Source: Rhizobiaceae bacterium
GTDB taxonomy: Bacteria > Pseudomonadota > Alphaproteobacteria > Rhizobiales > Rhizobiaceae
Assembly: GCA_014238155.1 (NCBI GenBank)
Contig: JABABQ010000062.1
Span: 248,001 to 312,000, forward strand
Length of the DNA stretch: 64,000 nucleotides
Reading direction: 5' to 3'
Shown: positions 1-64,000 of the stretch, in pieces
Layout: each line of letters opens with the position of its first letter
How positions within the stretch are numbered: position 1 is the stretch's first letter
Program-made: the position numbers and the translations under genes
The notes under the pieces: generated by a model
The model's input: only the letters and a program-made list of their open reading frames with translations
What the model was told of the DNA's origin: nothing
Databases searched by the model: none

Positions 1-119
1 ATGTCAATTACTGTGGTCCTGGCGGACCGACATTTGCGGCCTCGGGGTTTTATGACGGCATTGGCCGGGACAGCTATGAGGCCTATGGCGGCAAACTCCG
101 GTTGAACGTCCCGTTTTAA
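1..119 (+). CDS. C-terminal end of an outer-membrane beta-barrel protein (partial)
   Basis: Only the last 38 codons lie in the window, read in the frame starting at base 3 and ending at a TAA at 117-119. The visible tail is rich in Gly, Tyr and Phe and ends in KLRLNVPF. A terminal aromatic residue in an alternating hydrophobic strand is the typical last beta-strand of outer-membrane barrels, which the BAM complex recognises. A TonB-dependent receptor is plausible, but 38 residues cannot prove it. A strong hairpin terminator follows 25 bases later, and the next gene is convergent. Family assignment is inference from the terminal strand only. Confidence 0.5.
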   Translation, partial: VNYCGPGGPTFAASGFYDGIGRDSYEAYGGKLRLNVPF

Positions 120-143
120 ACCTGAACGGCTCTAACCCAATCG

Positions 144-178
144 AACAGGCCCCGAACGATGTGTCGGGGCCTGTTTTG
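144..178 (+). terminator. Rho-independent terminator after the partial barrel gene
   Basis: A perfect 12-bp stem (AACAGGCCCCGA at 144-155 with TCGGGGCCTGTT at 164-175) encloses an 8-base loop and runs into a short T stretch. It lies between the convergent barrel gene and the ABC permease gene and probably serves mainly the plus strand. Confidence 0.85.
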
Positions 179-256
179 GGCCGAACTTGGACGGTGTGAA
201 TTACGCCAGAGCGCGTCGTCCATCAAACCCTGAATTCCGCCGGGCTTGTTGCGGTT

Positions 257-1120
257 CTAAACCCGCCAACGCAACAGGTGTTTTTCAACTTTTGTCAGTG
301 CGGCGCTGACGCAGACGCCCAAAATACTCAAAATTGTGACACCGACAAACAGCCGTTCAAGATCATACAGCGCCCCGGCTTCGAGAATATAGGCACCAAT
401 GCCATATTCGGCTCCCAACATTTCAGCGGCGACCAGCAGGATGATTGCAATTGCCAGACTAATCCGCAGGCCCGACAATATTCCCGGCATCGCCCCCGGC
501 AGAACGATTTTTCTGACAATCGAAAACCAGGACAACGAAAAACTCTGGCCCATGCGGATCAAAGTGCGGTCGACATTGTCAACGGCTCCGTAGGTGGCGA
601 CGACCGTCGGTGTGAAAGTGCCGAAGGCAATCAGCGCATATTTCGATCCTTCGTCTATCCCGAACCAAATGACGAAAAGCGGCAACAGGGCGATTTTCGG
701 AATCGGAAATATCGCTGCGACAAGTGGTACAAGCCCGGCACGCACCAGCGAAAACAAGCCGATCAGTATGCCAACACCAATGCCGACCGTGGCGCCCAGC
801 AACGCCCCGACCATCAGTCGGGAGACAGAAGGCAACAGATGTTTCCACAGAAGCCCGCTTTGGAACAGTTCAACAAAAGTGGCCAATACGTCTGAAGGTC
901 GCGGCAGGGTTAAATTGCTTATAAAACCTGATCGAGTACCGGCTTCTGCCGCCAATAGCAGGACGATGAATACGACCAGTCCGATCCAGCGGCGTGATTG
1001 GGGCACAAACCCACCGCCGCGAAATTCAACGGACCGCCGGGCTTTCGTTGGCACAGTCGTCGCCTTCGCCGCCGCCGCCGCCTTCGCCGTCGCCGTCGCC
1101 GCTGCGGCCGGATCAGCCAT
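257..1120 (-). CDS. ABC transporter permease, SsuC/TauC type
   Basis: Inner-membrane permease of a binding-protein-dependent importer of the nitrate/sulfonate/taurine class, 287 residues. About six hydrophobic segments span residues 45-275, and the EAA-like cytoplasmic loop that contacts the ATPase is visible around residues 185-215 (ending GAMPGILSGLRISLA). The start overlaps the ATPase stop by 8 bases, so it is the third gene of a binding protein-ATPase-permease operon. The first ~25 residues are unusual: an Ala/Thr/Lys tail (MADPAAAATATAK...) encoded by a GCC/GTC triplet tract, not part of the family core. The substrate cannot be read from the sequence; sulfonates, nitrate, pyrimidine precursors and other small compounds all use this class. 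Confidence 0.9.
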   Translation of the reverse strand: MADPAAAATATAKAAAAAKATTVPTKARRSVEFRGGGFVPQSRRWIGLVVFIVLLLAAEAGTRSGFISNLTLPRPSDVLATFVELFQSGLLWKHLLPSVSRLMVGALLGATVGIGVGILIGLFSLVRAGLVPLVAAIFPIPKIALLPLFVIWFGIDEGSKYALIAFGTFTPTVVATYGAVDNVDRTLIRMGQSFSLSWFSIVRKIVLPGAMPGILSGLRISLAIAIILLVAAEMLGAEYGIGAYILEAGALYDLERLFVGVTILSILGVCVSAALTKVEKHLLRWRV

Positions 1121-1880
1121 CGATCAATTCCTTGTCGGCTGCTGCGGCCTCATCGCGCATCATTTGCCAAAGATGTTGTTGCTTGCTTTCCAGTTCAGGT
1201 TCGCCTGGATGTCGTTGATCGAGGGGGATGTCAATTTCAACCACCTCCCGGATTTGTCCGGGTCTGCGCGAGAGGATAACGATGGAATGCCCAAGCCGCA
1301 CGGCCTCGTTTAGATTGTGGGTCACGTAGATGGCTGTGAACTTTTCGCGGATCCACAGTCCGATCAGATCATCCATGAGCAATTCGCGGGTTTGACTGTC
1401 CAGAGCCGACAGCGGTTCATCCATCAACATAACAGCTGGACTGACCGCCAGCGCCCGGGCGATGGCCACGCGTTGTTTCATGCCGCCCGACAATTGCCGG
1501 GGTAAGGCGGTTCGGAAATCAGACAGTTTGGTGCGTGCGAGAACGTCGTCGATGATCGCTGCAGTTTCAGCTGTCTTCAGCTGATGATCTTCCAGCACCA
1601 GGCTGATGTTTCCTTCAACTGTGCGCCAGGGCAACAGGGCGAAATCCTGAAAAATATAGGTCAGTGGATTGATCGACCGTGCGGGTGGTGAGCCGAGCTG
1701 TAATACCTGTCCGGTGGTCGGCCGTTCCAGACCACCAATCAGCCGCAGCAGAGTGGATTTTCCGCAACCGGACGGACCGACGACGCAGATGATTCTGCCA
1801 GTTGGAATGTTCAGACTGATGTCTTGCAACACGGTCAGGCCATCGTAGGAATGGCCAATATTTTCCAATTGCAGTTCCAT
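1113..1880 (-). CDS. ABC transporter ATP-binding protein, SsuB/TauB type
   Basis: Nucleotide-binding subunit, 255 residues, that powers the importer formed with the adjacent permease and binding protein. Walker A is GPSGCGKST near residues 36-44, the signature LSGGMKQRVAIARA is near residue 130, Walker B runs into VMLMDEPLSALDSQT, and the switch His is in YVTHNLNEA. These features and the length are typical for the SsuB/TauB/NrtD class. Its 3' end overlaps the permease start by 8 bases, indicating translational coupling. It starts 57 bases after the binding-protein gene, across a hairpin. Substrate unknown. Confidence 0.93.
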   Translation of the reverse strand: MELQLENIGHSYDGLTVLQDISLNIPTGRIICVVGPSGCGKSTLLRLIGGLERPTTGQVLQLGSPPARSINPLTYIFQDFALLPWRTVEGNISLVLEDHQLKTAETAAIIDDVLARTKLSDFRTALPRQLSGGMKQRVAIARALAVSPAVMLMDEPLSALDSQTRELLMDDLIGLWIREKFTAIYVTHNLNEAVRLGHSIVILSRRPGQIREVVEIDIPLDQRHPGEPELESKQQHLWQMMRDEAAAADKELIDG

Positions 1881-1906
1881 GTCATCACCGCTGAGGATTG
1901 AAGGCG

Positions 1907-1929
1907 GGGCAGCCAGTCACGGGCTGCCC
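1907..1929 (-). other. Intra-operon hairpin after the binding-protein gene
   Basis: An 8-bp stem (GGGCAGCC at 1907-1914 with GGCTGCCC at 1922-1929) lies in the gap between the binding-protein stop and the ATPase start. No T run follows on the minus strand, so it is not a good terminator. Such hairpins often protect upstream mRNA, giving more binding protein than membrane components; here that is inference. The Liv-type operon at 47 kb has a hairpin in the same relative place. Confidence 0.55.
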
Positions 1930-1937
1930 TGGGGGAT

Positions 1938-2960
1938 TTACTTCTGTTCGACGTAGGATGAATCAACCAGCGTCTCGAAAGTAATACTGTCCTTGACCAA
2001 TTTCTCGGATTTAAACCAATCCAGCTGGTCCTTGATCGAGATTGTGTTCAAAGCCGCGTTGGCACTGATGCGCATGGCACCGTTGCGAATGCTGGGAGCG
2101 GCTTTTTCGTAGGGCCGGTCGACATAGACATATTTGTGAACCAGTTTGACCATGTCTTCAGCTGCTGCTTCACCAGCCGTCTTGTCGACCAGTGCGGCGT
2201 TGAAATCTGCGGCTCCCTTGGAGAAGGCCCGCAAGAAGGCTTGCGTTGTACTGCGGTTGTTGGCGGCGTTGTCGGCGGAAGTGAATACGACTGTCACCTG
2301 ATAGTCCGGTATATAGTCAGCCACATTGCCGATGATGTGCACCGCGCCACCTTTATCGAGAGGCTTGGCGATATGGGGAACGATTGACCAGGCATCAACC
2401 TGTCCGGACTTCATCGCACCAATTATTGCACCGACCTTTTGCAGAGGTTTCATCTTGAGTTGCGCACCTTCCTTGGTGGCAATCTTGGACCCCATATAGT
2501 GAAAGGATGAACCCGCCTGGGTTATCGCCCAGGTTTTGCCGTTCAATTGGGCCGGGGAAGTCAGACCTGCCTTGTAGGCGGCATCGGACGCGAGAATCTT
2601 CTGGCCATCAATGCCGGCTTCTTCCTGCAATGCTCCACCGATGACTTTCGCAGCGCCCTTTTCTGCCAATGAAATCAGACCACCGGAAATCGCCGTCACG
2701 GCATAATCCACATCCTTGGAGGCAACGGCCACGGCCATCGGCTGAGCAGCCTGAAAGAATTTGAAGGTCACGTTGAGCCCTTCGTCCTTGAAATAACCCC
2801 GTTCCATGGCGACAAAACTTGCCGCATGGCTGGTAAAGCGCAACGCGCCGACATTGATATCGGTATCAGCGGAATATGCCGTGGTCGACAGTGCGGAAAC
2901 CGTTGCCGCACCCAATAGTGCGACAAGTTTCAGACTCGTCCGGCGATTTAGTTTTTTCAT
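1938..2960 (-). CDS. ABC transporter substrate-binding protein, NMT1/SsuA-like
   Basis: Periplasmic solute receptor, 340 residues. The N-terminus (MKKLNRRTSLKLVALLGA...STTAYSA) is a Sec- or Tat-like signal peptide with a twin-Arg-like NRRTS stretch and probable cleavage after AYSA. The mature part begins with the NMT1-like pattern VGALRFTSHAASFVAMERGYFKDEGLNVTF, typical of sulfonate, taurine and pyrimidine-precursor receptors. It is the first gene of the operon with the ATPase and permease. The 183-base gap to the upstream ybaB suggests its own promoter. The ligand is not identifiable; no sulfur-metabolism gene is adjacent. Confidence 0.88.
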   Translation of the reverse strand: MKKLNRRTSLKLVALLGAATVSALSTTAYSADTDINVGALRFTSHAASFVAMERGYFKDEGLNVTFKFFQAAQPMAVAVASKDVDYAVTAISGGLISLAEKGAAKVIGGALQEEAGIDGQKILASDAAYKAGLTSPAQLNGKTWAITQAGSSFHYMGSKIATKEGAQLKMKPLQKVGAIIGAMKSGQVDAWSIVPHIAKPLDKGGAVHIIGNVADYIPDYQVTVVFTSADNAANNRSTTQAFLRAFSKGAADFNAALVDKTAGEAAAEDMVKLVHKYVYVDRPYEKAAPSIRNGAMRISANAALNTISIKDQLDWFKSEKLVKDSITFETLVDSSYVEQK

Positions 2961-3142
2961 GGAGCTTCTCCCAGAAGTTGTGTTTGCGGTTAATTATTTA
3001 GCTCACCTTGATGCTCGCAAGATCATCAATAGTTGGAAAATCGGATGGTTTTGACGAAAGCCCGGATTTTTGAGAGGCAAAGCCGATGTTCATCCTGTTG
3101 CTCCCAATTGTCTTTTGGCCCATTGCCAGATCCTGCACGCGC

Positions 3143-3466
3143 CTAAAACGGCAATTTCATGCCCGGAGGAATTGGTAGGCCTGCTGTCAGTTCGGCTGAC
3201 TTTTCGCGGGCAATTTCCTCTGACCGCGACTTGGCCGCATTGTGGGCGGCGATTATCAGATCTTCAAGAATTTCCTCTTCGCCCTGCTTCAACAGGGACG
3301 GATCAACCGTCAGGCGCTTCATCATGCCCTTGCCATTCAGAGTAACGGTGACCATGCCACCGGCGCTCATGCCCTCGGCTTCCAGTTGTTCAAGCTCAGA
3401 CTGCATGTCTTCCATCTTGGACTGCAGTTCCTTGACTTTACCCATCATGCCCATCAGGTCTTTCAT
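3143..3466 (-). CDS. ybaB: YbaB/EbfC family nucleoid-associated protein
   Basis: Small DNA-binding protein of the YbaB/EbfC family, 107 residues, expected to act as a dimer on the nucleoid. It begins [21 protein letters not shown], with the long N-terminal helix and the conserved central [19 protein letters not shown] stretch. It lies 14 bases downstream of dnaX. The dnaX-ybaB pair is conserved across many bacteria, usually followed by recR, which is absent here. The spacing implies co-transcription with dnaX, and AAGGA about 10 bases before the ATG is a plausible ribosome binding site. Confidence 0.93.
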
Positions 3467-3480
3467 CGTTGCATTTTCCT

Positions 3481-5502
3481 TTAGTTGAAATAGTCGTCAA
3501 GCCCACCGGCGCCAGGGTCTTCCTGATCTCCGGCGCTGGTAGTTGTGTCGGTGGCGGCGTTGGCGGCGGCGGTGTCATCGTTGTCTTCAAAATCGTCCGG
3601 ATTGTCGAGCGCTGCATCCTGTGCAGAGGTCTCATCCAGTCCGTCTTCGGTTTCAAGCCCGGGAAAGCGGACATCGAGAATCTTGCTTTTCGGAAACGTT
3701 TTGAGGACGGCAGCAACTACCGGATCTGTTTCAGCCTGGGCGAAGGTGCGCTCACGCGTCTCTGTTTCGATTTCCTTGATCGTCGCGCTGCCTTGTACTT
3801 CAGCAACAACAATTTCCCATTGCTGGCCTGTCCATTCCCGCAGTCGTGCGTCGATGATCTGCGCCATGTCGCGCGGAGCATTGCCGACCGGGTGGAATTC
3901 GATGCGGTTCGGCTCAAACGAAATTTCGCTGAAATTATTCCGCAACATTAACTTGAAGCGAATATCGCGTTTTTTTTCAGCGACTTGCAGTAGATCGTCG
4001 AAATTCGAAACCTGTTCAAAAGCCTGCTGGGGGGCATTGTCTGTTTGCGGAGGAGGCGATTGTGGGACAGCTACCAGCGTCGGTGCAGCCCTTTGCTGGA
4101 TGTCTTGCGTTTCGGAAAATTGCGGTTCGTGATCGACCACCAGAGTTGGTCCGTTGGCTACCTGGCGCATGGTCGCAGCGCTACCGCCGCCATCGTCATT
4201 GTCACCACTGCCGCCGCCGCTGATCATCGCCGATGAAGAGGTTATCGCTTCAGCCTGTGAAGATGCAGCTCCGCCATTTTTCGGGACGGAATCTTGTGGA
4301 TCTCTGGGTGTTGATGGAGGCAGCTCGCCGCTTTGCAGTTTTTTGATGACTTCGTCTGGAGTTGGCAGATCGGCGGCGTGGGTCAGCCGGACCAAAACCA
4401 TGTCGGCCGCGGCCAGGGGGCGTGGTGAAGACTGAACCTCGGCAATGCCCTTCAACAGCATTTGCCAGGCTCGCCCCAGAATACGCGGGCTGAGTTGCTC
4501 GGAAAATGCCTTGCCACGGGTTTTTTCATCTTCTGATAAAGAAGGGTCATTGAGCGCCGTGTCGACATAGCGCGCACGGGTTACAAAGTGCACGAATTCG
4601 GCAAGATCCGTGAGCACGGTCGCCGGATCTGCACCAACGTCATATTGTTCTTTCAGTTCTCGCAAGGCTGCAGAAATTTCGCCCTTCATGATTTGCTCAA
4701 ACAGGTCGATTACCCGCGCCCGGTCGGCCAGCCCAAGCATGGAACGCACCGCGTCGGCCTCAACTTTACCATCGCCGGTGCCAGCGGCATGGGCAATGGC
4801 CTGATCGAGCAATGAAAGTGAATCGCGTACGGATCCTTCAGCGGCACGGGCGATCATCGCAAGTGCTGTCGTGTCGGCACCAACGCCTTCCAGGCCAATG
4901 ATTTTGGTCAGATATTCAGTCAACTCACCAGCCTCAATGCGACGCAGGTCAAACCGTTGGCAGCGCGACAAAACGGTGATTGGAACCTTGCGGATCTCTG
5001 TGGTTGCGAAGATGAATTTGACGTGTTCAGGCGGTTCTTCAAGGGTTTTCAGCAAACCGTTAAAAGCCGCCGTCGACAGCATGTGAACTTCGTCAATGAT
5101 GTAGACTTTGTAGCGGGCGGAGACGGGCTTGTAGCGAACGCTGGCAATGATCTCCCGAATGTCACCAATGCCGGTATGGGAGGCCGCGTCCATCTCAATG
5201 ACGTCGACATGATTGCCTTCCATGATCGACCCACAATGGACACCAGGATTGGTAAGGTCGAGGGTTGGTTGTTGAACTTTATCCGACTCAAAGTTAAGTG
5301 CCCGCGCCAGAATGCGTGCCGTGGTTGTTTTCCCGACCCCGCGTACGCCGGTCAACATATAGGCCTGAGCAATTCTGTTGGTGGCAAAAGCGTTGGTCAA
5401 CGTGCGAACCATCGGCTCCTGGCCGATCAGGTCGTCAAAATTTGAAGGGCGGTATTTGCGGGCGAGGACGCGATATTCGGTATCTGCGCTTGTGTCACTC
5501 AT
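3481..5502 (-). CDS. dnaX: DNA polymerase III subunit gamma/tau
   Basis: Clamp-loader ATPase of the replicative polymerase, 673 residues from the ATG at 5502; a TTG seven codons upstream is less likely. Walker [13 protein letters not shown] is near residue 53, the DEVHML Walker B is near residue 135, and the sensor/arginine-finger region contains [10 protein letters not shown]. Of the four Cys that bind zinc in the E. coli protein only one remains (VHCGSIMEG). The C-terminal third (from about residue 390) is a low-complexity Gly/Asp/Ala/Pro linker and tau-specific region with triplet-repeat coding. A run of eight A (minus strand, 3970-3977) at codons ~509-511 could be slippery; both other frames stop within about 14 codons. 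Followed by ybaB. Confidence 0.96.
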
Positions 5503-5587
5503 TACGACCTGCAGAAGCTCCAAATATTGTTTGCGTCTTCGGTTTCCCCGTCTGCAATGGCGAGCTCAACATGCAAGCACAAAGATG

Positions 5588-5692
5588 GGTGGAAGACTGG
5601 CTTAACGTGACCCGATCCGGAATCTCGTTGGGGCTGCTTCGTTCCCGATCTGACCCGATTGGCGAGTGGATCGTCCACAAACCAGCCTTCCG
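5588..5692 (-). ncRNA. ffs: Signal recognition particle RNA, small (4.5S) type
   Basis: On the minus strand the sequence contains the conserved SRP domain IV loop: GGTCAGATCGGGAACGAAGC then AGCCCC, matching the GGTCAGG...GGAAGCAGCC signature bound by Ffh. The outer ends pair perfectly: GGAAGGCTGG (5682-5691) with CCAGTCTTCC (5591-5600). This gives a rod of about 105 nt, the usual size of bacterial 4.5S RNA. It lies directly upstream of dnaX, a position common in Alphaproteobacteria. The exact ends are estimated from the pairing. Confidence 0.9.
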
Positions 5693-5763
5693 AGGACAAC
5701 ATATCATGTGTGTGCCCCCTAATTGCAAGTAGGAAATGTCGGATCAACTGATAGACTGTCGGG

Positions 5764-6198
5764 ATGAGTAAAATCGACCCTGTATGGCAGCTTGATTCGC
5801 GATTGCAGAATGACACGATTGCGGTGTTTGAAAATGGCGGGCTGACAATCTTATTGATGAATGACCGACGTTGGCCGTGGCTGATTGTGGTACCAAAAAT
5901 TGTTGGTGCCGAAGAATTGCACCACATTGATCCGCAGATCCGTCAAGCGGTCATGGATATTGCGGTTTCGGCTGGCGAGAATCTGAAATCATTTACGAAA
6001 TGTGACAAGATCAACATTGCTGCCATTGGCAACATGGTGCGTCAGTTGCATATACATGTCATTGCCCGCAGCGAGGGTGATGCGAACTGGCCAGGCCCGG
6101 TCTGGGGCCATGGTCAGGTCCAAAAATATGATCAATCGCAGGCCAATGAGCTGGTCGGTAAATTGAAAGAAAATCTCTTTGATACGCCCCTTTCTTGA
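5764..6198 (+). CDS. HIT family protein
   Basis: Histidine-triad superfamily protein of 144 residues, a family that hydrolyses or transfers nucleotidyl groups. The triad region is near residues 93-101 (RQLHIHVIARSEGDANWPGPVWG). The first His of the usual HxHxH is Gln here, while the middle (nucleophile) and last His remain. This variant is seen in a subset of small bacterial HIT proteins. The stop codon overlaps the nudC start, so the two nucleotide-pyrophosphate enzymes are probably co-expressed. The substrate is unknown. Confidence 0.85.
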   Translation: MSKIDPVWQLDSRLQNDTIAVFENGGLTILLMNDRRWPWLIVVPKIVGAEELHHIDPQIRQAVMDIAVSAGENLKSFTKCDKINIAAIGNMVRQLHIHVIARSEGDANWPGPVWGHGQVQKYDQSQANELVGKLKENLFDTPLS

Positions 6199-7156
6199 CC
6201 CAGAATATTCTCCTGACGAGACCAGCGCACGCCTTGCCTATTCCGGGGGTCGGCTGGACCGCTTGTCGGAAGATCGATCTGAAACCTGCGTCGCAGATGC
6301 GTTGGCGATACCCGGCACCAATGTGATGGGATTTGCTCGCGGTCGGGTTTTGGTTTCGTTTGCGGGCGACGAACCGAATGGCGTGTTTGCTATTGATGAC
6401 TTGTCGCCATTTAGGCCACAGCCGGAGCGTGCGATTATGTTGGGCAGCAGCGATGGCCACGACATGCTGGCTGTGCCTTTGGACATCAATCCCGATGATG
6501 AGGATTTTGAGTTGCCAGAGCCGTTCAAGGCGATCGATTATCGTTCGCTGGCGCGTCAGAATCTGTTGTCTCACAACCATCTGGGCAATGCAGCTTATGG
6601 TGGCGCTATGCTGGCATGGCACGCAACAAACCGCTTTTGCGCACGTTGCGGTGAAGCCAGCGAAATGAAGGCAGGCGGGGCCAAGCGGGTTTGCAGCTCT
6701 TGTGAGAAAGAACATTTTCCACGTACGGATCCGGTCGTCATCATGTTGACCGTGCATGGTGACAAATGTCTGTTGGGTCGGTCACATCATTTTGTGCCGG
6801 GCATGTATTCTGCGCTGGCTGGTTTTGTTGAACCAGGTGAGACGATGGAATCGGCGGTGCGACGCGAAACATTTGAGGAGAGTGGCATCAGACTGGGCAA
6901 GGTATCCTATCACGCCAGCCAGCCATGGCCATTTCCGCACACATTGATGATCGGTTGTTATGGTGAGGCGCTGGAAACCGAAATCAACAAGGATGAAGCG
7001 GAGCTGGATGACTGCCGCTGGTTCAGCCGTGCCGAAGTGCGCGCGATTTTAGCGGGAACCGGGCCGCAAAATGACGATGGTAGCCCGCAATATTTCATGC
7101 CGCCTCAAATGGCGATTGCCAATTGCCTGATCAGCGACTGGGCTGAACGGCTCTAA
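6179..7156 (+). CDS. nudC: NADH pyrophosphatase NudC (Nudix hydrolase)
   Basis: 325-residue enzyme that splits NAD(H) to NMN(H) and AMP and can remove NAD caps from RNA. A four-Cys zinc module (CARCGE...CSSCEKEHFPRTDP) lies at about residues 156-182. The Nudix box GFVEPGETMESAVRRETFEESG is near 217-238, and the NudC-specific SQPWPFPHTLM follows at about 247-257. The start is a TTG at 6179 that overlaps the HIT gene by 20 bases. The last codons and stop form one copy of a 13-base motif (TGAACGGCTCTAA) that recurs at gene ends in this window. Confidence 0.95.
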   Translation: MIRPFLDPEYSPDETSARLAYSGGRLDRLSEDRSETCVADALAIPGTNVMGFARGRVLVSFAGDEPNGVFAIDDLSPFRPQPERAIMLGSSDGHDMLAVPLDINPDDEDFELPEPFKAIDYRSLARQNLLSHNHLGNAAYGGAMLAWHATNRFCARCGEASEMKAGGAKRVCSSCEKEHFPRTDPVVIMLTVHGDKCLLGRSHHFVPGMYSALAGFVEPGETMESAVRRETFEESGIRLGKVSYHASQPWPFPHTLMIGCYGEALETEINKDEAELDDCRWFSRAEVRAILAGTGPQNDDGSPQYFMPPQMAIANCLISDWAERL

Positions 7157-7165
7157 CTGGAAAAT

Positions 7166-8248
7166 TTAGCCGTGAGTGTGGTGCCCGGTGAGTGCGCCCC
7201 GAGTACCGTGAAGCACGAATTCGGCAAGTTCATCGGCTACTACAGGGGCCCGTAAATAGCCCGCACCACCATGGCTTAAGCTGTAATAAATCTTTGGCGC
7301 AGTTTGGGAGCGCCCGAGACGCAGATTGCCATCGCCAACTTTTGAACGCAGTCCGGCCGTGACCTTGATCAGCGGCAGGTCGCGTATTTTTGGAAGTATC
7401 GGTGCAGCATTTTGGTATAGAAACTCGATGATGTCTGGCCCCGGTTGCAGCGAAGTTTCATCGGCTTCATAGGTGGTTCCGACTATCAACTGACCGTTTT
7501 CGCGCGGGCACAGATGGCCACGGTGGTGTTTGATTAAATGAGTAAGAGGGTTGGCCAATCCGGACTGGTCGACAATCAGATTGACACCCCGCACCGCTCG
7601 ACTTTGCGGGATATCAACCGGCAGACCGGAAATGGCGCCAGCACCCATGCCGGTACACAGGACAAGTTTCTCAATATCAAGCATTGAGCCGTCGTTTGTT
7701 GAGAGGGCAAGTTGCGGGTTCGTCTGCTCAACTGCTGTGATCGACACCCCCTGCCTGATTTGCCCCCCGGCGCTTTTAACGGCGTTCGCGAGTGCCTGGC
7801 ATACCTGTTTGCCTGTTACCCAGCGAACATTCGGCAAAAAGGCAGCGGCGGCGATATTTTTGGAGATTTCCGGCTCCAGCGCTTGTGCGGCTTGCGGGGT
7901 GAGAAGTTCAAATGCTTCATTTTGATCGGCACGGGCCTTGAGGTCCTTGTGAAATTTTTTCAAATCGTCCTGCAAGGCGATCTTCAATTGCCCTTCGCGA
8001 CAAAAGCCAACGGAAATGCCGCTGACTTCCTCCAGATGTTCTGCATAACCGGGCCAACGCAACATCGATTCACGCTCAATCACCCGCATGGCCGTATGGC
8101 CAAGCCGCGGCTCGAGATAGGAGGTTGCAACACCGCTGGCACCGCTGGCGATCGTATCGCTTTCAAGCACAACGACGGCTACTCCGCGTCGGCACAATTC
8201 ATAGGCCAGCGACAGGCCGGCGATTCCGGCACCCGCGACGACGATCAT
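7166..8248 (-). CDS. FAD-dependent oxidoreductase, MnmC(o)-like
   Basis: 360-residue DAO-family flavoprotein. The dinucleotide motif is VVAGAGIAGLSLAYELCRRG at the N-terminus, and the C-terminus carries the GLRSKVGDGN...SHGGAGYLRAPVVADELA region typical of MnmC oxidase domains. Its start overlaps the mnmD stop by 4 bases (ATGA). In E. coli the two activities are fused in MnmC, which demodifies cmnm5 and then methylates U34 of tRNA. Here the oxidase and methyltransferase are separate, coupled genes. Assignment as the MnmC(o) partner rests on sequence pattern and adjacency; a generic glycine/D-amino-acid oxidase is the alternative. Confidence 0.82.
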   Translation of the reverse strand: MIVVAGAGIAGLSLAYELCRRGVAVVVLESDTIASGASGVATSYLEPRLGHTAMRVIERESMLRWPGYAEHLEEVSGISVGFCREGQLKIALQDDLKKFHKDLKARADQNEAFELLTPQAAQALEPEISKNIAAAAFLPNVRWVTGKQVCQALANAVKSAGGQIRQGVSITAVEQTNPQLALSTNDGSMLDIEKLVLCTGMGAGAISGLPVDIPQSRAVRGVNLIVDQSGLANPLTHLIKHHRGHLCPRENGQLIVGTTYEADETSLQPGPDIIEFLYQNAAPILPKIRDLPLIKVTAGLRSKVGDGNLRLGRSQTAPKIYYSLSHGGAGYLRAPVVADELAEFVLHGTRGALTGHHTHG

Positions 8249-8934
8249 CGCAGCACTCCGGCAATCATGTCCCTTTTGCTGGCGAATCCCGGCCGTTTCG
8301 CGACTTCAAAACCGGCATCCGTCAGATTGCGCCGTACCCATCCAGCGGCGGTGTAGCTGGCGAACGTGCCACCGGGAACCGTGTGTGCAGCAACCAGCTG
8401 CATGACCTGCAAAGACCACATGTCGGGGTTTTTTGCAGGCGCAAATCCGTCGAGAAACCAGGCGTTGGTTGGTAAAAACCCTGGCAGCGCCTTTTCGACC
8501 AGTTGGTGATGAACATGCAGTGTGGTTTGCGCATCAATCTGCAGGGGATCAGAGATTTCATCCCAGACTGCCAAAAGGCTTTCGGCAAGGTCAACAAATT
8601 GAGCGGGTTCGGTCCATTGGCTCAACGAGCGCCGCGCAGTATCAACGTCAAGGGGATAGCCTTCGACAGAGTGGAATGTAAGCTGTTGCCCTGGACCGCG
8701 CATTTGCCGCCATAAGTGCCAAGTGACCAAAAAGTTGAGACCCGTTCCAAAGCCCAGTTCGCCAATTGTGAAGTGGTGTTGATTGCACCAGCGTTGCGGC
8801 AGATCATTGCCATCCAGAAACACATGCCGACATTCGGCTCGACCATCATGGCGGGAATAGTAGTGGTCCTGGAACTGTTGAGAATACAACAGGTGGTTGT
8901 CATCAAACCGGGTATTGTGAAATTGCGGAGCCAT
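8245..8934 (-). CDS. mnmD: tRNA 5-methylaminomethyl-2-thiouridine methyltransferase, MnmD (DUF752)
   Basis: 229-residue SAM-dependent methyltransferase corresponding to the N-terminal half of E. coli MnmC, which makes mnm5s2U34 in tRNA. The characteristic start DDNHLLYSQQFQDHYYSRHDG is followed by ECRHVFLDGNDLPQRW, then the SAM-binding motif FTIGELGFGTGLNFL near residues 56-70. The later DGFAPAKNPDMW block is also diagnostic. It is the first gene of a two-gene operon with the flavoprotein, overlapping by ATGA. Confidence 0.93.
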   Translation of the reverse strand: MAPQFHNTRFDDNHLLYSQQFQDHYYSRHDGRAECRHVFLDGNDLPQRWCNQHHFTIGELGFGTGLNFLVTWHLWRQMRGPGQQLTFHSVEGYPLDVDTARRSLSQWTEPAQFVDLAESLLAVWDEISDPLQIDAQTTLHVHHQLVEKALPGFLPTNAWFLDGFAPAKNPDMWSLQVMQLVAAHTVPGGTFASYTAAGWVRRNLTDAGFEVAKRPGFASKRDMIAGVLR

Positions 8935-9032
8935 ACATCGTGTTAGACGTTTCGCCTGCGTAAATGCAAGTCAGGGTCAGGACTCACCAATTTGATGTAA
9001 TCTGCGGTGGTGACCCTGGAGGGCTTCGGCGT

Positions 9033-9422
9033 TTATCCGCAAGCGCTGCGACCTGGTTTTTTGTTTGGCGATGAGACCACCACCCGGGCCCAGCCGGATT
9101 TGAGGAAGCCCAGTTTTGTGGCGGCTTTCTTGGTCACGTCGATGACACGCCCTTTGACGAACGGCCCGCGGTCGTTGATGCGCACAATTACCGAGCGCCC
9201 GTTGCGCTGGTTGGTTACCCGCACTTTGGTGCCGAATGGAAGGGTTCGGTGAGCCGCCGTCATCGAATTGGGACTGGCCCGTTCTCCGCTGGCAGTTTTT
9301 GAGGTCATCGCATACCAGGAGGCCTTACCACATTGCGTGGCGGCGGCAGCGGCGGCCTCGGTAGGAACGGTTTGCAATATCGACAACATGGCCAATAACG
9401 TGAGGAAGGATGTTTTCGTCAT
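9033..9422 (-). CDS. RlpA-like double-psi beta-barrel lipoprotein/secreted protein
   Basis: 129 residues from the ATG at 9422; an upstream extension to 9476 lacks family similarity. A signal peptide ([23 protein letters not shown]) precedes the DPBB domain: [21 protein letters not shown], then the [41 protein letters not shown] core with the catalytic-type Asp. RlpA proteins act on peptidoglycan, some as lytic transglycosylases on denuded glycans. No SPOR domain is present, so it is the short form. An Ala run ([10 protein letters not shown]) after the signal is coded by GCC/GCN triplets. Confidence 0.88.
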
Positions 9423-9483
9423 GGGACAGTCCGAAATTGATCTGGTGGTTCTACTGAGCTTGCAATGGCTCGACATTGTGTCG

Positions 9484-9516
9484 AAAAAAAGGGCCCGCAG
9501 ATTGCTCTGCGGGCCC
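9484..9516 (-). terminator. Rho-independent terminator of rpsA
   Basis: A perfect 11-bp stem (GGGCCCGCAGA at 9491-9501 with TCTGCGGGCCC at 9506-9516) has a 4-base loop. On the minus strand it is followed by seven T (9484-9490). It sits 28 bases after the rpsA stop and insulates the rlpA-like gene downstream. Confidence 0.92.
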
Positions 9517-9543
9517 CGATGATTTCAACGTTACGAGTATCGT

Positions 9544-11241
9544 TTACTCGGCGTCGCCTTCGCGATCTTTCAGAGCTGCACCGAGAATGTCGCCCAAGGA
9601 TGCGCCTGAATCGGAAGAACCGTATTGTTTGACGGCTTCTTTCTCTTCGGCGATCTCCAGCGCCTTGATTGACAGATTGACCTTGCGGTTTTTCTTGTCG
9701 AACAGGGTAACGCGGGCATCGATCTTCTGACCGACAGAGAAACGCTCAGGGCGCTGCTCGTCGCGGTCGCGAGACAGGTCGAAACGCTTGACGAAAGCAT
9801 CGATCTCGGTGTCGACAATCTTAACTTCCAGACCGCCGTCGGTAACCTTCAGAACTTCGGCAGTGACGATTGAATTCTTACGAATTTCACCGCTGTCACC
9901 GCCGTCCATTGGGTCAGCACCGTCGAGCTGTTTAATGCCGAGCGAGATGCGCTCTTTGTCAACGTCAACGTCGAGGACCACAGCTTTGACCGTGTCGCCC
10001 TTGTTGAAGTTTTCAATGGCGTCTTCGCCGGACAGGTTCCAGTCCAGATCGGACAGATGAACCATGCCGTCAACGTCCCCGTCGAGGCCAATGAACAGAC
10101 CGAATTCGGTTTTGTTTTTGACTTCGCCTTCAACAACAGTGCCCTGTGGGAACTGATCAGCAAATGTATCCCATGGGTTGGACAGATTTTGTTTCAGACC
10201 CAAAGAGATACGGCGCTTGGAAGGATCGACTTCCAGAACGACAACTTCGACTTCCTGAGACGTTGCAACGATCTTGCCGGGATGAATGTTCTTCTTTGTC
10301 CATGACATTTCAGAAACGTGGATCAGGCCTTCAATGCCTGGTTCCAGCTCAACAAATGCACCGTAATCGGTGATGTTGGTGATACGGCCGGTAACCTTGG
10401 TGTCGATTGGGTATTTGGCTCCAATTGAATCCCAGGGATCGCTCTCCAGCTGTTTCATGCCCAGTGAGATACGGTGTGTATCCTGGTTCACCCGGATAAT
10501 CTGAACTTTGACAGTCTGGCCAATGGTCAGGATTTCAGTTGGGTGGTTGACACGGCGCCAGGCCATATCGGTAACATGCAACAGACCGTCAATGCCGCCA
10601 AGGTCAACAAATGCACCGTAATCGGTGATGTTCTTGACAACGCCTTCGACTGTTTGACCTTCTTCCAGGTTCTGGACAATTTCTGAACGCTGTTCCGCAC
10701 GGCTCTCTTCCAGAACGGTACGGCGTGAAACAACGATATTGCCACGGCGACGGTCCATCTTCAGAATCTGGAAAGGTTGAGGTGTGTTCATCAAAGGTGT
10801 CACGTCGCGAATTGGACGGATGTCCACCTGGGAACGTGGCAGGAAGGCAGTTGCGCCATCCAGATCGACGGTGAAGCCGCCTTTGACCTGGTTGAAGATC
10901 TGGCCTTCGACTTTTTCTTCAGCTTCGAATTTCTTCTCAAGCTTAACCCAGCTTTCCTCGCGACGTGCTTTGTCGCGCGACAGGACAGCTTCGCCCAACG
11001 CGTTCTCAACGCGCTCAAGATAAACTTCTACGGAATCACCGATTTTCAGGCCGCCGTCTTTGACGCCGAAACCGAATTCTTTTAATGCAACGCGGCCTTC
11101 GACTTTCAGGCCTGCATCGATGATTGCCATGTCTTTTTCGATGGCAGTGACGGTACCCTGAACAACTGTGCCTTCCTGAATGGAATGCGCGGCAAGGGAT
11201 TCGTCGAGGAGGGCTTCGAAGTCCTCCATTGAGGGGTTCAT
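9544..11241 (-). CDS. rpsA: 30S ribosomal protein S1
   Basis: mRNA-binding ribosomal protein with six S1 repeats in about 565 residues, the usual alphaproteobacterial length. Successive S1 domains are visible, e.g. EGTVVQGTVTAIEKDMAIIDAG at the start, EGQTVEGVVKNITDYGAFVDLG near residue 200 and GTVVEGEVKNKTEFGLFIGLDG near residue 370. I place the start at ATG 11241 (MNPSMEDFEALLDES). A TTG seven codons upstream (11262) is in frame, but GGAG overlaps it. It lies downstream of cmk in the conserved cmk-rpsA order, 250 bases apart, and ends at a strong terminator. Confidence 0.96.
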   Translation of the reverse strand: MNPSMEDFEALLDESLAAHSIQEGTVVQGTVTAIEKDMAIIDAGLKVEGRVALKEFGFGVKDGGLKIGDSVEVYLERVENALGEAVLSRDKARREESWVKLEKKFEAEEKVEGQIFNQVKGGFTVDLDGATAFLPRSQVDIRPIRDVTPLMNTPQPFQILKMDRRRGNIVVSRRTVLEESRAEQRSEIVQNLEEGQTVEGVVKNITDYGAFVDLGGIDGLLHVTDMAWRRVNHPTEILTIGQTVKVQIIRVNQDTHRISLGMKQLESDPWDSIGAKYPIDTKVTGRITNITDYGAFVELEPGIEGLIHVSEMSWTKKNIHPGKIVATSQEVEVVVLEVDPSKRRISLGLKQNLSNPWDTFADQFPQGTVVEGEVKNKTEFGLFIGLDGDVDGMVHLSDLDWNLSGEDAIENFNKGDTVKAVVLDVDVDKERISLGIKQLDGADPMDGGDSGEIRKNSIVTAEVLKVTDGGLEVKIVDTEIDAFVKRFDLSRDRDEQRPERFSVGQKIDARVTLFDKKNRKVNLSIKALEIAEEKEAVKQYGSSDSGASLGDILGAALKDREGDAE

Positions 11242-11491
11242 ATCTGACAATTTATGCTCCAAAATTCACCGCACATATCAAATTGCGGGAATGTGCACCG
11301 GGGTTTGTGTTTCTATTTATCGGCTGATTTCGCTCCGCTTTCGATTGGTGAAAGCATTTTTGATACCCAAAACAGGGCTCAAAATTGGGTGCAATAGAGC
11401 GAAAGGCCGGTTTGCGAGGTTATGGATATCCTTGAAAAACGTTATTTTTCAACTAGTTCCATTATTGTTGGATCAAATAATCCAGATGCAC

Positions 11492-12130
11492 TCAGCCGGT
11501 TCTGGCTTGCATAACAATGCGCAAAGCCTGCTGGAACGCGGTTTCTATATCCATTTGTGACGTATCGAGCAAGTGGGCATTTTCAGCTGGCTTCAATGGG
11601 CTGTCTTCGCGTCCCATGTCGCGCGCGTCGCGCGCGGCGATGTCGGCCAGAATATCTTCAAAATCTGCATCCTGTCCTCGCAGCTGCATTTCATTCCAGC
11701 GGCGGCGGGCACGCTCCCGGGTAGACGCGGTGACATAAAATTTGACGGCTGCATCGGGACAGACAACTGTGCCGATGTCGCGGCCATCAAGAATGGCGCC
11801 GGGAGGGGTTAGAGCAAATTGGCGTTGCAGTTCGACAAGCGCCCGCCGAACACCAGACATGGCCGCTACTTTGGAAGCGGCGCTGCCAATATTGTGCTCC
11901 GACAGGACCGCGCGGTCGAGCTTGCCCAGATCGACCCGGCTGGCCGCGTCGATGGCAATTTTCTCGTTATCCAGTGGTTCATCTGCGCTCAGCAATGCAT
12001 GGGCAACTGCTCGATAGGTGAGGCCGGTATCGAGATGCGGCAGGCCCAGTTCCTTGGCCAGCCGTCTGCCCAATGTGCCTTTACCCGACGCTGCCGGACC
12101 ATCAATGGCGATAATGAATGTTTCCTGCAT
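11492..12130 (-). CDS. cmk: Cytidylate kinase
   Basis: 212-residue (d)CMP kinase that makes CDP/dCDP from CMP/dCMP with ATP. The P-loop [19 protein letters not shown] is at residues 7-25, followed by [14 protein letters not shown]. The [23 protein letters not shown] block near residue 113 is diagnostic. It precedes rpsA on the same strand, the widely conserved order. The usual upstream aroA is missing; instead the divergent ubiE lies beyond 12130. Confidence 0.95.
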
Positions 12131-12341
12131 GCGGATGTTCCGGTTGGGCTGCCTGCAAATGCTTTAGCCGAACACACGGTGATTGATCAATTTATTCTGA
12201 CGGGCAAAGCCATATGAATTTGCTTAAGAGCCGAGGTTGCACGGATTTTAACCGGAATCGACAACAAGCTGTTCTGATGCATGGAATTTTCAGTTGAATT
12301 CGCCTATATCCAAGCCAGTATTTTTGCGTTGGATGCCGGTC

Positions 12342-13130
12342 ATGAAAAATCCTCAAAACAGCAACCGCACAAGTTCACCAGAACAGATGAGCACTGCTTA
12401 TGGATTCAGGCAGGTGGACGAAGGCGAAAAACAGGGCAAGGTCAACGATGTCTTTCATTCGGTGGCGGATCGCTACGATGTGATGAACGACGTGATGTCG
12501 TTTGGTGTCCATCGCCTTTGGAAAGACGCCATGGTGACCAAGGCGGCACCCTCAAAGCGCACCGGTTGGCGGTCCCTTGATGTTGCCGGGGGGACTGGTG
12601 ACATTGCGTTTCGCCTGGTCGACGCTTCTGACCGCAACGCCCATGTAACGGTGCTGGATATCAATGGCTCGATGCTGGACGTTGGCCGTCAAAGAGCTGA
12701 GGAAGCCGGTCTTGCAGATAATGTGAATTTTATTGAGGCCAATGCCGAAGACCTGCCATTCGCTGATAATAAATTTGACGCCTATACGGTGGCGTTTGGC
12801 ATTCGCAACGTGCCACGCATCGACCATGCGTTGGCGGAAGCCTATCGGGTGTTGAAACCGGGTGGACAGTTGCTGGTATTGGAATTCTCAGAGGTTGATG
12901 TGCCAATGCTCGACAAATTTTACGACATGTGGTCTTTCAATGCGATCCCGCCAATCGGACGGATTGTGACGGGAGATGCTGAAAGTTACCAGTACCTGGT
13001 AGAGAGCATTCGTAAATTTCCCAATCAACAGCGGTTTGCCGATTATGTCCGCGAAGCAGGTTTTGAACGGGTGAGTTATCGAAACATGTCAGGTGGCATT
13101 GTTGCGTTGCATTCTGGCTGGAAGATATAA
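12342..13130 (+). CDS. ubiE: Ubiquinone/menaquinone C-methyltransferase UbiE
   Basis: 262 residues from ATG 12342. It methylates the ubiquinone (and where present menaquinone) ring using SAM. It has the UbiE start [34 protein letters not shown], motif [14 protein letters not shown], and the [33 protein letters not shown] block. It heads a ubiE-ubiB-coaBC cluster with 6- and 12-base gaps, as in many Alphaproteobacteria, although mutM and dut, frequent neighbours, are absent. An in-frame upstream ATG at 12294 gives a longer, unsupported N-terminus. Confidence 0.95.
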
Positions 13131-13136
13131 AACCTT

Positions 13137-14723
13137 ATGTCGAATATCCGAGCCGGTTTTTCGCTTTTGAGAGCGGTTTATGTCCTGATGCGGGAAGGGG
13201 TGGTCACTGCCCTGCCCGAAGAAGGGGCCCCGCCTCCCGTACGCTTTGCCAAATCGGTGGCCAGAATTGTTGAACGCCGACGTGCAAAGGATCAATTGCA
13301 GTCAGTAAACCTATCCAAAGCGCTCAACCGTCTGGGGCCAAGCTGGGTCAAGCTGGGGCAGTTCCTGGCTACACGGCCGGATATTGTCGGCGCCTCGATT
13401 GCCCTTGATCTGGAATTGCTGCAGGACCAGATGGAACCGTTTGGTGTCGATCAGGCCAAGAAAATGGTTGCAGCGACGCTCGGACAGCCGGTTGATGAGA
13501 TGTTTTGTTCGTTCAGCCCAGCCATCGCGGCGGCCTCCGTCGCTCAGGTGCACAAGGCGACCATCGATCACAAGGGCAATGAAGCTGGTCAGCGCGACGT
13601 CGCAGTAAAGGTCATTCGTCCTGGCGTCAGAGATCGTTTCAACCGTGATCTGGCAACATTCTACAGCGCTGCCCGGATGATGGAAAAATATGTCGATGTT
13701 GCCCAGCGCCTGCAGCCGGTTCTCGTCGTCGACATGTTGGCGAAGTCGGCCAAGCTTGAAATGGACCTGCGATTGGAAGCGGCAGCTTTCTCTGAAATGG
13801 GAGAAAATACAGCCGAAGACGAAGGTTTTTGCGTACCAGGGGTCGATTGGGAGCGTACCGGGCGCGATTGCGTAACCATGGACTGGGTGGATGGAACTAA
13901 GTTTACCCATGTTGAAGAGCTGAACGCCGCAGGACACAACCTTGCAGCGCTTGCCAATGCGCTGAACCAGAGTTTTTTAAGGCACGTGCTCAGGGACGGT
14001 TTTTTTCACGCCGATATGCATCCCGGCAATCTGTTCGTCGATCAGTCGTCCAATATTGTGGCGGTGGATCTCGGCATTACCGGGCGGATGGGCAAAGCCG
14101 AACGCCGTTATCTGGCGGAGATTTTGTATGGCTTTATCACCCGCGACTATATGCGTGTGGCGGAAGTTCATTTTGAGGCAGGCTATGTGCCCGACCATCA
14201 TGACGTGGCAAGTTTTGCCCAGGCGATCCGGGCGATTGGTGAACCTATTCATGGTCAGGAAGCCGACAAAGTGTCGATGGCAAGGTTGCTGACGCTGTTG
14301 TTTGAGGTGACCGAACTTTTCGATATGAAAACCCAGCCGCAATTGCTGCTGTTGCAGAAAACCATGGTTGTGGTGGAGGGGGTAGCTCGAAAACTGGACC
14401 CAAAATTCAATATGTGGAAGTCGGCAGAACCGGTCGTTGTCCATTATGTGCAGCGGCTGATTGGCCCGTTGGGCAAGCTTGAAGAAGCCCGCGACGGACT
14501 GCATGCTGTCGGAAGATTGGTGCAGTTGGCCCCAGATATGGCAACCCGGGCAGAAAAGCTCAGCCACGAGATTGACGAGATGATGCGCTCTGGCGTTTCA
14601 CTGGACAAACCGACCATTGAGGCTATCGGGAAGGCGGAGGCGCAGCATTCGCGTTCAGGGCGTGCTGCGCTTTGGGTCATTGCGCTGGCACTGGTTGCGC
14701 TGGCGTGGAACCACATTGTGTAG
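13137..14723 (+). CDS. ubiB: Ubiquinone biosynthesis protein UbiB (ABC1/COQ8 kinase-like)
   Basis: 528-residue membrane-associated atypical kinase/ATPase needed for ubiquinone synthesis. The KxGQ motif is WVKLGQFLATRPD near residue 65, the Ala-rich nucleotide loop is AAASVAQVHKA near residue 128, and the catalytic HADMHPGNLFVD is near residue 290. Two hydrophobic C-terminal stretches (AALWVIALALVALAWNHIV) anchor it. It starts 6 bases after ubiE and is directly followed by coaBC. Confidence 0.96.
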   Translation: MSNIRAGFSLLRAVYVLMREGVVTALPEEGAPPPVRFAKSVARIVERRRAKDQLQSVNLSKALNRLGPSWVKLGQFLATRPDIVGASIALDLELLQDQMEPFGVDQAKKMVAATLGQPVDEMFCSFSPAIAAASVAQVHKATIDHKGNEAGQRDVAVKVIRPGVRDRFNRDLATFYSAARMMEKYVDVAQRLQPVLVVDMLAKSAKLEMDLRLEAAAFSEMGENTAEDEGFCVPGVDWERTGRDCVTMDWVDGTKFTHVEELNAAGHNLAALANALNQSFLRHVLRDGFFHADMHPGNLFVDQSSNIVAVDLGITGRMGKAERRYLAEILYGFITRDYMRVAEVHFEAGYVPDHHDVASFAQAIRAIGEPIHGQEADKVSMARLLTLLFEVTELFDMKTQPQLLLLQKTMVVVEGVARKLDPKFNMWKSAEPVVVHYVQRLIGPLGKLEEARDGLHAVGRLVQLAPDMATRAEKLSHEIDEMMRSGVSLDKPTIEAIGKAEAQHSRSGRAALWVIALALVALAWNHIV

Positions 14724-14735
14724 TTGAATGGACAG

Positions 14736-15968
14736 ATGATGATTGCGCACACTCTTCAGGACAAATCCATTCTGCTGATAATCGGCGGGGGGATTGCTGC
14801 TTATAAATGCCTTGATCTGATCCGGCGGATGCGGGAACGCGGCGCGCGGGTGCGCTGTGTGATGAGCCAGGCGGCCCAGCAGTTCGTAACACCGATGACG
14901 GTGGGCGCGCTGACCGGAGAGACCGTGTTTACCGATATTTGGGACCGGGATACCGAACAGGATATTGGCCATATCCGATTGGCGCGGGAAGCTGATCTGA
15001 TTATTGTGGCACCGGCGACGGCTGATCTGATGGCGAAAATGGCCAGTGGTTTGGCCAATGATCTGGCGTCCACCGTGCTGCTTGCCGCTTCGTCTGAGAT
15101 ATTGATCGCACCTGCGATGAACCCGGCCATGTGGGAAAATCCGGCGACATTGCGCAATGTTGATATTTTGACCGGTGACGGTGTCCAATTCGTCGGCCCC
15201 AATCGGGGAGAAATGGCAGAATCCGGTGAAGCCGGTTTGGGTCGCATGGCTGAACCGATGGAAATTCTGCATCGGGTTGAAGCAATGCTCGACGATCGGC
15301 CAAAACCGCTTGCTGGCAAGCGTGCTGTGATCACTTCAGGTCCAACACGCGAGGATATCGACCCGGTTCGCTATATTTCAAACCATTCTTCCGGCAAACA
15401 GGGTCACGCCATAGCTGCGGCACTGGCAGACGCAGGGGCGGATGTTATATTGGTGTCCGGTCCGGTTGGTCTTGATGATCCTGCTGATGTGACAATGGTA
15501 AATGTTACCTCGGCGCTGGATATGCAGCAGGCCGTGGAGCGTTCCTTGCCGGCTGACATTGCTATTTTCGTCGCCGCCGTTGCTGATTGGCGAGTTGATA
15601 GTCAGGCAAGTGAGAAAATCAAGAAGAGCAACGACGGTAGACTGCCAGCTTTGAAATTTGTTGAAAACCCGGACATTTTGAAGTCTGTTGGCACGCTTAA
15701 AAACGGTCGCCCGGATCTGGTGATCGGTTTTGCTGCCGAAACTGAAAACCTGGTGGATAATGCCCGCATAAAGCTGGCAAAAAAGGGTGCGGACTGGATT
15801 GTCGCAAATGATGTATCGCCGGAGAATGACGTATTTGGCGGCGATCAGAATTCTGTTGTGTTGATTTCAAAAAGCAGTGACGAGCCGTGGCCCAAGGCTT
15901 CCAAGGAAGAAGTTGCCCGGCGCTTATTGGAAAAAATTGTAGATCGTTTTAATGCGATCGAAGTTTAG
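14736..15968 (+). CDS. coaBC: Bifunctional phosphopantothenoylcysteine decarboxylase/phosphopantothenate-cysteine ligase
   Basis: 410-residue two-domain enzyme of coenzyme A synthesis. The N-terminal CoaC flavoprotein domain shows the catalytic His in DIGHIRLAREAD, the PAMNPAMWENPAT substrate motif near residue 130 and the GLGRMAE flap Cys-equivalent region. The C-terminal CoaB domain begins at about residue 195 with ITSGPTREDIDPVRYISNHSSGKQG and contains AAVADWRV. Two adjacent ATGs (14736, 14739) and an upstream TTG are possible starts. It is third in the ubiE-ubiB-coaBC cluster. GGCTCTAA lies right after the stop, part of the motif seen at other gene ends. Confidence 0.95.
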   Translation: MMIAHTLQDKSILLIIGGGIAAYKCLDLIRRMRERGARVRCVMSQAAQQFVTPMTVGALTGETVFTDIWDRDTEQDIGHIRLAREADLIIVAPATADLMAKMASGLANDLASTVLLAASSEILIAPAMNPAMWENPATLRNVDILTGDGVQFVGPNRGEMAESGEAGLGRMAEPMEILHRVEAMLDDRPKPLAGKRAVITSGPTREDIDPVRYISNHSSGKQGHAIAAALADAGADVILVSGPVGLDDPADVTMVNVTSALDMQQAVERSLPADIAIFVAAVADWRVDSQASEKIKKSNDGRLPALKFVENPDILKSVGTLKNGRPDLVIGFAAETENLVDNARIKLAKKGADWIVANDVSPENDVFGGDQNSVVLISKSSDEPWPKASKEEVARRLLEKIVDRFNAIEV

Positions 15969-15984
15969 GGCTCTAACTCGCCAC

Positions 15985-16626
15985 TCAGTGGGCGCCGCTC
16001 ATATCTCCCAGCACGCTCTTGTCCGCCACGGTGGAATCCGCGTTCAACTTGTAGATCATCGGAATGCCGGTTCCCAGATTCAGCTGGGTAATCGCCTGGG
16101 AATTCATGCCATCCAATACCATGACGAGTGAACGCAGCGAATTGCCATGGGCTGCAACCAGAACAGTTTCACCACGCAGCACGCGAGGCAGAATTTCGCT
16201 CATATAGTAAGGCCAGACCCGTGCTCCGGTATCTCGCAGGCTTTCCCCTTCGTCGCCGGGGGGCGGTGAGGCATAGGACCGCCGCCAGATATGCACCTGT
16301 TCTTCGCCCCATTTCTTGCGGGCATCATCTTTATTCAATCCGGCAAGGTCGCCGTAATTGCGCTCGTTGAGAGCCTGATCGTGGATTGTCTCCAGATCAG
16401 ATTGACCAACACCGTCGAGAATATGCTGGCAAGTCTTTTCAGCGCGCTGCAAAACCGAGGTAAAGGCAATATCGAATTTAATGCCAATTTCCGCCAGAGT
16501 ATGCCCGGCCTCAATTGCCTCTTGTATGCCCTGTTCGGTCAGGTCGGGGTCTTTCCAGCCGGTGAACAGGTTGAGTTTGTTCCATTCGCTCTGGCCGTGC
16601 CGAACGAGTACGAGAGTTCCAGACAT
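15985..16626 (-). CDS. gpmA: 2,3-bisphosphoglycerate-dependent phosphoglycerate mutase
   Basis: 213-residue glycolytic enzyme interconverting 3- and 2-phosphoglycerate. The phosphohistidine motif [27 protein letters not shown] is at residues 6-32, with [20 protein letters not shown] near residue 90 and the second His in [13 protein letters not shown]. It is shorter than the ~250-residue E. coli form, as is common in Rhizobiales-type proteins. The start is the ATG at 16626, one base after the dapB stop, so the pair is an operon. An open stretch upstream to 16686 is inside dapB and not part of it. Confidence 0.95.
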
Positions 16627-16627
16627 G

Positions 16628-17437
16628 TTATTCCCCTTCCAGACCCAGCACGTCGAGCATGTTGTAGCGCCCGGCCTTTTTGTCATGTGCCCAAAGCGCA
16701 GCCTTTACAGCGCCACGCGCAAAAAGCAGCCGATCAGTCGCCCTGTGAGTAATTTCAATTGTTTCACCTTCTCCGGCAAACATCACTGAATGTTCGCCGA
16801 TAACGGAACCCCCACGAAGTGTTGCAAAGCCGATGGCACCCTCGTCCCGAGCACCGGTAATTCCGTCTCGAACTTTGACTTCATATTCGGACAGATTGAC
16901 GTTTCGGCCAGCCGCAGCGGCTTCGCCGAGCAGCAGAGCCGTACCGGAAGGTGCGTCGATTTTGTGTTTATGGTGCATTTCCAGAACTTCGATATCAAAG
17001 TCAGACGCGGCAAGCGCCCTGGCCGCCTGACGCACCAATACAGCGAGCAGATTAACACCAAGGCTCATATTGCCGGATTTAACAATCCTGGCGTGGCGGG
17101 CAGCAGCGGTGAATTTGGCTTCGTCTTCGGCGCTGCATCCGGTGGTGCCGATGACGTGTACAATGCGTGCCTGAGCGGCGAGGCCGGCAAATTCAACCGA
17201 CGCCTTGGGAATTGTGAAATCGAGCACGCCGTCTGCGGCGGCGAAGGCGGTCAGGGCATCGTCAGTGATCTGAACATCATTGGCTCCAATGCCGGCCAAT
17301 TCACCAGAATCTTTTCCTAAATGGGGAGAACCAGCCAACTCTATCGCAGCTGAAACGCTGACACCTTCCACTGCATCCACAGCGCGGATAAGGGTTTGGC
17401 CCATGCGTCCGGCCGCCCCTACTACAACAAGTTTCAT
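16628..17437 (-). CDS. dapB: 4-hydroxy-tetrahydrodipicolinate reductase
   Basis: 269-residue NAD(P)H-dependent enzyme of the diaminopimelate/lysine pathway. The dinucleotide motif [16 protein letters not shown] is at residues 5-20. The active-site block [23 protein letters not shown] is near residues 153-175, and the [11 protein letters not shown] region is present. It is immediately upstream of gpmA. The MsbA-like exporter and glk lie further upstream on the same strand. Confidence 0.96.
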
Positions 17438-17481
17438 ACTAGATAATCCTTACGTTTAGCTTCGGTGATCTGGGCTCGAAC

Positions 17482-19296
17482 TCAGGCACCACCGACCCTG
17501 TGTAGTGCTGCATAAACCCCACCCTTCTTGGCCACCAGATCGTCATGCTTGCCCTGATCAACAACCCGCCCGCTGTCTATTACCAAAATGGCATCGGCAT
17601 TCGATATGGTGGAAAGTCGATGAGCAATAACCAAGGTGGTGCGGCCCTTCATCAGTTGATCCAGGGCAGCTTGAACCAGTGCTTCAGACTGGTTATCGAG
17701 GGCGGAAGTCGCTTCGTCGAGCAGCAATATAGGTGCGTTTCGGACGATTGCCCGGGCAATTGAGAGACGTTGACGTTGTCCGCCGGAAAGGTTGGTTGCA
17801 TTTTCACCAAGCGGCGTTTCATATCCCTCTGGCAGAGCAGTGATAAAATCGTGCGCCTGTGCGCTGCGGGCCGCGGTTTCGATTTCCATATCTGTGGCAT
17901 CTGGTCGGGCGTAACGCAGATTGTCGCGTACGGTTCCTTGAAAGAGAATTGGGTTTTGCGACACATAGGCAAAATTTGAACGCAGATCGCTGGTGCTCAA
18001 CTTGGCGATGTCTTTACCGTCCACGGTAATTGTGCCGGCCTCTGGATCATAGAAGCGTTGCAACAGTGAAATGATGGTTGACTTTCCGCCGCCGGAGGGG
18101 CCGACAAGAGCTGTAGTCTTGCCGGCTTTGGCAATGAAAGACAATTCGCTGATGACCGGAGGAGCCTTGATCAGCGGTGTATCAAAAACATCGCCTGAAT
18201 AATCATTTTGTTCGTTATATCGAAATGTGACCTTGGAGAATTCGATGTCACCCGCTGTGGCTTTATCGGTTTGTTGCTTGTCACTTGGTCGGTTCGGCGC
18301 GGGCGTGTCGAGGATTTCATAGATCATGCGGGCATTGACCAGAGACCGCTCCAGCGTCACCCTCAGTCGAGCCAGTTTTTTGGCCGGCTCATATGCCAGC
18401 AACAATGCAGTAATAAAGGACGTCAAATCGCTGGGTTCATAGCCATGATGGATCACCCGCCAGCCACCATAGGCGATAACGGCGGCGATCGCAAAACCAG
18501 CAATGGTTTCCATCAACGGACTGGTTCGGGCAGTAATCCGGGCGATCTTGTTGGAGCGCTTTTCGGCAAGCTTGGTCAGGCCATTGAGCTTTTCACGCAA
18601 CTGATCTTCCATGGTGAACGCCTTGATCACCGTAATGCCGTGTGACGCTTCCTGCATCGCCGTCGCTACCTGGGCATTTATTTGGACTTCCTGACGGGCA
18701 ATGACTTTCACCCGGTTGGCATATTTGGCAAGAATCCACAAAGCCGCCGGTCCGATAACGAACACCGCGGACGACATAATCGGATCACGATAAACCATAA
18801 CTCCAATCAACCCGATCAGGGTCACCATATCCCGCAGATATCCCAGGATGACGGTATTGAGCATGTCACGAACACCCAGAATGTTCTGGTTGATTCGGCT
18901 GACAAGAGTTGCCGAATGCTGGCGGGTGAAAAAGTCGACATCCAGATCCAACAGATGGGCAAAAATGCGGCGCTGGTAGCGGGCCACGATGGCGTTGCCG
19001 ATGCGGTTGAGAATGACCGATTGAAAATAGCTCATCACGCCTTTGACCAGAAAGATTGCAACTATTGTGGCTGAAAGAATCAGCGCTTGGTTGAAATTGT
19101 TGCCATAAAAGACGTCTTTGACGACGGGTCCCATCAGCCAGGCGCTGTAGGCTGTGGTTCCAGCGATCACCAAAAGGCAAAATCCGGCGACCAGATAATC
19201 ACGTCGATGCTCAGTGAAGTTTTCAACGGCCATACGTTGAAAAACACCCATATCATTCTTGGACTTCAGTAAGATGCCAAGCAGATTTTTTATCAA
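17482..19296 (-). CDS. ABC transporter, fused membrane and ATP-binding domains (MsbA/lipid A exporter-like)
   Basis: 604-residue half-transporter expected to work as a homodimer in the inner membrane. Six membrane segments occupy residues ~35-310. The ATPase domain has Walker A VGPSGGGKST near 402, the signature LSGGQRQRLSIARA near 508 and Walker B ILLLDEATSALD near 528. The layout matches MsbA-type lipid or multidrug exporters. It sits between glk and dapB on the same strand with short gaps, a neighbourhood I associate with Rhizobiales. The substrate is not determined by sequence. Confidence 0.9.
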   Translation of the reverse strand: MIKNLLGILLKSKNDMGVFQRMAVENFTEHRRDYLVAGFCLLVIAGTTAYSAWLMGPVVKDVFYGNNFNQALILSATIVAIFLVKGVMSYFQSVILNRIGNAIVARYQRRIFAHLLDLDVDFFTRQHSATLVSRINQNILGVRDMLNTVILGYLRDMVTLIGLIGVMVYRDPIMSSAVFVIGPAALWILAKYANRVKVIARQEVQINAQVATAMQEASHGITVIKAFTMEDQLREKLNGLTKLAEKRSNKIARITARTSPLMETIAGFAIAAVIAYGGWRVIHHGYEPSDLTSFITALLLAYEPAKKLARLRVTLERSLVNARMIYEILDTPAPNRPSDKQQTDKATAGDIEFSKVTFRYNEQNDYSGDVFDTPLIKAPPVISELSFIAKAGKTTALVGPSGGGKSTIISLLQRFYDPEAGTITVDGKDIAKLSTSDLRSNFAYVSQNPILFQGTVRDNLRYARPDATDMEIETAARSAQAHDFITALPEGYETPLGENATNLSGGQRQRLSIARAIVRNAPILLLDEATSALDNQSEALVQAALDQLMKGRTTLVIAHRLSTISNADAILVIDSGRVVDQGKHDDLVAKKGGVYAALHRVGGA

Positions 19297-19453
19297 TACA
19301 GTGGCCTTGCTGGAAACGGATGCGAGATCCGACGGAACTTTCGGGTGGCGATGTTATAGACTATAGCGATTATCAATCAAATCGATTGATTTTTAAAATT
19401 GCCACGCCTGTTGTTGTTGGCAATAGTATCAGATGCCGGATTAATTCCAATTT

Positions 19454-20476
19454 TCACACTTCGTGTCGCCAATTGCGATGCGAAAGATCCATCAGGAAAG
19501 TTTGTGGCGCGTTTGCGAAAGCTGCCAGTCCCAGCAAAGCGGGCAGGGGATGGGTGACGACAATTGTTGCAATATTCTGCATCAGTTCGCCGTGCGGGGC
19601 CTTGTCTTCAAAACTTTCGCGAAAACCGCTGGCCTCCAGGTAAGGCAGGATTTTTTGTGCAATGCCTCCGCTGATGTAGACGCCCCCCCGGGCCATGGAT
19701 GTGAGCGCCAGGTCTCCGGCAATGCGACCCAGAGTTGTGCAGAACAACGACAGGGCTTCCCCGGCCTGGTCATTTTCAGCTTGCATTGCGGCGATGGAGA
19801 TTTCGGCTGGAGTATGAAGACCGGGTTTAACCTGATCTGCAGCACAGCAGGCCCGATACAGGTTTACCAAACCATCACCGCAGACCACCTGTTCGGCTGA
19901 TATTCTTCCCTCAACAGTTTCCAGGTGTTGCCAGATTTGGGCTTCTCTGGGATTTCGGGGTCCTAAATCCACATGGCCGCCTTCGCCTGCAACGGGGATC
20001 CATTTGCCGGCTGCCCGGACCAAAAGGCCAACACCCAAACCGGTGCCTGGTCCCAGAACTGCTTTGGTGGTGTCATTACCGAGCGCATCGCCATGGCCCA
20101 AAATAACCCCATCCATTTCACCGAGATAGGGCAGTGCGAGGGCCTGGGCTTCAAAATCATTCATCAGCAGCAGTTGCTCGAAATTAGCCAGACCAAGAAA
20201 CTGGTTGGGAATTATGTTCCAATGGCAATTGGTCAGATTAAGTCCATCGGAAGTAATCGGCCCCGCCGCAGCGATCACCGCGGATCTCGGCTGCAATTTT
20301 GTTGAAGACAACACTGCATGTGAAATTGACTGTTCGAGGCTTTCAAAGTCTTCAGTGCGTACCGGGTCGAACTCCATGACATCGCCATTTGGCTGTTCGA
20401 TGATTTGAAAGCGCGCATTGGTGCCACCAATGTCGCCAATCAAAACGGGAAATTCGAAATCTGGTGTATCTGACAT
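19454..20476 (-). CDS. glk: Glucokinase
   Basis: 340 residues from the ATG at 20476; a TTG 14 codons upstream is the alternative. It phosphorylates glucose to glucose-6-phosphate with ATP. The phosphate-1 motif is LIGDIGGTNARFQI, with LGPGTGLGVGLLV near residue 135 and the AGEGGHVDLGPRNPRE substrate block. It belongs to the group with proteobacterial Glk rather than the ROK family. It is the first gene of a minus-strand run with the ABC exporter, dapB and gpmA, but 157 bases separate it from the exporter. Confidence 0.93.
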   Translation of the reverse strand: MSDTPDFEFPVLIGDIGGTNARFQIIEQPNGDVMEFDPVRTEDFESLEQSISHAVLSSTKLQPRSAVIAAAGPITSDGLNLTNCHWNIIPNQFLGLANFEQLLLMNDFEAQALALPYLGEMDGVILGHGDALGNDTTKAVLGPGTGLGVGLLVRAAGKWIPVAGEGGHVDLGPRNPREAQIWQHLETVEGRISAEQVVCGDGLVNLYRACCAADQVKPGLHTPAEISIAAMQAENDQAGEALSLFCTTLGRIAGDLALTSMARGGVYISGGIAQKILPYLEASGFRESFEDKAPHGELMQNIATIVVTHPLPALLGLAAFANAPQTFLMDLSHRNWRHEV

Positions 20477-20768
20477 GGATACGTAAAGCTCTGAAACGTT
20501 TAAATTAGGAATCTGCAAGGCTGGTCTAATTGCAAATACAAAACAGTTCCAGTCTCTTTATTCGCTAATGACCCATGTCTGTGAAAATGCATCACAAAAG
20601 CTATGCAAAGTCCTTGCAAACGTGCAAGACTTTTCCTCATGCGCATTGCCGCCCGATGGGCAGGTGCAATATTGCGAGTGGGGTTTCGGACTTACATTTG
20701 TCTTATTGCGTCTCAACGCGCCAAAAATTAATAATTATATCAGGGAACCCCTGGGAAGGACCTAGCTC

Positions 20769-21764
20769 ATGAAAAAACTTATCCTTGGCATGACTGCAGC
20801 GGCATTTTCTGCTGTTGCGGCTTATGCTGCTGACGTAAAACCCGCCGTGATTTACGATCTGGGCGGTAAAAACGACAAGTCGTTCAATGAATCTGCCTAT
20901 ACCGGAGCTGAACGCTTCAAGACTGAAACCGGCATCGCTTATAAGGATTTCGAAATTCAAAACGATGCCCAGCGCGAACAGTCGGCGCGGCGCTTTGCCC
21001 GTGATGGTCATAATCCAATTGTTGTGATCGGTTTTTCCTGGGCTGCAGCGCTTGAAAAAATTGCTGCTGAATTTCCAGACACTCAGTTCGGTATTGTCGA
21101 CATGGTTGTTGATAAACCAAATGTCCGTTCAATCCTGTTCTCTGAACATGAGGGATCATACCTTGTCGGCGTGATGGCGGCCAAAGCTTCAAAAACCGGC
21201 AAAGTCGGCTTTATTGGTGGCATGGACATTCCGCTGATCCGCAAATTCGCCTGTGGTTATGTACAGGGCGTCAAGTCGGTCAATGCCGACGCCGAAGTTT
21301 TCCAGAACATGACCGGTACAACTGGTGCTGCCTGGAACGACCCGGTCAAGGGTGCTGAGCTGGCCAAGTCACAGTTCGACCGTGGTGCAGACGTTGTTTA
21401 TCACGCTGCTGGTGGTACCGGCATTGGTGTGCTGCAGGCTGCAGCTGACGCCGGCAAGCTGGGTATTGGTGTGGATTCCAATCAGAATGGGATGCATCCC
21501 GGCAAAATTCTCACTTCCATGCTGAAACGTGTAGATAATGCCGTTTACAACGCTTTCATGGACGTCAAGAACGACAGCTGGAGCACCGGATTCAACGTGC
21601 TTGATCTGAAAGCCGGTGGTGTTGGATATGCCATGGACGACAACAACAAGAACCTTGTTGATGCCGACATGCAGGCCGCAGTTGATGCAGCAAGTTCAGA
21701 CATCACGTCCGGCAAGGTCAAAGTCCACGACTACATGAGCGACAGCGCCTGCCCAGCGAGCTAA
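20769..21764 (+). CDS. BMP family ABC transporter substrate-binding protein
   Basis: 331-residue periplasmic receptor of the basic-membrane-protein/PnrA-like family, which usually binds purine nucleosides. A signal peptide (MKKLILGMTAAAFSAVAAYA) without a lipobox Cys is followed by the family core: DLGGKNDKSFNESAYTGAERF, then FSWAAALEKIAAEFPDTQFGIVDMV, VYHAAGGTGIGVLQAA and GVDSNQNGMHPGKILTSMLKRVD. No cognate ATPase or permease is nearby, so it must share components encoded elsewhere. It is followed by a terminator and stands alone between divergent neighbours. Confidence 0.92.
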   Translation: MKKLILGMTAAAFSAVAAYAADVKPAVIYDLGGKNDKSFNESAYTGAERFKTETGIAYKDFEIQNDAQREQSARRFARDGHNPIVVIGFSWAAALEKIAAEFPDTQFGIVDMVVDKPNVRSILFSEHEGSYLVGVMAAKASKTGKVGFIGGMDIPLIRKFACGYVQGVKSVNADAEVFQNMTGTTGAAWNDPVKGAELAKSQFDRGADVVYHAAGGTGIGVLQAAADAGKLGIGVDSNQNGMHPGKILTSMLKRVDNAVYNAFMDVKNDSWSTGFNVLDLKAGGVGYAMDDNNKNLVDADMQAAVDAASSDITSGKVKVHDYMSDSACPAS

Positions 21765-21790
21765 ACCAAACTCATAATCGCTCAAAATTA

Positions 21791-21828
21791 CAAAAGGCCG
21801 CCGGGCAATTGCCGGGCGGCCTTTTTGT
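21791..21828 (+). terminator. Rho-independent terminator after the BMP gene
   Basis: AAAAGGCCGCC pairs with GGCGGCCTTTT around a smaller inner GGC-AATT-GCC stem, and the plus strand continues with T residues. It lies 27 bases after the BMP stop, before the convergent rmuC gene. Confidence 0.88.
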
Positions 21829-21891
21829 TTGCGCTGATGTGATTGGGCAAGGATTTCGCCGCCGCCGCCGCCGCCGCTGTCGTCGCCGTCG

Positions 21892-23148
21892 CTAGTCGCC
21901 GCCGCCGTCACCTTCGATGGCGCGCAGAAAGGGTTTTCCGGGAAGTTCTTCTTCGGTTGCTGTCGCCGTCGCCGTCGTTGTCGCCGCTTCCTGAGGAGCA
22001 GCGCCAAATTCCAGGGATTCGATCTTGGCTCCGTGGCGGGTCAACTTTCCGGTTGAAATCAGAATTTGATCAATGTCCTTGGCAGTTAACACGAAATGCG
22101 ATTGCAGCTTGCGCACCCGGTCATCGAGGAGGGACAGGTCTTTTGTAAACCTGATGACCTCGCCCTGAATGAGATGCGCCTGCTCGCGCATGCGGGCATC
22201 TTTCAACACCGCCTGTATCACCTGTATCGACAGCAACAGCAAAGAAGGGGAGACAATAACGATGCGCGAATTGTGGGCCCGTTGGACGATGTTTTCGAAA
22301 TTTTCGTGAACTTCGGCAAAGATCGATTCTGACGGCACAAACATGAATGCTGTGTCCTGAGTTTCTCCGGTGATCAAATATTTGCTTGAGATATCTTTGA
22401 TATGGACCTCCATATCGCGGCGGAACTGGGTGGCACCGGCTTTGACTTGTTCGGGAGTGTCGGCATCTTTCATCAAATTCCAGGCTTCGAGCGGAAATTT
22501 TGCATCGATCACCAGGGCTGGTGCCTGATTTGGCATTTTGATCGTACAATCGGGTCGCGTACCGTTGGAAAGTGTCGCCTGAAATTCGAATCCGCCCATG
22601 GGAAGGCCATCCTGAACTATGGTTTCCATGCGACTTTGCCCGAAAGCGCCACGGGTCTGCTTGTTCTGCAGAATCGATTGCAGGCCGACAACATCCTGAG
22701 CCAGATTTTGAATATTGCTCTGGGCCGTGTCGATGACCGCTAGTCGTTCCTGCAGCTTAGTGAGGCTTTCCTGGGTGGTTTTGGTGGTATCGGTGAGCGA
22801 TTGGGAAACCCGTCCCGTGACAGCAGAGAGGCGTTCGTCGAGTTGTTTGGAAAACGCCGTCTGGGATGAAGTGATATTTTGCTGCATTGCGGCCAGATGG
22901 CCGGAGAGCTCATTTTGCGTCGCCACCAGTTCGGCCATGCGCATTTCAGCTTCCCGGGTTCTTTCCTCGTTGATTGCCCGCAGCGTTTCTTCCTGGGCCA
23001 GACGCTTTTTGGCGGTTCGCCAGATCGAAACAAGCAGCCCCAACACGCCAATCAGTATAACGCCAGAAGCGATGGCAAGTGCATCGCCGCGGGTCAGCAC
23101 AGTTTGGCCAATCTGGATGAATTCCTGGTGGAGTTGTAATTGTTCCAT
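21892..23148 (-). CDS. rmuC: DNA recombination protein RmuC homolog
   Basis: 418 residues. An N-terminal membrane anchor (ALAIASGVILIGVLGLLVSIW) leads into a long coiled coil at residues ~45-150 and then the RmuC nuclease-like domain (PDCTIKMPNQAPALVIDAKFPLEAW near residue 205). Homologs limit inversions at short repeats and may act as endonucleases. The C-terminal tail (AATTTATATATEEELP...GDGGGD) is low complexity and coded by GCC/GTC triplet tracts. The TAG stop lies inside such a tract, which continues for about 35 bases past the stop. Confidence 0.92.
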   Translation of the reverse strand: MEQLQLHQEFIQIGQTVLTRGDALAIASGVILIGVLGLLVSIWRTAKKRLAQEETLRAINEERTREAEMRMAELVATQNELSGHLAAMQQNITSSQTAFSKQLDERLSAVTGRVSQSLTDTTKTTQESLTKLQERLAVIDTAQSNIQNLAQDVVGLQSILQNKQTRGAFGQSRMETIVQDGLPMGGFEFQATLSNGTRPDCTIKMPNQAPALVIDAKFPLEAWNLMKDADTPEQVKAGATQFRRDMEVHIKDISSKYLITGETQDTAFMFVPSESIFAEVHENFENIVQRAHNSRIVIVSPSLLLLSIQVIQAVLKDARMREQAHLIQGEVIRFTKDLSLLDDRVRKLQSHFVLTAKDIDQILISTGKLTRHGAKIESLEFGAAPQEAATTTATATATEEELPGKPFLRAIEGDGGGD

Positions 23149-23268
23149 TGCGACAGCCTATCTGATTCGCAATTGAGAATAAAACGGGAACGGATCGCCA
23201 CCAATTTCCTCGCGTGACTTGTGTTCAAAGCGGTTGACCCGCCGCGCTGCAGCCCTTATCTCACCGCC

Positions 23269-23877
23269 ATGTCGATCTTGCCTATTGTCCATGTTCCAGA
23301 CCCGGTGTTGCGCCGCCAATCCAAGCCGGTTGAACGGGTGGATGATGACTTGCGCAAATTTCTCGATGACATGTTGGAAACCATGTACGAGGCGCCGGGA
23401 ATTGGCCTGGCGGCCGTGCAAGTGGGAGAACCGTTGCGTATCTTCACCGTCGACTGTGCAAAGCAGCCAGAGGAAGACCAAGAGGCAGATGATGACCAAG
23501 AGGTGGATGAAGACCAGCCTGCCGGCCAGTTGGATACCGACATTGCAGAACCGGAACGGGACCCGATTTTCCTGATCAACCCGGAAATCGTTGCGTTTTC
23601 AGATGCGTGCAATGTCTATGAGGAAGGTTGTCTGTCTATCCCCGATTATTATGCGGACGTAGAACGTCCGGCCAATTGCACAGTCAAATTTCTCGACCGT
23701 GACGGCAAACAGCAGTTGCTGGAGGCAGATGGATTATTGGCAACGGTCATTCAACATGAATTTGACCATCTCAACGGAGTTTTGTTCATTGACCATATCT
23801 CCAAGCTGAAGCGCGACATGGTGATCCGCAAATTTACCAAGATTGCCAAGCAGTCCGGTCAGAAGTTTATCGGCTGA
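23269..23877 (+). CDS. def: Peptide deformylase
   Basis: 202 residues from ATG 23269. It removes the N-formyl group from nascent proteins with a metal-dependent mechanism. Motif 1 is [10 protein letters not shown] (residue ~43), motif 2 [14 protein letters not shown], motif 3 QHEFDHLNG. Between motifs 1 and 2 there is an acidic insertion (about residues 66-95: [18 protein letters not shown]...) made by an 18-bp tandem duplication. It is not typical of the family. First gene of def-fmt-truA; fmt starts 3 bases after its stop. Confidence 0.95.
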
Positions 23878-23880
23878 GCG

Positions 23881-24816
23881 ATGGCTTTGCGCATCATATT
23901 CATGGGTACGCCGGATTTCTCAGTGCCGACGCTGATGGCATTGCTGGCATCGGGACATGAGATTGTTGCCTGCTATTCCCAACCTCCACGACCTGCTGGT
24001 CGGCGCGGGTTGGAACTGGTTAATTCACCCGTGCATCGAGCTGCTGAAGCGCAGGGCATAACTGTCTACACACCGCCGTCGCTGAAAGACGATGCGGCAG
24101 CACAACAATTTAAGTCGCTGAAGGCGGATGTTGCTGTTGTTGTGGCTTATGGAATGCTGTTGCCGCAGACTATTTTGGACGCCCCGAAATTTGGCTGTTT
24201 TAACAGCCATGCATCACTTCTGCCGCGTTGGCGCGGGGCTGCGCCGATTCAAAGAGCGATCATGGCTGGCGATGATCAATCCGGTGTCATGGTGATGCAA
24301 ATGGAGGCTGGCCTGGACACCGGACCAGTGGCGTTGACCCATCGAATTGCGATTGAACCGGCGACCACTGCCGGGTCGCTGCACGACCAACTTGCTAAGG
24401 CTGGTGCAGACTTGATGGTGGTGGCCATGGCGCAGCTTGAGGCGGGGGAACTTCAGTTGACAACGCAGGCCGAGGAAGGTGTCACCTATGCCGCAAAAAT
24501 CAAGAAGGCCGAGACCCGTATTGATTGGACCCAACCAGCAGAACAAATTGTGCGTCACATCATGGGCCTGTCACCTTTTCCCGGTGCATGGTGCGAGATG
24601 TCCTTTGGTAAAAAACCTGAACGGGTAAAGCTATTACAGGCCCAGCGGTCAGACCAAAATGGTGAACCTGGGCAAGTGCTGGACGATGAGCTGACAATTG
24701 CTTGTGGTGAGGGCAGTGTTCAGTTGCAGCGCTTGCAGCGGGCCGGTTCCAAAGCACTGGACCGCAAGGCGTTTTTGCTTGGGAATGCACTCAACGTCGG
24801 CACCCGGTTGACCTGA
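23881..24816 (+). CDS. fmt: Methionyl-tRNA formyltransferase
   Basis: 311-residue enzyme that formylates initiator Met-tRNA using 10-formyl-THF. It shows the N-terminal [12 protein letters not shown], the catalytic block [20 protein letters not shown] with Asn and His near residues 106-125, and the [14 protein letters not shown] stretch. It lies between def and truA with 3- and 1-base gaps, so the three are one transcription and translation unit linking N-terminal formylation to deformylation. Confidence 0.97.
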
Positions 24817-24817
24817 A

Positions 24818-25573
24818 ATGACCCGCTACAGTTTTCTCATTGAGTATGATGGCAGCCCCTATAAGGGCTGGCAGCGGCAAAACGATATGCCATCAGTGCA
24901 AGGAGCACTGGAAACGGCGCTAGCCAAGCTCGGTGAGAGTGACATTCTGGTTCAGGGCGCTGGCCGCACCGATGCCGGTGTACATGCGCTGGGTCAGGTC
25001 GCCCACGCGGACCTGCAACGCCCCTGGAAACCGTTTCGGCTGATGGAAGCCTTAAATGCTCACCTGCGCGAGGCGAACGAGCCGATTGCAATTGTCGATT
25101 GTGATGGCTGCAGCGGCGAATTTCACGCACGTTTTTCGGCTGTCGGTCGTCGCTATGTCTACCGGATAATTTCACGACGGGCGCCGTTGACGGTGGAACG
25201 AGGTCGAGCCTGGAATGTCAAAGTGCCGCTCGATGTGACTGCGATGCACAAAGCTGCACAGCTGTTGACCGGTGAGCATGACTTTACAACATTTCGCTCG
25301 ACCGAGTGTCAGGCCAAGAGCCCGGTTAAGACCCTCGACACTCTGGATGTATCGGTGCGCAAGACGCATGGGGTTGAGGTGATCGAGATCAGCACAACGG
25401 CGCGGTCCTATCTGCACAATCAGGTCAGGTCTTTTGCTGGATGTCTAAAGGCAGTGGGTGAAGGTCGCTGGACTGAAGATGATTTAAAGGCAGCATTGGA
25501 AGCCCGCGACCGTGCCGCCTGCGCACCTGTGGCCCCGGCTCATGGTCTTTACCTGGTGTCAGTGCGCTATTGA
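24818..25573 (+). CDS. truA: tRNA pseudouridine synthase A
   Basis: 251-residue enzyme that forms pseudouridine at positions 38-40 of the tRNA anticodon arm. The catalytic Asp is in [17 protein letters not shown] near residue 52. It also has the N-terminal [14 protein letters not shown] and the C-terminal [10 protein letters not shown]. It follows fmt by one base. Confidence 0.96.
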
Positions 25574-25624
25574 GCTTGTCGCCTTGGTGAGGCACATTTG
25601 TTGTTTCGGGAGGAGCCGGATTAT

Positions 25625-26845
25625 ATGGCACGGGCGTTTTTGATTGTTCTTGATTCAGTCGGCATTGGCGGTGCGCCGGATGCCGAAGCCTTTGGCGACG
25701 TTGGTTCAAATACGCTGGGCCATATTGCAGAAGCCTGTGCGACCGGTGCTGGAGATCGCGACGGATTGCGCTCTGGCTCCCTGAGAATGCCGAATTTGGA
25801 GCGGCTTGGCCTCGGATATGCAGCAAAGGCTGCGAGTGGCGAACTACCAGCGGGTTTTGACTTCGACGGTGCAGCTGAGGCCGGTTGGGCTTGTGCAGCA
25901 GAAGTTTCCAGCGGCAAGGACACTCCCTCCGGTCACTGGGAGATTGCAGGAGTTCCGGTTCGGTTTGATTGGCACACTTTTCCGCAAACCATACCGACGT
26001 TTCCTGTAGAACTGACCGACGCGATGGTGGCTCGTGCTGAATTGCCCGGCGTGTTGGCCAACCAGCATGCATCGGGCACGGACGTGATCCGCGAATTTGG
26101 CGATGAACACATTCAGAGCGGTAAGCCAATTGTCTATACTTCAGCGGATTCTGTTGTTCAGATTGCTGCGCATGAAGAATTTTTTGGCCTCGACCGGTTG
26201 TATAAATTGTGTGTCGTCACTCGGGAATTGGTTGATCCGTTAAATATCGGCCGGGTTATAGCGCGGCCGTTTGTCGGTAAAACAGCAGATACATTTGAAC
26301 GTACCGGCAATCGGCGCGACTATTCGGTTCCACCGCCGGAACCAACATTGCTGGACCGGCTTGAGGACGACGAGCGCGGTGTTTTTGCTGTTGGCAAGAT
26401 TGCCGATATTTTTGCCCATCGCGGCGTTACTGATATCCGTAAAGCCAATGGCAATGAAGCAATGTTTGAGGCGACATTGCAGGCGATGAAAGACGCAGCA
26501 AATGGCGACTTGGTATTCGCCAATTTCGTGGATTTTGACCAGCTTTATGGTCATCGTCGCGATGTGGCGGGCTATGCAGCCTGTCTGGAACACTTTGACC
26601 GACGATTGCCGGAACTGATGACTGAAATGCGTGATGGCGACATGATGGTGCTGACGGCGGATCACGGTAATGATCCAACCTGGCATGGCACCGACCATAC
26701 GCGCGAACAGGTGCCGGTGTTGATTGTGGGGCCGGGGCTGAAGACCGGATATCTCGGGTCGCGTGAGACATTTTGTGACATTGGTGAAACGATCGCTGCG
26801 CATCTGAGTCTGGAGGCGGGACCGCATGGGCGGTCAATGCTGTAG
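25625..26845 (+). CDS. deoB: Phosphopentomutase
   Basis: 406 residues from ATG 25625, preceded by GGGAGGAG. It interconverts (deoxy)ribose-1-phosphate and -5-phosphate, linking nucleoside phosphorolysis to central metabolism. It belongs to the alkaline phosphatase superfamily: metal-binding [12 protein letters not shown] at the start, [14 protein letters not shown] near residue 98 and the C-terminal [21 protein letters not shown]. With add and upp downstream it forms a nucleoside salvage group. Confidence 0.96.
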
Positions 26846-26892
26846 GAGAGTTGGCGATGTGTCGTGTCCGGGTATGTTGAGAGGAAATGCAT

Positions 26893-27861
26893 ATGGTGAA
26901 AGCTGAAATTCACTGTCACATTGAAGGTGCAGCCGATCCTGCTCTGGTGGTCAGACTGGCGCAGAAATACAACGTCGACTTGAACGAGACGATCCGCGAT
27001 GGCCGTTATGTGTGGTCTGATTTTTCAACATTCCTAAACTGCTATGACAGGGCGGCATCTGTCTTCAGGGAGCCCGAGGACTACCGCCTGCTGGCCTATG
27101 ATTATTTCTCCCGACTTGCCGGGCAGGGGGCAATCTACGGTGAAGTATTTGGCTCTTCCGACCATGCTCGTTTGATGGGTATTGGCTATTTGGATTTGGT
27201 TGAGGCGATAGCCGCCGGCATTGGCGATGCGCAACAACAATATGGCATTGAAGGTCGGATTATCATGACATGTGTGCGGCATCTGGGGCCCGATGCTGCT
27301 GAAGCTGTAGCCACCGAAGTGGCGGCCAATCCCCATCCACTGGTTACCGGATTTGGTATGGGTGGCGATGAACGATCGTTCGAAACCGAAGACTTTTCAT
27401 CGGCCTTTGCAATAGCCGGTGATGCCGGTTTGGGACTTACCTCGCATGCCGGTGAATTTGGCGGTCCTGAAAGTGTCAGTGAAACACTTGACCATCTCGG
27501 CGTCACCCGCATTGGCCATGGGGTGCGCAGCATTGAAGACCCCAAACTGGTCGAAAGATTGGTGCATGACGGTATTGTTCTGGAAATCTGCCCGGCGTCG
27601 AATATTGCTCTGTCCGTCTATAGCGGTTTTGAGCGTCACCCCTTGCGCAATTTTTACGATGCTGGAGTTAGAATTTCGTTGAATTCCGATGATCCGCCGT
27701 TTTTTCATTCCACTTTGGCCAATGAATATGAGATTGCCGGAAAATATTTCGGCTTCGACCAGCAGATGCTTGATCAATGTACCCGCACCGCCCTGGAAGC
27801 GGCCTTTGTTGATGAAGAAACCCGAGGCCACCTGATTAAACGGTTGGATAAATCCATCTGA
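26893..27861 (+). CDS. add: Adenosine deaminase
   Basis: About 322 residues. It belongs to the amidohydrolase family that converts adenosine to inosine. Metal-binding HxH is in AEIHCHIEGAADP at the N-terminus; SHAGEFGG, RIGHGVRS and the catalytic SLNSDDPPFF follow. I choose the second ATG (26893) because GAGAGGA is then properly spaced; 26887 is two codons upstream. The neighbours deoB and upp support nucleoside salvage. Adenine deaminase is the closest alternative family and cannot be fully excluded. Confidence 0.9.
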   Translation: MVKAEIHCHIEGAADPALVVRLAQKYNVDLNETIRDGRYVWSDFSTFLNCYDRAASVFREPEDYRLLAYDYFSRLAGQGAIYGEVFGSSDHARLMGIGYLDLVEAIAAGIGDAQQQYGIEGRIIMTCVRHLGPDAAEAVATEVAANPHPLVTGFGMGGDERSFETEDFSSAFAIAGDAGLGLTSHAGEFGGPESVSETLDHLGVTRIGHGVRSIEDPKLVERLVHDGIVLEICPASNIALSVYSGFERHPLRNFYDAGVRISLNSDDPPFFHSTLANEYEIAGKYFGFDQQMLDQCTRTALEAAFVDEETRGHLIKRLDKSI

Positions 27862-27948
27862 TTGAGGATTCTGCACACTGGCCCACTTGTATGCCTGGTG
27901 TGACGCGCTCTAGACTTGCTGCCAAAAGCAATAGTCAGGAGTTGTCCC

Positions 27949-28578
27949 ATGGCCAATGTTACCGTGGTTACCCATCCGCTCGTCCAGCACAAGCTTTCCA
28001 TCATGCGCGACAAGCAAACATCTACCGCCAGTTTTCGCCGTCTGTTGCGGGAGATATCCCTGTTGTTGTGTTACGAGGTGACGCGTGATCTTGAATTGAC
28101 GACAAAATCCATTGAAACGCCGATGCAGGAGATGGATGCGCCAATGCTGAAAGGCAAGAAACTCGTATTTGCCTCGATCCTGCGCGCCGGCAACGGACTT
28201 TTGGAGGGTATGCTTGATCTGGTTCCTTCCGCGCGCGTTGCCCATGTGGGCCTGTATCGTGACCATAAAACGCTGCAGGCCGTGGAGTATTATTACAAAG
28301 CTCCCAGTGATCTGGAAGACCGGGTTGTGATCGCCGTTGATCCGATGTTGGCAACTGCAAATTCCGCGTCACTGGCGGTGGATAAATTGAAACGCAGCGG
28401 CGCCAAAAATCTGCGTTTCCTGTGCCTGTTGGCGGCGCCGGAGGGGATCGAAGCTTTCCAGAAAGCACATCCCGATGTGCCAATCTTCACAGCGGCCCTC
28501 GATAGTCATCTGAATGAGAATGGGTATATCGTTCCGGGCCTCGGGGATGCCGGTGACCGAATGTACGGAACCAAGTAG
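27949..28578 (+). CDS. upp: Uracil phosphoribosyltransferase
   Basis: 209 residues from ATG 27949, with CAGGAG about 8 bases upstream. It makes UMP from uracil and PRPP. It begins with [21 protein letters not shown], has the PRPP-binding [14 protein letters not shown] near residue 130, and ends in the uracil-recognition tail [18 protein letters not shown]. It completes the deoB-add-upp salvage group and lies 3 bases before the SDR gene. Confidence 0.97.
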
Positions 28579-28581
28579 ACC

Positions 28582-29349
28582 ATGACCTCATCAGTAGCCA
28601 GCTATCCCAGCCTTGCTGGAAAAACTGTCGTCATCTCGGGTGGCGGGTCCGGCATCGGTGAATCCATCACCTGTCACTTTGCCCGTCAGGGGGCCAAGGT
28701 CGGTTTTCTCGATATCGCCGATGATCCATCAAATGCCCTTGTGGAAAGCCTGACCGGCGAGGGGCATGTTGTTCAATATATCCATTGTGATGTTACAGAT
28801 ACTGCCGCACTGCAGGCGGCGATTGGCCAGATCAGCCAGGATTTTGGGCCGGTTGGCGTATTGGTCAACAATGCGGCTCACGATCAGCGTCACAAGCTGG
28901 AAGATGTCACGCCTGACTATTGGGACCAGCGCATCGCCATCAATATTAAACATCAGTTCTTCGCCGCTCAGGCCGTGGTCGAAGATATGAAGAAGATTGG
29001 CGGAGGATCGATAATCAACATGGGGTCGACTTCCTGGATGATCGGTAATGGCGGCATGGCCTGTTATACGGCAGCGAAATCGGCGGTGCTCGGCCTCAGC
29101 AGGTCGCTGGCGCGGGATCTCGGCGAATTTAATATCCGGGTCAATTCGATCGCACCGGGTTGGATCATGACCGAAAGGCAAAAGCAATTGTGGCTGACGC
29201 CGGAAGGCGAAGCCGATATTTTCAAGCACCAGTGCCTGAAGCGGTTTTTGGTGCCCGAAGACATCGCGCGCCCGGCTCTGTTCTTTGCGTCAGATGAATC
29301 AGCTGCCTGCACCAACCAGAGCTATGTTGTTGACGGTGGCTGGACATAA
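28582..29349 (+). CDS. SDR family NAD(P)-dependent oxidoreductase
   Basis: 255-residue classical short-chain dehydrogenase. The cofactor motif is VVISGGGSGIGESI near residue 14, NNAAHD is in the expected NNAG position, the catalytic Ser is in NMGSTSWM, and the YTAAK catalytic pair is near residues 157-161. SIAPGWIMTERQ follows. The start is 3 bases after upp, so it is probably co-transcribed with the salvage genes, but the substrate (sugar, polyol or other) cannot be told. Confidence 0.9.
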   Translation: MTSSVASYPSLAGKTVVISGGGSGIGESITCHFARQGAKVGFLDIADDPSNALVESLTGEGHVVQYIHCDVTDTAALQAAIGQISQDFGPVGVLVNNAAHDQRHKLEDVTPDYWDQRIAINIKHQFFAAQAVVEDMKKIGGGSIINMGSTSWMIGNGGMACYTAAKSAVLGLSRSLARDLGEFNIRVNSIAPGWIMTERQKQLWLTPEGEADIFKHQCLKRFLVPEDIARPALFFASDESAACTNQSYVVDGGWT

Positions 29350-29439
29350 AGACGTTCAAGCACAATCGGAATTGAGTCCGTTAATGCCTGAACGGCTCTA
29401 AATCAGAACAATCCTGTCCCAAACAAAACGGAGAATTAC

Positions 29440-30651
29440 ATGACCCGCCGCAACGCGAACAGAGGATTGATGACCACGTCAATTCATGCTGGTGAGGGGC
29501 CTGATCCGACCACCGGAGCTTCGGCGCCAGCCCTGTATATGTCGTCGACATTTGTCACCGATCAGGTTGCCGGATTTTCGGCCCACAATCTTGAGGAACA
29601 GGCACCCTATCTGTATGCGCGCTGGGCGAATCCAAATGTTCGGACACTGGAAGCCAAGATCAGCGCATTGGAGGGCACCGGGGATTGTCTTTGCCTGGCG
29701 TCGGGAATGGCGGCGGCGACGGCGATATTTTTAACATTCCTGTCGGCTGGCGATCACGTAATCGTCTCCGATGTTTCCTATGCCGGTGTGGCAGAACTGG
29801 CCCGCGATACTCTGCCGCGTCTTGGTATGACGGTGAGCATGGTGGATATGTCGGACCTCGCGGCGGTTTCCGGTGCGATTAGACCCAATACAAAGCTCAT
29901 ACACACCGAAAGCCCGGTCAATCCAATCGGTCGACTGACTGATCTCGCGGCCGTGGCAAAACTTGCGCACGATGCCGGGGCGTTGATTTCCTGCGATGCC
30001 ACCTTCGCCTCTCCGCTGGGCCAGGCGCACGTGCAAATGGGCATCGATTTGATCATGCATTCGGCGACCAAGTATATTGGTGGCCACGGCGATGCAGTTG
30101 GTGGTGCGGTTGCGGGCAACAAGCAATTGATTGACAAGATGCGCACTGAGTCGGCTATTCACCATGGCGGGATCATGTCCCCATTCAATGCCTGGATAAT
30201 TGCCCGGGGCATGGCAACGTTACCGCTGCGGATGAAGGCCCATGAAGCCGGTGCCATGGCGGTTGCATCGTGGCTGGAAAGCCAAAAGACAGTTACAAAA
30301 GTTATTTATCCCGGCCTCAAGTCACACCCGCAATATCATATCGCCCAACAACAAATGACCAATACATCCGGCATGATTTCTTTTCAGGTCGGAGACCGCG
30401 AGCGTGGCGAAGCGATCGCTCAGCAGATGATCGATCAATTTGAAATCATCCATTACGCGGTTTCACTTGGCCACCATCGCAGTCTGATTTTCTGGATGGG
30501 AACCGATGCGCTGATGGAAACCTCTTTCCGCCTTGAAGGGGATCAGTTGCAGAGTTATCGGGCGTATGCTGGTGATGGTGTCTTTCGACTGTCGGTCGGG
30601 CTGGAAGACGCCGACGACCTGATAGCAGATCTGGGACGGGTGCTTGGCTGA
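29440..30651 (+). CDS. Cys/Met metabolism PLP-dependent enzyme (cystathionine gamma-synthase/methionine gamma-lyase family)
   Basis: 403-residue fold-type I PLP enzyme. The start TTSIHAGEGPDPTTGASAPALYMSSTF, the YARWANPNVRTLEAKISALEG block, the SGMAAATA phosphate region and the PLP lysine in MHSATKYIGGHGD (about residue 208) are family hallmarks. The reaction may be gamma-elimination of methionine, gamma-synthesis of cystathionine or sulfhydrylation; sequence alone does not decide. The 90-base leader carries one copy of the recurrent TGAACGGCTCTAA motif, and a second copy starts at its own stop codon. Confidence 0.88.
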   Translation: MTRRNANRGLMTTSIHAGEGPDPTTGASAPALYMSSTFVTDQVAGFSAHNLEEQAPYLYARWANPNVRTLEAKISALEGTGDCLCLASGMAAATAIFLTFLSAGDHVIVSDVSYAGVAELARDTLPRLGMTVSMVDMSDLAAVSGAIRPNTKLIHTESPVNPIGRLTDLAAVAKLAHDAGALISCDATFASPLGQAHVQMGIDLIMHSATKYIGGHGDAVGGAVAGNKQLIDKMRTESAIHHGGIMSPFNAWIIARGMATLPLRMKAHEAGAMAVASWLESQKTVTKVIYPGLKSHPQYHIAQQQMTNTSGMISFQVGDRERGEAIAQQMIDQFEIIHYAVSLGHHRSLIFWMGTDALMETSFRLEGDQLQSYRAYAGDGVFRLSVGLEDADDLIADLGRVLG

Positions 30652-30668
30652 ACGGCTCTAGCAGGCCC

Positions 30669-30698
30669 AAAAAAAGGGCCTGTTGATACAACAGGCCC
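30669..30698 (-). terminator. Terminator of the BCCT transporter gene
   Basis: A 9-bp stem (GGGCCTGTT at 30676-30684 with AACAGGCCC at 30690-30698) is followed on the minus strand by seven T (30669-30675). It separates the convergent PLP-enzyme and BCCT genes and may act in both directions. Confidence 0.85.
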
Positions 30699-30750
30699 CT
30701 TCAATTTCAACTGATCAGTTTCGCTGTTCATATGACAGCGATCGACAGGT

Positions 30751-32559
30751 TCAGGCCCGGTCCCGGACACCGTCACGATATAGTGCCTTGATGAGCGCAA
30801 TGCACATCAACCCCATAACCATTGTGAACGGTAGGGCACCGATAATCATGGCGCTTTTCAAGGCTTCCATCGGATCGGCACCACCCTGGGTATTGCCTGC
30901 GACAAGCAACGTACCAATCACCAGGGTGAGAATCACGCCCCAGACGATGCGGTGTTTGATGCCGGTTTCCTGTTCGCCACCAGACATGATGGTGTTCATG
31001 ACCAGGATGCCCGAGTCTGCCGAAGTCACCAGGAAGGTCATAATCAGCACAACGCACATGATGGTGATGGCGGCCAGGAAAGGTCCTGATATCATCTGAC
31101 CCAGTGTAACGAAGAGCTTCGCCGTGTTGGAAGCACCGACAATGACTCCATTTGCGCTGCCAGTCAGTTCAAGGTCAATCGCCGTACCACCCAGAATGGT
31201 CATCCAGGCAAAACACACAAGTGCTGGCAGGAATACACATCCAACGATGAACTCGCGAACTGTGCGACCGCGTGAAATACGGGCCAGGAAGAGGCCAACG
31301 AAGGGCGAAAATGCAATCCACCAGGCCCAGTAAAACGTTGTCCAGCCAGCTTGCCAGCCAAATTGACGCCCCTGTTCACCAGCTGCATAAGCCGCAGTTT
31401 GAGCTTCCGCGGGCAATTCTGCAGCAGCACCAGTGAGGCCTTTTTGGAAACCATCAAGAGAACCCCAGGCGTTTGTAGCTCCTCCATACAGATCGCCTGC
31501 CAGTGATTGAGCAGCAGCAGGTAGTGCAGCCGCAAACTCGGCCTGCGATTGCGGACCATAAGCACCAAAGGACAGGGATATGAAATTTAGCAGATAGTCC
31601 GCCAGCGCCGAAACATAAGTCGACATTGCGAAGACAAATGATCCAAATACCACGAATGTCAGCAATAAAATAAGAGACAGAACGAGGTTCAGGTTGGACA
31701 GATATTTAACGCCTCGACCAACACCCGAAACCGCCGAAATAATCGACAGGCCCATTATCATGACCAGGCCGGAAACGAGACCTACAGTTCCAGGTTTGGG
31801 GGCGTCGCCCGCAAGATCCATCATCCAGTCCATACCGGTAACCGCATAGACGCCGTCAATGAACTGGCTGACGCCAAAACCGATGGTAACCGATACGCCA
31901 AGGATGGTTGCAACGACACCCAATACATCGACAATATGACCCAATACGCCATTCAATGCTTTGCCAAAAAGTGGTGTCAGCGCCGTGCGAATGGTGAGTG
32001 GCATATCCCGGGTGTAGGCGTAATAGGCCAGCGAGAGGCCGGTTACGACGTAGATTGCCCAGGCATGAAAACCGTAGTGAAGATAGGTGTATCGATAGGC
32101 CCCGGTCAGGCCATCTGGTGCGTTGGGTGCTACCTGCCCGGAGACTGTGAGCGGATTGGAACCCCAAAGTCCGAGAGGTTCTGCGGTCGCAAAGACCATC
32201 AGGCCAACGCCCAAACCAGCACCAAACATCATCGAAAACCATGAGAAGTTGGAAAATTCAGGTTTTTCACCTTCCGTGCCCATAAGCCGTTTTCCGGTTT
32301 GAGGCAGGACAGCAAGGATCAAAAGGAAAAAGGCAAAAAACCCAACAATGACAATGTAGAAACTGTTGAAACTCTTCAGCAGAAGGCCGTTGACGCTTCC
32401 CAGGACGGAATTGGCATTTCCAGGAAATACCAGTGCCCAGATGACCAGCAATACCATGGAAAGTTTGCTGATCAGGGCAATGGGAAGGCTGTAGCCTTCG
32501 TAAAATCCTGAAGGTTGTTTTTGAATTACGAGTTCAGTGAATGGTTCTTTTATGGCCAT
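30751..32559 (-). CDS. BCCT family (betaine/carnitine/choline) transporter
   Basis: 602 residues from ATG 32559, which has GGGAGGGG just upstream; an earlier in-frame start at 32604 lacks this site. Twelve or so membrane segments are visible. Family motifs include FSWFSMMFGAGLGVGLMVFATAEPLGLW and the signature WTTFYWAWWIAFSPFVGLFLARISRGRTVREF. Such proteins take up quaternary ammonium or related osmolytes with Na+ or H+. A loop of about 60 residues rich in Ala and Gly (AALPAAAQSLAGDLYGGATN...) before the signature is longer than in BetP-type proteins. Confidence 0.92.
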   Translation of the reverse strand: MAIKEPFTELVIQKQPSGFYEGYSLPIALISKLSMVLLVIWALVFPGNANSVLGSVNGLLLKSFNSFYIVIVGFFAFFLLILAVLPQTGKRLMGTEGEKPEFSNFSWFSMMFGAGLGVGLMVFATAEPLGLWGSNPLTVSGQVAPNAPDGLTGAYRYTYLHYGFHAWAIYVVTGLSLAYYAYTRDMPLTIRTALTPLFGKALNGVLGHIVDVLGVVATILGVSVTIGFGVSQFIDGVYAVTGMDWMMDLAGDAPKPGTVGLVSGLVMIMGLSIISAVSGVGRGVKYLSNLNLVLSLILLLTFVVFGSFVFAMSTYVSALADYLLNFISLSFGAYGPQSQAEFAAALPAAAQSLAGDLYGGATNAWGSLDGFQKGLTGAAAELPAEAQTAAYAAGEQGRQFGWQAGWTTFYWAWWIAFSPFVGLFLARISRGRTVREFIVGCVFLPALVCFAWMTILGGTAIDLELTGSANGVIVGASNTAKLFVTLGQMISGPFLAAITIMCVVLIMTFLVTSADSGILVMNTIMSGGEQETGIKHRIVWGVILTLVIGTLLVAGNTQGGADPMEALKSAMIIGALPFTMVMGLMCIALIKALYRDGVRDRA

Positions 32560-32871
32560 GTTCCCCTCCCCGGGAGTAGCGTCAAAGGTATCAGAGGTTT
32601 GCACTACTATAATTTCACGACCGGTTCAAACGCGACATAATCTGACGCTGTTTTCCGGTGTCGACCAAACGACCGCTTGGATGAATTTAATTCCATTTAA
32701 CCGTCAACGGTTTTACAGTTATAATGCGAATCATGCGGCTGGGGCTGATACCATTGCGATGCGTTCAACCTCAATGAAATATGCACCTGTGTTTGCAGAT
32801 GGTGGAAAACGCGTTGATTCAACTCGTTTGAGCACCAGTCGGCAACGCGATGGAACAGAAAGACGCCCAAC

Positions 32872-33612
32872 ATGATGCTGGATTGGCAGTGCCGGTTGCT
32901 GGAAAACTATCGCTGGGAACTGGAACAGATGGACCTGGAAGTGGTGCCATCGACGGATTTCGAAGCGCTTGAAGAGGTGGTGCGCGAGATGTCTCCCAAA
33001 CGTGACTGGGAGCTTACGCCACATTTTTCAACAAAGGAAAATACTTTTACCACCAAGGACGCCTTCTGGATCGGGGTCTGGCTGGACAACCGCTGCATTG
33101 GCACGGTGGCCAGCAAACTTCAAAGCACCGGAGAGGAGGAACTTGGGTCTTATATCCGCCGCTATTGGAACCGGGTTTACCGAAACGGATCAAACGTCGA
33201 TTTCGAATTTGGCGACTGGCAAAAACAGAGCCTTTCAGACTATAGCGGCGATATTATTTATTCCGGTGAATTTCGCGTTCACCCTGACTATCAGGGAATG
33301 CGGTTTGCCGAACCCATGGCGATGTTTTTACGGGTTTATTCGTTCCTTCGCTGGGAAGATGCCAGTCTGTTTTACATCTTTATGGAAGACGAAAATGCGC
33401 GCCGCGGGAGCCTTGCATCCAGAGTGCAGATGACAATTCAGATCCCGCAGGCGCTCAACTGGAGAATTGCGCCGTCCCAAGCAAAATCTGACTATTGGCT
33501 GTGCGCGATGGAGAAGCGCCATTATCGCGACTTTGTTCGCCAATGGGCTGAATCTCAAAAGAAACCACGGTCGACAAAGTCACAAATTGCGGTAATCCAC
33601 CGCCGACCTTGA
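32872..33612 (+). CDS. GNAT-like acetyltransferase domain protein (unknown substrate)
   Basis: 246 residues. The central part (WIGVWLDNRCIGTVASKL, then YSGEFRVHPDYQGMRFAEPMAMFLRVYSF) has the beta4-loop-alpha arrangement of GNAT acetyl-CoA-binding domains, with HPDYQGMRFA in the position of the acetyl-CoA loop. The similarity is by pattern only. Two adjacent ATGs occur at the start. Its last 158 bases overlap the 3' end of a convergent reading frame (33455-33991), so one of the two ends may be shorter than shown. Confidence 0.6.
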   Translation: MMLDWQCRLLENYRWELEQMDLEVVPSTDFEALEEVVREMSPKRDWELTPHFSTKENTFTTKDAFWIGVWLDNRCIGTVASKLQSTGEEELGSYIRRYWNRVYRNGSNVDFEFGDWQKQSLSDYSGDIIYSGEFRVHPDYQGMRFAEPMAMFLRVYSFLRWEDASLFYIFMEDENARRGSLASRVQMTIQIPQALNWRIAPSQAKSDYWLCAMEKRHYRDFVRQWAESQKKPRSTKSQIAVIHRRP

Positions 33613-33991
33613 AGGGCAGAACCAGCCGTTCATAGGCGACGTCGAAAAGGTCGCCATTGCGCTTGCCATTGTGGCAGACATATTGAAATGTCGGTTCACC
33701 AAACCGATCGATATCGTAAGCCTCAAGAATTTTTTCAGAACCGCTGGTTTTGGCAAGGTCCGCCTGCCAGGAATTTCCAAGCACCTTATTGGCCAGTGAA
33801 TTTCGGCCGGTAAATAATTCAATCGGCAGTTTGGTGTTTGCATCAATCGTCAACAGAGCAAGATCATCGGCATACTGTAGGAGCTTTTCTCCCAGCTCAT
33901 TTTTGCGCCAGCTGCGAAACAAGGCATTCTGTTTTGGATCGATTGCATGTTCGAGCAACGATATGGGCAGGGTTTTAGTTTGAAAATACAT
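33455..33991 (-). CDS. Hypothetical protein, possible PAS-like domain
   Basis: 178 residues from the ATG at 33991, whose first codons overlap the end of the upstream 86-residue gene by 17 bases. The N-terminal half (ALFRSWRKNELGEKLLQYADDLALLTIDANTKLPIELFTGRNSLANKVLG) and the later DVAYERLVLPFKVGGGLPQFVTLSTVVSFE resemble small alphaproteobacterial PAS-type sensory domains, but I cannot confirm this. It ends inside the convergent GNAT-like gene. No catalytic motif is visible. Confidence 0.5.
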   Translation of the reverse strand: MYFQTKTLPISLLEHAIDPKQNALFRSWRKNELGEKLLQYADDLALLTIDANTKLPIELFTGRNSLANKVLGNSWQADLAKTSGSEKILEAYDIDRFGEPTFQYVCHNGKRNGDLFDVAYERLVLPFKVGGGLPQFVTLSTVVSFEIQPIGEQSRDNGASPSRTANSQILLGTAQFSS

Positions 33992-34235
33992 AGCCGGTAT
34001 CCGCAGCGTGGCGCAGTTTTGTAATGACAGTTGAATATTCGGAGAAAAATTCGGCCCGCTCATCTGGAGTAAATTTGCTTACGTCATTGTGACGAGCGAC
34101 CCGCAGACACCACAGGTCCCATAATTCCTTGCACTTGAATTTTTCCGTAGACCGCCAGAGAAATTCAATATCTGCGTCACTGATTTCTACATTTGGCGAA
34201 TGTTGCAAGGAGCGTTGAGTATGTTCATCGGTCAT
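33975..34235 (-). CDS. Small hypothetical protein (86 aa)
   Basis: 86 residues, charged, predicted mostly helical, with a Trp/Cys-rich middle (EFLWRSTEKFKCKELWDLWCLRVARHND). I do not recognise a family. It starts 37 bases after the XRE regulator gene and overlaps the next gene by 17 bases, so the three probably form one transcript. No signal peptide or membrane segment. Confidence 0.55.
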   Translation of the reverse strand: MTDEHTQRSLQHSPNVEISDADIEFLWRSTEKFKCKELWDLWCLRVARHNDVSKFTPDERAEFFSEYSTVITKLRHAADTGYVFSN

Positions 34236-34272
34236 ATTTAAAGTCCCTCAAGATCGTTTTTAGGCCTGACGA

Positions 34273-34704
34273 CTATCTTGTTTCCGTCAGGCGTCGCAAT
34301 TCGTCCGATAGCCGTTCGAGATACTCGCGGCCTGAAATTTTTTCGCTGCTGAGTTTCAGTTGCAAGTTGATATTGTTGCGAGCCTGTACGATGGCAGCTT
34401 CTATCAGTTCATCGTCATTTGCATTGCCCAAAGAGTCAATTGCCGGCTGCACCTTAGGTGCGGTATTCGGTTCAGCGACCTTGGCCTGGAACTGATCGTA
34501 ACTGGTATGCAAATCAAGATATCTGGGGTCAAAGTCTAATGCGGCGGCAATGCCAACCACATGCCTGGTCTTGCGTTTTGGATTGCTGTCGGCTTCGAGC
34601 GATTGAATGGCCTGCGGTGTAACGCTGATACGGCGGCTCAGTTCAGACTGGGACATGCCGCGCAATTCGCGCAGTTTCTTTATCCGCTGTCCGATTGAAT
34701 CCAT
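34273..34704 (-). CDS. XRE-family transcriptional regulator
   Basis: 143 residues. Residues 7-60 are a Cro/CI-type helix-turn-helix (RIKKLRELRGMSQSELSRRISVTPQAIQSLEADSNPK). The C-terminal half is charged and probably coiled (LKLSSEKISGREYLERLSDELRRL). It is the first gene of a three-gene minus-strand set with the two unknown proteins. A run of ten G lies 5 bases before the ATG, where the Shine-Dalgarno should be, and a 15-base element shared with the next upstream gene lies about 90 bases further out. Probably self-regulating, by inference. Confidence 0.8.
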   Translation of the reverse strand: MDSIGQRIKKLRELRGMSQSELSRRISVTPQAIQSLEADSNPKRKTRHVVGIAAALDFDPRYLDLHTSYDQFQAKVAEPNTAPKVQPAIDSLGNANDDELIEAAIVQARNNINLQLKLSSEKISGREYLERLSDELRRLTETR

Positions 34705-34709
34705 TTCGA

Positions 34710-34719
34710 CCCCCCCCCC
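34710..34719 (-). repeat. Poly-G(10) tract at the ribosome-binding position of the XRE gene
   Basis: Ten consecutive G on the coding (minus) strand end 5 bases before the ATG at 34704. The tract therefore takes the place of a Shine-Dalgarno sequence. Homopolymers of this length are prone to slipped-strand length change. Confidence 0.8.
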
Positions 34720-34793
34720 TCAAGTGTTGATTAGCATGCCTATGATACACCTCGCGGGCGTCTACAAGCAAGATTGCGGATCTGCACAGAAAC

Positions 34794-34808
34794 CAAATTT
34801 AATTGTAA
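34794..34808 (-). promoter_or_regulatory. Shared 15-base element upstream of the XRE gene
   Basis: TTACAATTAAATTTG (minus strand) lies 90 bases before the XRE start codon. An identical 15-mer lies 73 bases before the start of the 103-residue gene upstream. The right half-site here is weaker than in the other copy. Likely an operator or promoter element, by inference. Confidence 0.5.
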
Positions 34809-34868
34809 GTCAGTTTTATGGGATATTTGCAAGATGCTGGCGAAGATAATCCGGCGGGCAAGAATGTC

Positions 34869-35180
34869 CTACAACCGGCGTTGGTCAAGGCGTTCAACCT
34901 GGTGTTGATTTTCAACAAGTGATCTGGACAGGGCGAGTATTTTCCATTTGCACTGATCGCCGAACATGTCGCTGTTGGAATTTGGGTCAATCTGTTCCAG
35001 AAGAAACTCAATTAACGCAAGGGTTTTTTCAGTCGTAGCGGGCTTGACAAGCAACAAATAATTCCAGGCCGACTCCACCTCCTGCTTGAATTGTTTGATT
35101 TTTTCCTGGTCTCTTGATTCCATCGCACTGCGAAGCAATTTTGAACTTTGCTCGAATTCAACAATATGCTTTATCGTCAT
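34869..35180 (-). CDS. Small hypothetical protein (103 aa)
   Basis: 103 residues from the ATG at 35180 (MTIKHIVEFEQSSKLLRSAM). It appears all-helical, with a pattern ESRDQEKIKQFKQEVESAWNYLLLVKP. No recognised family, signal peptide or membrane segment. It lies upstream of the XRE operon on the same strand, 165 bases away, and shares a 15-base upstream element with it, suggesting joint control. A longer reading frame to 35270 lacks a convincing start. Confidence 0.5.
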   Translation of the reverse strand: MTIKHIVEFEQSSKLLRSAMESRDQEKIKQFKQEVESAWNYLLLVKPATTEKTLALIEFLLEQIDPNSNSDMFGDQCKWKILALSRSLVENQHQVERLDQRRL

Positions 35181-35252
35181 AATTCCCCCTATTGCCAGCG
35201 CGGCACGTCGGCCAAACGGATCGCATGTGAAACGAAATTCCAGCGTAGGGTA

Positions 35253-35267
35253 CAAATTTAATTGTAA
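35253..35267 (-). promoter_or_regulatory. Shared 15-base element with dyad symmetry upstream of the 103-aa gene
   Basis: On the minus strand GTTACAA-ttaaat-TTGTACC is a near-perfect dyad (6 of 7 positions). Its TTACAATTAAATTTG core is identical to the copy at 34794-34808. The size and symmetry suit an XRE-type repressor site; the neighbouring XRE protein is the obvious candidate. Confidence 0.5.
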
Positions 35268-35350
35268 CATACAAGTAAAATTGCCTAATCACACATTAGG
35301 AGTTTAAATTTTCACGAGTTCCGATTTGCAGCACAACGTTCGTCTGCAAG

Positions 35351-36283
35351 TCAGCTGCTGTCTTTTGCTAGACCGTCGGAAATTGGTTTCAGCATCGCAT
35401 AAAGTGTCGAATGGATTGGGGTCGCGACGCCGTATTGTCGTCCCAGACGCACCACATCACCGCTAAGATATTCATTTTCAAGCGGCTTTTTCTGGCGCAA
35501 ATCGTCCAGCATGGAGGCGTGCATGTAGGGCGGCAGCATTTGGACGAATTTCCAGTTGTCATCCAATACGCTGGTGGGGAGATCGGCTATGACGGCCTGT
35601 CCAACCTGAAATGCCTCAAAAATGGCATCTTTGAACAATTGTGCCGAAACGGCATTGTCGCGCAGCGGCCCAATGTCCAGACCGGTCAGCGTGGTTAACG
35701 AAGCAAGAGCCGTCTGACCGCAGAATTTCGACCATAATTGATGCAATATTTTTGAGGTTAACTTCGGAGTGGTCCCGGCTTCGGCAAGCAAATGCGACAG
35801 GATCTGGCAGCGCTCGCTATCGTGACCATCCGTCTCGCCAAATATCAGAATATCCAGCGGGGCGGTGTGTTTGATTATACCGGGTTGAACAATTTGCCCG
35901 GGGATACGGGCGACGCCGGGTACAACATGCTGCGCACCCACAATATTTGCCAACCGTTCCCATGCAGTCACACCGTTTTGACAGGTGATGATCATGGTGT
36001 CCGCTTCGATCATCGGCTTAATCGCCTGAGCGGCATCTTCAACATCGGTGTTTTTGACCATGAAAAATATTATGTCGACGGGTCCGATGTCATCGGGGTT
36101 GTTGCTGGCGTGCACATCTTGCAGATGAATATCGCCATTGGGACTTTTGATTTGCAGTCCGTCATTTTGCATGGCCTTCAAATGAGCGCCGCGAGCAATA
36201 AAGCTGACCTGATTGCCTGATTTGGCCAGACGTGCGCCAAAATATCCACCAAGTGCTCCAGCACCCATTATGGCAATTTTCAT
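35351..36283 (-). CDS. panE: 2-dehydropantoate 2-reductase (ketopantoate reductase)
   Basis: 310-residue NADPH-dependent enzyme of pantothenate synthesis or a related 2-oxoacid reductase. The cofactor motif IAIMGAGALGGYFGARLA is at the N-terminus, FFMVKNTDVEDA near residue 72, the ITCQNGV block near residue 99 and the catalytic Lys in LWSKFCGQTALASLTTLTG near residue 185. It lies alone between the accessory block and a divergent diguanylate cyclase gene. PanE paralogs with other substrates are common, so the exact reaction is inferred. Confidence 0.85.
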   Translation of the reverse strand: MKIAIMGAGALGGYFGARLAKSGNQVSFIARGAHLKAMQNDGLQIKSPNGDIHLQDVHASNNPDDIGPVDIIFFMVKNTDVEDAAQAIKPMIEADTMIITCQNGVTAWERLANIVGAQHVVPGVARIPGQIVQPGIIKHTAPLDILIFGETDGHDSERCQILSHLLAEAGTTPKLTSKILHQLWSKFCGQTALASLTTLTGLDIGPLRDNAVSAQLFKDAIFEAFQVGQAVIADLPTSVLDDNWKFVQMLPPYMHASMLDDLRQKKPLENEYLSGDVVRLGRQYGVATPIHSTLYAMLKPISDGLAKDSS

Positions 36284-36478
36284 GTCAGCAGTTTCCTATT
36301 ATTCCCGGATATTAGAACAATTAATGCCGCAGAGTTCAACTTTGCGGATCAAATAGATCGTATTTAAGATAAACCTGGATCAATTCGTTGGAAGATTACT
36401 AACTGTTTGTCCCAATTGAATGTTCAGCTTCGGCTGGCATCCTATCCGCTGACGCCAACGACCGACGGGCGGAGACCA

Positions 36479-37327
36479 ATGAAGAAGGCATTTGCCAACG
36501 CAATATTCATCACATTTGTGGCCATTGGGGTGACCTGGGCCATCATGTGGTTGTTCGCCCAGAAAGTGTATGGGTTCGTACCTGCCGAAGCGCTGTTGAA
36601 GTCGGCTCTTGTCTCAATGCTGATCGCATTCCCGACCGGATTGCTGCTGGAGGCGCAGAAAAGTCAAATGCTGGATACAAGCAAGCGGCTGCAAAAGTCC
36701 AAGCGACAGTTGCAGGAGGCACTGGATGAACTGAAACGCAATTCTCAACTGGACAGCCTGACTTCGGTGTTGAACCGAGGCAGCTTTTTGCAGCGACTGC
36801 AGCAGGTGCATCAAGATGGCGGGGAAGGTGCGTTGTTGATGATTGACGCTGATGATTTTAAATCAATCAACGATATGTTTGGACACGCTGCAGGAGATCG
36901 GGCGCTACGTATCATTGCCGACATCATAGCAATTTCTGTTGGTTCCTCAGATTTTGTCGGACGCCTTGGCGGTGAGGAGTTTGCAGTGTTTGTAAATGGC
37001 GGTGATCGCGAAGATGCCAAGCTTAGCGCAGAAAAAATTCGCAGTGAAATCGAGCAAGCCGAATTCTGGCCTACCGAATATCGCCGCCACCCGCTCGGGG
37101 TTAGCATTGGCGGTGAATTGCTGACGTCATCCAACACGCTGCCAGCCGCGCTGGCAAAGGCGGATGAGCGCATGTATCTGGCCAAGAATTTCGGTAAGAA
37201 CCGGTGTAAGATTCCTGATGCAGAAGTGCCCCCAAGCGCATCTCCCGCAACCGCCGCAACCGCCGCAACCGCCGCATCCGTCGCTCTTGCCGCAACGGAT
37301 CCAGTTGTCATCAAACAGTCAGCCTGA
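36479..37327 (+). CDS. Diguanylate cyclase (GGDEF domain) with N-terminal membrane segments
   Basis: 282 residues from ATG 36479, preceded by GGGCGGAG. Two membrane helices (AIFITFVAIGVTWAIMWLF and LLKSALVSMLIAFPTGLLL) and a short coiled coil precede the GGDEF domain at residues ~95-250. The active-site loop reads GGEEF, which is catalytically competent, and DDFKSINDMFGHAAGDRAL is present. It makes c-di-GMP from two GTP. The C-terminus (ATAATAATAASVALAATDP) is an Ala/Thr tail coded by repeated ACCGCCGCA units. Confidence 0.92.
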   Translation: MKKAFANAIFITFVAIGVTWAIMWLFAQKVYGFVPAEALLKSALVSMLIAFPTGLLLEAQKSQMLDTSKRLQKSKRQLQEALDELKRNSQLDSLTSVLNRGSFLQRLQQVHQDGGEGALLMIDADDFKSINDMFGHAAGDRALRIIADIIAISVGSSDFVGRLGGEEFAVFVNGGDREDAKLSAEKIRSEIEQAEFWPTEYRRHPLGVSIGGELLTSSNTLPAALAKADERMYLAKNFGKNRCKIPDAEVPPSASPATAATAATAASVALAATDPVVIKQSA

Positions 37328-37341
37328 CGCGGCGCCAACCG

Positions 37342-38145
37342 TCAGGAGATTGGTTTTTTGACCAATGCCAGTTTGTAGAGATGCCATGTCGTATGTCCAA
37401 GCACCGGCAAGACCACGACAATGCCGGTAAACACTGGCAGGCTGGCAATAAAAGTCACAATACCGATTGCCGCACCCCAGCCGAGCATCACCCGCGGATT
37501 ACTGGTCACGGTTTTGACGCTCAGGATCATGGCCGACACAAAGTCGATCTCCTCATCCAGCAGTAACGGCATGGAGATCACGCTGATTGAAAATAATGCC
37601 GTCGCGACGAAAGCGCCAACCACCGATCCAACGCCCAGAAATAGTGCTCCGTTGCTGGTGGTGGTAAGAATGGTGACCATGCCTTCCAGATTTGAAAACG
37701 AGTTCCATTGCAGAAATACCGCCAACAGCAGGCGCACCTGATATATCCACACCCAAAACACAAACAGCATGACAAATGCCATCCAGCCAAATTCCCGGCG
37801 CTGCTGTTTGAATACGACCCCCAGAATATCACCCCAGCTGAACGCCTCTCCCAACTGATAACGGCGCGACATTTCATAAAGCCCGGCGGCCAGGAACGGT
37901 GCGACCAGCGGAAATCCTACTCCGGCCGGAACGATCATCCAGATCTGATCATAGAGCAGCAGGCCTGCCATGAAGACGATGCCAAACAGCGCCATAATCA
38001 GTCCAAAAAACATGCTCAGCATGGAACGTCGACTGAAATCGTGCAGGCCTCGTTTCAGAGCCAGGCGAACATCTGCAAATTCGACCGGCCGCAGCCTGAA
38101 CGTGTCAAATGGCTGTACCGGGGCTGGCTCCTGTGGTGTGATCAT
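37342..38145 (-). CDS. DUF2189 family integral membrane protein
   Basis: 267 residues from ATG 38145, preceded by GAGAGGAAG; the longer open frame to 38310 is not supported. About six hydrophobic segments. The N-terminal stretch VRLALKRGLHDFSRRSMLSMFFGLIMALFGI and the ...GWGAAIGIVTFIASLPVFTGIVVVLPVLGHTTWHLYK end are typical of DUF2189 proteins found in Alphaproteobacteria. Function unknown. Convergent with the diguanylate cyclase gene, 14 bases apart. Confidence 0.82.
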   Translation of the reverse strand: MITPQEPAPVQPFDTFRLRPVEFADVRLALKRGLHDFSRRSMLSMFFGLIMALFGIVFMAGLLLYDQIWMIVPAGVGFPLVAPFLAAGLYEMSRRYQLGEAFSWGDILGVVFKQQRREFGWMAFVMLFVFWVWIYQVRLLLAVFLQWNSFSNLEGMVTILTTTSNGALFLGVGSVVGAFVATALFSISVISMPLLLDEEIDFVSAMILSVKTVTSNPRVMLGWGAAIGIVTFIASLPVFTGIVVVLPVLGHTTWHLYKLALVKKPIS

Positions 38146-38412
38146 ACCCGTTCTTCCTCTCAATATTTTGACTATCACCAATTTCCCGGACGGCCAAAGA
38201 ATGTTCCATCGGTGATTAAAGGGGTGATTAAAGGAAAGCGTTGCGAGCCTGTCCTTGACGCAGATCAACTGCCCAAAGCCCGCGATCAAACCGGTTTTTT
38301 TTACCTTCATGCGCCGCCATCAGCGGCACAAATTCGTGCGGTTATTCCACTGTACCCGGCAATGCGCTAGACTGACAGGTGCCGCGACAGCCACAACAGC
38401 TGGAGAAACACG

Positions 38413-40086
38413 TTGGAATATTACGATCTTGGAGATTATAGCCGCACAATAACAACCTCTTCGCCCGCCGCTCAGCTTTGGTTTGACCGCGGCCTTATCT
38501 GGAATTTTGCCTATCATCACGAAGAGGCGATTGTCTGTTTCCAAAAGGCGTTGGAGGCCGACCCGGATTGCGCCATGGCCCATTGGGGCATCGCCTATGC
38601 GATCGGCCCAAACTACAACAAACCATGGGAGGCGTTTGAGGAAGACGAACAGCCCGAAGCGCTGGATACCGCCTGGAACGCAATTCGCGGCGCTCAGGCG
38701 GCGGCCGCGACCGCCGCCACCGTCGCCGCCGCCGCCGGCAAATTGTCGCCATTTGAACAGGCGCTGATTGACGCCATCCCGCTGCGCTATCCAAAGACCG
38801 CCGATATTGAAGCATTCGCTCCGTGGAACGATGCCTATGCCGATGCCATGCGGGCTGTCCACAAAGCCCACCCCAATGATCTTGATGTCTGCTGCCTGTT
38901 TGCCGAAGCGATCATGAACCGAACCCCATGGGAGTTGTGGGACCTGCCCAGTGGTCAGCCTGCCGAAGGCGCCGATACGCTGGAAGCCATCGAGGTCCTG
39001 GACACCGCCTTCGAACAAATCGACGGAGCCTGGGCGCATCCTGGGCTGCTGCACATGTATCTTCATCTGATGGAAATGTCGCCGCATCCCGAGCGGGCGC
39101 TGCGGCATGGCGATTGTCTTGCTACACTGGTGCCGGATGCCGGTCATCTGCTGCACATGGCCACCCATGTTGATGTGCTGTGTGGTGATTATGAAAATGT
39201 TGTGTCGCGCAACAGCAGAGCCATTATCGCCGACCGCAAATATCTGGCCGCAGCCGGGCCAGAAAATTTCTACTCGGTTTATCGGTGTCACAACTACCAC
39301 TTTAAGATCTATGGTGCGATGTTCCTTGGCCAGCCGGGTATTGCGCTGCAAACCGCCGATGAACTGGTTGCCACCCTGCCGGCGGAAACCTTGCGGCCGA
39401 TGGCCGATTGGTTTGAGGCCTTTGTTGGCATGAAACAGCACGTGCTGATCCGGTTTGGCCGTTGGCAGGAAATTCTTGATCAAAAGATGCCCGAGGACGC
39501 TGAACTGTTCAGCGTTACCACCGCGCTGATGCATTATGCCCGCACCGTGGCACTGGCCAATTCCGGTAAACCGGATGCGGCGGAGCAGGAAAAGCAACTC
39601 TATCTTGCCGCCTATGAGCGGGTGCCACAAAGCCGCATGTTGTTCAACAATGCCTGCCGGGACATCTTGAAAGTAGGCGAGCAGATGATGTGTGGCGAGC
39701 TTGAATATCATAAGGGCAATCACGCCGCCGCCTTTGATCATCTGCGCAGTTCCATCGAGCTTGATGATAATCTGCCCTATGATGAACCCTGGGGCTGGAT
39801 GCAGCCGACCCGCCATGCGCTGGGCGCCCTGTTGCTGGAACAGGGGCATTATGAGGAAGCCGAGGCGGTCTACCGGGCCGATCTGGGGCTTGATGCAACG
39901 CTGAGCCGCGCCTGTCAGCATCCTGATAATGTCTGGAGCCTGCACGGTCTTCATGAATGCCTCACCCGGCGCGGAGAAACCGTGGAATGCGCCCATATCA
40001 AATTAAAGCTCGACAAGGCTGTGGCGCGTGCCGAAGTTCCCATCAAAGCCTCGTGCTATTGTCGGCAACAAACCGCTGCCGCCTAG
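38413..40086 (+). CDS. Tetratricopeptide-repeat protein
   Basis: 557 residues with a TTG start at 38413, preceded by CTGGAGAA. TPR-like helical pairs are visible near the start (AAQLWFDRGLIWNFAYHHEEAIVCFQKALEADPDCAMAHWGIAYA) and near the end (ALLLEQGHYEEAEAVYRADLG). No signal peptide. Around residues 94-111 there is an Ala/Thr insertion (AQAAAATAATVAAAAGK) from a GCC/ACC tract. Function unknown; the family is often annotated only as TPR protein. A 558-codon open frame on the opposite strand is an antisense shadow. Confidence 0.85.
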   Translation: MEYYDLGDYSRTITTSSPAAQLWFDRGLIWNFAYHHEEAIVCFQKALEADPDCAMAHWGIAYAIGPNYNKPWEAFEEDEQPEALDTAWNAIRGAQAAAATAATVAAAAGKLSPFEQALIDAIPLRYPKTADIEAFAPWNDAYADAMRAVHKAHPNDLDVCCLFAEAIMNRTPWELWDLPSGQPAEGADTLEAIEVLDTAFEQIDGAWAHPGLLHMYLHLMEMSPHPERALRHGDCLATLVPDAGHLLHMATHVDVLCGDYENVVSRNSRAIIADRKYLAAAGPENFYSVYRCHNYHFKIYGAMFLGQPGIALQTADELVATLPAETLRPMADWFEAFVGMKQHVLIRFGRWQEILDQKMPEDAELFSVTTALMHYARTVALANSGKPDAAEQEKQLYLAAYERVPQSRMLFNNACRDILKVGEQMMCGELEYHKGNHAAAFDHLRSSIELDDNLPYDEPWGWMQPTRHALGALLLEQGHYEEAEAVYRADLGLDATLSRACQHPDNVWSLHGLHECLTRRGETVECAHIKLKLDKAVARAEVPIKASCYCRQQTAAA

Positions 40087-40118
40087 CGGCAGCGCTAACA
40101 AATAACCGAGCGCTGCCG
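40087..40118. terminator. Hairpin between convergent TPR and SPW genes
   Basis: CGGCAGCGCT (40087-40096) pairs perfectly with AGCGCTGCCG (40109-40118) around a 12-base loop, one base after the TPR stop codon. T runs on either side are poor, so termination efficiency is uncertain. Confidence 0.6.
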
Positions 40119-40130
40119 TTCCCAAGTCCG

Positions 40131-40502
40131 CTAAGCCACTTGTACCATCAGTTGCTGAGGCTTGTGCAAAGTTACAACGGCCAACACAGCCGCTGCGTTG
40201 GCCCAGTAGTACCATGCATCAATGCCTGTAAAACTGAAGGCAAATGGGGCCAGGAGAAATACCAGTCCCACAGCACCGTCCACCAATAGATGAAATGAAT
40301 ATGGCAATACTCGAATTACACCGAGTTCGTGGTCGGTCAATATCGTTAGTCCGAATGCCGCGATGCCGACGACAATGGACAGCCAAAAGGCCACTGGACT
40401 TGAATTTCCCAGCGACAGAACGACGGGCAATCCCACGAGGGCAAAGGCTACCGGATAGTCAAGATAGGCATGGATCTTTTTTGTGATAAATCGAATGTCC
40501 AT
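40131..40502 (-). CDS. SPW repeat-like membrane protein
   Basis: 123 residues from ATG 40502, preceded by CAGGAG. Four hydrophobic segments arranged as two pairs. Two weakly repeated halves (VALVGLPVVLSLGNSSPVAFWLSIVVGIAAF and LVFLLAPFAFSFTGIDAWYYWANAAAVLAV) match the S-P-x-W / Y-Y-W-A-N pattern of SPW-repeat proteins. Function unknown. The next gene upstream, an AraC regulator, is on the same strand. Confidence 0.75.
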   Translation of the reverse strand: MDIRFITKKIHAYLDYPVAFALVGLPVVLSLGNSSPVAFWLSIVVGIAAFGLTILTDHELGVIRVLPYSFHLLVDGAVGLVFLLAPFAFSFTGIDAWYYWANAAAVLAVVTLHKPQQLMVQVA

Positions 40503-40649
40503 GATGGAGCTCCTGTTTGAATGTACGTAAGAAGCCGAAGTAGATACTTGGCTTGCTCCCATGTTCATGCATCAAGGCAGGACTTTACATGAGCATTTAA
40601 CCGGATTTTTTGATTAAACGTCCGGAACATTGTCGAGCATCAGATAATG

Positions 40650-41594
40650 TCAACTTATCGACTTTGCTTCGCGTCGAAAAATTCCCGGGGTTACATTGAA
40701 TTGTTTTTTGAACGCTCGCGTGAACGCTGCTTCCGAGCCATAGCCAACTGCTTCAGCAATATCGATAATGGTTTCGGAACTTTTTGCCAGCTGCCGATGA
40801 GCAAGTTGCATACGCCAGTGGGTGACATAATTATGTGGTGTCATCCCGATCAGCGCGTTGAACCGCTCCGCAAATACTGTGCGAGACATTCCGGCAATCG
40901 CCGCCATCGACTGAACCGTCCAGTTGTCTTCAGGATTTGAATGGACGGCATTCAAACTGCGGCTAAGTTTTGGATCCAACACACCCGCCAAACTACCGGC
41001 TTGATCACCAACCAAATCTACAAAGGCACGTACCGTTTGAATAAAGATGATTTCGGTCAATCGATGAACAATTGCCCCTGCTCCGGCTTTCTCTCCCAAC
41101 ACTTCTGAAGAGACAAACCGGATGACGGAATCAAGCCAGTCCGCGTTCATTGTCTGAGTGTTGGGAAGATGTATTACTTCCGGCAATCCTGCCAGCAGGG
41201 GATGCGTAACTCCTTCCTCAAACTCAAAATGACCACAGAACAGCTTGCAGGAGCCGAATTCATCTTCTCCCCCATACACCAGTGCTCCGGTCCCGTCATA
41301 ACCGGACCTGGATAAAACAAAATCCAGTTCGTCGGCCTCTCTTTCGGGAATGTCGGAAAGTACATGAGAAACACCATGCGGGATGACGACCAGGTCTCCC
41401 GTCGAAAGATGGATCGGATCGGATAAACCAGCAATTGCAACAAAACAGCTGCCACGCATCACCATGTGGAAACGCGCGACGTTGCTGTAATTTGGAACTT
41501 CCACCCCCCACGGTGAACTGAAGTCGGTATGAAAATAGACAGTGCCTCGCATCTGCAAAGCGTTCAAAATTTGACTGAGCGCATCATTTTCCAT
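40650..41594 (-). CDS. AraC family transcriptional regulator
   Basis: 314 residues. The N-terminal ~170 residues look like a cupin ligand-binding domain (HMVMRGSCFVAIAGLSDPIHLSTGDLVVIPHGVSHVLSD). The C-terminal 100 residues hold two helix-turn-helix units (SMAAIAGMSRTVFAERFNALIGMTPHNYVTHWRMQLA and IDIAEAVGYGSEAAFTRAFKKQFNVTP). It is divergent from the DUF4142 gene, with 215 bases between them, so these are likely targets together with the SPW gene. The ligand is unknown. Confidence 0.9.
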   Translation of the reverse strand: MENDALSQILNALQMRGTVYFHTDFSSPWGVEVPNYSNVARFHMVMRGSCFVAIAGLSDPIHLSTGDLVVIPHGVSHVLSDIPEREADELDFVLSRSGYDGTGALVYGGEDEFGSCKLFCGHFEFEEGVTHPLLAGLPEVIHLPNTQTMNADWLDSVIRFVSSEVLGEKAGAGAIVHRLTEIIFIQTVRAFVDLVGDQAGSLAGVLDPKLSRSLNAVHSNPEDNWTVQSMAAIAGMSRTVFAERFNALIGMTPHNYVTHWRMQLAHRQLAKSSETIIDIAEAVGYGSEAAFTRAFKKQFNVTPGIFRREAKSIS

Positions 41595-41809
41595 TGCCCG
41601 TATCCCCTGTTGACTTCTCTACAGTTTAGAAAACACGCCAATGCACGAGTGACAAGCCAGCCGGACGATTGATCAAAAAACGCGGACGAATGCCTGTAGA
41701 AATGAGGGCGAAATTCCCTCCAGTTTGCTGGCAAGGAAATTCTTCCTTCAAATCGAAAGCAACCAGAAGGCGGCAATATCACAACGCCGCTTCAATTGGA
41801 GATGACAAA

Positions 41810-42355
41810 ATGAAGTCAACAATCAGCAAACTTGTAACTGCAGCGATGTTGGTTACGTCGGCCGCATTAATGGCGCCCAACGCGAGTGCAAAAGATGCAA
41901 CCGATCTCAATGATCTGGAAATCGCCCATGTTGCCTACACTGCAGGCAATATCGATATTCGCTATGCTCATCTTGCGATGGCGAAATCAGGAAATGAGCA
42001 GGTTCTAAAATTTGCGGCTCTGATGTTGCAGGATCACAAAGCGGTCAATGATCAGGCTGTGGCGCTCATTACCAAACTTGGTATTAAGCCCATGGACAAC
42101 GATGTCAGCAAGACGCTTGTCAAAAACTCCCAGGCGTTAATTGCAGAAATGAGTGCGCTCGAGGGCAACGCGTTCGACAGGAAATATGCCGGCAATGAAC
42201 ATGCCTATCACCAGTTCGTAAATGGCGCACTGGAAGGTGTGTTTATTCCAAATGCCCAGAATGCCGACCTCAAGAGCCTGCTTAAGGCTGGTCTGCAAGT
42301 CTTCAAGGTCCACGAAGGTCATGCAGAAATGATGTCAAAAGCAGTTGGCAATTAG
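41810..42355 (+). CDS. DUF4142 domain periplasmic protein
   Basis: 181 residues from ATG 41810, preceded by TTGGAGATG. A signal peptide ends near ASA (residue ~25). The mature part is a ferritin-like four-helix DUF4142 domain: EIAHVAYTAGNIDIRYAHLAMAKSGNEQVLKFAALMLQDHKAVNDQA. His and Glu residues repeat along the helices. Function not established in the family. It is followed 73 bases later by a cupredoxin gene, likely co-transcribed. Confidence 0.85.
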   Translation: MKSTISKLVTAAMLVTSAALMAPNASAKDATDLNDLEIAHVAYTAGNIDIRYAHLAMAKSGNEQVLKFAALMLQDHKAVNDQAVALITKLGIKPMDNDVSKTLVKNSQALIAEMSALEGNAFDRKYAGNEHAYHQFVNGALEGVFIPNAQNADLKSLLKAGLQVFKVHEGHAEMMSKAVGN

Positions 42356-42428
42356 TCGACGCAACTTCCCTGGCCGACCGTCTCCATCGACACGGTCGGC
42401 CCGACAGCCAAACAATCAGGAGTTTGCA

Positions 42429-42749
42429 ATGCTGACACGCCGCACCCTTATCTCATCGATGGTTTTGGCCATTGGAACAAGACCATCACTCGCCGAGCCC
42501 ACGACTCATCACGTGGACATAATGGGTTTCCAGTTCACGCCAAAACTGCTCACCGTGAGTTCTGGTGACAGAGTCGTCTTCACCAACAGGGATGTCGTTC
42601 CCCATACCGCAAGTGCCGTCGACGGGAGTTGGGGGTCAGTTGACCTGTCCAATGGCGCCCAATGGTCACTTGAAGTGGTGCGGCGTGGAAATCTGGATTA
42701 TTACTGCCAACACCATCCTGTCATGCGAGGCACGCTGATTTCATCGTGA
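42429..42749 (+). CDS. Cupredoxin (plastocyanin/pseudoazurin-like copper protein)
   Basis: 106 residues from ATG 42429, preceded by CAGGAG. A signal peptide (MLTRRTLISSMVLAIGTRPSLAEP) precedes a beta-barrel core: FQFTPKLLTVSSGDRVVFTNRDVVPHTASA. The type 1 copper ligands are all present: His in VPHTA, then Cys, His and Met in DYYCQHHPVMRG. A small periplasmic electron carrier or copper-binding protein. It is downstream of the DUF4142 gene. Confidence 0.88.
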   Translation: MLTRRTLISSMVLAIGTRPSLAEPTTHHVDIMGFQFTPKLLTVSSGDRVVFTNRDVVPHTASAVDGSWGSVDLSNGAQWSLEVVRRGNLDYYCQHHPVMRGTLISS

Positions 42750-43216
42750 TGCCAACCAACCAGTTTTGCACGACGGCACGAAAATCTCGGCAGGATCCGA
42801 GGGCATTGTGTGGGCTTGGAGAGAGGTGTCACGTTTTTGCATATTTTGCGTGCATTTCGCTTGCGCGAGCGCTGTTAAGCGCAAAATCAAGTTCGCTGCC
42901 GCCAGGCAACCTCGCGGGTCTGCCCCTTTATCGATGCAGCAGAAACAGTGAATTTGACGAAGACAGTCTGAATAATACGATTGTGCCACTCTTGGCCAAT
43001 TCTGCCAGATTAAGGCGGTTTTTGGTCAGAGTATTGAATTTTGAGAGAGGCCGGACAACGGTTCGATTCCGGACCAAAACCGAAAACAATCCATTTCGGT
43101 GTTTCCGATCCAGCCCCAAGCTCATCCGCAAGGTCGTAGTGACATAAGTTCCGCTTGCCCGGCCGTTTTGTCTCAAACAATTACATAATTAATGTCTGGA
43201 TTGCGCCACGCGCTCA
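42750..43216. other. Gap without a convincing gene
   Basis: No reading frame here has a credible start, ribosome binding site or family similarity. The main structure is a stem: CGGTTTTTGGTC (43016-43027) pairs with GACCAAAACCG (43072-43082) around 44 bases that include GGTTCGATTCC, which resembles a tRNA T-loop. No cloverleaf can be built. A structured 5' or 3' UTR, or a small RNA, is possible but unproven. Confidence 0.35.
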
Positions 43217-43426
43217 TCATGCAAGCTCAATCTTGCTGACGGCTGTCTTTCCGCTACGGGAATCAACTTCGGTGTCAAACGAAACCTTTTGCCCCTCTGC
43301 AAGAGTACTAATGTTAGCTCGCTCCAACGCGGTCGCGTGAACAAAAACGTCTTGGGCGCCATCGTCGGGTTGAATGAAGCCAAAGCCCTTTTGGCTGTTA
43401 TAGAATTTTACTGTTCCGGTGTTCAT
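43217..43426 (-). CDS. Cold-shock domain protein (CspA family)
   Basis: 69-residue single cold-shock domain that binds single-stranded RNA and DNA. RNP1 is QKGFGFIQPDDG and RNP2 is DVFVHATAL. It begins MNTGTVKFYN, typical for alphaproteobacterial Csp proteins. It stands alone between two long non-coding gaps. Confidence 0.94.
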   Translation of the reverse strand: MNTGTVKFYNSQKGFGFIQPDDGAQDVFVHATALERANISTLAEGQKVSFDTEVDSRSGKTAVSKIELA

Positions 43427-43956
43427 TGAATTTACCTTTCACCAAAGAATTACCTTCCGGTCGGCACATGAAAAACCATGCTCCGAGTCCCGTATTCGAA
43501 TAATGTAGAAATGCCTGAAGAGAGCGTATCCATCAATGATGGGCGAAGAAAACAAGAAGTTCATCAATAGCCGACAACAGTCCAATAGTCCTCAATTGAG
43601 CTTTAGGCAAGTCAGGAAGGTTGATGCATGTTGGCAATGTGCACCAATTTCGAACTGCGTCATGTCGCCGACGAGCTACGCAAAAGTTGAGAAACAGTGA
43701 TTGTTCTGGACAACAAACCGCTAATTCCACTTTGCTGCCATCCGCACCGCTAACGGGTGATGCATTGCAAGCCGCGGAAGCGGACTTTCGACACTGCGGG
43801 TTGGTGGCGCGATCTGAACCAGTCAGACGATCAGCAATGGACAGGCACGACCGTTTTGGGAACCACTCAGCTAGGGCAACAAGAACCTGCAATAAACTGT
43901 TGCAATTATCGCGAAACCTGCAGACGTTTCACAATCAGTAATTGCGGCGCTTGGAG
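43427..43956. other. Gap without a convincing gene
   Basis: Several open frames run through it on both strands (up to 119 codons), but none has a good start site or a familiar sequence, and their compositions differ from neighbouring genes. It may hold the csp upstream region and degenerate sequence. No repeat or hairpin stands out. Confidence 0.4.
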
Positions 43957-44355
43957 ATGCTGTTGGAATCCCAAAAATTGGAAGATTTGGTGCGCGATTA
44001 TTTTCGCGGCGTTGATGGTGAAGATCTCGAAGGAATTTTTCAGACACTGGACGATGATTGCATCTTTACTGTCGAGACCCATCAAATTCATCTTCAAGGT
44101 CGAGACCAGATATCGGCGATGTTTCAGCGCCTGTGGGACAATCACAAATCTGTGCGCCACGACCATTTCATATTTGTCACCGATCCAGACACCAGCCGGA
44201 TTGCAGTTCAGTTTCGCGTCACCAACACGCTCGAAGATGGCCAACAGGTGTTCAAGTCAAACAGCAATTTCTTTGAAGTGGAGCGCGGCAAGTTTCGTCG
44301 GGTCAATGTGTACATGGCCGGCGAAAATACGCTCAGTCTGCCGGACTCAATCTGA
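43957..44355 (+). CDS. NTF2-like/SnoaL-fold protein
   Basis: 132 residues. The helix-then-strand opening LEDLVRDYFRGVDGEDLEGIFQTLDDDCIFTVETHQIHLQGRDQISAMFQRLW is the NTF2/SnoaL cone fold pattern; such proteins are isomerases, hydrolases or ligand binders. The start at ATG 43957 is uncertain because the GGAG sits immediately before it; a TTG at 43942 would be better spaced. It overlaps the convergent NTF2-like gene by 9 bases. Confidence 0.7.
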   Translation: MLLESQKLEDLVRDYFRGVDGEDLEGIFQTLDDDCIFTVETHQIHLQGRDQISAMFQRLWDNHKSVRHDHFIFVTDPDTSRIAVQFRVTNTLEDGQQVFKSNSNFFEVERGKFRRVNVYMAGENTLSLPDSI

Positions 44356-44781
44356 GCGTAGCACCTCACCCAAATCGTTCCAGACCTGTTGGTCCTGCAA
44401 CTTGTTATCGCGCACCGTGAACCGGTCGATGAAGCGAATGCCCCTGAAATCTGAGCCGTCCAGTAACTTGCCCTGCAAGGTACCAAAACAATAGACAATC
44501 GCATCCGTGCCACTGTGGGCCTCGTCAAACCGATCGTAGGATTTTCCAATGGCGAGATAGCGCTGCCTGCCCCAAACAACCAGTTCCTCCAGTTCAGTAA
44601 AACGAGCGTCGCCGGGAAATGTCATCTCAAATTCCGGCGACAGATAGTTTCGCGCAGCATCCAGATCGCGCCGCTGCATGGCGTCAAGAAACGAACGAAC
44701 GATACCGCTAGCGGCCTGCTTTTGCAGACCAGTGTCGTCGGGTGAAGTCGGTTGATTTGTCGCGTGTTCTTGGTCGCTCAT
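44347..44781 (-). CDS. NTF2-like/SnoaL-fold protein
   Basis: 144 residues with the pattern IVRSFLDAMQRRDLDAARNYLSPEFEMTFPG followed by strand-rich sequence and a C-terminal DRFTVRDNKLQDQQVWND, typical of SnoaL-like proteins. It is divergent from the GntR regulator gene with a 67-base shared promoter region that holds a 15-base dyad, so it may belong to the regulon of the large catabolic operon. No catalytic residues can be assigned. Confidence 0.75.
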   Translation of the reverse strand: MSDQEHATNQPTSPDDTGLQKQAASGIVRSFLDAMQRRDLDAARNYLSPEFEMTFPGDARFTELEELVVWGRQRYLAIGKSYDRFDEAHSGTDAIVYCFGTLQGKLLDGSDFRGIRFIDRFTVRDNKLQDQQVWNDLGEVLRSD

Positions 44782-44805
44782 TGACGTGTTATCCTCAGCC
44801 TGTGC

Positions 44806-44834
44806 TTGACATTATCATAATGATATAACTTTAT
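44806..44834 (+). promoter_or_regulatory. Candidate promoter with palindromic GntR operator
   Basis: TTGACA (44806-44811) is followed by the dyad TTATCAT-A-ATGATAT (44812-44826) and, 17 bases after the -35, a weak CTTTAT -10. The dyad sits between -35 and -10 in the 67-base region between the divergent SnoaL-like and gntR genes. A repressor bound there would block the operon. Binding by the adjacent GntR protein is inference. Confidence 0.55.
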
Positions 44835-44848
44835 ACCAATTGAAGTAA

Positions 44849-45748
44849 GTGCAATCTGGGTGCTTTCACCGTGCCAATCAGCCGAGCGGACAGTTTAATT
44901 TGTCAGTAGCAGCAGCAAAAATTGGATCTCGAACTTTTTCCTTGGGACTGGTTGATGATCGGTCCCCGACACCGCTCTATCATCAGGTATATTTGATCTT
45001 GCGTGGTAAGATCCTGAAGGGCGAGTTCGCTTTTGACGTGCCGATGCCAAGTGAACAACAGACCGCGGAGATATTCGGCGTATCGCGGATCACCGCAAAA
45101 CGGGCACTCAATGATCTGGCTTCCGACGGATTGGTGAAGCGCGAACGAGGTCGCGGAACGCGGGTGATTTTTCGCGCACCGGTGCAGCCCTTGCGATCGA
45201 GTGTTGATGGCCTGCTGGAAAACCTGTTGCAGATGGGGTTGGAAACCGAGGTGCTGCTGAAGTCGTTCGGTTATGTCAGGCCGGATCGCGATGTGGCGCA
45301 GGCGCTGCAATGCGCAGATGATGATTTGGTTCAACATGCCATTCGGGTGCGCAGCCTTGATGGTGAACCATTTTCATATCTGGAAACTTATGTGCCGGAG
45401 CAGATAGGGCGCAGCTACAGTCGCGACGATTTGGCAACCCGGCCTTTGCTGGAATTGCTGGAGCGTTCCGGCGTTGTTATTTCCCGGGCGGAGCAAACCA
45501 TCAATGCAACACTTGCCAATATTGAGGTGGCCAATGCTCTGGTGCTCGATCTGGCGGCGCCATTGTTGAGCATTCAGCGCACAGTTTACGATCAAAACGA
45601 CAAACCGGTTGAATTTATCCGGGCGCTCTACCGTCCGGACCGATACCAATATCGCATGATGCTTTCACGTGTCGGCGATGAAATGTCGCGGTCCTGGTCT
45701 CCGACCAGCGATCAATCAGAATCCAAACAATCAACACAGGGAGAGTAA
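44849..45748 (+). CDS. GntR family (HutC/UTRA type) transcriptional regulator
   Basis: Up to 299 residues. The winged helix-turn-helix covers residues ~37-108 (PLYHQVYLILRGKILKGEF...PSEQQTAEIFGVSRITAKRALNDLASDGLVKRERGRGTRV). The C-terminal UTRA ligand-binding domain follows (LDGEPFSYLETYVPE, then the final VEFIRALYRPDRYQYRM). The marked start is a GTG; a TTG at 44942 just before the family core is an alternative. It stops 1 base before the Liv-type receptor gene, so the regulator is the first gene of the operon it presumably controls. Confidence 0.88.
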   Translation: MQSGCFHRANQPSGQFNLSVAAAKIGSRTFSLGLVDDRSPTPLYHQVYLILRGKILKGEFAFDVPMPSEQQTAEIFGVSRITAKRALNDLASDGLVKRERGRGTRVIFRAPVQPLRSSVDGLLENLLQMGLETEVLLKSFGYVRPDRDVAQALQCADDDLVQHAIRVRSLDGEPFSYLETYVPEQIGRSYSRDDLATRPLLELLERSGVVISRAEQTINATLANIEVANALVLDLAAPLLSIQRTVYDQNDKPVEFIRALYRPDRYQYRMMLSRVGDEMSRSWSPTSDQSESKQSTQGE

Positions 45749-45749
45749 G

Positions 45750-46982
45750 ATGAAAAAATTCATGTCAAACGGGTCGCGCCGCGACTTTATCAAGAAAGCA
45801 GGTGCCACCACCGCGCTTGCAGCAAGTGGTGCGTTGAGTACGCCCTTTTTTGCCCGTGCAGCATCGCCGGTAAAAATCGGTATCGTTCACCCGGTTACCG
45901 GCTGGGCGCAATATTCCGGCAGTCAGGCACGCTTTGGTGCGCAGACTGCACTGGATGAAGTCAATGCCGCAGGTGGTATCAAGTCAATGGGTGGCGCGAT
46001 GCTGGAAGCCATGCTCGGCGATGCCCAGTCAAAGCCAGAAGTTGGCGCTGCCGAGGTGGAAAAATTCAACGAAGCTGGCGCATCCGCAATTGTTGGTGCG
46101 TATGCTTCCAATATCTGCCTGGCGACTACCCAGGCAGCAGCAAAGCACGGAATTCCACATGTCGTGGACGTGGGCGTGAGCGATAAAATCGTTTCCCGCG
46201 GATTGGAAAACACCTTCCGCTTTGGCCCTGGATTTGGGGCAATTACAAAAGCTGGTGTTGAAAACTTTCTGGCCATCAACAAGGCGGCAGGCAGCCCGAC
46301 AAAAACCGTTGCAATTGTTAACGAAGAAACCACCGGATTTGGCGCCGGCATTGCCGGCATCATGACCAAGGGTCTGGCACCGGCTGGTATTGAAGTTGTT
46401 GAGGTTTTGTCGCACCCGACACCGAACAAGGATTTCCGGAATATTGCACTGAAATTGCGCGAAATCGATCCGGACGTTTTGATTCCATCTCATTACTACA
46501 ATGAAGGCGTGTTGTTCTTGCGTACCCTGCAGCGTCAGAAGGTTCAACCGAAGGCAATCTACTCTGTGTTGGGCGGAGCTTCCTCGCAGTTCCGGTTTGT
46601 CAGCGAATTCCCGGATGCAGCGCAGTATGTGATGGACTGTAACCACTGGTTTGATCCGAACAATCCGGAAGCACTTGCGCTTCAAGCCAAGACCAATGCG
46701 GCGGGCCTTCACTTCAACTACGAGGTATTTCTTGCCTACACCGCGATGGTGTTTACAGCCAAATGCATTGATTTTGCCGGGTCCGCAGATCGCGCCAAAA
46801 TCATGGAGGCAATGGCTGCCTGCACCTGGTCGGATTCAATTATGCCATATGGTGCGACCAAAATGGTCAACGGCCAGAACAGCGGTGCACGACCGCTCGT
46901 TACGCAGGTTGTCGGCAGTGATATCAAAGTGATTGCACCCAATGACTTTGCCGCTGCGAAAGCGGTATTTCCGCGCCCCTGA
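45750..46982 (+). CDS. Liv-type ABC transporter substrate-binding protein
   Basis: 410-residue periplasmic receptor of the branched-chain amino acid/amide/urea class. The N-terminus (SNGSRRDFIKKAGATTALAASGALSTPFFARA) is a Tat-type signal with SRRDF. The mature protein opens VKIGIVHPVTGWAQYSGSQARFGAQTALDEVNAAGGI, the standard Peripla_BP_6 start, and has AIVGAYASNICLATTQAAAKHGIPHV near residue 115. Directly after gntR. A hairpin follows its stop. In this operon the ligand is probably the compound degraded by the downstream enzymes rather than an amino acid. Confidence 0.9.
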   Translation: MKKFMSNGSRRDFIKKAGATTALAASGALSTPFFARAASPVKIGIVHPVTGWAQYSGSQARFGAQTALDEVNAAGGIKSMGGAMLEAMLGDAQSKPEVGAAEVEKFNEAGASAIVGAYASNICLATTQAAAKHGIPHVVDVGVSDKIVSRGLENTFRFGPGFGAITKAGVENFLAINKAAGSPTKTVAIVNEETTGFGAGIAGIMTKGLAPAGIEVVEVLSHPTPNKDFRNIALKLREIDPDVLIPSHYYNEGVLFLRTLQRQKVQPKAIYSVLGGASSQFRFVSEFPDAAQYVMDCNHWFDPNNPEALALQAKTNAAGLHFNYEVFLAYTAMVFTAKCIDFAGSADRAKIMEAMAACTWSDSIMPYGATKMVNGQNSGARPLVTQVVGSDIKVIAPNDFAAAKAVFPRP

Positions 46983-47003
46983 TCTGCGCTTCGACCAATC
47001 ACT

Positions 47004-47030
47004 GACCCGGCGGCATATCGCCGGGTCTTT
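47004..47030 (+). other. Intra-operon hairpin after the receptor gene
   Basis: GACCCGGCG (47004-47012) pairs with CGCCGGGTC (47019-47027) around a 6-base loop and is followed by TTTT. It sits 21 bases after the receptor stop and 43 bases before the permease start. It could be a partial terminator or 3' stabiliser giving receptor excess over the membrane parts. Confidence 0.7.
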
Positions 47031-47072
47031 TCACGAATTTAGATTTTTGACGGTTCAGCCGGACAAGGTGTA

Positions 47073-47975
47073 ATGGATTTTTTGGGGTTCTCCCTGCCGA
47101 GCTATGGTTGGTCAACCGTACTTGGCTCGGCAATCAGCGGTGTTTTTTTGGGATCGATCTACGCTCTGGTGGCGTTGGGTCTGACTCTGATTTATGGCGT
47201 TTTGCACATTATCAATTTCGCCCATGGCGCTTTGCTGATGCTGGCCATGTATGCGGTTTATTTTCTCTGGTCAGGGTTTGGAATTGATCCATATCTGGCG
47301 ATGCTGATCGTTGTACCGGGTGGGTTTTTCTTCGGCTATGGATTGCAACGGCTGGTGATTGGTAAAGCCAGTCACGGCAAAGACGAAATCATTCTTCTGG
47401 TCACGCTGGGGATAGCGATCGTTATTGAAAACCTGTCGCTGTTCCTGTTTTCCGCTACCGAGCGTTCCGTTCTTGTGCCTTATGATCTCGACGGTATCGA
47501 TCTCGGCGTGACCTATGCGGTCTATCCGGAACTGGCCGCACTTGGTGGTTCGTTCCTCATAACTCTGGCGCTGTGGATTTTCATGACCCATACGGATACG
47601 GGAAAGGCTATACGCGCTGTCGCCAAAGAACGGCAGGGGGCTCGGTTGATGGGCATCAATGTCGATCACATATTTGCTGTCACATTTGGCATCGGTGTGG
47701 CCTGCGTTGCGGCAGCGGCCAGTCTTCTGGTTCCCACCTATGCCGTGCATCCGCAGGTTGGCAGCCTGTTTGTGCTGATCGCCTTTACTGTCGTCGTGCT
47801 GGGTGGAATGGGAAGTTTTGTCGGCGCTTTGGTGGGCGGGTTCCTGATCGGTGTGACCGAGCAGCTTGGACGGCTTTATCTGGGCGAAAGCCTGGGGGTC
47901 ATCACCATATCTGTCATCTTCATTCTGGTTTTGCTGTTCAGGCCAACCGGCCTGTTTGGCGCGAAGTCAGGTTAG
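47073..47975 (+). CDS. Liv-type ABC transporter permease (LivH family)
   Basis: 300-residue inner-membrane permease with about eight hydrophobic segments. The N-terminal GVFLGSIYALVALGLTLIYGVLHIINFAHGALLMLAMYA is the LivH signature, and GGMGSFVGALVGGFLIGVTEQLG is near the C-terminus. The LivM-type gene starts 3 bases after its stop. Confidence 0.94.
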   Translation: MDFLGFSLPSYGWSTVLGSAISGVFLGSIYALVALGLTLIYGVLHIINFAHGALLMLAMYAVYFLWSGFGIDPYLAMLIVVPGGFFFGYGLQRLVIGKASHGKDEIILLVTLGIAIVIENLSLFLFSATERSVLVPYDLDGIDLGVTYAVYPELAALGGSFLITLALWIFMTHTDTGKAIRAVAKERQGARLMGINVDHIFAVTFGIGVACVAAAASLLVPTYAVHPQVGSLFVLIAFTVVVLGGMGSFVGALVGGFLIGVTEQLGRLYLGESLGVITISVIFILVLLFRPTGLFGAKSG

Positions 47976-47978
47976 GGC

Positions 47979-48995
47979 ATGAAGGATTTTTCGCAACTTG
48001 TCGGCTGGGTCCTGCTGCTCATAGCACTTGCCGTACTGCCGTTGTTCATCCATTCGGCCCGCTGGATCGATTTTCTCGAGATGACTTTGTTTGTCGCGGT
48101 ATTGGGGCAGGGGTGGAACATTCTGGCCGGCTATGGCGGGCAGTATTCGTTTGGGCATGCGTTGTTTTTCGGAACCGGTGCTTACATTCAAGCCATCCTT
48201 CAGGTGAAGTTTGGCATCAGCCCCTGGATCGCCATGTGGTGTGCCATATCGGGTTCGGTATTGGTGGCCGCATTGGTCGGTTACCTCAGCTTCAGATATG
48301 GATTACGTGGTTCCTATTTCGCTTTGATTACTCTGGCCTTTGCTGAAGCATTTCTGGTGTTGTCACGTTCGTTGAAATCGATCACTGAAGGCGGCAACGG
48401 CATTCAAATTGCGCTCAATCAGGATCCTCAGCAGGCGATTTCCAAGTTTCAATTCAATTTTGCCGGACCTTTTCTCAGCGAATATGGTTTCTACTACACG
48501 ATCTTCATTATTTTGATTGTGGCGTTCGGAATCACCGCCTGGGTGGAACGGTCACGCTTTGGCGCACAACTGGTGGCGGTGCGAGAAAACGAGGATGCGG
48601 CCAAAGCGCTGGGCATCAACGCTTTTCGGGTCAAAATGGGTGCCATCTGCCTGTCTGCAGGAATCACAGCGGCCTGTGGTGTCTACTATGTTCAGAAATT
48701 CCTGTTTATTGAGCCGGGCATCGCCTATGGGCCAGCTAAGTCCGTGGAGGCCCTGTTTGCACCGATAATCGGGGGACTTGGAACGCTGCTTGGGCCGTTG
48801 CTCGGATCACTCTTCATTCATGGTGTCGGGGAATTGACAAAAGCGACAATCGGTCAGGCATTGGGCGGGCGTCCAGGCGTTGATCTGATCCTGTTTGGCA
48901 CGATCCTTATTCTCGTTTTAGCATTTCTGCCGCGAGGATTGGTGGGGCTGTTGCAGTCCGGATGGGCGCGATTGACAGGCGGGCGGGATGCTTGA
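47979..48995 (+). CDS. Liv-type ABC transporter permease (LivM family)
   Basis: 338-residue second permease. It contains GQGWNILAGYGGQYSFGHALFFGTGAYIQAIL, AVRENEDAAKALGINAFRVKMGAICLSAGITAACG and GGLGTLLGPLLGSLF, the family's conserved blocks. It overlaps the LivG-type start by 8 bases. Confidence 0.94.
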   Translation: MKDFSQLVGWVLLLIALAVLPLFIHSARWIDFLEMTLFVAVLGQGWNILAGYGGQYSFGHALFFGTGAYIQAILQVKFGISPWIAMWCAISGSVLVAALVGYLSFRYGLRGSYFALITLAFAEAFLVLSRSLKSITEGGNGIQIALNQDPQQAISKFQFNFAGPFLSEYGFYYTIFIILIVAFGITAWVERSRFGAQLVAVRENEDAAKALGINAFRVKMGAICLSAGITAACGVYYVQKFLFIEPGIAYGPAKSVEALFAPIIGGLGTLLGPLLGSLFIHGVGELTKATIGQALGGRPGVDLILFGTILILVLAFLPRGLVGLLQSGWARLTGGRDA

Positions 48996-49734
48996 AGTAA
49001 CCGGTCTCAGCAAATCCTTCGGCGGCCTTAAGGCTGTAACCGGTGCACATTTATCTGTTTTGGAAGGTCAGATAGTTTCTCTGATTGGCCCAAACGGAGC
49101 TGGGAAAACAACCCTGTTTGCGTTGATTTCAGGTTTCCTGAAACCAGATGAAGGACAGACAAGCTTTCAGGATACGGATGTGACCGGCCGTCAGCCCCAC
49201 GAAATTTGTCAACTTGGTCTGGTGCGTACGTTTCAGGTTGTTCAGCCTTTTGCCAATCTTGATGTTCGCGAAAACATCGCAGTTGGTGCACATACCCGCA
49301 TCGCCAATCGTAAATTGGCACTGGCAAGGGCGGCTGATGTTGCCAAACTTGTGGGCATGGAAGACATGCTGGATCAGCCAGCGGGTGATCTGACAATCGC
49401 CGGACGCAAGCGACTGGAGCTGGCACGAGCATTGGCGACTGAACCAAAACTGCTGTTGCTGGACGAGGTTATGGCAGGACTCAATGCAACCGAAATTGCC
49501 GAGCTGGTGCAGGTGGTGCGGCGAGTTCGCGACAGCGGTGTTACGATTTTTCTGATTGAGCATGTGATGCAGGCTGTGATGAGCCTGTCAGACTACACCT
49601 ATGTGTTGAATCAGGGGGTGATGATCGCCAGCGGAGCGCCGAAAGACGTCACCAGTTCTCCGGAAGTCATTGAAGCCTATCTGGGCCACGGAGCCGCTGA
49701 ACGGGTGGCCAAAATGGAGGGCGCCAATGCTTGA
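48988..49734 (+). CDS. Liv-type ABC transporter ATPase (LivG family)
   Basis: 248 residues. Walker A is IGPNGAGKTT near residue 34; the LivG-type LVRTFQVVQPFANLDVRENIAVGA follows, and Walker B is LLLLDEVMAGLN. The usual signature LSxGQ region is altered: the sequence reads AGDLTIAGRKRLELARALA, as in LivG proteins where the motif is LSYGxxRxLE. Overlaps its neighbours by 8 bases on each side. Confidence 0.93.
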   Translation: MLEVTGLSKSFGGLKAVTGAHLSVLEGQIVSLIGPNGAGKTTLFALISGFLKPDEGQTSFQDTDVTGRQPHEICQLGLVRTFQVVQPFANLDVRENIAVGAHTRIANRKLALARAADVAKLVGMEDMLDQPAGDLTIAGRKRLELARALATEPKLLLLDEVMAGLNATEIAELVQVVRRVRDSGVTIFLIEHVMQAVMSLSDYTYVLNQGVMIASGAPKDVTSSPEVIEAYLGHGAAERVAKMEGANA

Positions 49735-50428
49735 GTTGAAAAACTTGCGTGCTGGTTATGGTCAGATGAAGGTGCTGCATGGCATCGATCTGACGATTGA
49801 GGAGGGCGAGATTGTTGCTCTGCTGGGCAGCAATGGTGCCGGTAAATCTACGCTCAACAATAATGTATCCGGCATCTTCCAACCTACCGCCGGGCAAATA
49901 TTTTTTGAAGGACAGGATATTACCGGTTTGCGACCGGAAAACGTTGTTGACCTTGGCATTGTTCAGGTGCCGGAAGGACGCCGCATATTTCCCAATATGT
50001 CGATCCGGGAGAATCTGGAACTGGGCAGTTATCGTCGCGGCAAACCGCGGCGCGCAGAAAACATTGAAAAAGTGGTCAAAGTGTTTCCGCGGCTGGAAGA
50101 GCGTATCGGCCAATTGGCGGGCACGCTCTCGGGAGGCGAACAGCAAATGCTCGCCATTGGACGGGCGATGATGAGCGAGCCACGCCTGTTGATTCTGGAC
50201 GAACCGTCCTTGGGACTGTCTCCGCTTCTGGTGGAGGAAATGTTCGCCCTGATCCAAAGTCTCAACAAGCAGGGGCTGGCGATTTTTCTGGTTGAACAGA
50301 ATGTCATGCAGTCGTTGGAGATCGCCGACCGTGCCTATGTAATGGAAAATGGTTCAATCGTTCTATCAGGAAAAGCTGCAGAGCTGATCGACGATCCTGA
50401 TCTGAAAAAATCGTATCTGGGATTGTAA
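49727..50428 (+). CDS. Liv-type ABC transporter ATPase (LivF family)
   Basis: 233 residues from ATG 49727, overlapping livG by 8 bases. Walker A is LGSNGAGKST; VPEGRRIFPNMSIRENLELG is the LivF hallmark, with signature LSGGEQQMLAIGRAMM and Walker B LILDEPSLGLSP. It completes a five-part importer. The next gene, the hydratase large subunit, starts 4 bases after its stop. Confidence 0.94.
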   Translation: MLELKNLRAGYGQMKVLHGIDLTIEEGEIVALLGSNGAGKSTLNNNVSGIFQPTAGQIFFEGQDITGLRPENVVDLGIVQVPEGRRIFPNMSIRENLELGSYRRGKPRRAENIEKVVKVFPRLEERIGQLAGTLSGGEQQMLAIGRAMMSEPRLLILDEPSLGLSPLLVEEMFALIQSLNKQGLAIFLVEQNVMQSLEIADRAYVMENGSIVLSGKAAELIDDPDLKKSYLGL

Positions 50429-50432
50429 TATT

Positions 50433-51710
50433 ATGGGATCAACACTGGCAGAAAAAATCATTGCGAAGGCTTCCGGCCGTGACAGCGCCAGCCCGGGAGA
50501 GTTTGTCACCTGTGCCGTCGATCTTGCCATGATGCATGACAGTGGCGGACCGAGGCGGGTCGAACCGATACTGAACCGACTGGGCGCAAAGGTCTGGGAC
50601 CCGGACAAAGTGGTCTTGATCACCGATCATTTTGTCCCGCCTGTCGATGCCATGTCGGCTGCAATTCTGGATATGACCCGTAAATGGGCCGATGCGAATG
50701 GCATTTCGAATTTCCATGATATGCAGGGCATCTGCCACGTGGTTCTGCCGGAGCGCGGCCATCTTTCACCGGGCATGTTCGTTGTTGGTGGTGACAGCCA
50801 TTCGCCGACTGGTGGAGCGTTTGGCAGTTTCATGTTTGGCGTCGGCGCAACCGATATGGCCGGAGTGCTGGTAACGGGTGAAACCTGGATAAAAACCCCT
50901 GCAACCATTCGTGTTGAAATCGACGGTGAACTCGGCTCAGGACTGTCAGCAAAGGACATTATCCTGCACCTGTGCGCCCGTATCGGCATGGGGGGTGGCG
51001 AATATCAGGTTATCGAATACAGCGGTGAGACAGTGACAGCGATGTCGATGACCGAACGCATGACATTGAGCAATATGGCCGCAGAACTGGGGGCACAGGC
51101 AGGATTGATCGCAGCCGATGCAAAAACAACCGCCTATATTGAGGCCGCTGGCGGCAATCCGGGTGACCCTGCCCAATGGCAGGGTGATGCGGATGCGACG
51201 TATCTTCGAACCCATAAGGTTGACGCCAGTGCGCTTTTGCCGCACGTGGCCGCGCCCCATTCACCGGCCAATTCAGCACCCATTGATGACCATTCAACAA
51301 TTGCCATTGATCAGGCCTATATCGGGGCCTGTACGGGGGCAAAACTGGAAGATCTGCAGATGGCCGCTGCTGTCCTGAAAGGACGGCAGGTCGCCAAAGG
51401 CACCCATCTGCTGATTGCTCCGGCCAGCACCCGCGTTACGGCGGCAGCAGCAGCCGACGGCACGCTGGCAAGTCTCACGGCAGCCGGCGCCATCCTGATG
51501 CCTTCTGGTTGCGGTGCATGTGCCGGATATGGCGCCGGTATTCTGGCGGAAGATGAAGTCTGTATTTCGTCAACAGCGCGCAATTTTCAGGGGCGTATGG
51601 GTGCGGTGTCCTCAAAGGTATATCTCGGCTCTCCTTATACCGTTGCTGCCAGCGCAGTGGCCGGGAAAATTATTGATCCACGAGAGTTCCTGCAGCGGGG
51701 TGCATCATGA
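50433..51710 (+). CDS. Aconitase-family hydratase, large subunit (LeuC/DmdA-like)
   Basis: 425-residue [4Fe-4S] (de)hydratase subunit. The cluster Cys are in IGACTGAKLEDLQ (about residue 294) and PSGCGACAGYGAG (about residues 354-357); active-site-type STARNFQGRMG follows. The substrate-side motif GGDSHSPTGGAFG is near residue 116. LeuC normally has GSCTNGR in the first Cys motif; the Asn is Gly here. No leuA or leuB is nearby, and the gene is embedded in a catabolic operon next to an isocitrate-lyase-type enzyme. A hydratase for a substituted maleate (as dimethylmaleate hydratase DmdAB in nicotinate fermentation) fits better than leucine synthesis. That is inference. Confidence 0.85.
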   Translation: MGSTLAEKIIAKASGRDSASPGEFVTCAVDLAMMHDSGGPRRVEPILNRLGAKVWDPDKVVLITDHFVPPVDAMSAAILDMTRKWADANGISNFHDMQGICHVVLPERGHLSPGMFVVGGDSHSPTGGAFGSFMFGVGATDMAGVLVTGETWIKTPATIRVEIDGELGSGLSAKDIILHLCARIGMGGGEYQVIEYSGETVTAMSMTERMTLSNMAAELGAQAGLIAADAKTTAYIEAAGGNPGDPAQWQGDADATYLRTHKVDASALLPHVAAPHSPANSAPIDDHSTIAIDQAYIGACTGAKLEDLQMAAAVLKGRQVAKGTHLLIAPASTRVTAAAAADGTLASLTAAGAILMPSGCGACAGYGAGILAEDEVCISSTARNFQGRMGAVSSKVYLGSPYTVAASAVAGKIIDPREFLQRGAS

Positions 51711-52210
51711 GCAAGTCTGGAAAAGCCTGGGTGTTCGGCGACAATATCGACACCGACGTTCTGGCCCCGGGCCTCTACATGAAAGGCCCGCTGAAAGTGC
51801 TGGCCGCCCATTGTCTGGAGGCCGTAGATCCAAATTTTGCGTCAAAGGTTGAGCAGGACGATGTGATTGTTGGGGGGGAGAATTTTGGCATTGGCTCATC
51901 GCGTGAGCAGGCGGTTCAGGCACTGCAATATTTGGGCGTGCAAACCTTGATTGCAAAAAGCTTTGCCGGAATCTTCTTTCGCAATGCGCTCAATTTTGGC
52001 GTTGTGGCGCTGGTCTGTGCTGAGGTCGACAAAATCACTCCCGGTGACCAGATATCCAGTGATCCGGAGCTGGGCACCATCACCAATCACACCACCAGTG
52101 AAACATATGCTTGTGATCCCTTGCCGGAACAACTTCTGGCCATGGTGATGGACGGAGGATTGGTGGATCATCTGGAGATCAGACTGGCCAACAAGGAGGT
52201 TGCGTCATGA
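51707..52210 (+). CDS. Aconitase-family hydratase, small (swivel) subunit (LeuD/DmdB-like)
   Basis: 167-residue swivel domain that completes the active site of the large subunit. It begins KAWVFGDNIDTDVLAPG and carries the conserved GGENFGIGSSREQAVQALQYLG near residues 57-78. The length fits the short archaeal-type LeuD/homoaconitase small subunits. It overlaps the large-subunit stop and the following lyase start by ATGA, so the three enzymes are translated together. Confidence 0.88.
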   Translation: MSKSGKAWVFGDNIDTDVLAPGLYMKGPLKVLAAHCLEAVDPNFASKVEQDDVIVGGENFGIGSSREQAVQALQYLGVQTLIAKSFAGIFFRNALNFGVVALVCAEVDKITPGDQISSDPELGTITNHTTSETYACDPLPEQLLAMVMDGGLVDHLEIRLANKEVAS

Positions 52211-53097
52211 CCCGTCATCCGACTCTCACCCAGCAATTGCAGGCGACGGATATCACCGTTGCGCCTGGAATATTTGATGCATTTGGCGCAACTTTGGTCG
52301 AACAGGCTGGCTTCCATTCCACCTACCTGTCGGGAGCGTCCATCGCCTATACACGATTTGGCAGGCCGGATATCGGGTTGGTCGGCATGTCGGAAGTTGC
52401 CGACACGCTGTCGATTATATCGGAACGCACCGACCTGCGCATTGTCGTGGACGCCGATACCGGTTTTGGCAATGCATTGAACGTGATGCGCACCGTGCGG
52501 GTGTTTGAAAGCAGTGGTGCCACCGGCATCCAGCTTGAAGACCAGACCCTGCCCAAGCGCTGCGGCCATCTGGCGGGTAAGACACTCGTCAGTGGCGCTG
52601 AGATGGTCGGGAAAATCAAGGCGGCATTGGACGCCAGGCAGAACAAAGAGACGCTGATTATTGCGCGAACAGATGGCATCGCCGTTGAAGGCTTTGATGC
52701 GGCACTGGACCGGGCGGAACGTTATGTTGAGGCCGGTGCCGATATGCTGTTTGTGGAAGCGCCGCAGTCGCTGGAGCAGATGCAGACAATCGTGCAGCGT
52801 TTCGGTGACCGGGTGCCGTTGATGGCGAACATGGTGGAGGGTGGAAAAACCCCACAAAAATCCGCCGACGAACTAAGCCAGCTGGGGTATTCACTGGTGA
52901 TATTTCCCGGTGGCATGGTCAGGGCCATTGCCAAAACCATGCAGTCTTACCTGTTCAGTTTGAAAACCCATGGAAGCAACATGCCGTTCAGGGATAATAT
53001 GCTGGATTTTAATGGATTGAACGGGGTGTTGGGGACCGGTGATATGCTGGCCAGCGGCGCCAAATATGATGCCAAGAATTTTGAGGATGAAGAATGA
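52207..53097 (+). CDS. Isocitrate lyase/PEP mutase superfamily C-C lyase
   Basis: 296 residues. The family start VAPGIFDAFGATLVEQAGFHSTYLSGASIAY is followed by the Mg-binding DADTGFGNALNVMRTV and the catalytic lyase motif PKRCGHLAGK (Cys near residue 119). The Cys separates true lyases (methylisocitrate, dimethylmalate lyase) from PEP mutases and hydrolases. Adjacent to an aconitase-type hydratase, it most likely splits the hydrated product into a 2-oxoacid such as pyruvate plus a carboxylate. Methylisocitrate lyase of the propionate pathway is the alternative, but no prpC or prpD is present. Confidence 0.87.
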   Translation: MTRHPTLTQQLQATDITVAPGIFDAFGATLVEQAGFHSTYLSGASIAYTRFGRPDIGLVGMSEVADTLSIISERTDLRIVVDADTGFGNALNVMRTVRVFESSGATGIQLEDQTLPKRCGHLAGKTLVSGAEMVGKIKAALDARQNKETLIIARTDGIAVEGFDAALDRAERYVEAGADMLFVEAPQSLEQMQTIVQRFGDRVPLMANMVEGGKTPQKSADELSQLGYSLVIFPGGMVRAIAKTMQSYLFSLKTHGSNMPFRDNMLDFNGLNGVLGTGDMLASGAKYDAKNFEDEE

Positions 53098-54824
53098 TTG
53101 ATCCAGTTACGCTGGCGGTTTTAAAAGGCCGTCTGGAGCAGATCGCCGATGAAATGGATGCGGTGTTGTTCAGAAGTGCATTCAATCCGATCATTGCTGA
53201 AGCACATGATGCATCGCATGGGCTGTATCATGCTGAATCCGGTGAAACCCTGGTTCAGGGAAAGTCCGGTTTGCCAATATTTGTTGGTGCCATGTCTTTT
53301 GCCGTGATGACGGTGATTGAGAAAGCCGGCCGCGATGGCGATCTTGTTGATGGTGATGTCTACATTTTCAACGATCCGTACGATGGGGGCACCCATCTGT
53401 CGGACTTCCGGCTGGTCCGACCGTTGTATCGTGATGGCAAAATATTCTGTTTCCTGGCATCGGTAGGCCACTGGCACGATGTCGGCGGCAACGTGCCCGG
53501 AAACTACAATCCGGTTGCCACGGAATGTTTTCAGGAAGGCATGTTGATCCCGCCGGTCAAATTGTTCCGGAGCGGCGAGTTGCAACAGGATGTAGTCGAT
53601 ATCCTGCAGGCCAATTCTCGACTGCCAGGAAGCCTTTATGGTGACCTGAATGGCCAGATCAATGCGCTGGAACTGGGCATCAGGCGGATGAATGACCTGC
53701 TGGATGAATATGGTGATGGTCTGGTTTCGCAGGCGTTGGGTGAGTTGCGCAACCGAGCAGCCAAATTGATGGCCGCCAATATCTCGGATCTACCGGACGG
53801 CACTTATAGTGCCGAAGATTTTCTCGACAATGACGGCATCAAGGATGAACCGCTGAAAATCGCGCTTGACCTGACCATCAGGGGCGATCAGATGGTGCTC
53901 GATTTCAGCCGCAGCTCTGATGCCTGCGCCGGGCCGGTTAACATTGCCCTGTCGACAGCCGTGGCGTCTGTCTATGTCGCTACCAAACATCTGTTTACGG
54001 AAGTGCCAGCCAATGCCGGGGTGCTGGAACCGATTGAAGTCATTATTCCTGAAACCTCGCTGCTTAATGTTCGGGCACCAAAACCGGTTGGCGGATATAC
54101 CGAAACCATATTGCGCATCATCGATGTGCTGTTCTGTGCCCTTGCCGACGTTGCACCGGAACGGGTCAATGGCTGTGCCTACGGCACGATCAATGCACTT
54201 TCTCTGGCCGGGCATCGCAAGAATGGCAGCCGCTGGGTGATGTTTTCTTTCTTTGGTGGTGGCCATGGCGGCCATCCCGAGGGGGACGGGCTTAATCACG
54301 GAAATGCGCCGATATCGACAGCAACGATTCCACCTGCGGAGATTCTTGAATCGGCCTATCCGGTGATGTTCACCCAATGGGCCTTGCGGCCCGATAGTGG
54401 AGGAGCCGGACGTCACCGCGGTGGACTTGGAGCCATTTACGAAATTGAATTGTTGGAAGAACAGGCCGATGTGTTTTTGTTTGGCGAGCGCGGAAAATAT
54501 CCACCGCCCGGTGTGGTCGGCGGCAAGCCGGCAGCCCTGAACCGATTCACCTATCAACAGGATGATGGCGATCATACGCCGCCGATGAAATCCAAGATGG
54601 TTGGCATCAAGTTGCGCAAGGGACAACGGGTTCATCTGGAAACCCCCGGTGGTGGAGGCTATGGCCCGCCAATGGAACGGCAGCCAGAGGCCGTGTGCCG
54701 GGACGTGTCATTGGGGTTTGTCAGTCGCGAACAGGCGCAGACCGAATATGGTGTCGTGCTGAATGAAACCGGCGTCGTTGACCAAGCCGAAACGGAAAAA
54801 TGCAGAAAGGCCGCCCAACAATGA
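53094..54824 (+). CDS. hyuB: Hydantoinase B/oxoprolinase-family subunit
   Basis: 576 residues. It shows the HyuB opening MIDPVTLAVLKGRLEQIADEMDAVLFRSAFNPIIAEAHDASHGLY, the metal-ligand region FNDPYDGGTHLSDF and GHWHDVGG, and the C-terminal GGGGYGPP. With HyuA it forms an ATP-dependent enzyme that opens lactam, imide or hydantoin rings (5-oxoprolinase, N-methylhydantoinase); relatives carboxylate ketones. ATGA overlaps link it to the lyase upstream and to hyuA downstream. The gene symbol denotes family only. Confidence 0.9.
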   Translation: MIDPVTLAVLKGRLEQIADEMDAVLFRSAFNPIIAEAHDASHGLYHAESGETLVQGKSGLPIFVGAMSFAVMTVIEKAGRDGDLVDGDVYIFNDPYDGGTHLSDFRLVRPLYRDGKIFCFLASVGHWHDVGGNVPGNYNPVATECFQEGMLIPPVKLFRSGELQQDVVDILQANSRLPGSLYGDLNGQINALELGIRRMNDLLDEYGDGLVSQALGELRNRAAKLMAANISDLPDGTYSAEDFLDNDGIKDEPLKIALDLTIRGDQMVLDFSRSSDACAGPVNIALSTAVASVYVATKHLFTEVPANAGVLEPIEVIIPETSLLNVRAPKPVGGYTETILRIIDVLFCALADVAPERVNGCAYGTINALSLAGHRKNGSRWVMFSFFGGGHGGHPEGDGLNHGNAPISTATIPPAEILESAYPVMFTQWALRPDSGGAGRHRGGLGAIYEIELLEEQADVFLFGERGKYPPPGVVGGKPAALNRFTYQQDDGDHTPPMKSKMVGIKLRKGQRVHLETPGGGGYGPPMERQPEAVCRDVSLGFVSREQAQTEYGVVLNETGVVDQAETEKCRKAAQQ

Positions 54825-56896
54825 GTTCTGAACCTTCGCGCTATATCATCGGCGTTGATGTGGGTGGCACATTCACTGACGTGTTTTTTCTCGACGAGGC
54901 TTCGGGTCACTGTGAAGTGGCAAAAGTACCTTCAACTCCCGCAGACCAGTCAAAGGGGTTTATTGAAGGCATCACACAAAAAGTAACTGGCTTTGCCGAA
55001 GTCGCCACCGTGGTGCACGGAACCACCGTTGGCACCAACGCGCTGCTGGAACGCAAGGGAGCAAAGACAGGCATCATCACCACCCGAGGATTTCGCGATG
55101 TGCTGGAGATGCGTCGCCGTGATCGCCCCAACACCTGGGGTTTGTGGGGACAATTTGAGCCGGTTGTGCCCCGCGATCGTCGGCTGGAGGTCGCCGAGCG
55201 TACCCTGGCAGACGGCACTATTCATACGCCGGTCAATCTTGACCAAGTGAAACGCGCGGCGCAGCAATTGCTGTCCAAAGGGGTTGAATCCGTCTGCATT
55301 GTTTTCATCAACGCCTATGCGAATTCTGAAAACGAGCAACAGGCTTTGCAGGCGCTGCGCGAAGTGTGGCCGAATGACTATATCGGTGCATCGACCGATA
55401 TACTTCCTGAGATCCGTGAGTTTGAACGCACGTCAACGACCACGCTCAATGCCTATTTGCAACCGGTTGTCGCCAGTTATCTGCACAAGTTGGAAAATGC
55501 TCTGGCCAGTGACGGGTTCGACGGTCAGGTGCTGATTGTACAGTCCAATGGTGGGGTCATGACGGTGGATACCGCACGGCAGTTGCCGGTTCGCACGGCC
55601 CTTTCCGGACCTGCCGCCGGAGTTATTGCCAGTGCCTATATCGGCGAACAGGCAGGATTTCCAAATGTCATCACCTGTGACATGGGCGGCACCAGTTTTG
55701 ATGTTTCACTTGTCGCCGATGCACAAAGCGCGCTTGCAGCTCAAACCAGTATCGATTTTGGCCTGACGGTGCGCGCACCGATGATCGAGATGACAACAAT
55801 TGGCGCCGGGGGAGGGTCCATCGCCTGGGTGGATCGGGGAGACCTGCTGCAGGTTGGTCCCGAAAGCGCCGGCTCCAATCCAGGGCCGGTCTGTTACGGA
55901 CTGGGCAATGAACGACCAACCGTTACCGACGCCAATGTTGTTTTGGGGCGTATCAATGCCGACAAGCCGATTGGTGGCAAGCTTGAACGACTGGATGTCG
56001 ATCACGCCAAGGCGGCCATTGAAAAGCATATTGCCACACCGCTTGGGCTTGATGTGATGTCGGCTGCAGAAGCAATTATCCGCGTTGCCAATTCCAAAAT
56101 GGCGGGGGCAATCCGTCTGGTTTCGATAGAACGGGGTTTTGATCCCAAAAATTTCTCGGCCATGCCTTTTGGCGGCGGCGGCGCCCTGCATACGGGGGCT
56201 CTGATCAAGGAAGTGGGACTGGAAAGTGCGCTGGTACCCCGCTATCCGGGCATCAACTCGGCGCTCGGCTGTACCATTGCTGACATGCGCCATGACTTCG
56301 TGCAGACGGTCAATGGCATTCTCGACAGCCTCGATCTGGACGGTTTGAACACTCAATTGTCGCAACTTGCTGCAGATGGACTGACGCTGTTGGACAAGGC
56401 GGGCGTGGCTTTTGAAAGCAGCGATGTACGGTTTGAACTGGATATGAGCTATCTCGGTCAGACCCATACTGTCGATGTTGCAATCCCTTCAGAATTCGAA
56501 AATGGTCGAACACAATTTGAAGTCAAAACCATCATGGAGGCCTTTGAAGTCCGCTATCGCGAAGTTTATGGACGACCGTTGGTCGGCATTCCCATTCGGG
56601 TTTTGAATCTGCGTGTATCGGCTATTGGACGGCGCCCCAAATTCGATCTGAAACTGCTGGCACCCGGCGATGATGTGTCTCCCGAACAGGCAAAGACCGG
56701 CACGCGAAAGGTGTGGTTTGATGGGGCGTTTCATGAAACTGCCATCTATCAGCGGCTGCCCTTGCCGGTCGGAACACAGATTGTCGGCCCGGCCATTCTT
56801 GAGCAACCCGATGCGACGATCTGCATTGAACCGGATTTAACCGGTGCAGTGGATCAGTTTGGCAATCTCGTGATTACCCGAAAACAACAGGCTTGA
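54821..56896 (+). CDS. hyuA: Hydantoinase A/oxoprolinase-family subunit (ATP-binding)
   Basis: 691 residues from ATG 54821, overlapping hyuB by ATGA. The actin/Hsp70-type ATP-binding fold shows phosphate-1 GVDVGGTFTDVFF at the N-terminus and phosphate-2 TCDMGGTSFDVSLVAD near residue 288, with HGTTVGTNALLERKG near residue 65 and GAGGGSIAWVD near residue 325. It activates the substrate carbonyl with ATP for the HyuB partner. The substrate is unknown. The isochorismatase-fold gene begins 3 bases after its stop. Confidence 0.91.
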   Translation: MSSEPSRYIIGVDVGGTFTDVFFLDEASGHCEVAKVPSTPADQSKGFIEGITQKVTGFAEVATVVHGTTVGTNALLERKGAKTGIITTRGFRDVLEMRRRDRPNTWGLWGQFEPVVPRDRRLEVAERTLADGTIHTPVNLDQVKRAAQQLLSKGVESVCIVFINAYANSENEQQALQALREVWPNDYIGASTDILPEIREFERTSTTTLNAYLQPVVASYLHKLENALASDGFDGQVLIVQSNGGVMTVDTARQLPVRTALSGPAAGVIASAYIGEQAGFPNVITCDMGGTSFDVSLVADAQSALAAQTSIDFGLTVRAPMIEMTTIGAGGGSIAWVDRGDLLQVGPESAGSNPGPVCYGLGNERPTVTDANVVLGRINADKPIGGKLERLDVDHAKAAIEKHIATPLGLDVMSAAEAIIRVANSKMAGAIRLVSIERGFDPKNFSAMPFGGGGALHTGALIKEVGLESALVPRYPGINSALGCTIADMRHDFVQTVNGILDSLDLDGLNTQLSQLAADGLTLLDKAGVAFESSDVRFELDMSYLGQTHTVDVAIPSEFENGRTQFEVKTIMEAFEVRYREVYGRPLVGIPIRVLNLRVSAIGRRPKFDLKLLAPGDDVSPEQAKTGTRKVWFDGAFHETAIYQRLPLPVGTQIVGPAILEQPDATICIEPDLTGAVDQFGNLVITRKQQA

Positions 56897-56899
56897 TAG

Positions 56900-57505
56900 A
56901 TGGCAGAGTTTGACCCGATATCGACGGCATTGATGCTGATCGACATGCAAAACGATTTCCTGCATCCCCAGGGAGCCTACGGACGTGCCGGGCAGAAAAG
57001 CGATGCAATTGCCGCGCTGCCCGACCGTCTTGTGGGCGTTGCCGAAGCCATCAGGGATGCCGGCGGCTGGATCGTTTCCACCCATTTTACTCTTGTCCCC
57101 GGCAAAGCTGGTAAGCCGTTTATATCGCCGCACCTGAAACAGCTGCGGCCGTTTTTGGGCCAGGGGGATTTTCAACCCGGTGCCTTTGGCCATCAGTTGA
57201 TCGACCCGCTCCAACCGGCAGATCTGACGGTGGAGAAGGTTGCCTTCTCAGCATTCTATCAAAGTCGGCTGGAATGGGTGCTGCAGCGGGCCGGAATCAA
57301 GACCCTGATTTTTGGCGGGATTGTCACCAATGGCGGTGTCGCCTCGACCGTGCGCGATGCCCATGTGCGGGATTTTCATTGCATCGTGATGGAAGATGGG
57401 TGTGCAGCGTTTAGCCAACAGGCGCATGACTCTTCAATTGACTCGTTGTCGACCATTGCCAAAATTGCCAGCTGCGATGCGATGATCGCCCAAATCAAGG
57501 ACTAA
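56900..57505 (+). CDS. Isochorismatase-fold hydrolase lacking the nucleophilic Cys
   Basis: 201 residues. Two of the three catalytic residues of cysteine hydrolases are present: Asp15 (LIDMQNDF) and Lys113 (VEKVAFSAF). The third motif, normally T-N-V-C-V, reads T143-N-G-G-V here, so Gly146 (codon 57335-57337, GGT) replaces the Cys. True isochorismatases also lack the Cys, while amidases of the fold (carbamoylsarcosine, maleamate, biuret hydrolases) need it. It may use water directly, as isochorismatase does, or have a non-amidase role. Three-base gaps on both sides place it within the HyuAB operon. Confidence 0.85.
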   Translation: MAEFDPISTALMLIDMQNDFLHPQGAYGRAGQKSDAIAALPDRLVGVAEAIRDAGGWIVSTHFTLVPGKAGKPFISPHLKQLRPFLGQGDFQPGAFGHQLIDPLQPADLTVEKVAFSAFYQSRLEWVLQRAGIKTLIFGGIVTNGGVASTVRDAHVRDFHCIVMEDGCAAFSQQAHDSSIDSLSTIAKIASCDAMIAQIKD

Positions 57506-57508
57506 CAC

Positions 57509-58909
57509 ATGTCAGTAGTTTCGGCTGAGGGAGTTACATTTGATGCCGGGATACCGTTGCTGATTGTCGGCGCCGGTGCCAGCGGTCTGGTGGCGGCTCT
57601 GGCGGCAAGGGATGCCGGTGTTGAATGTGTGGTGCTGGAGCGAGATCTGGTTCCCAGCGGCAGCACGGCGCTTTCATCGGGCATGATCCCGGCCTGCGAA
57701 ACCCGGATACAGCACGACAAAAGTGTCAGTGACAGCGTGCAGGTCATGGCCGCGGATATCTTCAAGAAAGCCCGTGGAGAAGCCGATCCATCGATGATTG
57801 ACGTGATGTGCCGTGCTTCCGGACCTGCAATTGACTGGCTCACGGCGACCCACGGTCTTGATCTGACTCTGGTGGAAGGCTTTCTCTATCCCGGCCACAG
57901 CCAGTTGCGTATGCATGCACCCCCCTCGCGATCGGGCGCGGATCTGATGGGCGGTCTGGTCAGGGCTGCTGAGAATGCAGGGGTAGATGTTCTGTGCGGC
58001 GCCCATGTTACCAAGATCTATGCCGACGACACTGCCCGGATCAAAGGGGTAAAAATTACCCGCCCCGACGCAACCACCGAATTGATTGGCTGCTCGGCGT
58101 TGATCCTGGCCTGCAACGGATTTGGCGGTAATCCTGATATGCTGCGCAAATATATTCCCGACATGCAGGATGCGTTGTATTTCGGTCATCCGGGCAATCA
58201 GGGGGACGCCATCAATTGGGGCCAGTCGCTGGGGGGAGCAACGCGGCATCTGGGCGCCTATCAGGGCCACGGATCTGTCGCTCACCCGCACGGCATCTTG
58301 ATCAGCTGGGCGCTGATGATGGAAGGTGGCATTCAGGTCAATTGTGATGGGGTTCGGTTTTCCAATGAGCTGGATGGCTATTCCGAACAGGCCCGTCGTG
58401 TACTGAGCCAAGCGGAGGGATTGGCCTGGAACCTGTTTGATGGCCGCCTGCGCGACCTTGTTGTCGGGTTTGAAGATTTCAAGCAGGCCGAGGCCAATGG
58501 TGCGGTGCTAAAAGCCAGTTCGATTGACGAACTGGGTGCAAAAATCAAGGTGCCGATTGCTGAATTGCGCGCCACCCTTGAGAAGATCAGGCACTTGATA
58601 ACTGCTCGCGAGAAAGACGAATTTGGCCGTGACTTCTCCGTCAACCCTACGCTGAAGCCACCTTTTTATGCAGTGAAAGTCACCGGTTCATTATTCCACA
58701 CTCAAGGAGGGTTGAAGGTAGATTCAAGCGCCAGAGTTTTGACTGCAAATGGCCAGTCCCTGCCCAACCTGTTCGCCAGCGGCGGTGCGGCATGCGGTGT
58801 CTCGGGGCCAGAGGATTGGGGTTATCTGTCGGGCAACGGTTTGTTGTCGGCAATTGCCCTGGGTCGAATTGCCGGTCAATCAGCAGCAAAGCTGGTTGGC
58901 GCGAATTGA
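57509..58909 (+). CDS. FAD-dependent oxidoreductase, fumarate reductase/succinate dehydrogenase flavoprotein-like
   Basis: 466 residues. The FAD motif LIVGAGASGLVAALAARDAG is near residue 17 and a second FAD contact is ALILACNGFGGNP near residue 195. The C-terminal TGSLFHTQGGLKVDSSARVLTANGQSLPNLFASGGAACGVSG...GYLSGNGLLSAIALGRIAG is typical of FAD_binding_2 enzymes such as fumarate reductases, tricarballylate dehydrogenase and ketosteroid dehydrogenases. It probably reduces or introduces a C=C bond next to a carbonyl. Last gene of the operon; the repeat region begins 35 bases after its stop. Confidence 0.88.
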   Translation: MSVVSAEGVTFDAGIPLLIVGAGASGLVAALAARDAGVECVVLERDLVPSGSTALSSGMIPACETRIQHDKSVSDSVQVMAADIFKKARGEADPSMIDVMCRASGPAIDWLTATHGLDLTLVEGFLYPGHSQLRMHAPPSRSGADLMGGLVRAAENAGVDVLCGAHVTKIYADDTARIKGVKITRPDATTELIGCSALILACNGFGGNPDMLRKYIPDMQDALYFGHPGNQGDAINWGQSLGGATRHLGAYQGHGSVAHPHGILISWALMMEGGIQVNCDGVRFSNELDGYSEQARRVLSQAEGLAWNLFDGRLRDLVVGFEDFKQAEANGAVLKASSIDELGAKIKVPIAELRATLEKIRHLITAREKDEFGRDFSVNPTLKPPFYAVKVTGSLFHTQGGLKVDSSARVLTANGQSLPNLFASGGAACGVSGPEDWGYLSGNGLLSAIALGRIAGQSAAKLVGAN

Positions 58910-58943
58910 ACAACAAGTTGAATCTCGGTTGTCAAGCTTGTCC

Positions 58944-59159
58944 TGCGACACTCGCATGCTTCGGGGTTTAGTATCCCCACCTGATGCGGTCGGTATTGAC
59001 CGTAACGATACCTCCTCAACCTTCGGACCGGGCTGGCGTATGTCCAGGGTGCTCCCCTTGCGGGGAAAATCTAAAGGCCATGGCGGTCGTCATCAGGCGG
59101 CATACTACTTCCCGGCTACCAGAGGTTTTCGCCGCAATCGCCGCCGCCGCCGCCGCAGG
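58944..59159 (+). repeat. Repeat X, left copy (inverted partner at 63735-63953)
   Basis: Aligns to the reverse complement of 63735-63953. A block of 42 bases beginning GCGGTCGGTATTGACCGTAA (58984 on) is identical in both, and the ~106 bases around it are about 89% identical by eye. Short hairpins recur at equivalent places, e.g. CCCC-ttgc-GGGG here against TCCC-ttc-GGGGGA in the other copy. The end near 59129-59158 is a GCC triplet tract. Small reading frames inside it look like shadows. Confidence 0.8.
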
Positions 59160-59196
59160 AAGTTGATTTGTTGGAGGAAGATGAGACACCTCTCCA

Positions 59197-59345
59197 ATTG
59201 TCATCCCCGTTCCGCGACAGGCGGGGACCCAGTTATCAGCCGGAATGAAAAGCAAGATTGGTTGTAGAGGGTGTTGCACGTCCAGCCCAAATAGCGCCTT
59301 TCTTCTAATGGCAGCTGGGGTCCCCGCCTGCGCGGGGATGACAAT
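59197..59345. mobile_element. MITE-like element with terminal inverted repeats
   Basis: The left end ATTGTCATCCCCG...GGCGGGGACCCAG (59197-59232) is matched by the reverse complement of the right end CTGGGGTCCCCGCC...GGGGATGACAAT (59315-59345). Inside are ~80 bases with no gene. Elements with ends like TCATCCCCGC...GCGGGGACCCAG are widespread non-autonomous repeats in proteobacteria. No target duplication was identified. Confidence 0.75.
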
Positions 59346-59362
59346 GGAGAAAGTGGAGTAAA

Positions 59363-59645
59363 GCGCCGCGGTTTGGTTCGCGGCTTTGCCGCTTGCGCTC
59401 ACGCTGTCGGGCTTCGCCCTGCGCTCCCCTCTCTTATGGGATTGGGGCGGCGCATAAGCGCCGGACGGCTCTTCGCCGTCTCTACCGATGGTTCAGAGTT
59501 GGCCGTAATCGTGGTGAGGTAAATTCCGAGGGTTGTGTGTTAGGCCGCGAAGAGCGGCCCGGTCGAAAGACCGCCCCAATTTCACAAAGGAGGGGAGCGA
59601 AGGGCGTAGCCCGACAGCGCGAGCGCAAATTAAAAACCGCGGCGG
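59363..59645. repeat. Palindromic element E1 (long imperfect inverted repeat)
   Basis: Arms of about 42 bases starting at 59391 (CTTGCGCTCACGCTGTCGGG) and ending at 59629 match with only a few differences, and outer GCGCCGCGGTTT/AAACCGCGGCG arms extend the palindrome. Inside are ATTGGGGCGGC and ACCGCCCCAAT arms and two short hairpins, GACGGC-TCTTC-GCCGTC and GGCCGC-GAAGA-GCGGCC. The related element E2 lies at 63481-63700. No coding sequence. Confidence 0.8.
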
Positions 59646-59761
59646 ATCACGCCGAACACCCTCTTGCCCGTGTCAGGCCGCAGGCCGCCTGCGCGAGCGC
59701 AAAACAATCCCAAACTCACCCAACATTCAAATCCATCTCAAACCCCGCAAACCAACACACC

Positions 59762-60940
59762 TCATTTTTCCAATCGGCCGATAACCAGCGCCATCAGACC
59801 AATCAGAGCCGCGGCGGCGGTTGAAAACCATGCAATTCTTGCCCAGTCGCCTGAATCGCCAACGCATAGGGCGGCGATGGGTGGACCAAGCAATTGACCA
59901 AGAGCTGCGCCCTGCAACAGCAATCCGTTGAGCGAAGATAACCTCGTTGGGTCGGGCGCATGGGTTGCGGTGCCGGCAAACAGTGCCCCGGGGATCAGGC
60001 CACCAATGGCAGAAAACAGCGCAACGCTGATCAACCGCCCGGAAATTGGCAGGAGTTCGCTATACAGGCCGATCGCCCCCAGCCCCATGGCAATACTGGC
60101 CATGAGCAAGACGCCCTGGCGGCTATAGCCCCGGTCAAGCAGCATGCCGGAAGCTACATTGCCGATGATATTGCAGCCAAAAACAATGCCGCTGGCCAAT
60201 CCGACAGCCGCAATCGACCACCCTGCTTCCTCAACCAATATCAATGGCAGATAAGCTACGACGCTCATATACTGGGCCGAATAACAGGCGAATATCAGCG
60301 CCATGGTCAACGGGCCCGGCAGCAGAAGCAGACGATAGGCTGACCCCAGTGAGGCGCTGCTGCGCTGCGAGCCGGAATTGCTGATGTCCCGGGTCGCATA
60401 GAGAAAACCGCCCGTCGCCAACACCAGTGCAGCAGATGTGAGCAACCACAGGCCCTGCCATCCCACAATGTCGATGACAATGCCCCCGGCCAACAGCACA
60501 GTGGCACCACCGGCCGGGACGAAAGCCCCCCACAGACCCATGGCCTTTTGCCGGTCCTGCAGCGCAGCCTGTTGCAGCATCAATGGCGGAATTGCGGTGC
60601 TGACAAGGAAAAACCCCAACCCTTCGCAAATCCGACTGGCCAACATAATGGTTCCGTTAGGGGAAAACGCGCCGAACGTGCTGGCAAGGATGGCAATCAG
60701 CAGGCCAATAATTGCAGTTCGCCTTTGTCCGTAGCGGTCGGCAATGGCACCGAACAACGCGGCAAAGAGGGCGGCGACGAGACTGAATATTGAAACCAGC
60801 AATCCGGCCTCAAACAATGTCAAACCAAACTCCACCTGCAAAACCGGCAGCGCCACGGCAGCCTTGGCCAACAACAGCGCCGTAACCGCACCTACCACAA
60901 ACAAGGTAAAAACGCTGCGCCAGTTTGTTGTTTCGGGCAT
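59762..60940 (-). CDS. Major facilitator superfamily transporter
   Basis: 392 residues with about twelve hydrophobic segments. Early motif A-like sequence ALFGAIADRYGQRRTAIIGL is near residue 62, and a second-half equivalent GMLLDRGYSRQGVLLM is near residue 270. The family resembles drug/metabolite MFS importers and exporters; substrate unknown. It lies within the block framed by the repeats E1/E2 and X. Confidence 0.88.
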   Translation of the reverse strand: MPETTNWRSVFTLFVVGAVTALLLAKAAVALPVLQVEFGLTLFEAGLLVSIFSLVAALFAALFGAIADRYGQRRTAIIGLLIAILASTFGAFSPNGTIMLASRICEGLGFFLVSTAIPPLMLQQAALQDRQKAMGLWGAFVPAGGATVLLAGGIVIDIVGWQGLWLLTSAALVLATGGFLYATRDISNSGSQRSSASLGSAYRLLLLPGPLTMALIFACYSAQYMSVVAYLPLILVEEAGWSIAAVGLASGIVFGCNIIGNVASGMLLDRGYSRQGVLLMASIAMGLGAIGLYSELLPISGRLISVALFSAIGGLIPGALFAGTATHAPDPTRLSSLNGLLLQGAALGQLLGPPIAALCVGDSGDWARIAWFSTAAAALIGLMALVIGRLEK

Positions 60941-61104
60941 CGAGACTTTCTAATATTGGCGAGCAACAATTTGCATCTAGCGAACTCGGCAGGATTTGGT
61001 CAAGCGCCAAGACGGCTGCAATGTGCCTGTTGTTCTTCCAACAGCGTTGCAGATAATCGTCGGGTGTGCTGTATCGCGCCAGATATTTTCACAAGGACCG
61101 TTCC

Positions 61105-61347
61105 ATGGGACAGGAAGATCTCGGATTCAGCTACCAAAAATCGAAGAATGGCGATGTGGTGATCTTCTATCACGGCCACCGCGCGACCACATTGCGCGGT
61201 GATAAGGCGGCCAGTTTCCTGGAAGATATGGAGGGGATGGATCTGGGGTCTCAACAGCAGGAAATGGCGCGACTGACCGGCAACTATCGGCGCGGCAATG
61301 AACGCCAGGCCAGACAACATCCGCGCAACCGCAGGGGCGGTAATTGA
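61105..61347 (+). CDS. Small conserved-looking hypothetical protein (80 aa)
   Basis: 80 residues from ATG 61105, preceded by AAGGACC. It has the pattern GFSYQKSKNGDVVIFYHGHRATTLRGDKAASFLEDMEGMDLGSQQQEMARLTGNYRRGNER and a basic tail. It looks like a genuine short gene (regular codon use, good start) but I do not know the family. Convergent with the DMT transporter gene, 4 bases apart. Confidence 0.6.
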   Translation: MGQEDLGFSYQKSKNGDVVIFYHGHRATTLRGDKAASFLEDMEGMDLGSQQQEMARLTGNYRRGNERQARQHPRNRRGGN

Positions 61348-61351
61348 ACTG

Positions 61352-62266
61352 CTATTGGGATGACTGAGCGGGCGAACCTTTCTGTTTGACATGTTCGCGG
61401 TAAACCACATAGAGACCGGCCAGAATGGTGATGATGATGCCCACGGCGGCAAGACCATTGGGCAGGTCAGCGAAAATTACAAAGCCGATAATCGTGGCAA
61501 TCGGAATCTCCAGATATTGCATCGGTGCCAGCGTCGCAGAAGGTGCAAAGCGCAATGACCAGGTCATCAGCAAATGCGCCAGCGTGCCCATAAATCCAAT
61601 CGCAATCAGCAACCAGCTCTCAAACAAATCGGGCATAACCAGCCAGTCCGGTACGCCAGAATAGGCAGAATACCCACCATAGATCAGCAGCAGGATGATC
61701 ACCGCCATGCCGCCACTAATGGTTTGCAGGCTGATCGGATCAACCTGCTTGGCGATCTGGCGGGTCACCAGCATGAAAAGCGCAAAATCCACCGCCACAA
61801 TCAGCGGCAGCAATGCGGCTGCACCAACTTCGGCAAAACTTGGCTGAATGACCAGCAAAGTGCCGATGAAACCAACTGCGCAGGCCGTCAGCCGGTGAAT
61901 TCCAACTTCTTCATTGAGCACAAACCGGCCCAGCAACAGCATGATGAATGGCATAACAAAAGCAATCGCCACCGCATCGGCAAGCGGAAGAAAACGCAGC
62001 GCCTGAAACATCGCTCCGACACCGATAATGTGCAATATCGTGCGCCAGACGATCAGCCACAGGGTCCGGCGACTGGACTTCAGCGGGCGCGCCGTCAGCA
62101 AAACCACCGGCAGCAGGAAGAGTGCCTGCAGCGAAAAGCGTACCATCAGCAGTTGGAACAGTGGAATGGTAGAGCCGAGAATTTTGGCAATCGAATCCCC
62201 CATCGGCGCCATGACGCAAAAGCCCAACATCAACATCATGCCCAGAACGGGACGGTCTTTTGTCAT
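61352..62266 (-). CDS. DMT superfamily transporter (EamA-like)
   Basis: 304 residues with ten hydrophobic segments in two homologous EamA halves. The first half has LRFLPLADAVAIAFVMPFIMLLLGRFVLNEEVG, the second RFAPSATLAPMQYLEIPIATIIGFVIFADLPNGLAAVGIIITILAGLYVV. Members export or import small metabolites; the substrate is unknown. Confidence 0.9.
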   Translation of the reverse strand: MTKDRPVLGMMLMLGFCVMAPMGDSIAKILGSTIPLFQLLMVRFSLQALFLLPVVLLTARPLKSSRRTLWLIVWRTILHIIGVGAMFQALRFLPLADAVAIAFVMPFIMLLLGRFVLNEEVGIHRLTACAVGFIGTLLVIQPSFAEVGAAALLPLIVAVDFALFMLVTRQIAKQVDPISLQTISGGMAVIILLLIYGGYSAYSGVPDWLVMPDLFESWLLIAIGFMGTLAHLLMTWSLRFAPSATLAPMQYLEIPIATIIGFVIFADLPNGLAAVGIIITILAGLYVVYREHVKQKGSPAQSSQ

Positions 62267-62462
62267 GGCGGTTCCGGGGTTCTTTGAGAGTTGGAGACAC
62301 CTACAAACTACCGTTCTGCAAATGAATCAAGCTTTGTTCCCACCTTGCCAACACCGCAGCGCCAAATGCGTCCTGATCGGATCAAATATCGCTTGTTCCG
62401 GGCTTGTGCTGGTGGAAAAACTCTCATTTGATGCCTGAAGAGTTTAAGGAGATACCATCACG

Positions 62463-63461
62463 ATGAGCGAGTTTACCGAAATTCCTGTAATCGATGTCGC
62501 CGCGATCTATGACAGCGATTTGGACGCCAGACAAAAACTGGCTGTGGAATTTGCCAGGGCCTACGGTGAAACTGGGTTTGGCTATATTAAAAACCACGGA
62601 ATTTCGAGACAAATTCAGGAGCGGGTTTTTGCCGCCTCCGCACGGTTTCACGAAGCGGACAGCGCGGTAAAAATGGCGGTTGAGCTGAACCGGCAACATC
62701 GTGGATTTATCCCCATCAACACATCGACCGATGTCAATTCGAAACTTGCCGACGTTAAAAAACCCAACCAGTCGGAAAGCTTCATGGTGATGCGCGAAGA
62801 TGCAGCCGACGCGCCGTCCGTGCTGGCGGGTGATTATCTGGCTGGCCCCAATCAGTGGCCGGATCAACTAAACGGCGCGGCGGATTTTCGCGCCGACGTC
62901 ATGGCCTATCACGACGCTCTGGCGAAACTGGCCAACGGTTTGCTGGAAATCGTCGCCCTATCGATTGGTGCCGATCCTGAAGACCTGACAAAGCACTTTA
63001 ATCCACCGACCACTTGGTTGCGATTGCTGTATTATCCACCAGCCAACCCGCTGGGAGATTCAGGACCAGATGATAACTTGTATGGCTCGGCACCGCACAC
63101 GGATTTTGGCTGTCTGACGATCCTGGCGCAGGACGATATCGGCGGACTGCAGGTGCAAACCCCTGCCGGTAACTGGGTTGACGCACCGCGTATCGAAGGC
63201 ACATTTGTGGTCAATGTCGGGGACATGTTGCACCGCTGGTCGAACGGCCTGCTGCGCTCCACCCCTCACCGGGTGATCAATCGCTCCGGTCGGCCGCGCT
63301 ATTCCTGCCCGTTTTTTTTTGACCCCCATGTGTCGACGGATATCGAACCACTGGCTGCCACCGTTTCAAACGAGCGCCCGGCGCGGTTTGAACCGCTGAA
63401 TTTCGGCGATTTCCTGCGTCGGGAACTGGAAGCCGGATATCAAAAGCACAAGGCTAATTGA
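62463..63461 (+). CDS. 2-oxoglutarate/Fe(II)-dependent oxygenase, isopenicillin N synthase-like
   Basis: 332 residues. The N-terminal IPVIDVAAIYDSD...FARAYGETGFGYIKNHGIS is the DIOX_N pattern. The 2OG-FeII domain holds the iron ligands HTD in APHTDFGCLTILAQDDIGGLQVQ (about residue 210) and His in STPHRVINRSGRPRYSCPFFF (about residue 268), with the RYS 2-oxoglutarate-binding Arg. Substrate unknown; bacterial members oxidise amino acids, hormones or nucleobase-like compounds. The FFF codons form a run of nine T (63312-63320). Confidence 0.9.
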   Translation: MSEFTEIPVIDVAAIYDSDLDARQKLAVEFARAYGETGFGYIKNHGISRQIQERVFAASARFHEADSAVKMAVELNRQHRGFIPINTSTDVNSKLADVKKPNQSESFMVMREDAADAPSVLAGDYLAGPNQWPDQLNGAADFRADVMAYHDALAKLANGLLEIVALSIGADPEDLTKHFNPPTTWLRLLYYPPANPLGDSGPDDNLYGSAPHTDFGCLTILAQDDIGGLQVQTPAGNWVDAPRIEGTFVVNVGDMLHRWSNGLLRSTPHRVINRSGRPRYSCPFFFDPHVSTDIEPLAATVSNERPARFEPLNFGDFLRRELEAGYQKHKAN

Positions 63462-63480
63462 GGCGGGGGTTTGCGTTTGA

Positions 63481-63700
63481 CAGTGCTTGCGCTCACGCAG
63501 GCGGCTTTGCCGCCGCTCCGCGGGGGCGGGGCTGGCCGCCCCGGACGGCTCTTCGCCGTCTGGAACGGGCACATCAGAGTTCGCCGTCGTCGTCGACAGG
63601 CAAACTCCACAACCTGCGTGTCAGGCGGCGAAGAGCCGCCCGGCGCACGTGCGCCGCGCAGGCGTTTGGCAAAGCCAAACTGCCGTGAGCGCAAGCGCTG
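63481..63700. repeat. Palindromic element E2, related to E1
   Basis: The 17-base ends CAGTGCTTGCGCTCACG (63481-63497) and CGTGAGCGCAAGCGCTG (63684-63700) are inverted repeats with one mismatch. Inside are GGCGGCTTTGCCGCC, then GACGGC-TCTTC-GCCGTC and GGCGGC-GAAGA-GCCGCC hairpins in the same order and orientation as in E1. It begins 19 bases after the 2OG oxygenase stop. Confidence 0.8.
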
Positions 63701-63734
63701 ATAAGCGCAAAAAACAAAATACTACCGGAGGCAT

Positions 63735-63953
63735 CGCTGCGGCGGCGGCGAGCGCTGCAGCGGCGAAAAGCCTCTGGTAGTCAGGGAGTTAAGAAATCGC
63801 CCATAGACGACCGCAATGGCCTTTAGATATTCCCCCGAAGGGAAAGCTCCTGAACATGCGCCAGCCCGATCCGAAGGTTGAGGAGGTATCGTTACGGTCA
63901 ATACCGACCGCTTCTGGAGAGGCAATCACGCCCCGAAGCATGCGAGTGTTGCA
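63735..63953 (-). repeat. Repeat X, right copy (inverted partner of 58944-59159)
   Basis: The minus strand matches 58944-59159, including the 42-base identical core. One end forms its own hairpin: ACTACCGGAGGC (63721-63732) pairs with GCCTCTGGTAGT around GCC triplets. The remaining bases to 64000 show no gene; whatever lies beyond is outside the window. Confidence 0.8.
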
Positions 63954-64000
63954 GGCTCTGCGGGGAGACTTGCAGGAGCGGGGGTGATAGGAAGGGTGAG

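Follow-up and report, generated by a model that had tools for sequence, protein, structure and literature searches.

A conserved 13-gene operon in Rhizobiaceae with a candidate role in cyclic amide catabolism

The 64,000-nucleotide stretch of a Rhizobiaceae genome that was analysed here (contig JABABQ010000062.1, positions 248,001 to 312,000; hereafter, the window) carries at positions 44849-58909 a set of 13 genes, all on the plus strand, that on balance appear to encode a catabolic pathway. In this pathway, a cyclic amide would be imported, opened in an ATP-dependent reaction, adjusted in its double bonds, hydrated, and cleaved by a lyase. Reading frames, coordinates, and Pfam matches confirmed the first-pass annotation of these genes as a single-strand operon; its limits had been drawn too narrowly, since the unit reaches further upstream, to a candidate operator and two SnoaL-like genes. 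The search for the same gene order in other genomes that had been proposed as a check recovered the full 13-gene order in 8 of 18 loci retrieved from this family, so the operon is more than a chance arrangement.

The operon starts with the gene for a GntR/UTRA-family regulator (44849..45748; Pfam UTRA and GntR), followed by those for a substrate-binding protein (SBP) with a Tat-type signal (45750..46982; Peripla_BP_6), a LivH-type permease (47073..47975; BPD_transp_2), a LivM-type permease (47979..48995), and LivG-type (48988..49734) and LivF-type (49727..50428, with the longest frame from TTG 49670) ATPases, the last three being assigned from their translations and from homologues in the same place. 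Neighbouring genes of the operon overlap by 4 to 8 bases or are 1 to 4 bases apart, with a 90-base gap between the receptor gene and LivH as the sole exception; the spacing reported earlier therefore holds, given the likely start codons ATG 45750 (SBP), ATG 49727 (LivF), and ATG 54821 (HyuA), as counted by eye. Some relatives have other importer types, either next to the Liv system or substituting for it, including a TRAP importer (L042, L069, and L072), tripartite tricarboxylate genes (L043 and L045), and a BPD_transp_1 ABC system (L083). This variety hints, if weakly, at a carboxylate-bearing substrate; comparison with the nearest solved relatives of the SBP pointed to no particular ligand.

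Of the two upstream genes, one encodes a SnoaL-like protein of cluster c4 (43942..44355, plus strand, from TTG 43942 or the in-frame ATG 43957; Pfam SnoaL_2, 8.2e-10) and the other, divergent from the GntR gene, a SnoaL-like protein of cluster c0 (44347..44781, minus strand; SnoaL_2, 3.8e-06). Cluster c4 genes are present in 10 of the 110 examined loci (window included) and cluster c0 genes in 22, including 15 in which they lie no more than 300 bases from a core gene. In most c0 relatives, the SnoaL-like part is joined to a 4-OT-type tautomerase domain (by eye, the stretch is present in 19 of the 22 rows); the window frame lacks this domain and is preceded by a stop codon 10 residues upstream of its ATG. 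The palindromic operator candidate TGATATAACTTTATACCA (44821..44838, plus strand) lies between the divergent genes. Some of the homologous loci have a similar site ahead of GntR; 27 of 41 upstream regions match, with at least 3 mismatches, a consensus that was derived from these same loci. The regulon is probably confined to the operon locus, because TGRTATANNNNTATAYCA has no second exact match in the 4.8-Mb assembly; three one-mismatch sites elsewhere in this genome adjoin, by eye, no obvious pathway gene.

The operon is found mostly in alphaproteobacteria, judging by its named hosts, with Stappia stellulata, Hoeflea alexandrii, and Nisaea denitrificans as examples of cultured carriers. The LeuC-LeuD-ICL-HyuB-HyuA-IsoC segment is contiguous in 46 of the 80 loci drawn from a collection of species-level genomes. 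The genes are nevertheless separable: three of the 80 loci (L104, L117, and L151) have the IsoC-FAD pair without HyuA in the DNA examined, L043 has only the GntR and lyase genes, adjoining a transporter, and Tistrella carries HyuBA-IsoC and ICL-FAD on separate plasmids. Therefore, some of the parts may act on different substrates. An MmgE/PrpD gene is present in 15 of the 57 loci with a full upstream flank (some are only 26 to 29% identical to the query), and LeuCD is not indispensable, because 7 of these 15 loci lack the operon-type LeuC. Loci L141 and L149, with no ICL in the DNA examined, encode a CaiB-type CoA-transferase and an HMG-CoA-lyase-like protein, as if another C-C lyase replaced the ICL step. 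L133 has purine genes next to its operon (the models for hydroxyisourate hydrolase and OHCU decarboxylase score above the cut-off), and so, by similarity, has L150; this was judged to be a coincidence of gene neighbourhood in two closely related loci.

The LeuC-like large subunit of the predicted hydratase (50433..51710; Pfam Aconitase) scores 246 bits against the TIGR00170 leuC cut-off of 560 bits, and in the leuC profile search of its own genome it is matched as separate fragments scoring 157 and 90 bits, whereas two other genes (C47 and C15) exceed the curated cut-off with 813 and 585 bits. This protein is 32% identical to E. coli LeuC and scores above the cut-offs of the homoaconitase/IPMI hacA subfamily models PRK00402 (537 versus 385 bits) and TIGR01343 (473 versus 385.7 bits), as well as that of the NCBIfam model IPMI_arch. 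Its C300, C360, and C363, which we take to be the ligand positions of the aconitase-family [4Fe-4S] cluster, are invariant in 12 of 12 aligned rows. The LeuD/DmdB-family small subunit (51707..52210; Pfam Aconitase_C) scores 169 bits with TIGR02087 (cut-off, 109), and its loop YM and GSSREQA are invariant in a 13-row alignment. The LeuD loop was rejected as a gauge of the charge on the substrate: YM is followed by Lys in 6 of the 13 rows and by Gly, Ala, Arg, Asn, or Ser in the others, so that this position shows no conserved charged residue. Judged by the model scores, LeuC is an aconitase-family hydratase and not a leucine enzyme, in line with the earlier view that leucine synthesis does not fit. 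Dimethylmaleate hydratase (DmdAB) and dimethylmalate lyase (Dml) are enzymes of nicotinate fermentation, and in the operon, too, the gene for an ICL-family lyase adjoins those for the hydratase. However, no other gene of nicotinate fermentation was recognised in the operon, its named hosts are mostly alphaproteobacteria, and the likeness of LeuD to DmdB is to a subfamily model that covers LeuD and DmdB together.

The lyase (52207..53097; Pfam PEP_mutase) belongs, by its residue map, to the ICL/PEP-mutase family of C-C lyases. Its KRCGH motif (residues 117-121) is present, as noted previously, but was dropped as a pointer to dimethylmalate lyase because E. coli PrpB has it as well; in a PDB sequence search, Dml (3fa3) scores 155 bits versus 172-183 bits for PrpB entries. 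The best-scoring equivalog model is prpB, with 287 bits versus the TIGR02317 cut-off of 354 bits, and all the operon copies listed for 17 further genomes are also below this cut-off. In the phylogenetic tree, a check that had likewise been proposed, the operon lyases form a clade of their own (support 99/98), apart from E. coli PrpB and one PrpB that exceeds the cut-off; this clade adjoins PrpB with weak support (85/88). Position and score uphold the earlier exclusion of the methylcitrate cycle. The window lyase and E. coli PrpB are 40% identical across 254 residues, and the mapped catalytic residues of 86 operon lyases are those of PrpB, with the exceptions of S45T in one, R122K in three, and E188D in one; unlike PrpB, all 86 have Ala in place of G47 and Gly in place of L237.

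HyuB (53094..54824; Pfam Hydantoinase_B, 2.5e-169) and HyuA (54821..56896, with the longest frame from ATG 54800; Hydantoinase_A) are the predicted hydrolytic and ATP-binding subunits, respectively, of an ATP-dependent cyclic amidase. The ATP motifs DxGGTxTD, DMGGT, and GxxPGP of HyuA are all present in the window and are found in 95, 96, and 97 of the 98 HyuA frames. HyuB carries NDPYDGGTHLSD and GHWHD, with counts of 83 and 76, respectively, among 90 frames. The nearest solved structure of HyuA is that of N-methylhydantoinase; also close is 6yra, an entry named 5-oxoprolinase with the loop HKEDGHRYDATY that has been quoted for the caprolactamase CapA, and ketone carboxylases score behind. 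HyuA retains the equivalent of CapA Asp302. The metal site of CapB consists of D41, H99, D102, and H124 (Asp-His-Asp-His), and H101, D104, and H126 of HyuB are, by their spacing, candidates for the last three of these ligands. N-methylhydantoinase, 5-oxoprolinase, and CapAB share with the operon proteins the HyuA/HyuB families, the ATP motifs, and (by spacing) a putative metal-site His/Asp/His, but at 556 of 1000 bits (HyuA) and 327 of 1000 bits (HyuB) the window proteins fall well short of the equivalog cut-offs for CapA and CapB. The lactamase-type motifs and the better scores to cyclic-amide hydrolases support the proposed assignment of HyuAB to the ring-opening hydrolase type.

The isochorismatase-fold protein IsoC (56900..57505; Pfam Isochorismatase) had been assumed to carry out deamination as an ordinary cysteine amidase. 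According to PMC7948467, isochorismatase-like cysteine hydrolases have an Asp-Lys-Cys triad, and TrtA is inactivated by the C162S replacement. In IsoC, D15 and K113 are kept (31-row alignment), but the catalytic Cys position is occupied by Gly (G146 in the window) in 105 of 105 frames, window included. Its predicted structure (pLDDT 86.5) has the biuret, triuret, and ureidoacrylate hydrolases as the nearest folds. IsoC shares the fold and the Asp and Lys residues with TrtA, BiuH, RutB, and NicF, which, unlike IsoC, keep the Cys. Because of the Gly substitution, IsoC is predicted not to be a canonical amidase, and the job first assumed is probably not its own. The E. coli isochorismatase EntB also has Gly at this position, but its match to IsoC is limited to 85 residues with 36% identity. 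The arginine of the NRLGGN motif in fumarate-reductase-type flavoproteins binds the substrate carboxylate; the operon flavoprotein (57509..58909; Pfam FAD_binding_2, 9.3e-55) has GYLSGNG instead, with no arginine. GY(L/M)SGNG is found in 68 of the 83 FAD frames, and the other 15 may be paralogues.

The gene content, its conserved order, the motif and family assignments, the missing cysteine, and the operator-like site are observations, whereas all the reactions given below, their sequence, and the kind of substrate are inferred. The local GntR-family regulator would control the operon, and the Liv-type system would import a cyclic amide (a lactam, imide, or ureide), probably one bearing a carboxylate. 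HyuAB would phosphorylate the ring amide with ATP, leading to hydrolytic opening, and the flavoprotein and the SnoaL-like proteins may adjust C=C bonds by desaturation or isomerisation. IsoC could use acid-base catalysis, without a cysteine nucleophile, for a hydrolysis or an isomerisation, such as nitrogen release from an enamine or a self-assisting maleamate-type amide. The resulting substituted maleate or aconitate would be hydrated by LeuCD in an aconitase-type reaction, and the ICL-family lyase would split the substituted malate into an alpha-keto acid and a carboxylic acid. Possible substrates include compounds of the maleimide and hematinic-acid types, hydantoins, and N-heterocyclic lactams. 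It appears unlikely that the pathway is dedicated to the imides that are left when the tetrapyrroles chlorophyll, bilins, and heme break down, namely hematinic acid and maleimides that are alkylated or partly reduced. In that case, the flavoprotein would desaturate succinimide-type rings, tautomerase and SnoaL proteins would shift exocyclic double bonds, HyuAB would open the imide, the cysteine-less IsoC would free ammonia from a self-activating dialkylmaleamate, LeuCD would hydrate the dialkylmaleate, and the lyase would split the product. With its desaturation, hydration, and cleavage, such a pathway would parallel beta-oxidation without the use of CoA.

Several other readings have to be weighed. 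The imported compound could be a 5-substituted hydantoin or related ureide, opened by HyuAB to an N-carbamoyl acid from which other enzymes strip the carbamoyl nitrogen, with hydration and cleavage of the carbon skeleton to follow. The closeness of HyuA to N-methylhydantoinase, the ureide-hydrolase folds nearest to IsoC, an Asp/Glu/hydantoin-racemase-family gene in 11 of 57 loci, and a carbon-nitrogen hydrolase cluster in 3 of 110 loci (one member scanned) all speak for this route. We consider it unlikely, as neither racemase-family nor C-N hydrolase genes were found among the operon genes of the window and ureide hydrolases depend on a nucleophile that is missing from IsoC, the C162S form of TrtA being inactive according to PMC7948467. 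A Mo hydroxylase could instead turn a pyridine-type ring into a lactam, perhaps partly reduced by a reductase, with HyuAB and IsoC standing in for the enamidase step. In Caldovatus (L144), the large-subunit frame of a Mo hydroxylase is directly behind IsoC, in Sulfitobacter S190 the operon is near Mo hydroxylase genes and a gene annotated as 6-hydroxynicotinate reductase, and in Paraburkholderia it is also near a Mo hydroxylase. However, the Caldovatus-type cluster is present in only 3 of the 110 loci, the S190 and Paraburkholderia enzymes may belong to a separate island, and none of the one-mismatch operator sites is, by eye, at a Mo hydroxylase-type gene, making this route unlikely.

Membership of HyuAB in the same superfamily as acetone and acetophenone carboxylases, to whose subunits they are homologous, would allow them to be ATP-dependent ketone carboxylases in a pathway that starts from a ketone. 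This is disfavoured as very unlikely on scores (higher to cyclic-amide hydrolases), subunit count (two, with no third-subunit gene adjoining, as hydrolases are described in PMC5214803), and motifs (the CapA Asp302 equivalent is kept, although the CapA paper calls this difference not decisive). Finally, automatic annotation names such genes leuC/leuD, and the top equivalog model and the neighbour in the tree of the lyase are both PrpB, as if ordinary leucine-synthesis or methylcitrate genes had been swept into a Hyu operon. The leucine-type LeuC genes elsewhere in the genome, the low leuC and prpB scores of the window proteins, and the separate lyase clade led to the rejection of this explanation, which is extremely improbable.

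No prior account of the operon was found in a literature search by title and abstract start that covered the enzyme combination, the candidate substrates, and the lyase and IsoC families, partly as the best matches of longer lists and with most subscription journals outside its range. The operon represents a conserved yet unexplained catabolic cassette across many alphaproteobacterial groups. LeuC/LeuD- and ICL-like genes can readily be mistaken for leucine or methylcitrate genes, and the operon offers a testable case of such genes; likewise, IsoC makes it possible to test an isochorismatase-fold enzyme without a nucleophile inside a nitrogen-compound pathway. The ring compound that serves as the substrate would contain nitrogen and be so common that all these groups maintain a dedicated importer and pathway for it.

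The 13 plus-strand genes at 44849-58909 encode a GntR regulator, SBP, LivHMGF, LeuC- and LeuD-like proteins, an ICL-family lyase, HyuB, HyuA, an isochorismatase-fold protein (IsoC; 56900..57505), and a flavoprotein (57509..58909), and were confirmed as the first-pass annotation had described them, family assignments included (LivM, LivG, and LivF were assigned by translation and by homologues at the same place). With the likely starts, adjacent genes overlap by 4 to 8 bases or sit 1 to 4 bases apart, the single 90-base gap being located upstream of livH. A search with the lyase gave matches at E ≤ 1e-60 in 28 of 151 genomes of the same family (the genome of the window among the 151). Surroundings were fetched for 18 of the listed match places, and the complete 13-gene order was found in 8 of these loci (L047, L049, L051, L052, L053, L055, L056, and L060), the other 10 being cut by contig ends, variants, or partial gene sets.

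When a species-level genome collection was scanned with the IsoC alignment, at least 585 stretches encoding a relative were detected, and the 80 best were retained. The titles of these 80, many of which are metagenome bins, cover numerous groups of alphaproteobacteria (Rhodobacteraceae, Hoeflea, Nitratireductor, Stappia, Nisaea, Pelagibius, Kiloniellaceae, a SAR116 cell, and others), along with one Granulosicoccaceae and one Competibacteraceae bin. The set is partly redundant (loci L046 and L077 both have 23,629 bases and identical gene scores). Consecutive HyuB-HyuA-IsoC genes were found in 68 of the best 80 loci and in 55 of the 57 full-flank loci, those for which 9.8 kb or more of upstream sequence was available; with the lyase in front of them, the respective counts are 58 and 51. 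The run LeuC-LeuD-ICL-HyuB-HyuA-IsoC, all on one strand, is present in 46/80 and 41/57 loci, and 35/80 and 32/57 continue into the flavoprotein gene. No description of this operon was found in the literature searched.

The possibility that the LeuC-like protein is the leucine-biosynthetic enzyme was rejected: its score of 246 bits falls short of the cut-off of 560, and it shares 32% identity with E. coli LeuC, while exceeding the cut-off of the broader aconitase/homoaconitase subfamily models. These scores, and two separate leuC genes elsewhere in the same genome, at C15 (585 bits, 51% identical to E. coli LeuC) and C47 (813 bits, 65%), bear out the earlier view that the operon does not serve leucine synthesis. 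Both of those genes are over the curated cut-off, and the leucine pathway of this genome may itself be duplicated. The methylcitrate cycle, likewise dismissed in the first-pass annotation, is disfavored by the lyase, which falls below the prpB cut-off (287 of 354 bits) and belongs to a single clade of operon lyases (support 99/98) in a tree of 111 rows, the window being entered twice. A PrpB over the cut-off was found in 1 of 17 further genomes searched, away from the operon copy of that genome. This protein and E. coli PrpB adjoin the operon clade with weak support (85/88), which, along with the length of several paralogue branches, makes placement outside the clade unsure. At the mapped PrpB positions, which we take to be those of the active site, the operon lyases (86 rows) are conserved apart from a few single exceptions; PrpB residues G47 and L237 are replaced by Ala and Gly, respectively, in all 86.

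The nearest solved relative of HyuA is N-methylhydantoinase (446 bits), followed by 6yra, named 5-oxoprolinase (381 bits), whose loop is the one quoted for caprolactamase CapA, and then by acetophenone and acetone carboxylase subunits. Judging by the CapA and CapB features in PMC8453981 and PMC5214803, HyuA has the ATP motifs as well as a residue equivalent to CapA Asp302, and HyuB carries His, Asp, and His residues spaced like the CapB metal ligands. The two genes match the two-gene arrangement of the hydrolase branch, for which caprolactamase is a proven ATP-dependent example (PMC6061476). These relatives and motifs, together with the gene arrangement, point to a cyclic amide as the likeliest substrate class. 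Hydantoins and N-heterocyclic lactams are candidate substrates with contextual support from a few loci. Hematinic acid and maleimides are further candidates: PMC7318184 describes hematinic acid in leaves as a chlorophyll breakdown product and cites maleimides and hematinic acid from senescent leaves and lake sediments, with maleimides themselves not detected in that study. The tri-acid to which hematinic acid gives rise would look like an extended methylaconitate.

IsoC is the unusual member of the set. The catalytic triad of TrtA consists of D24, K129, and C162, with the C162S variant being inactive, according to PMC7948467; in the alignment with TrtA (6xix), IsoC has D15, K113, and G146 at these positions. 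All 20 proteins in the first alignment carry this Gly; their loci had been collected via the lyase, independently of IsoC. Of 105 IsoC frames scoring 120 bits or more (window counted), 104 have TNGGV and one has TSGGV, so that every one has Gly at the Cys position, a figure biased by the use of GIVTNGGVA as one of two collection-scan patterns. E. coli EntB likewise has Gly there. The predicted structure (mean pLDDT 86.5) best matches the folds of biuret, triuret, and ureidoacrylate hydrolases, with NicF lower in the list. By sequence and model, IsoC is related to the hydrolases of amides and ureides but lacks their nucleophile. The pathway outlined previously (import, ring opening, deamination, possible redox adjustment, hydration, and cleavage) is supported only in part: a normal cysteine-amidase reaction of IsoC is ruled out, and neither the deamination step nor the specific analogy with DmdAB and Dml is established.

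The flavoprotein is a FAD_binding_2 match whose nearest relatives by sequence are flavocytochrome c fumarate reductases, with urocanate reductase next. However, where fumarate reductases have NRLGGN, the Arg of which presumably binds the substrate carboxylate in enzymes of this type, it has GYLSGNG, and GY(L/M)SGNG is found in 68 of 83 such frames. It would be a desaturase or a reductase.

Variant loci provide further clues. MmgE/PrpD genes, distant ones included, are found in 15/57 full-flank loci, of which 8 also have this LeuC and 7 lack it. Another LeuCD, distant from this one, is present in 5/57, and 8/57 have neither this LeuC nor PrpD. L141 and L149 encode a CaiB-type CoA-transferase, an HMG-CoA-lyase-like protein, a second-type LeuCD, and IsoC, with no ICL-type lyase in the stretch analysed of either, and the Tistrella HyuBA-IsoC cluster includes acyl-CoA dehydrogenase and CoA-transferase genes. 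These variants suggest a common desaturate-hydrate-cleave logic, with or without CoA. The separability of the genes counts against a strict one-substrate reading: IsoC and the flavoprotein occur without HyuA in L104, L117, and L151, IsoC occurs without HyuAB in L149, and in L043 the lyase is accompanied solely by GntR and a transporter.

Two recurrent neighbours directly upstream of the operon, SnoaL-like genes located tail to tail (43942-44355, plus strand, and 44347-44781, minus strand), belong to clusters found in 10 and 22, respectively, of 110 compared sequences (window counted). In 19 of the 22 rows of the second cluster, the SnoaL part follows a tautomerase stretch, as judged by eye; the window copy is without it. 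Other genes adjoin individual operons. In Sulfitobacter S190 (L072, 19709-26778), these are Mo hydroxylase genes, a UPF0280 gene, one gene with the annotation 6-hydroxynicotinate reductase, and two with the annotation amino acid synthesis family; in Caldovatus sediminis (L144, 9983-12992), a Mo hydroxylase large-subunit open frame starts within the last bases of IsoC; and in the closely related L133 (1-2980) and L150 (3-2977), genes of the xanthine-dehydrogenase, hydroxyisourate-hydrolase, and OHCU-decarboxylase types are found. Shortly downstream of the window operon, a 2OG-Fe(II) oxygenase gene (62463-63461; Pfam 2OG-FeII_Oxy and DIOX_N) has further cluster members in L058 and L106. A candidate 558-residue frame on the minus strand (38320-39996) has no Pfam match and is overlapped by a plus-strand frame of similar length; either may be the real gene.

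Between the divergent second SnoaL-like and GntR genes lies an operator-like site, TGATATAACTTTATACCA (44821-44838). Of the 41 regions examined upstream of GntR, 14 match TGGTATA-N4-TATACCA with at most 2 mismatches and 27 with at least 3. The mean is 3.7 versus 5.8 in shuffles, a comparison biased in favour of the consensus, which was derived from those same regions. With a degenerate pattern, the window genome has this one exact site and three one-mismatch sites, and no site for the reversed control pattern. Among 10 other genomes with all or most of the operon, 5 have one exact site each, at the operon by coordinates (in one case between GntR and LeuC), and the remaining 5 have none. The regulon of this putative operator is thus probably this locus only. 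The operon is real, widespread, and catabolic, and is built of known enzyme families, one of its enzymes being unusual.
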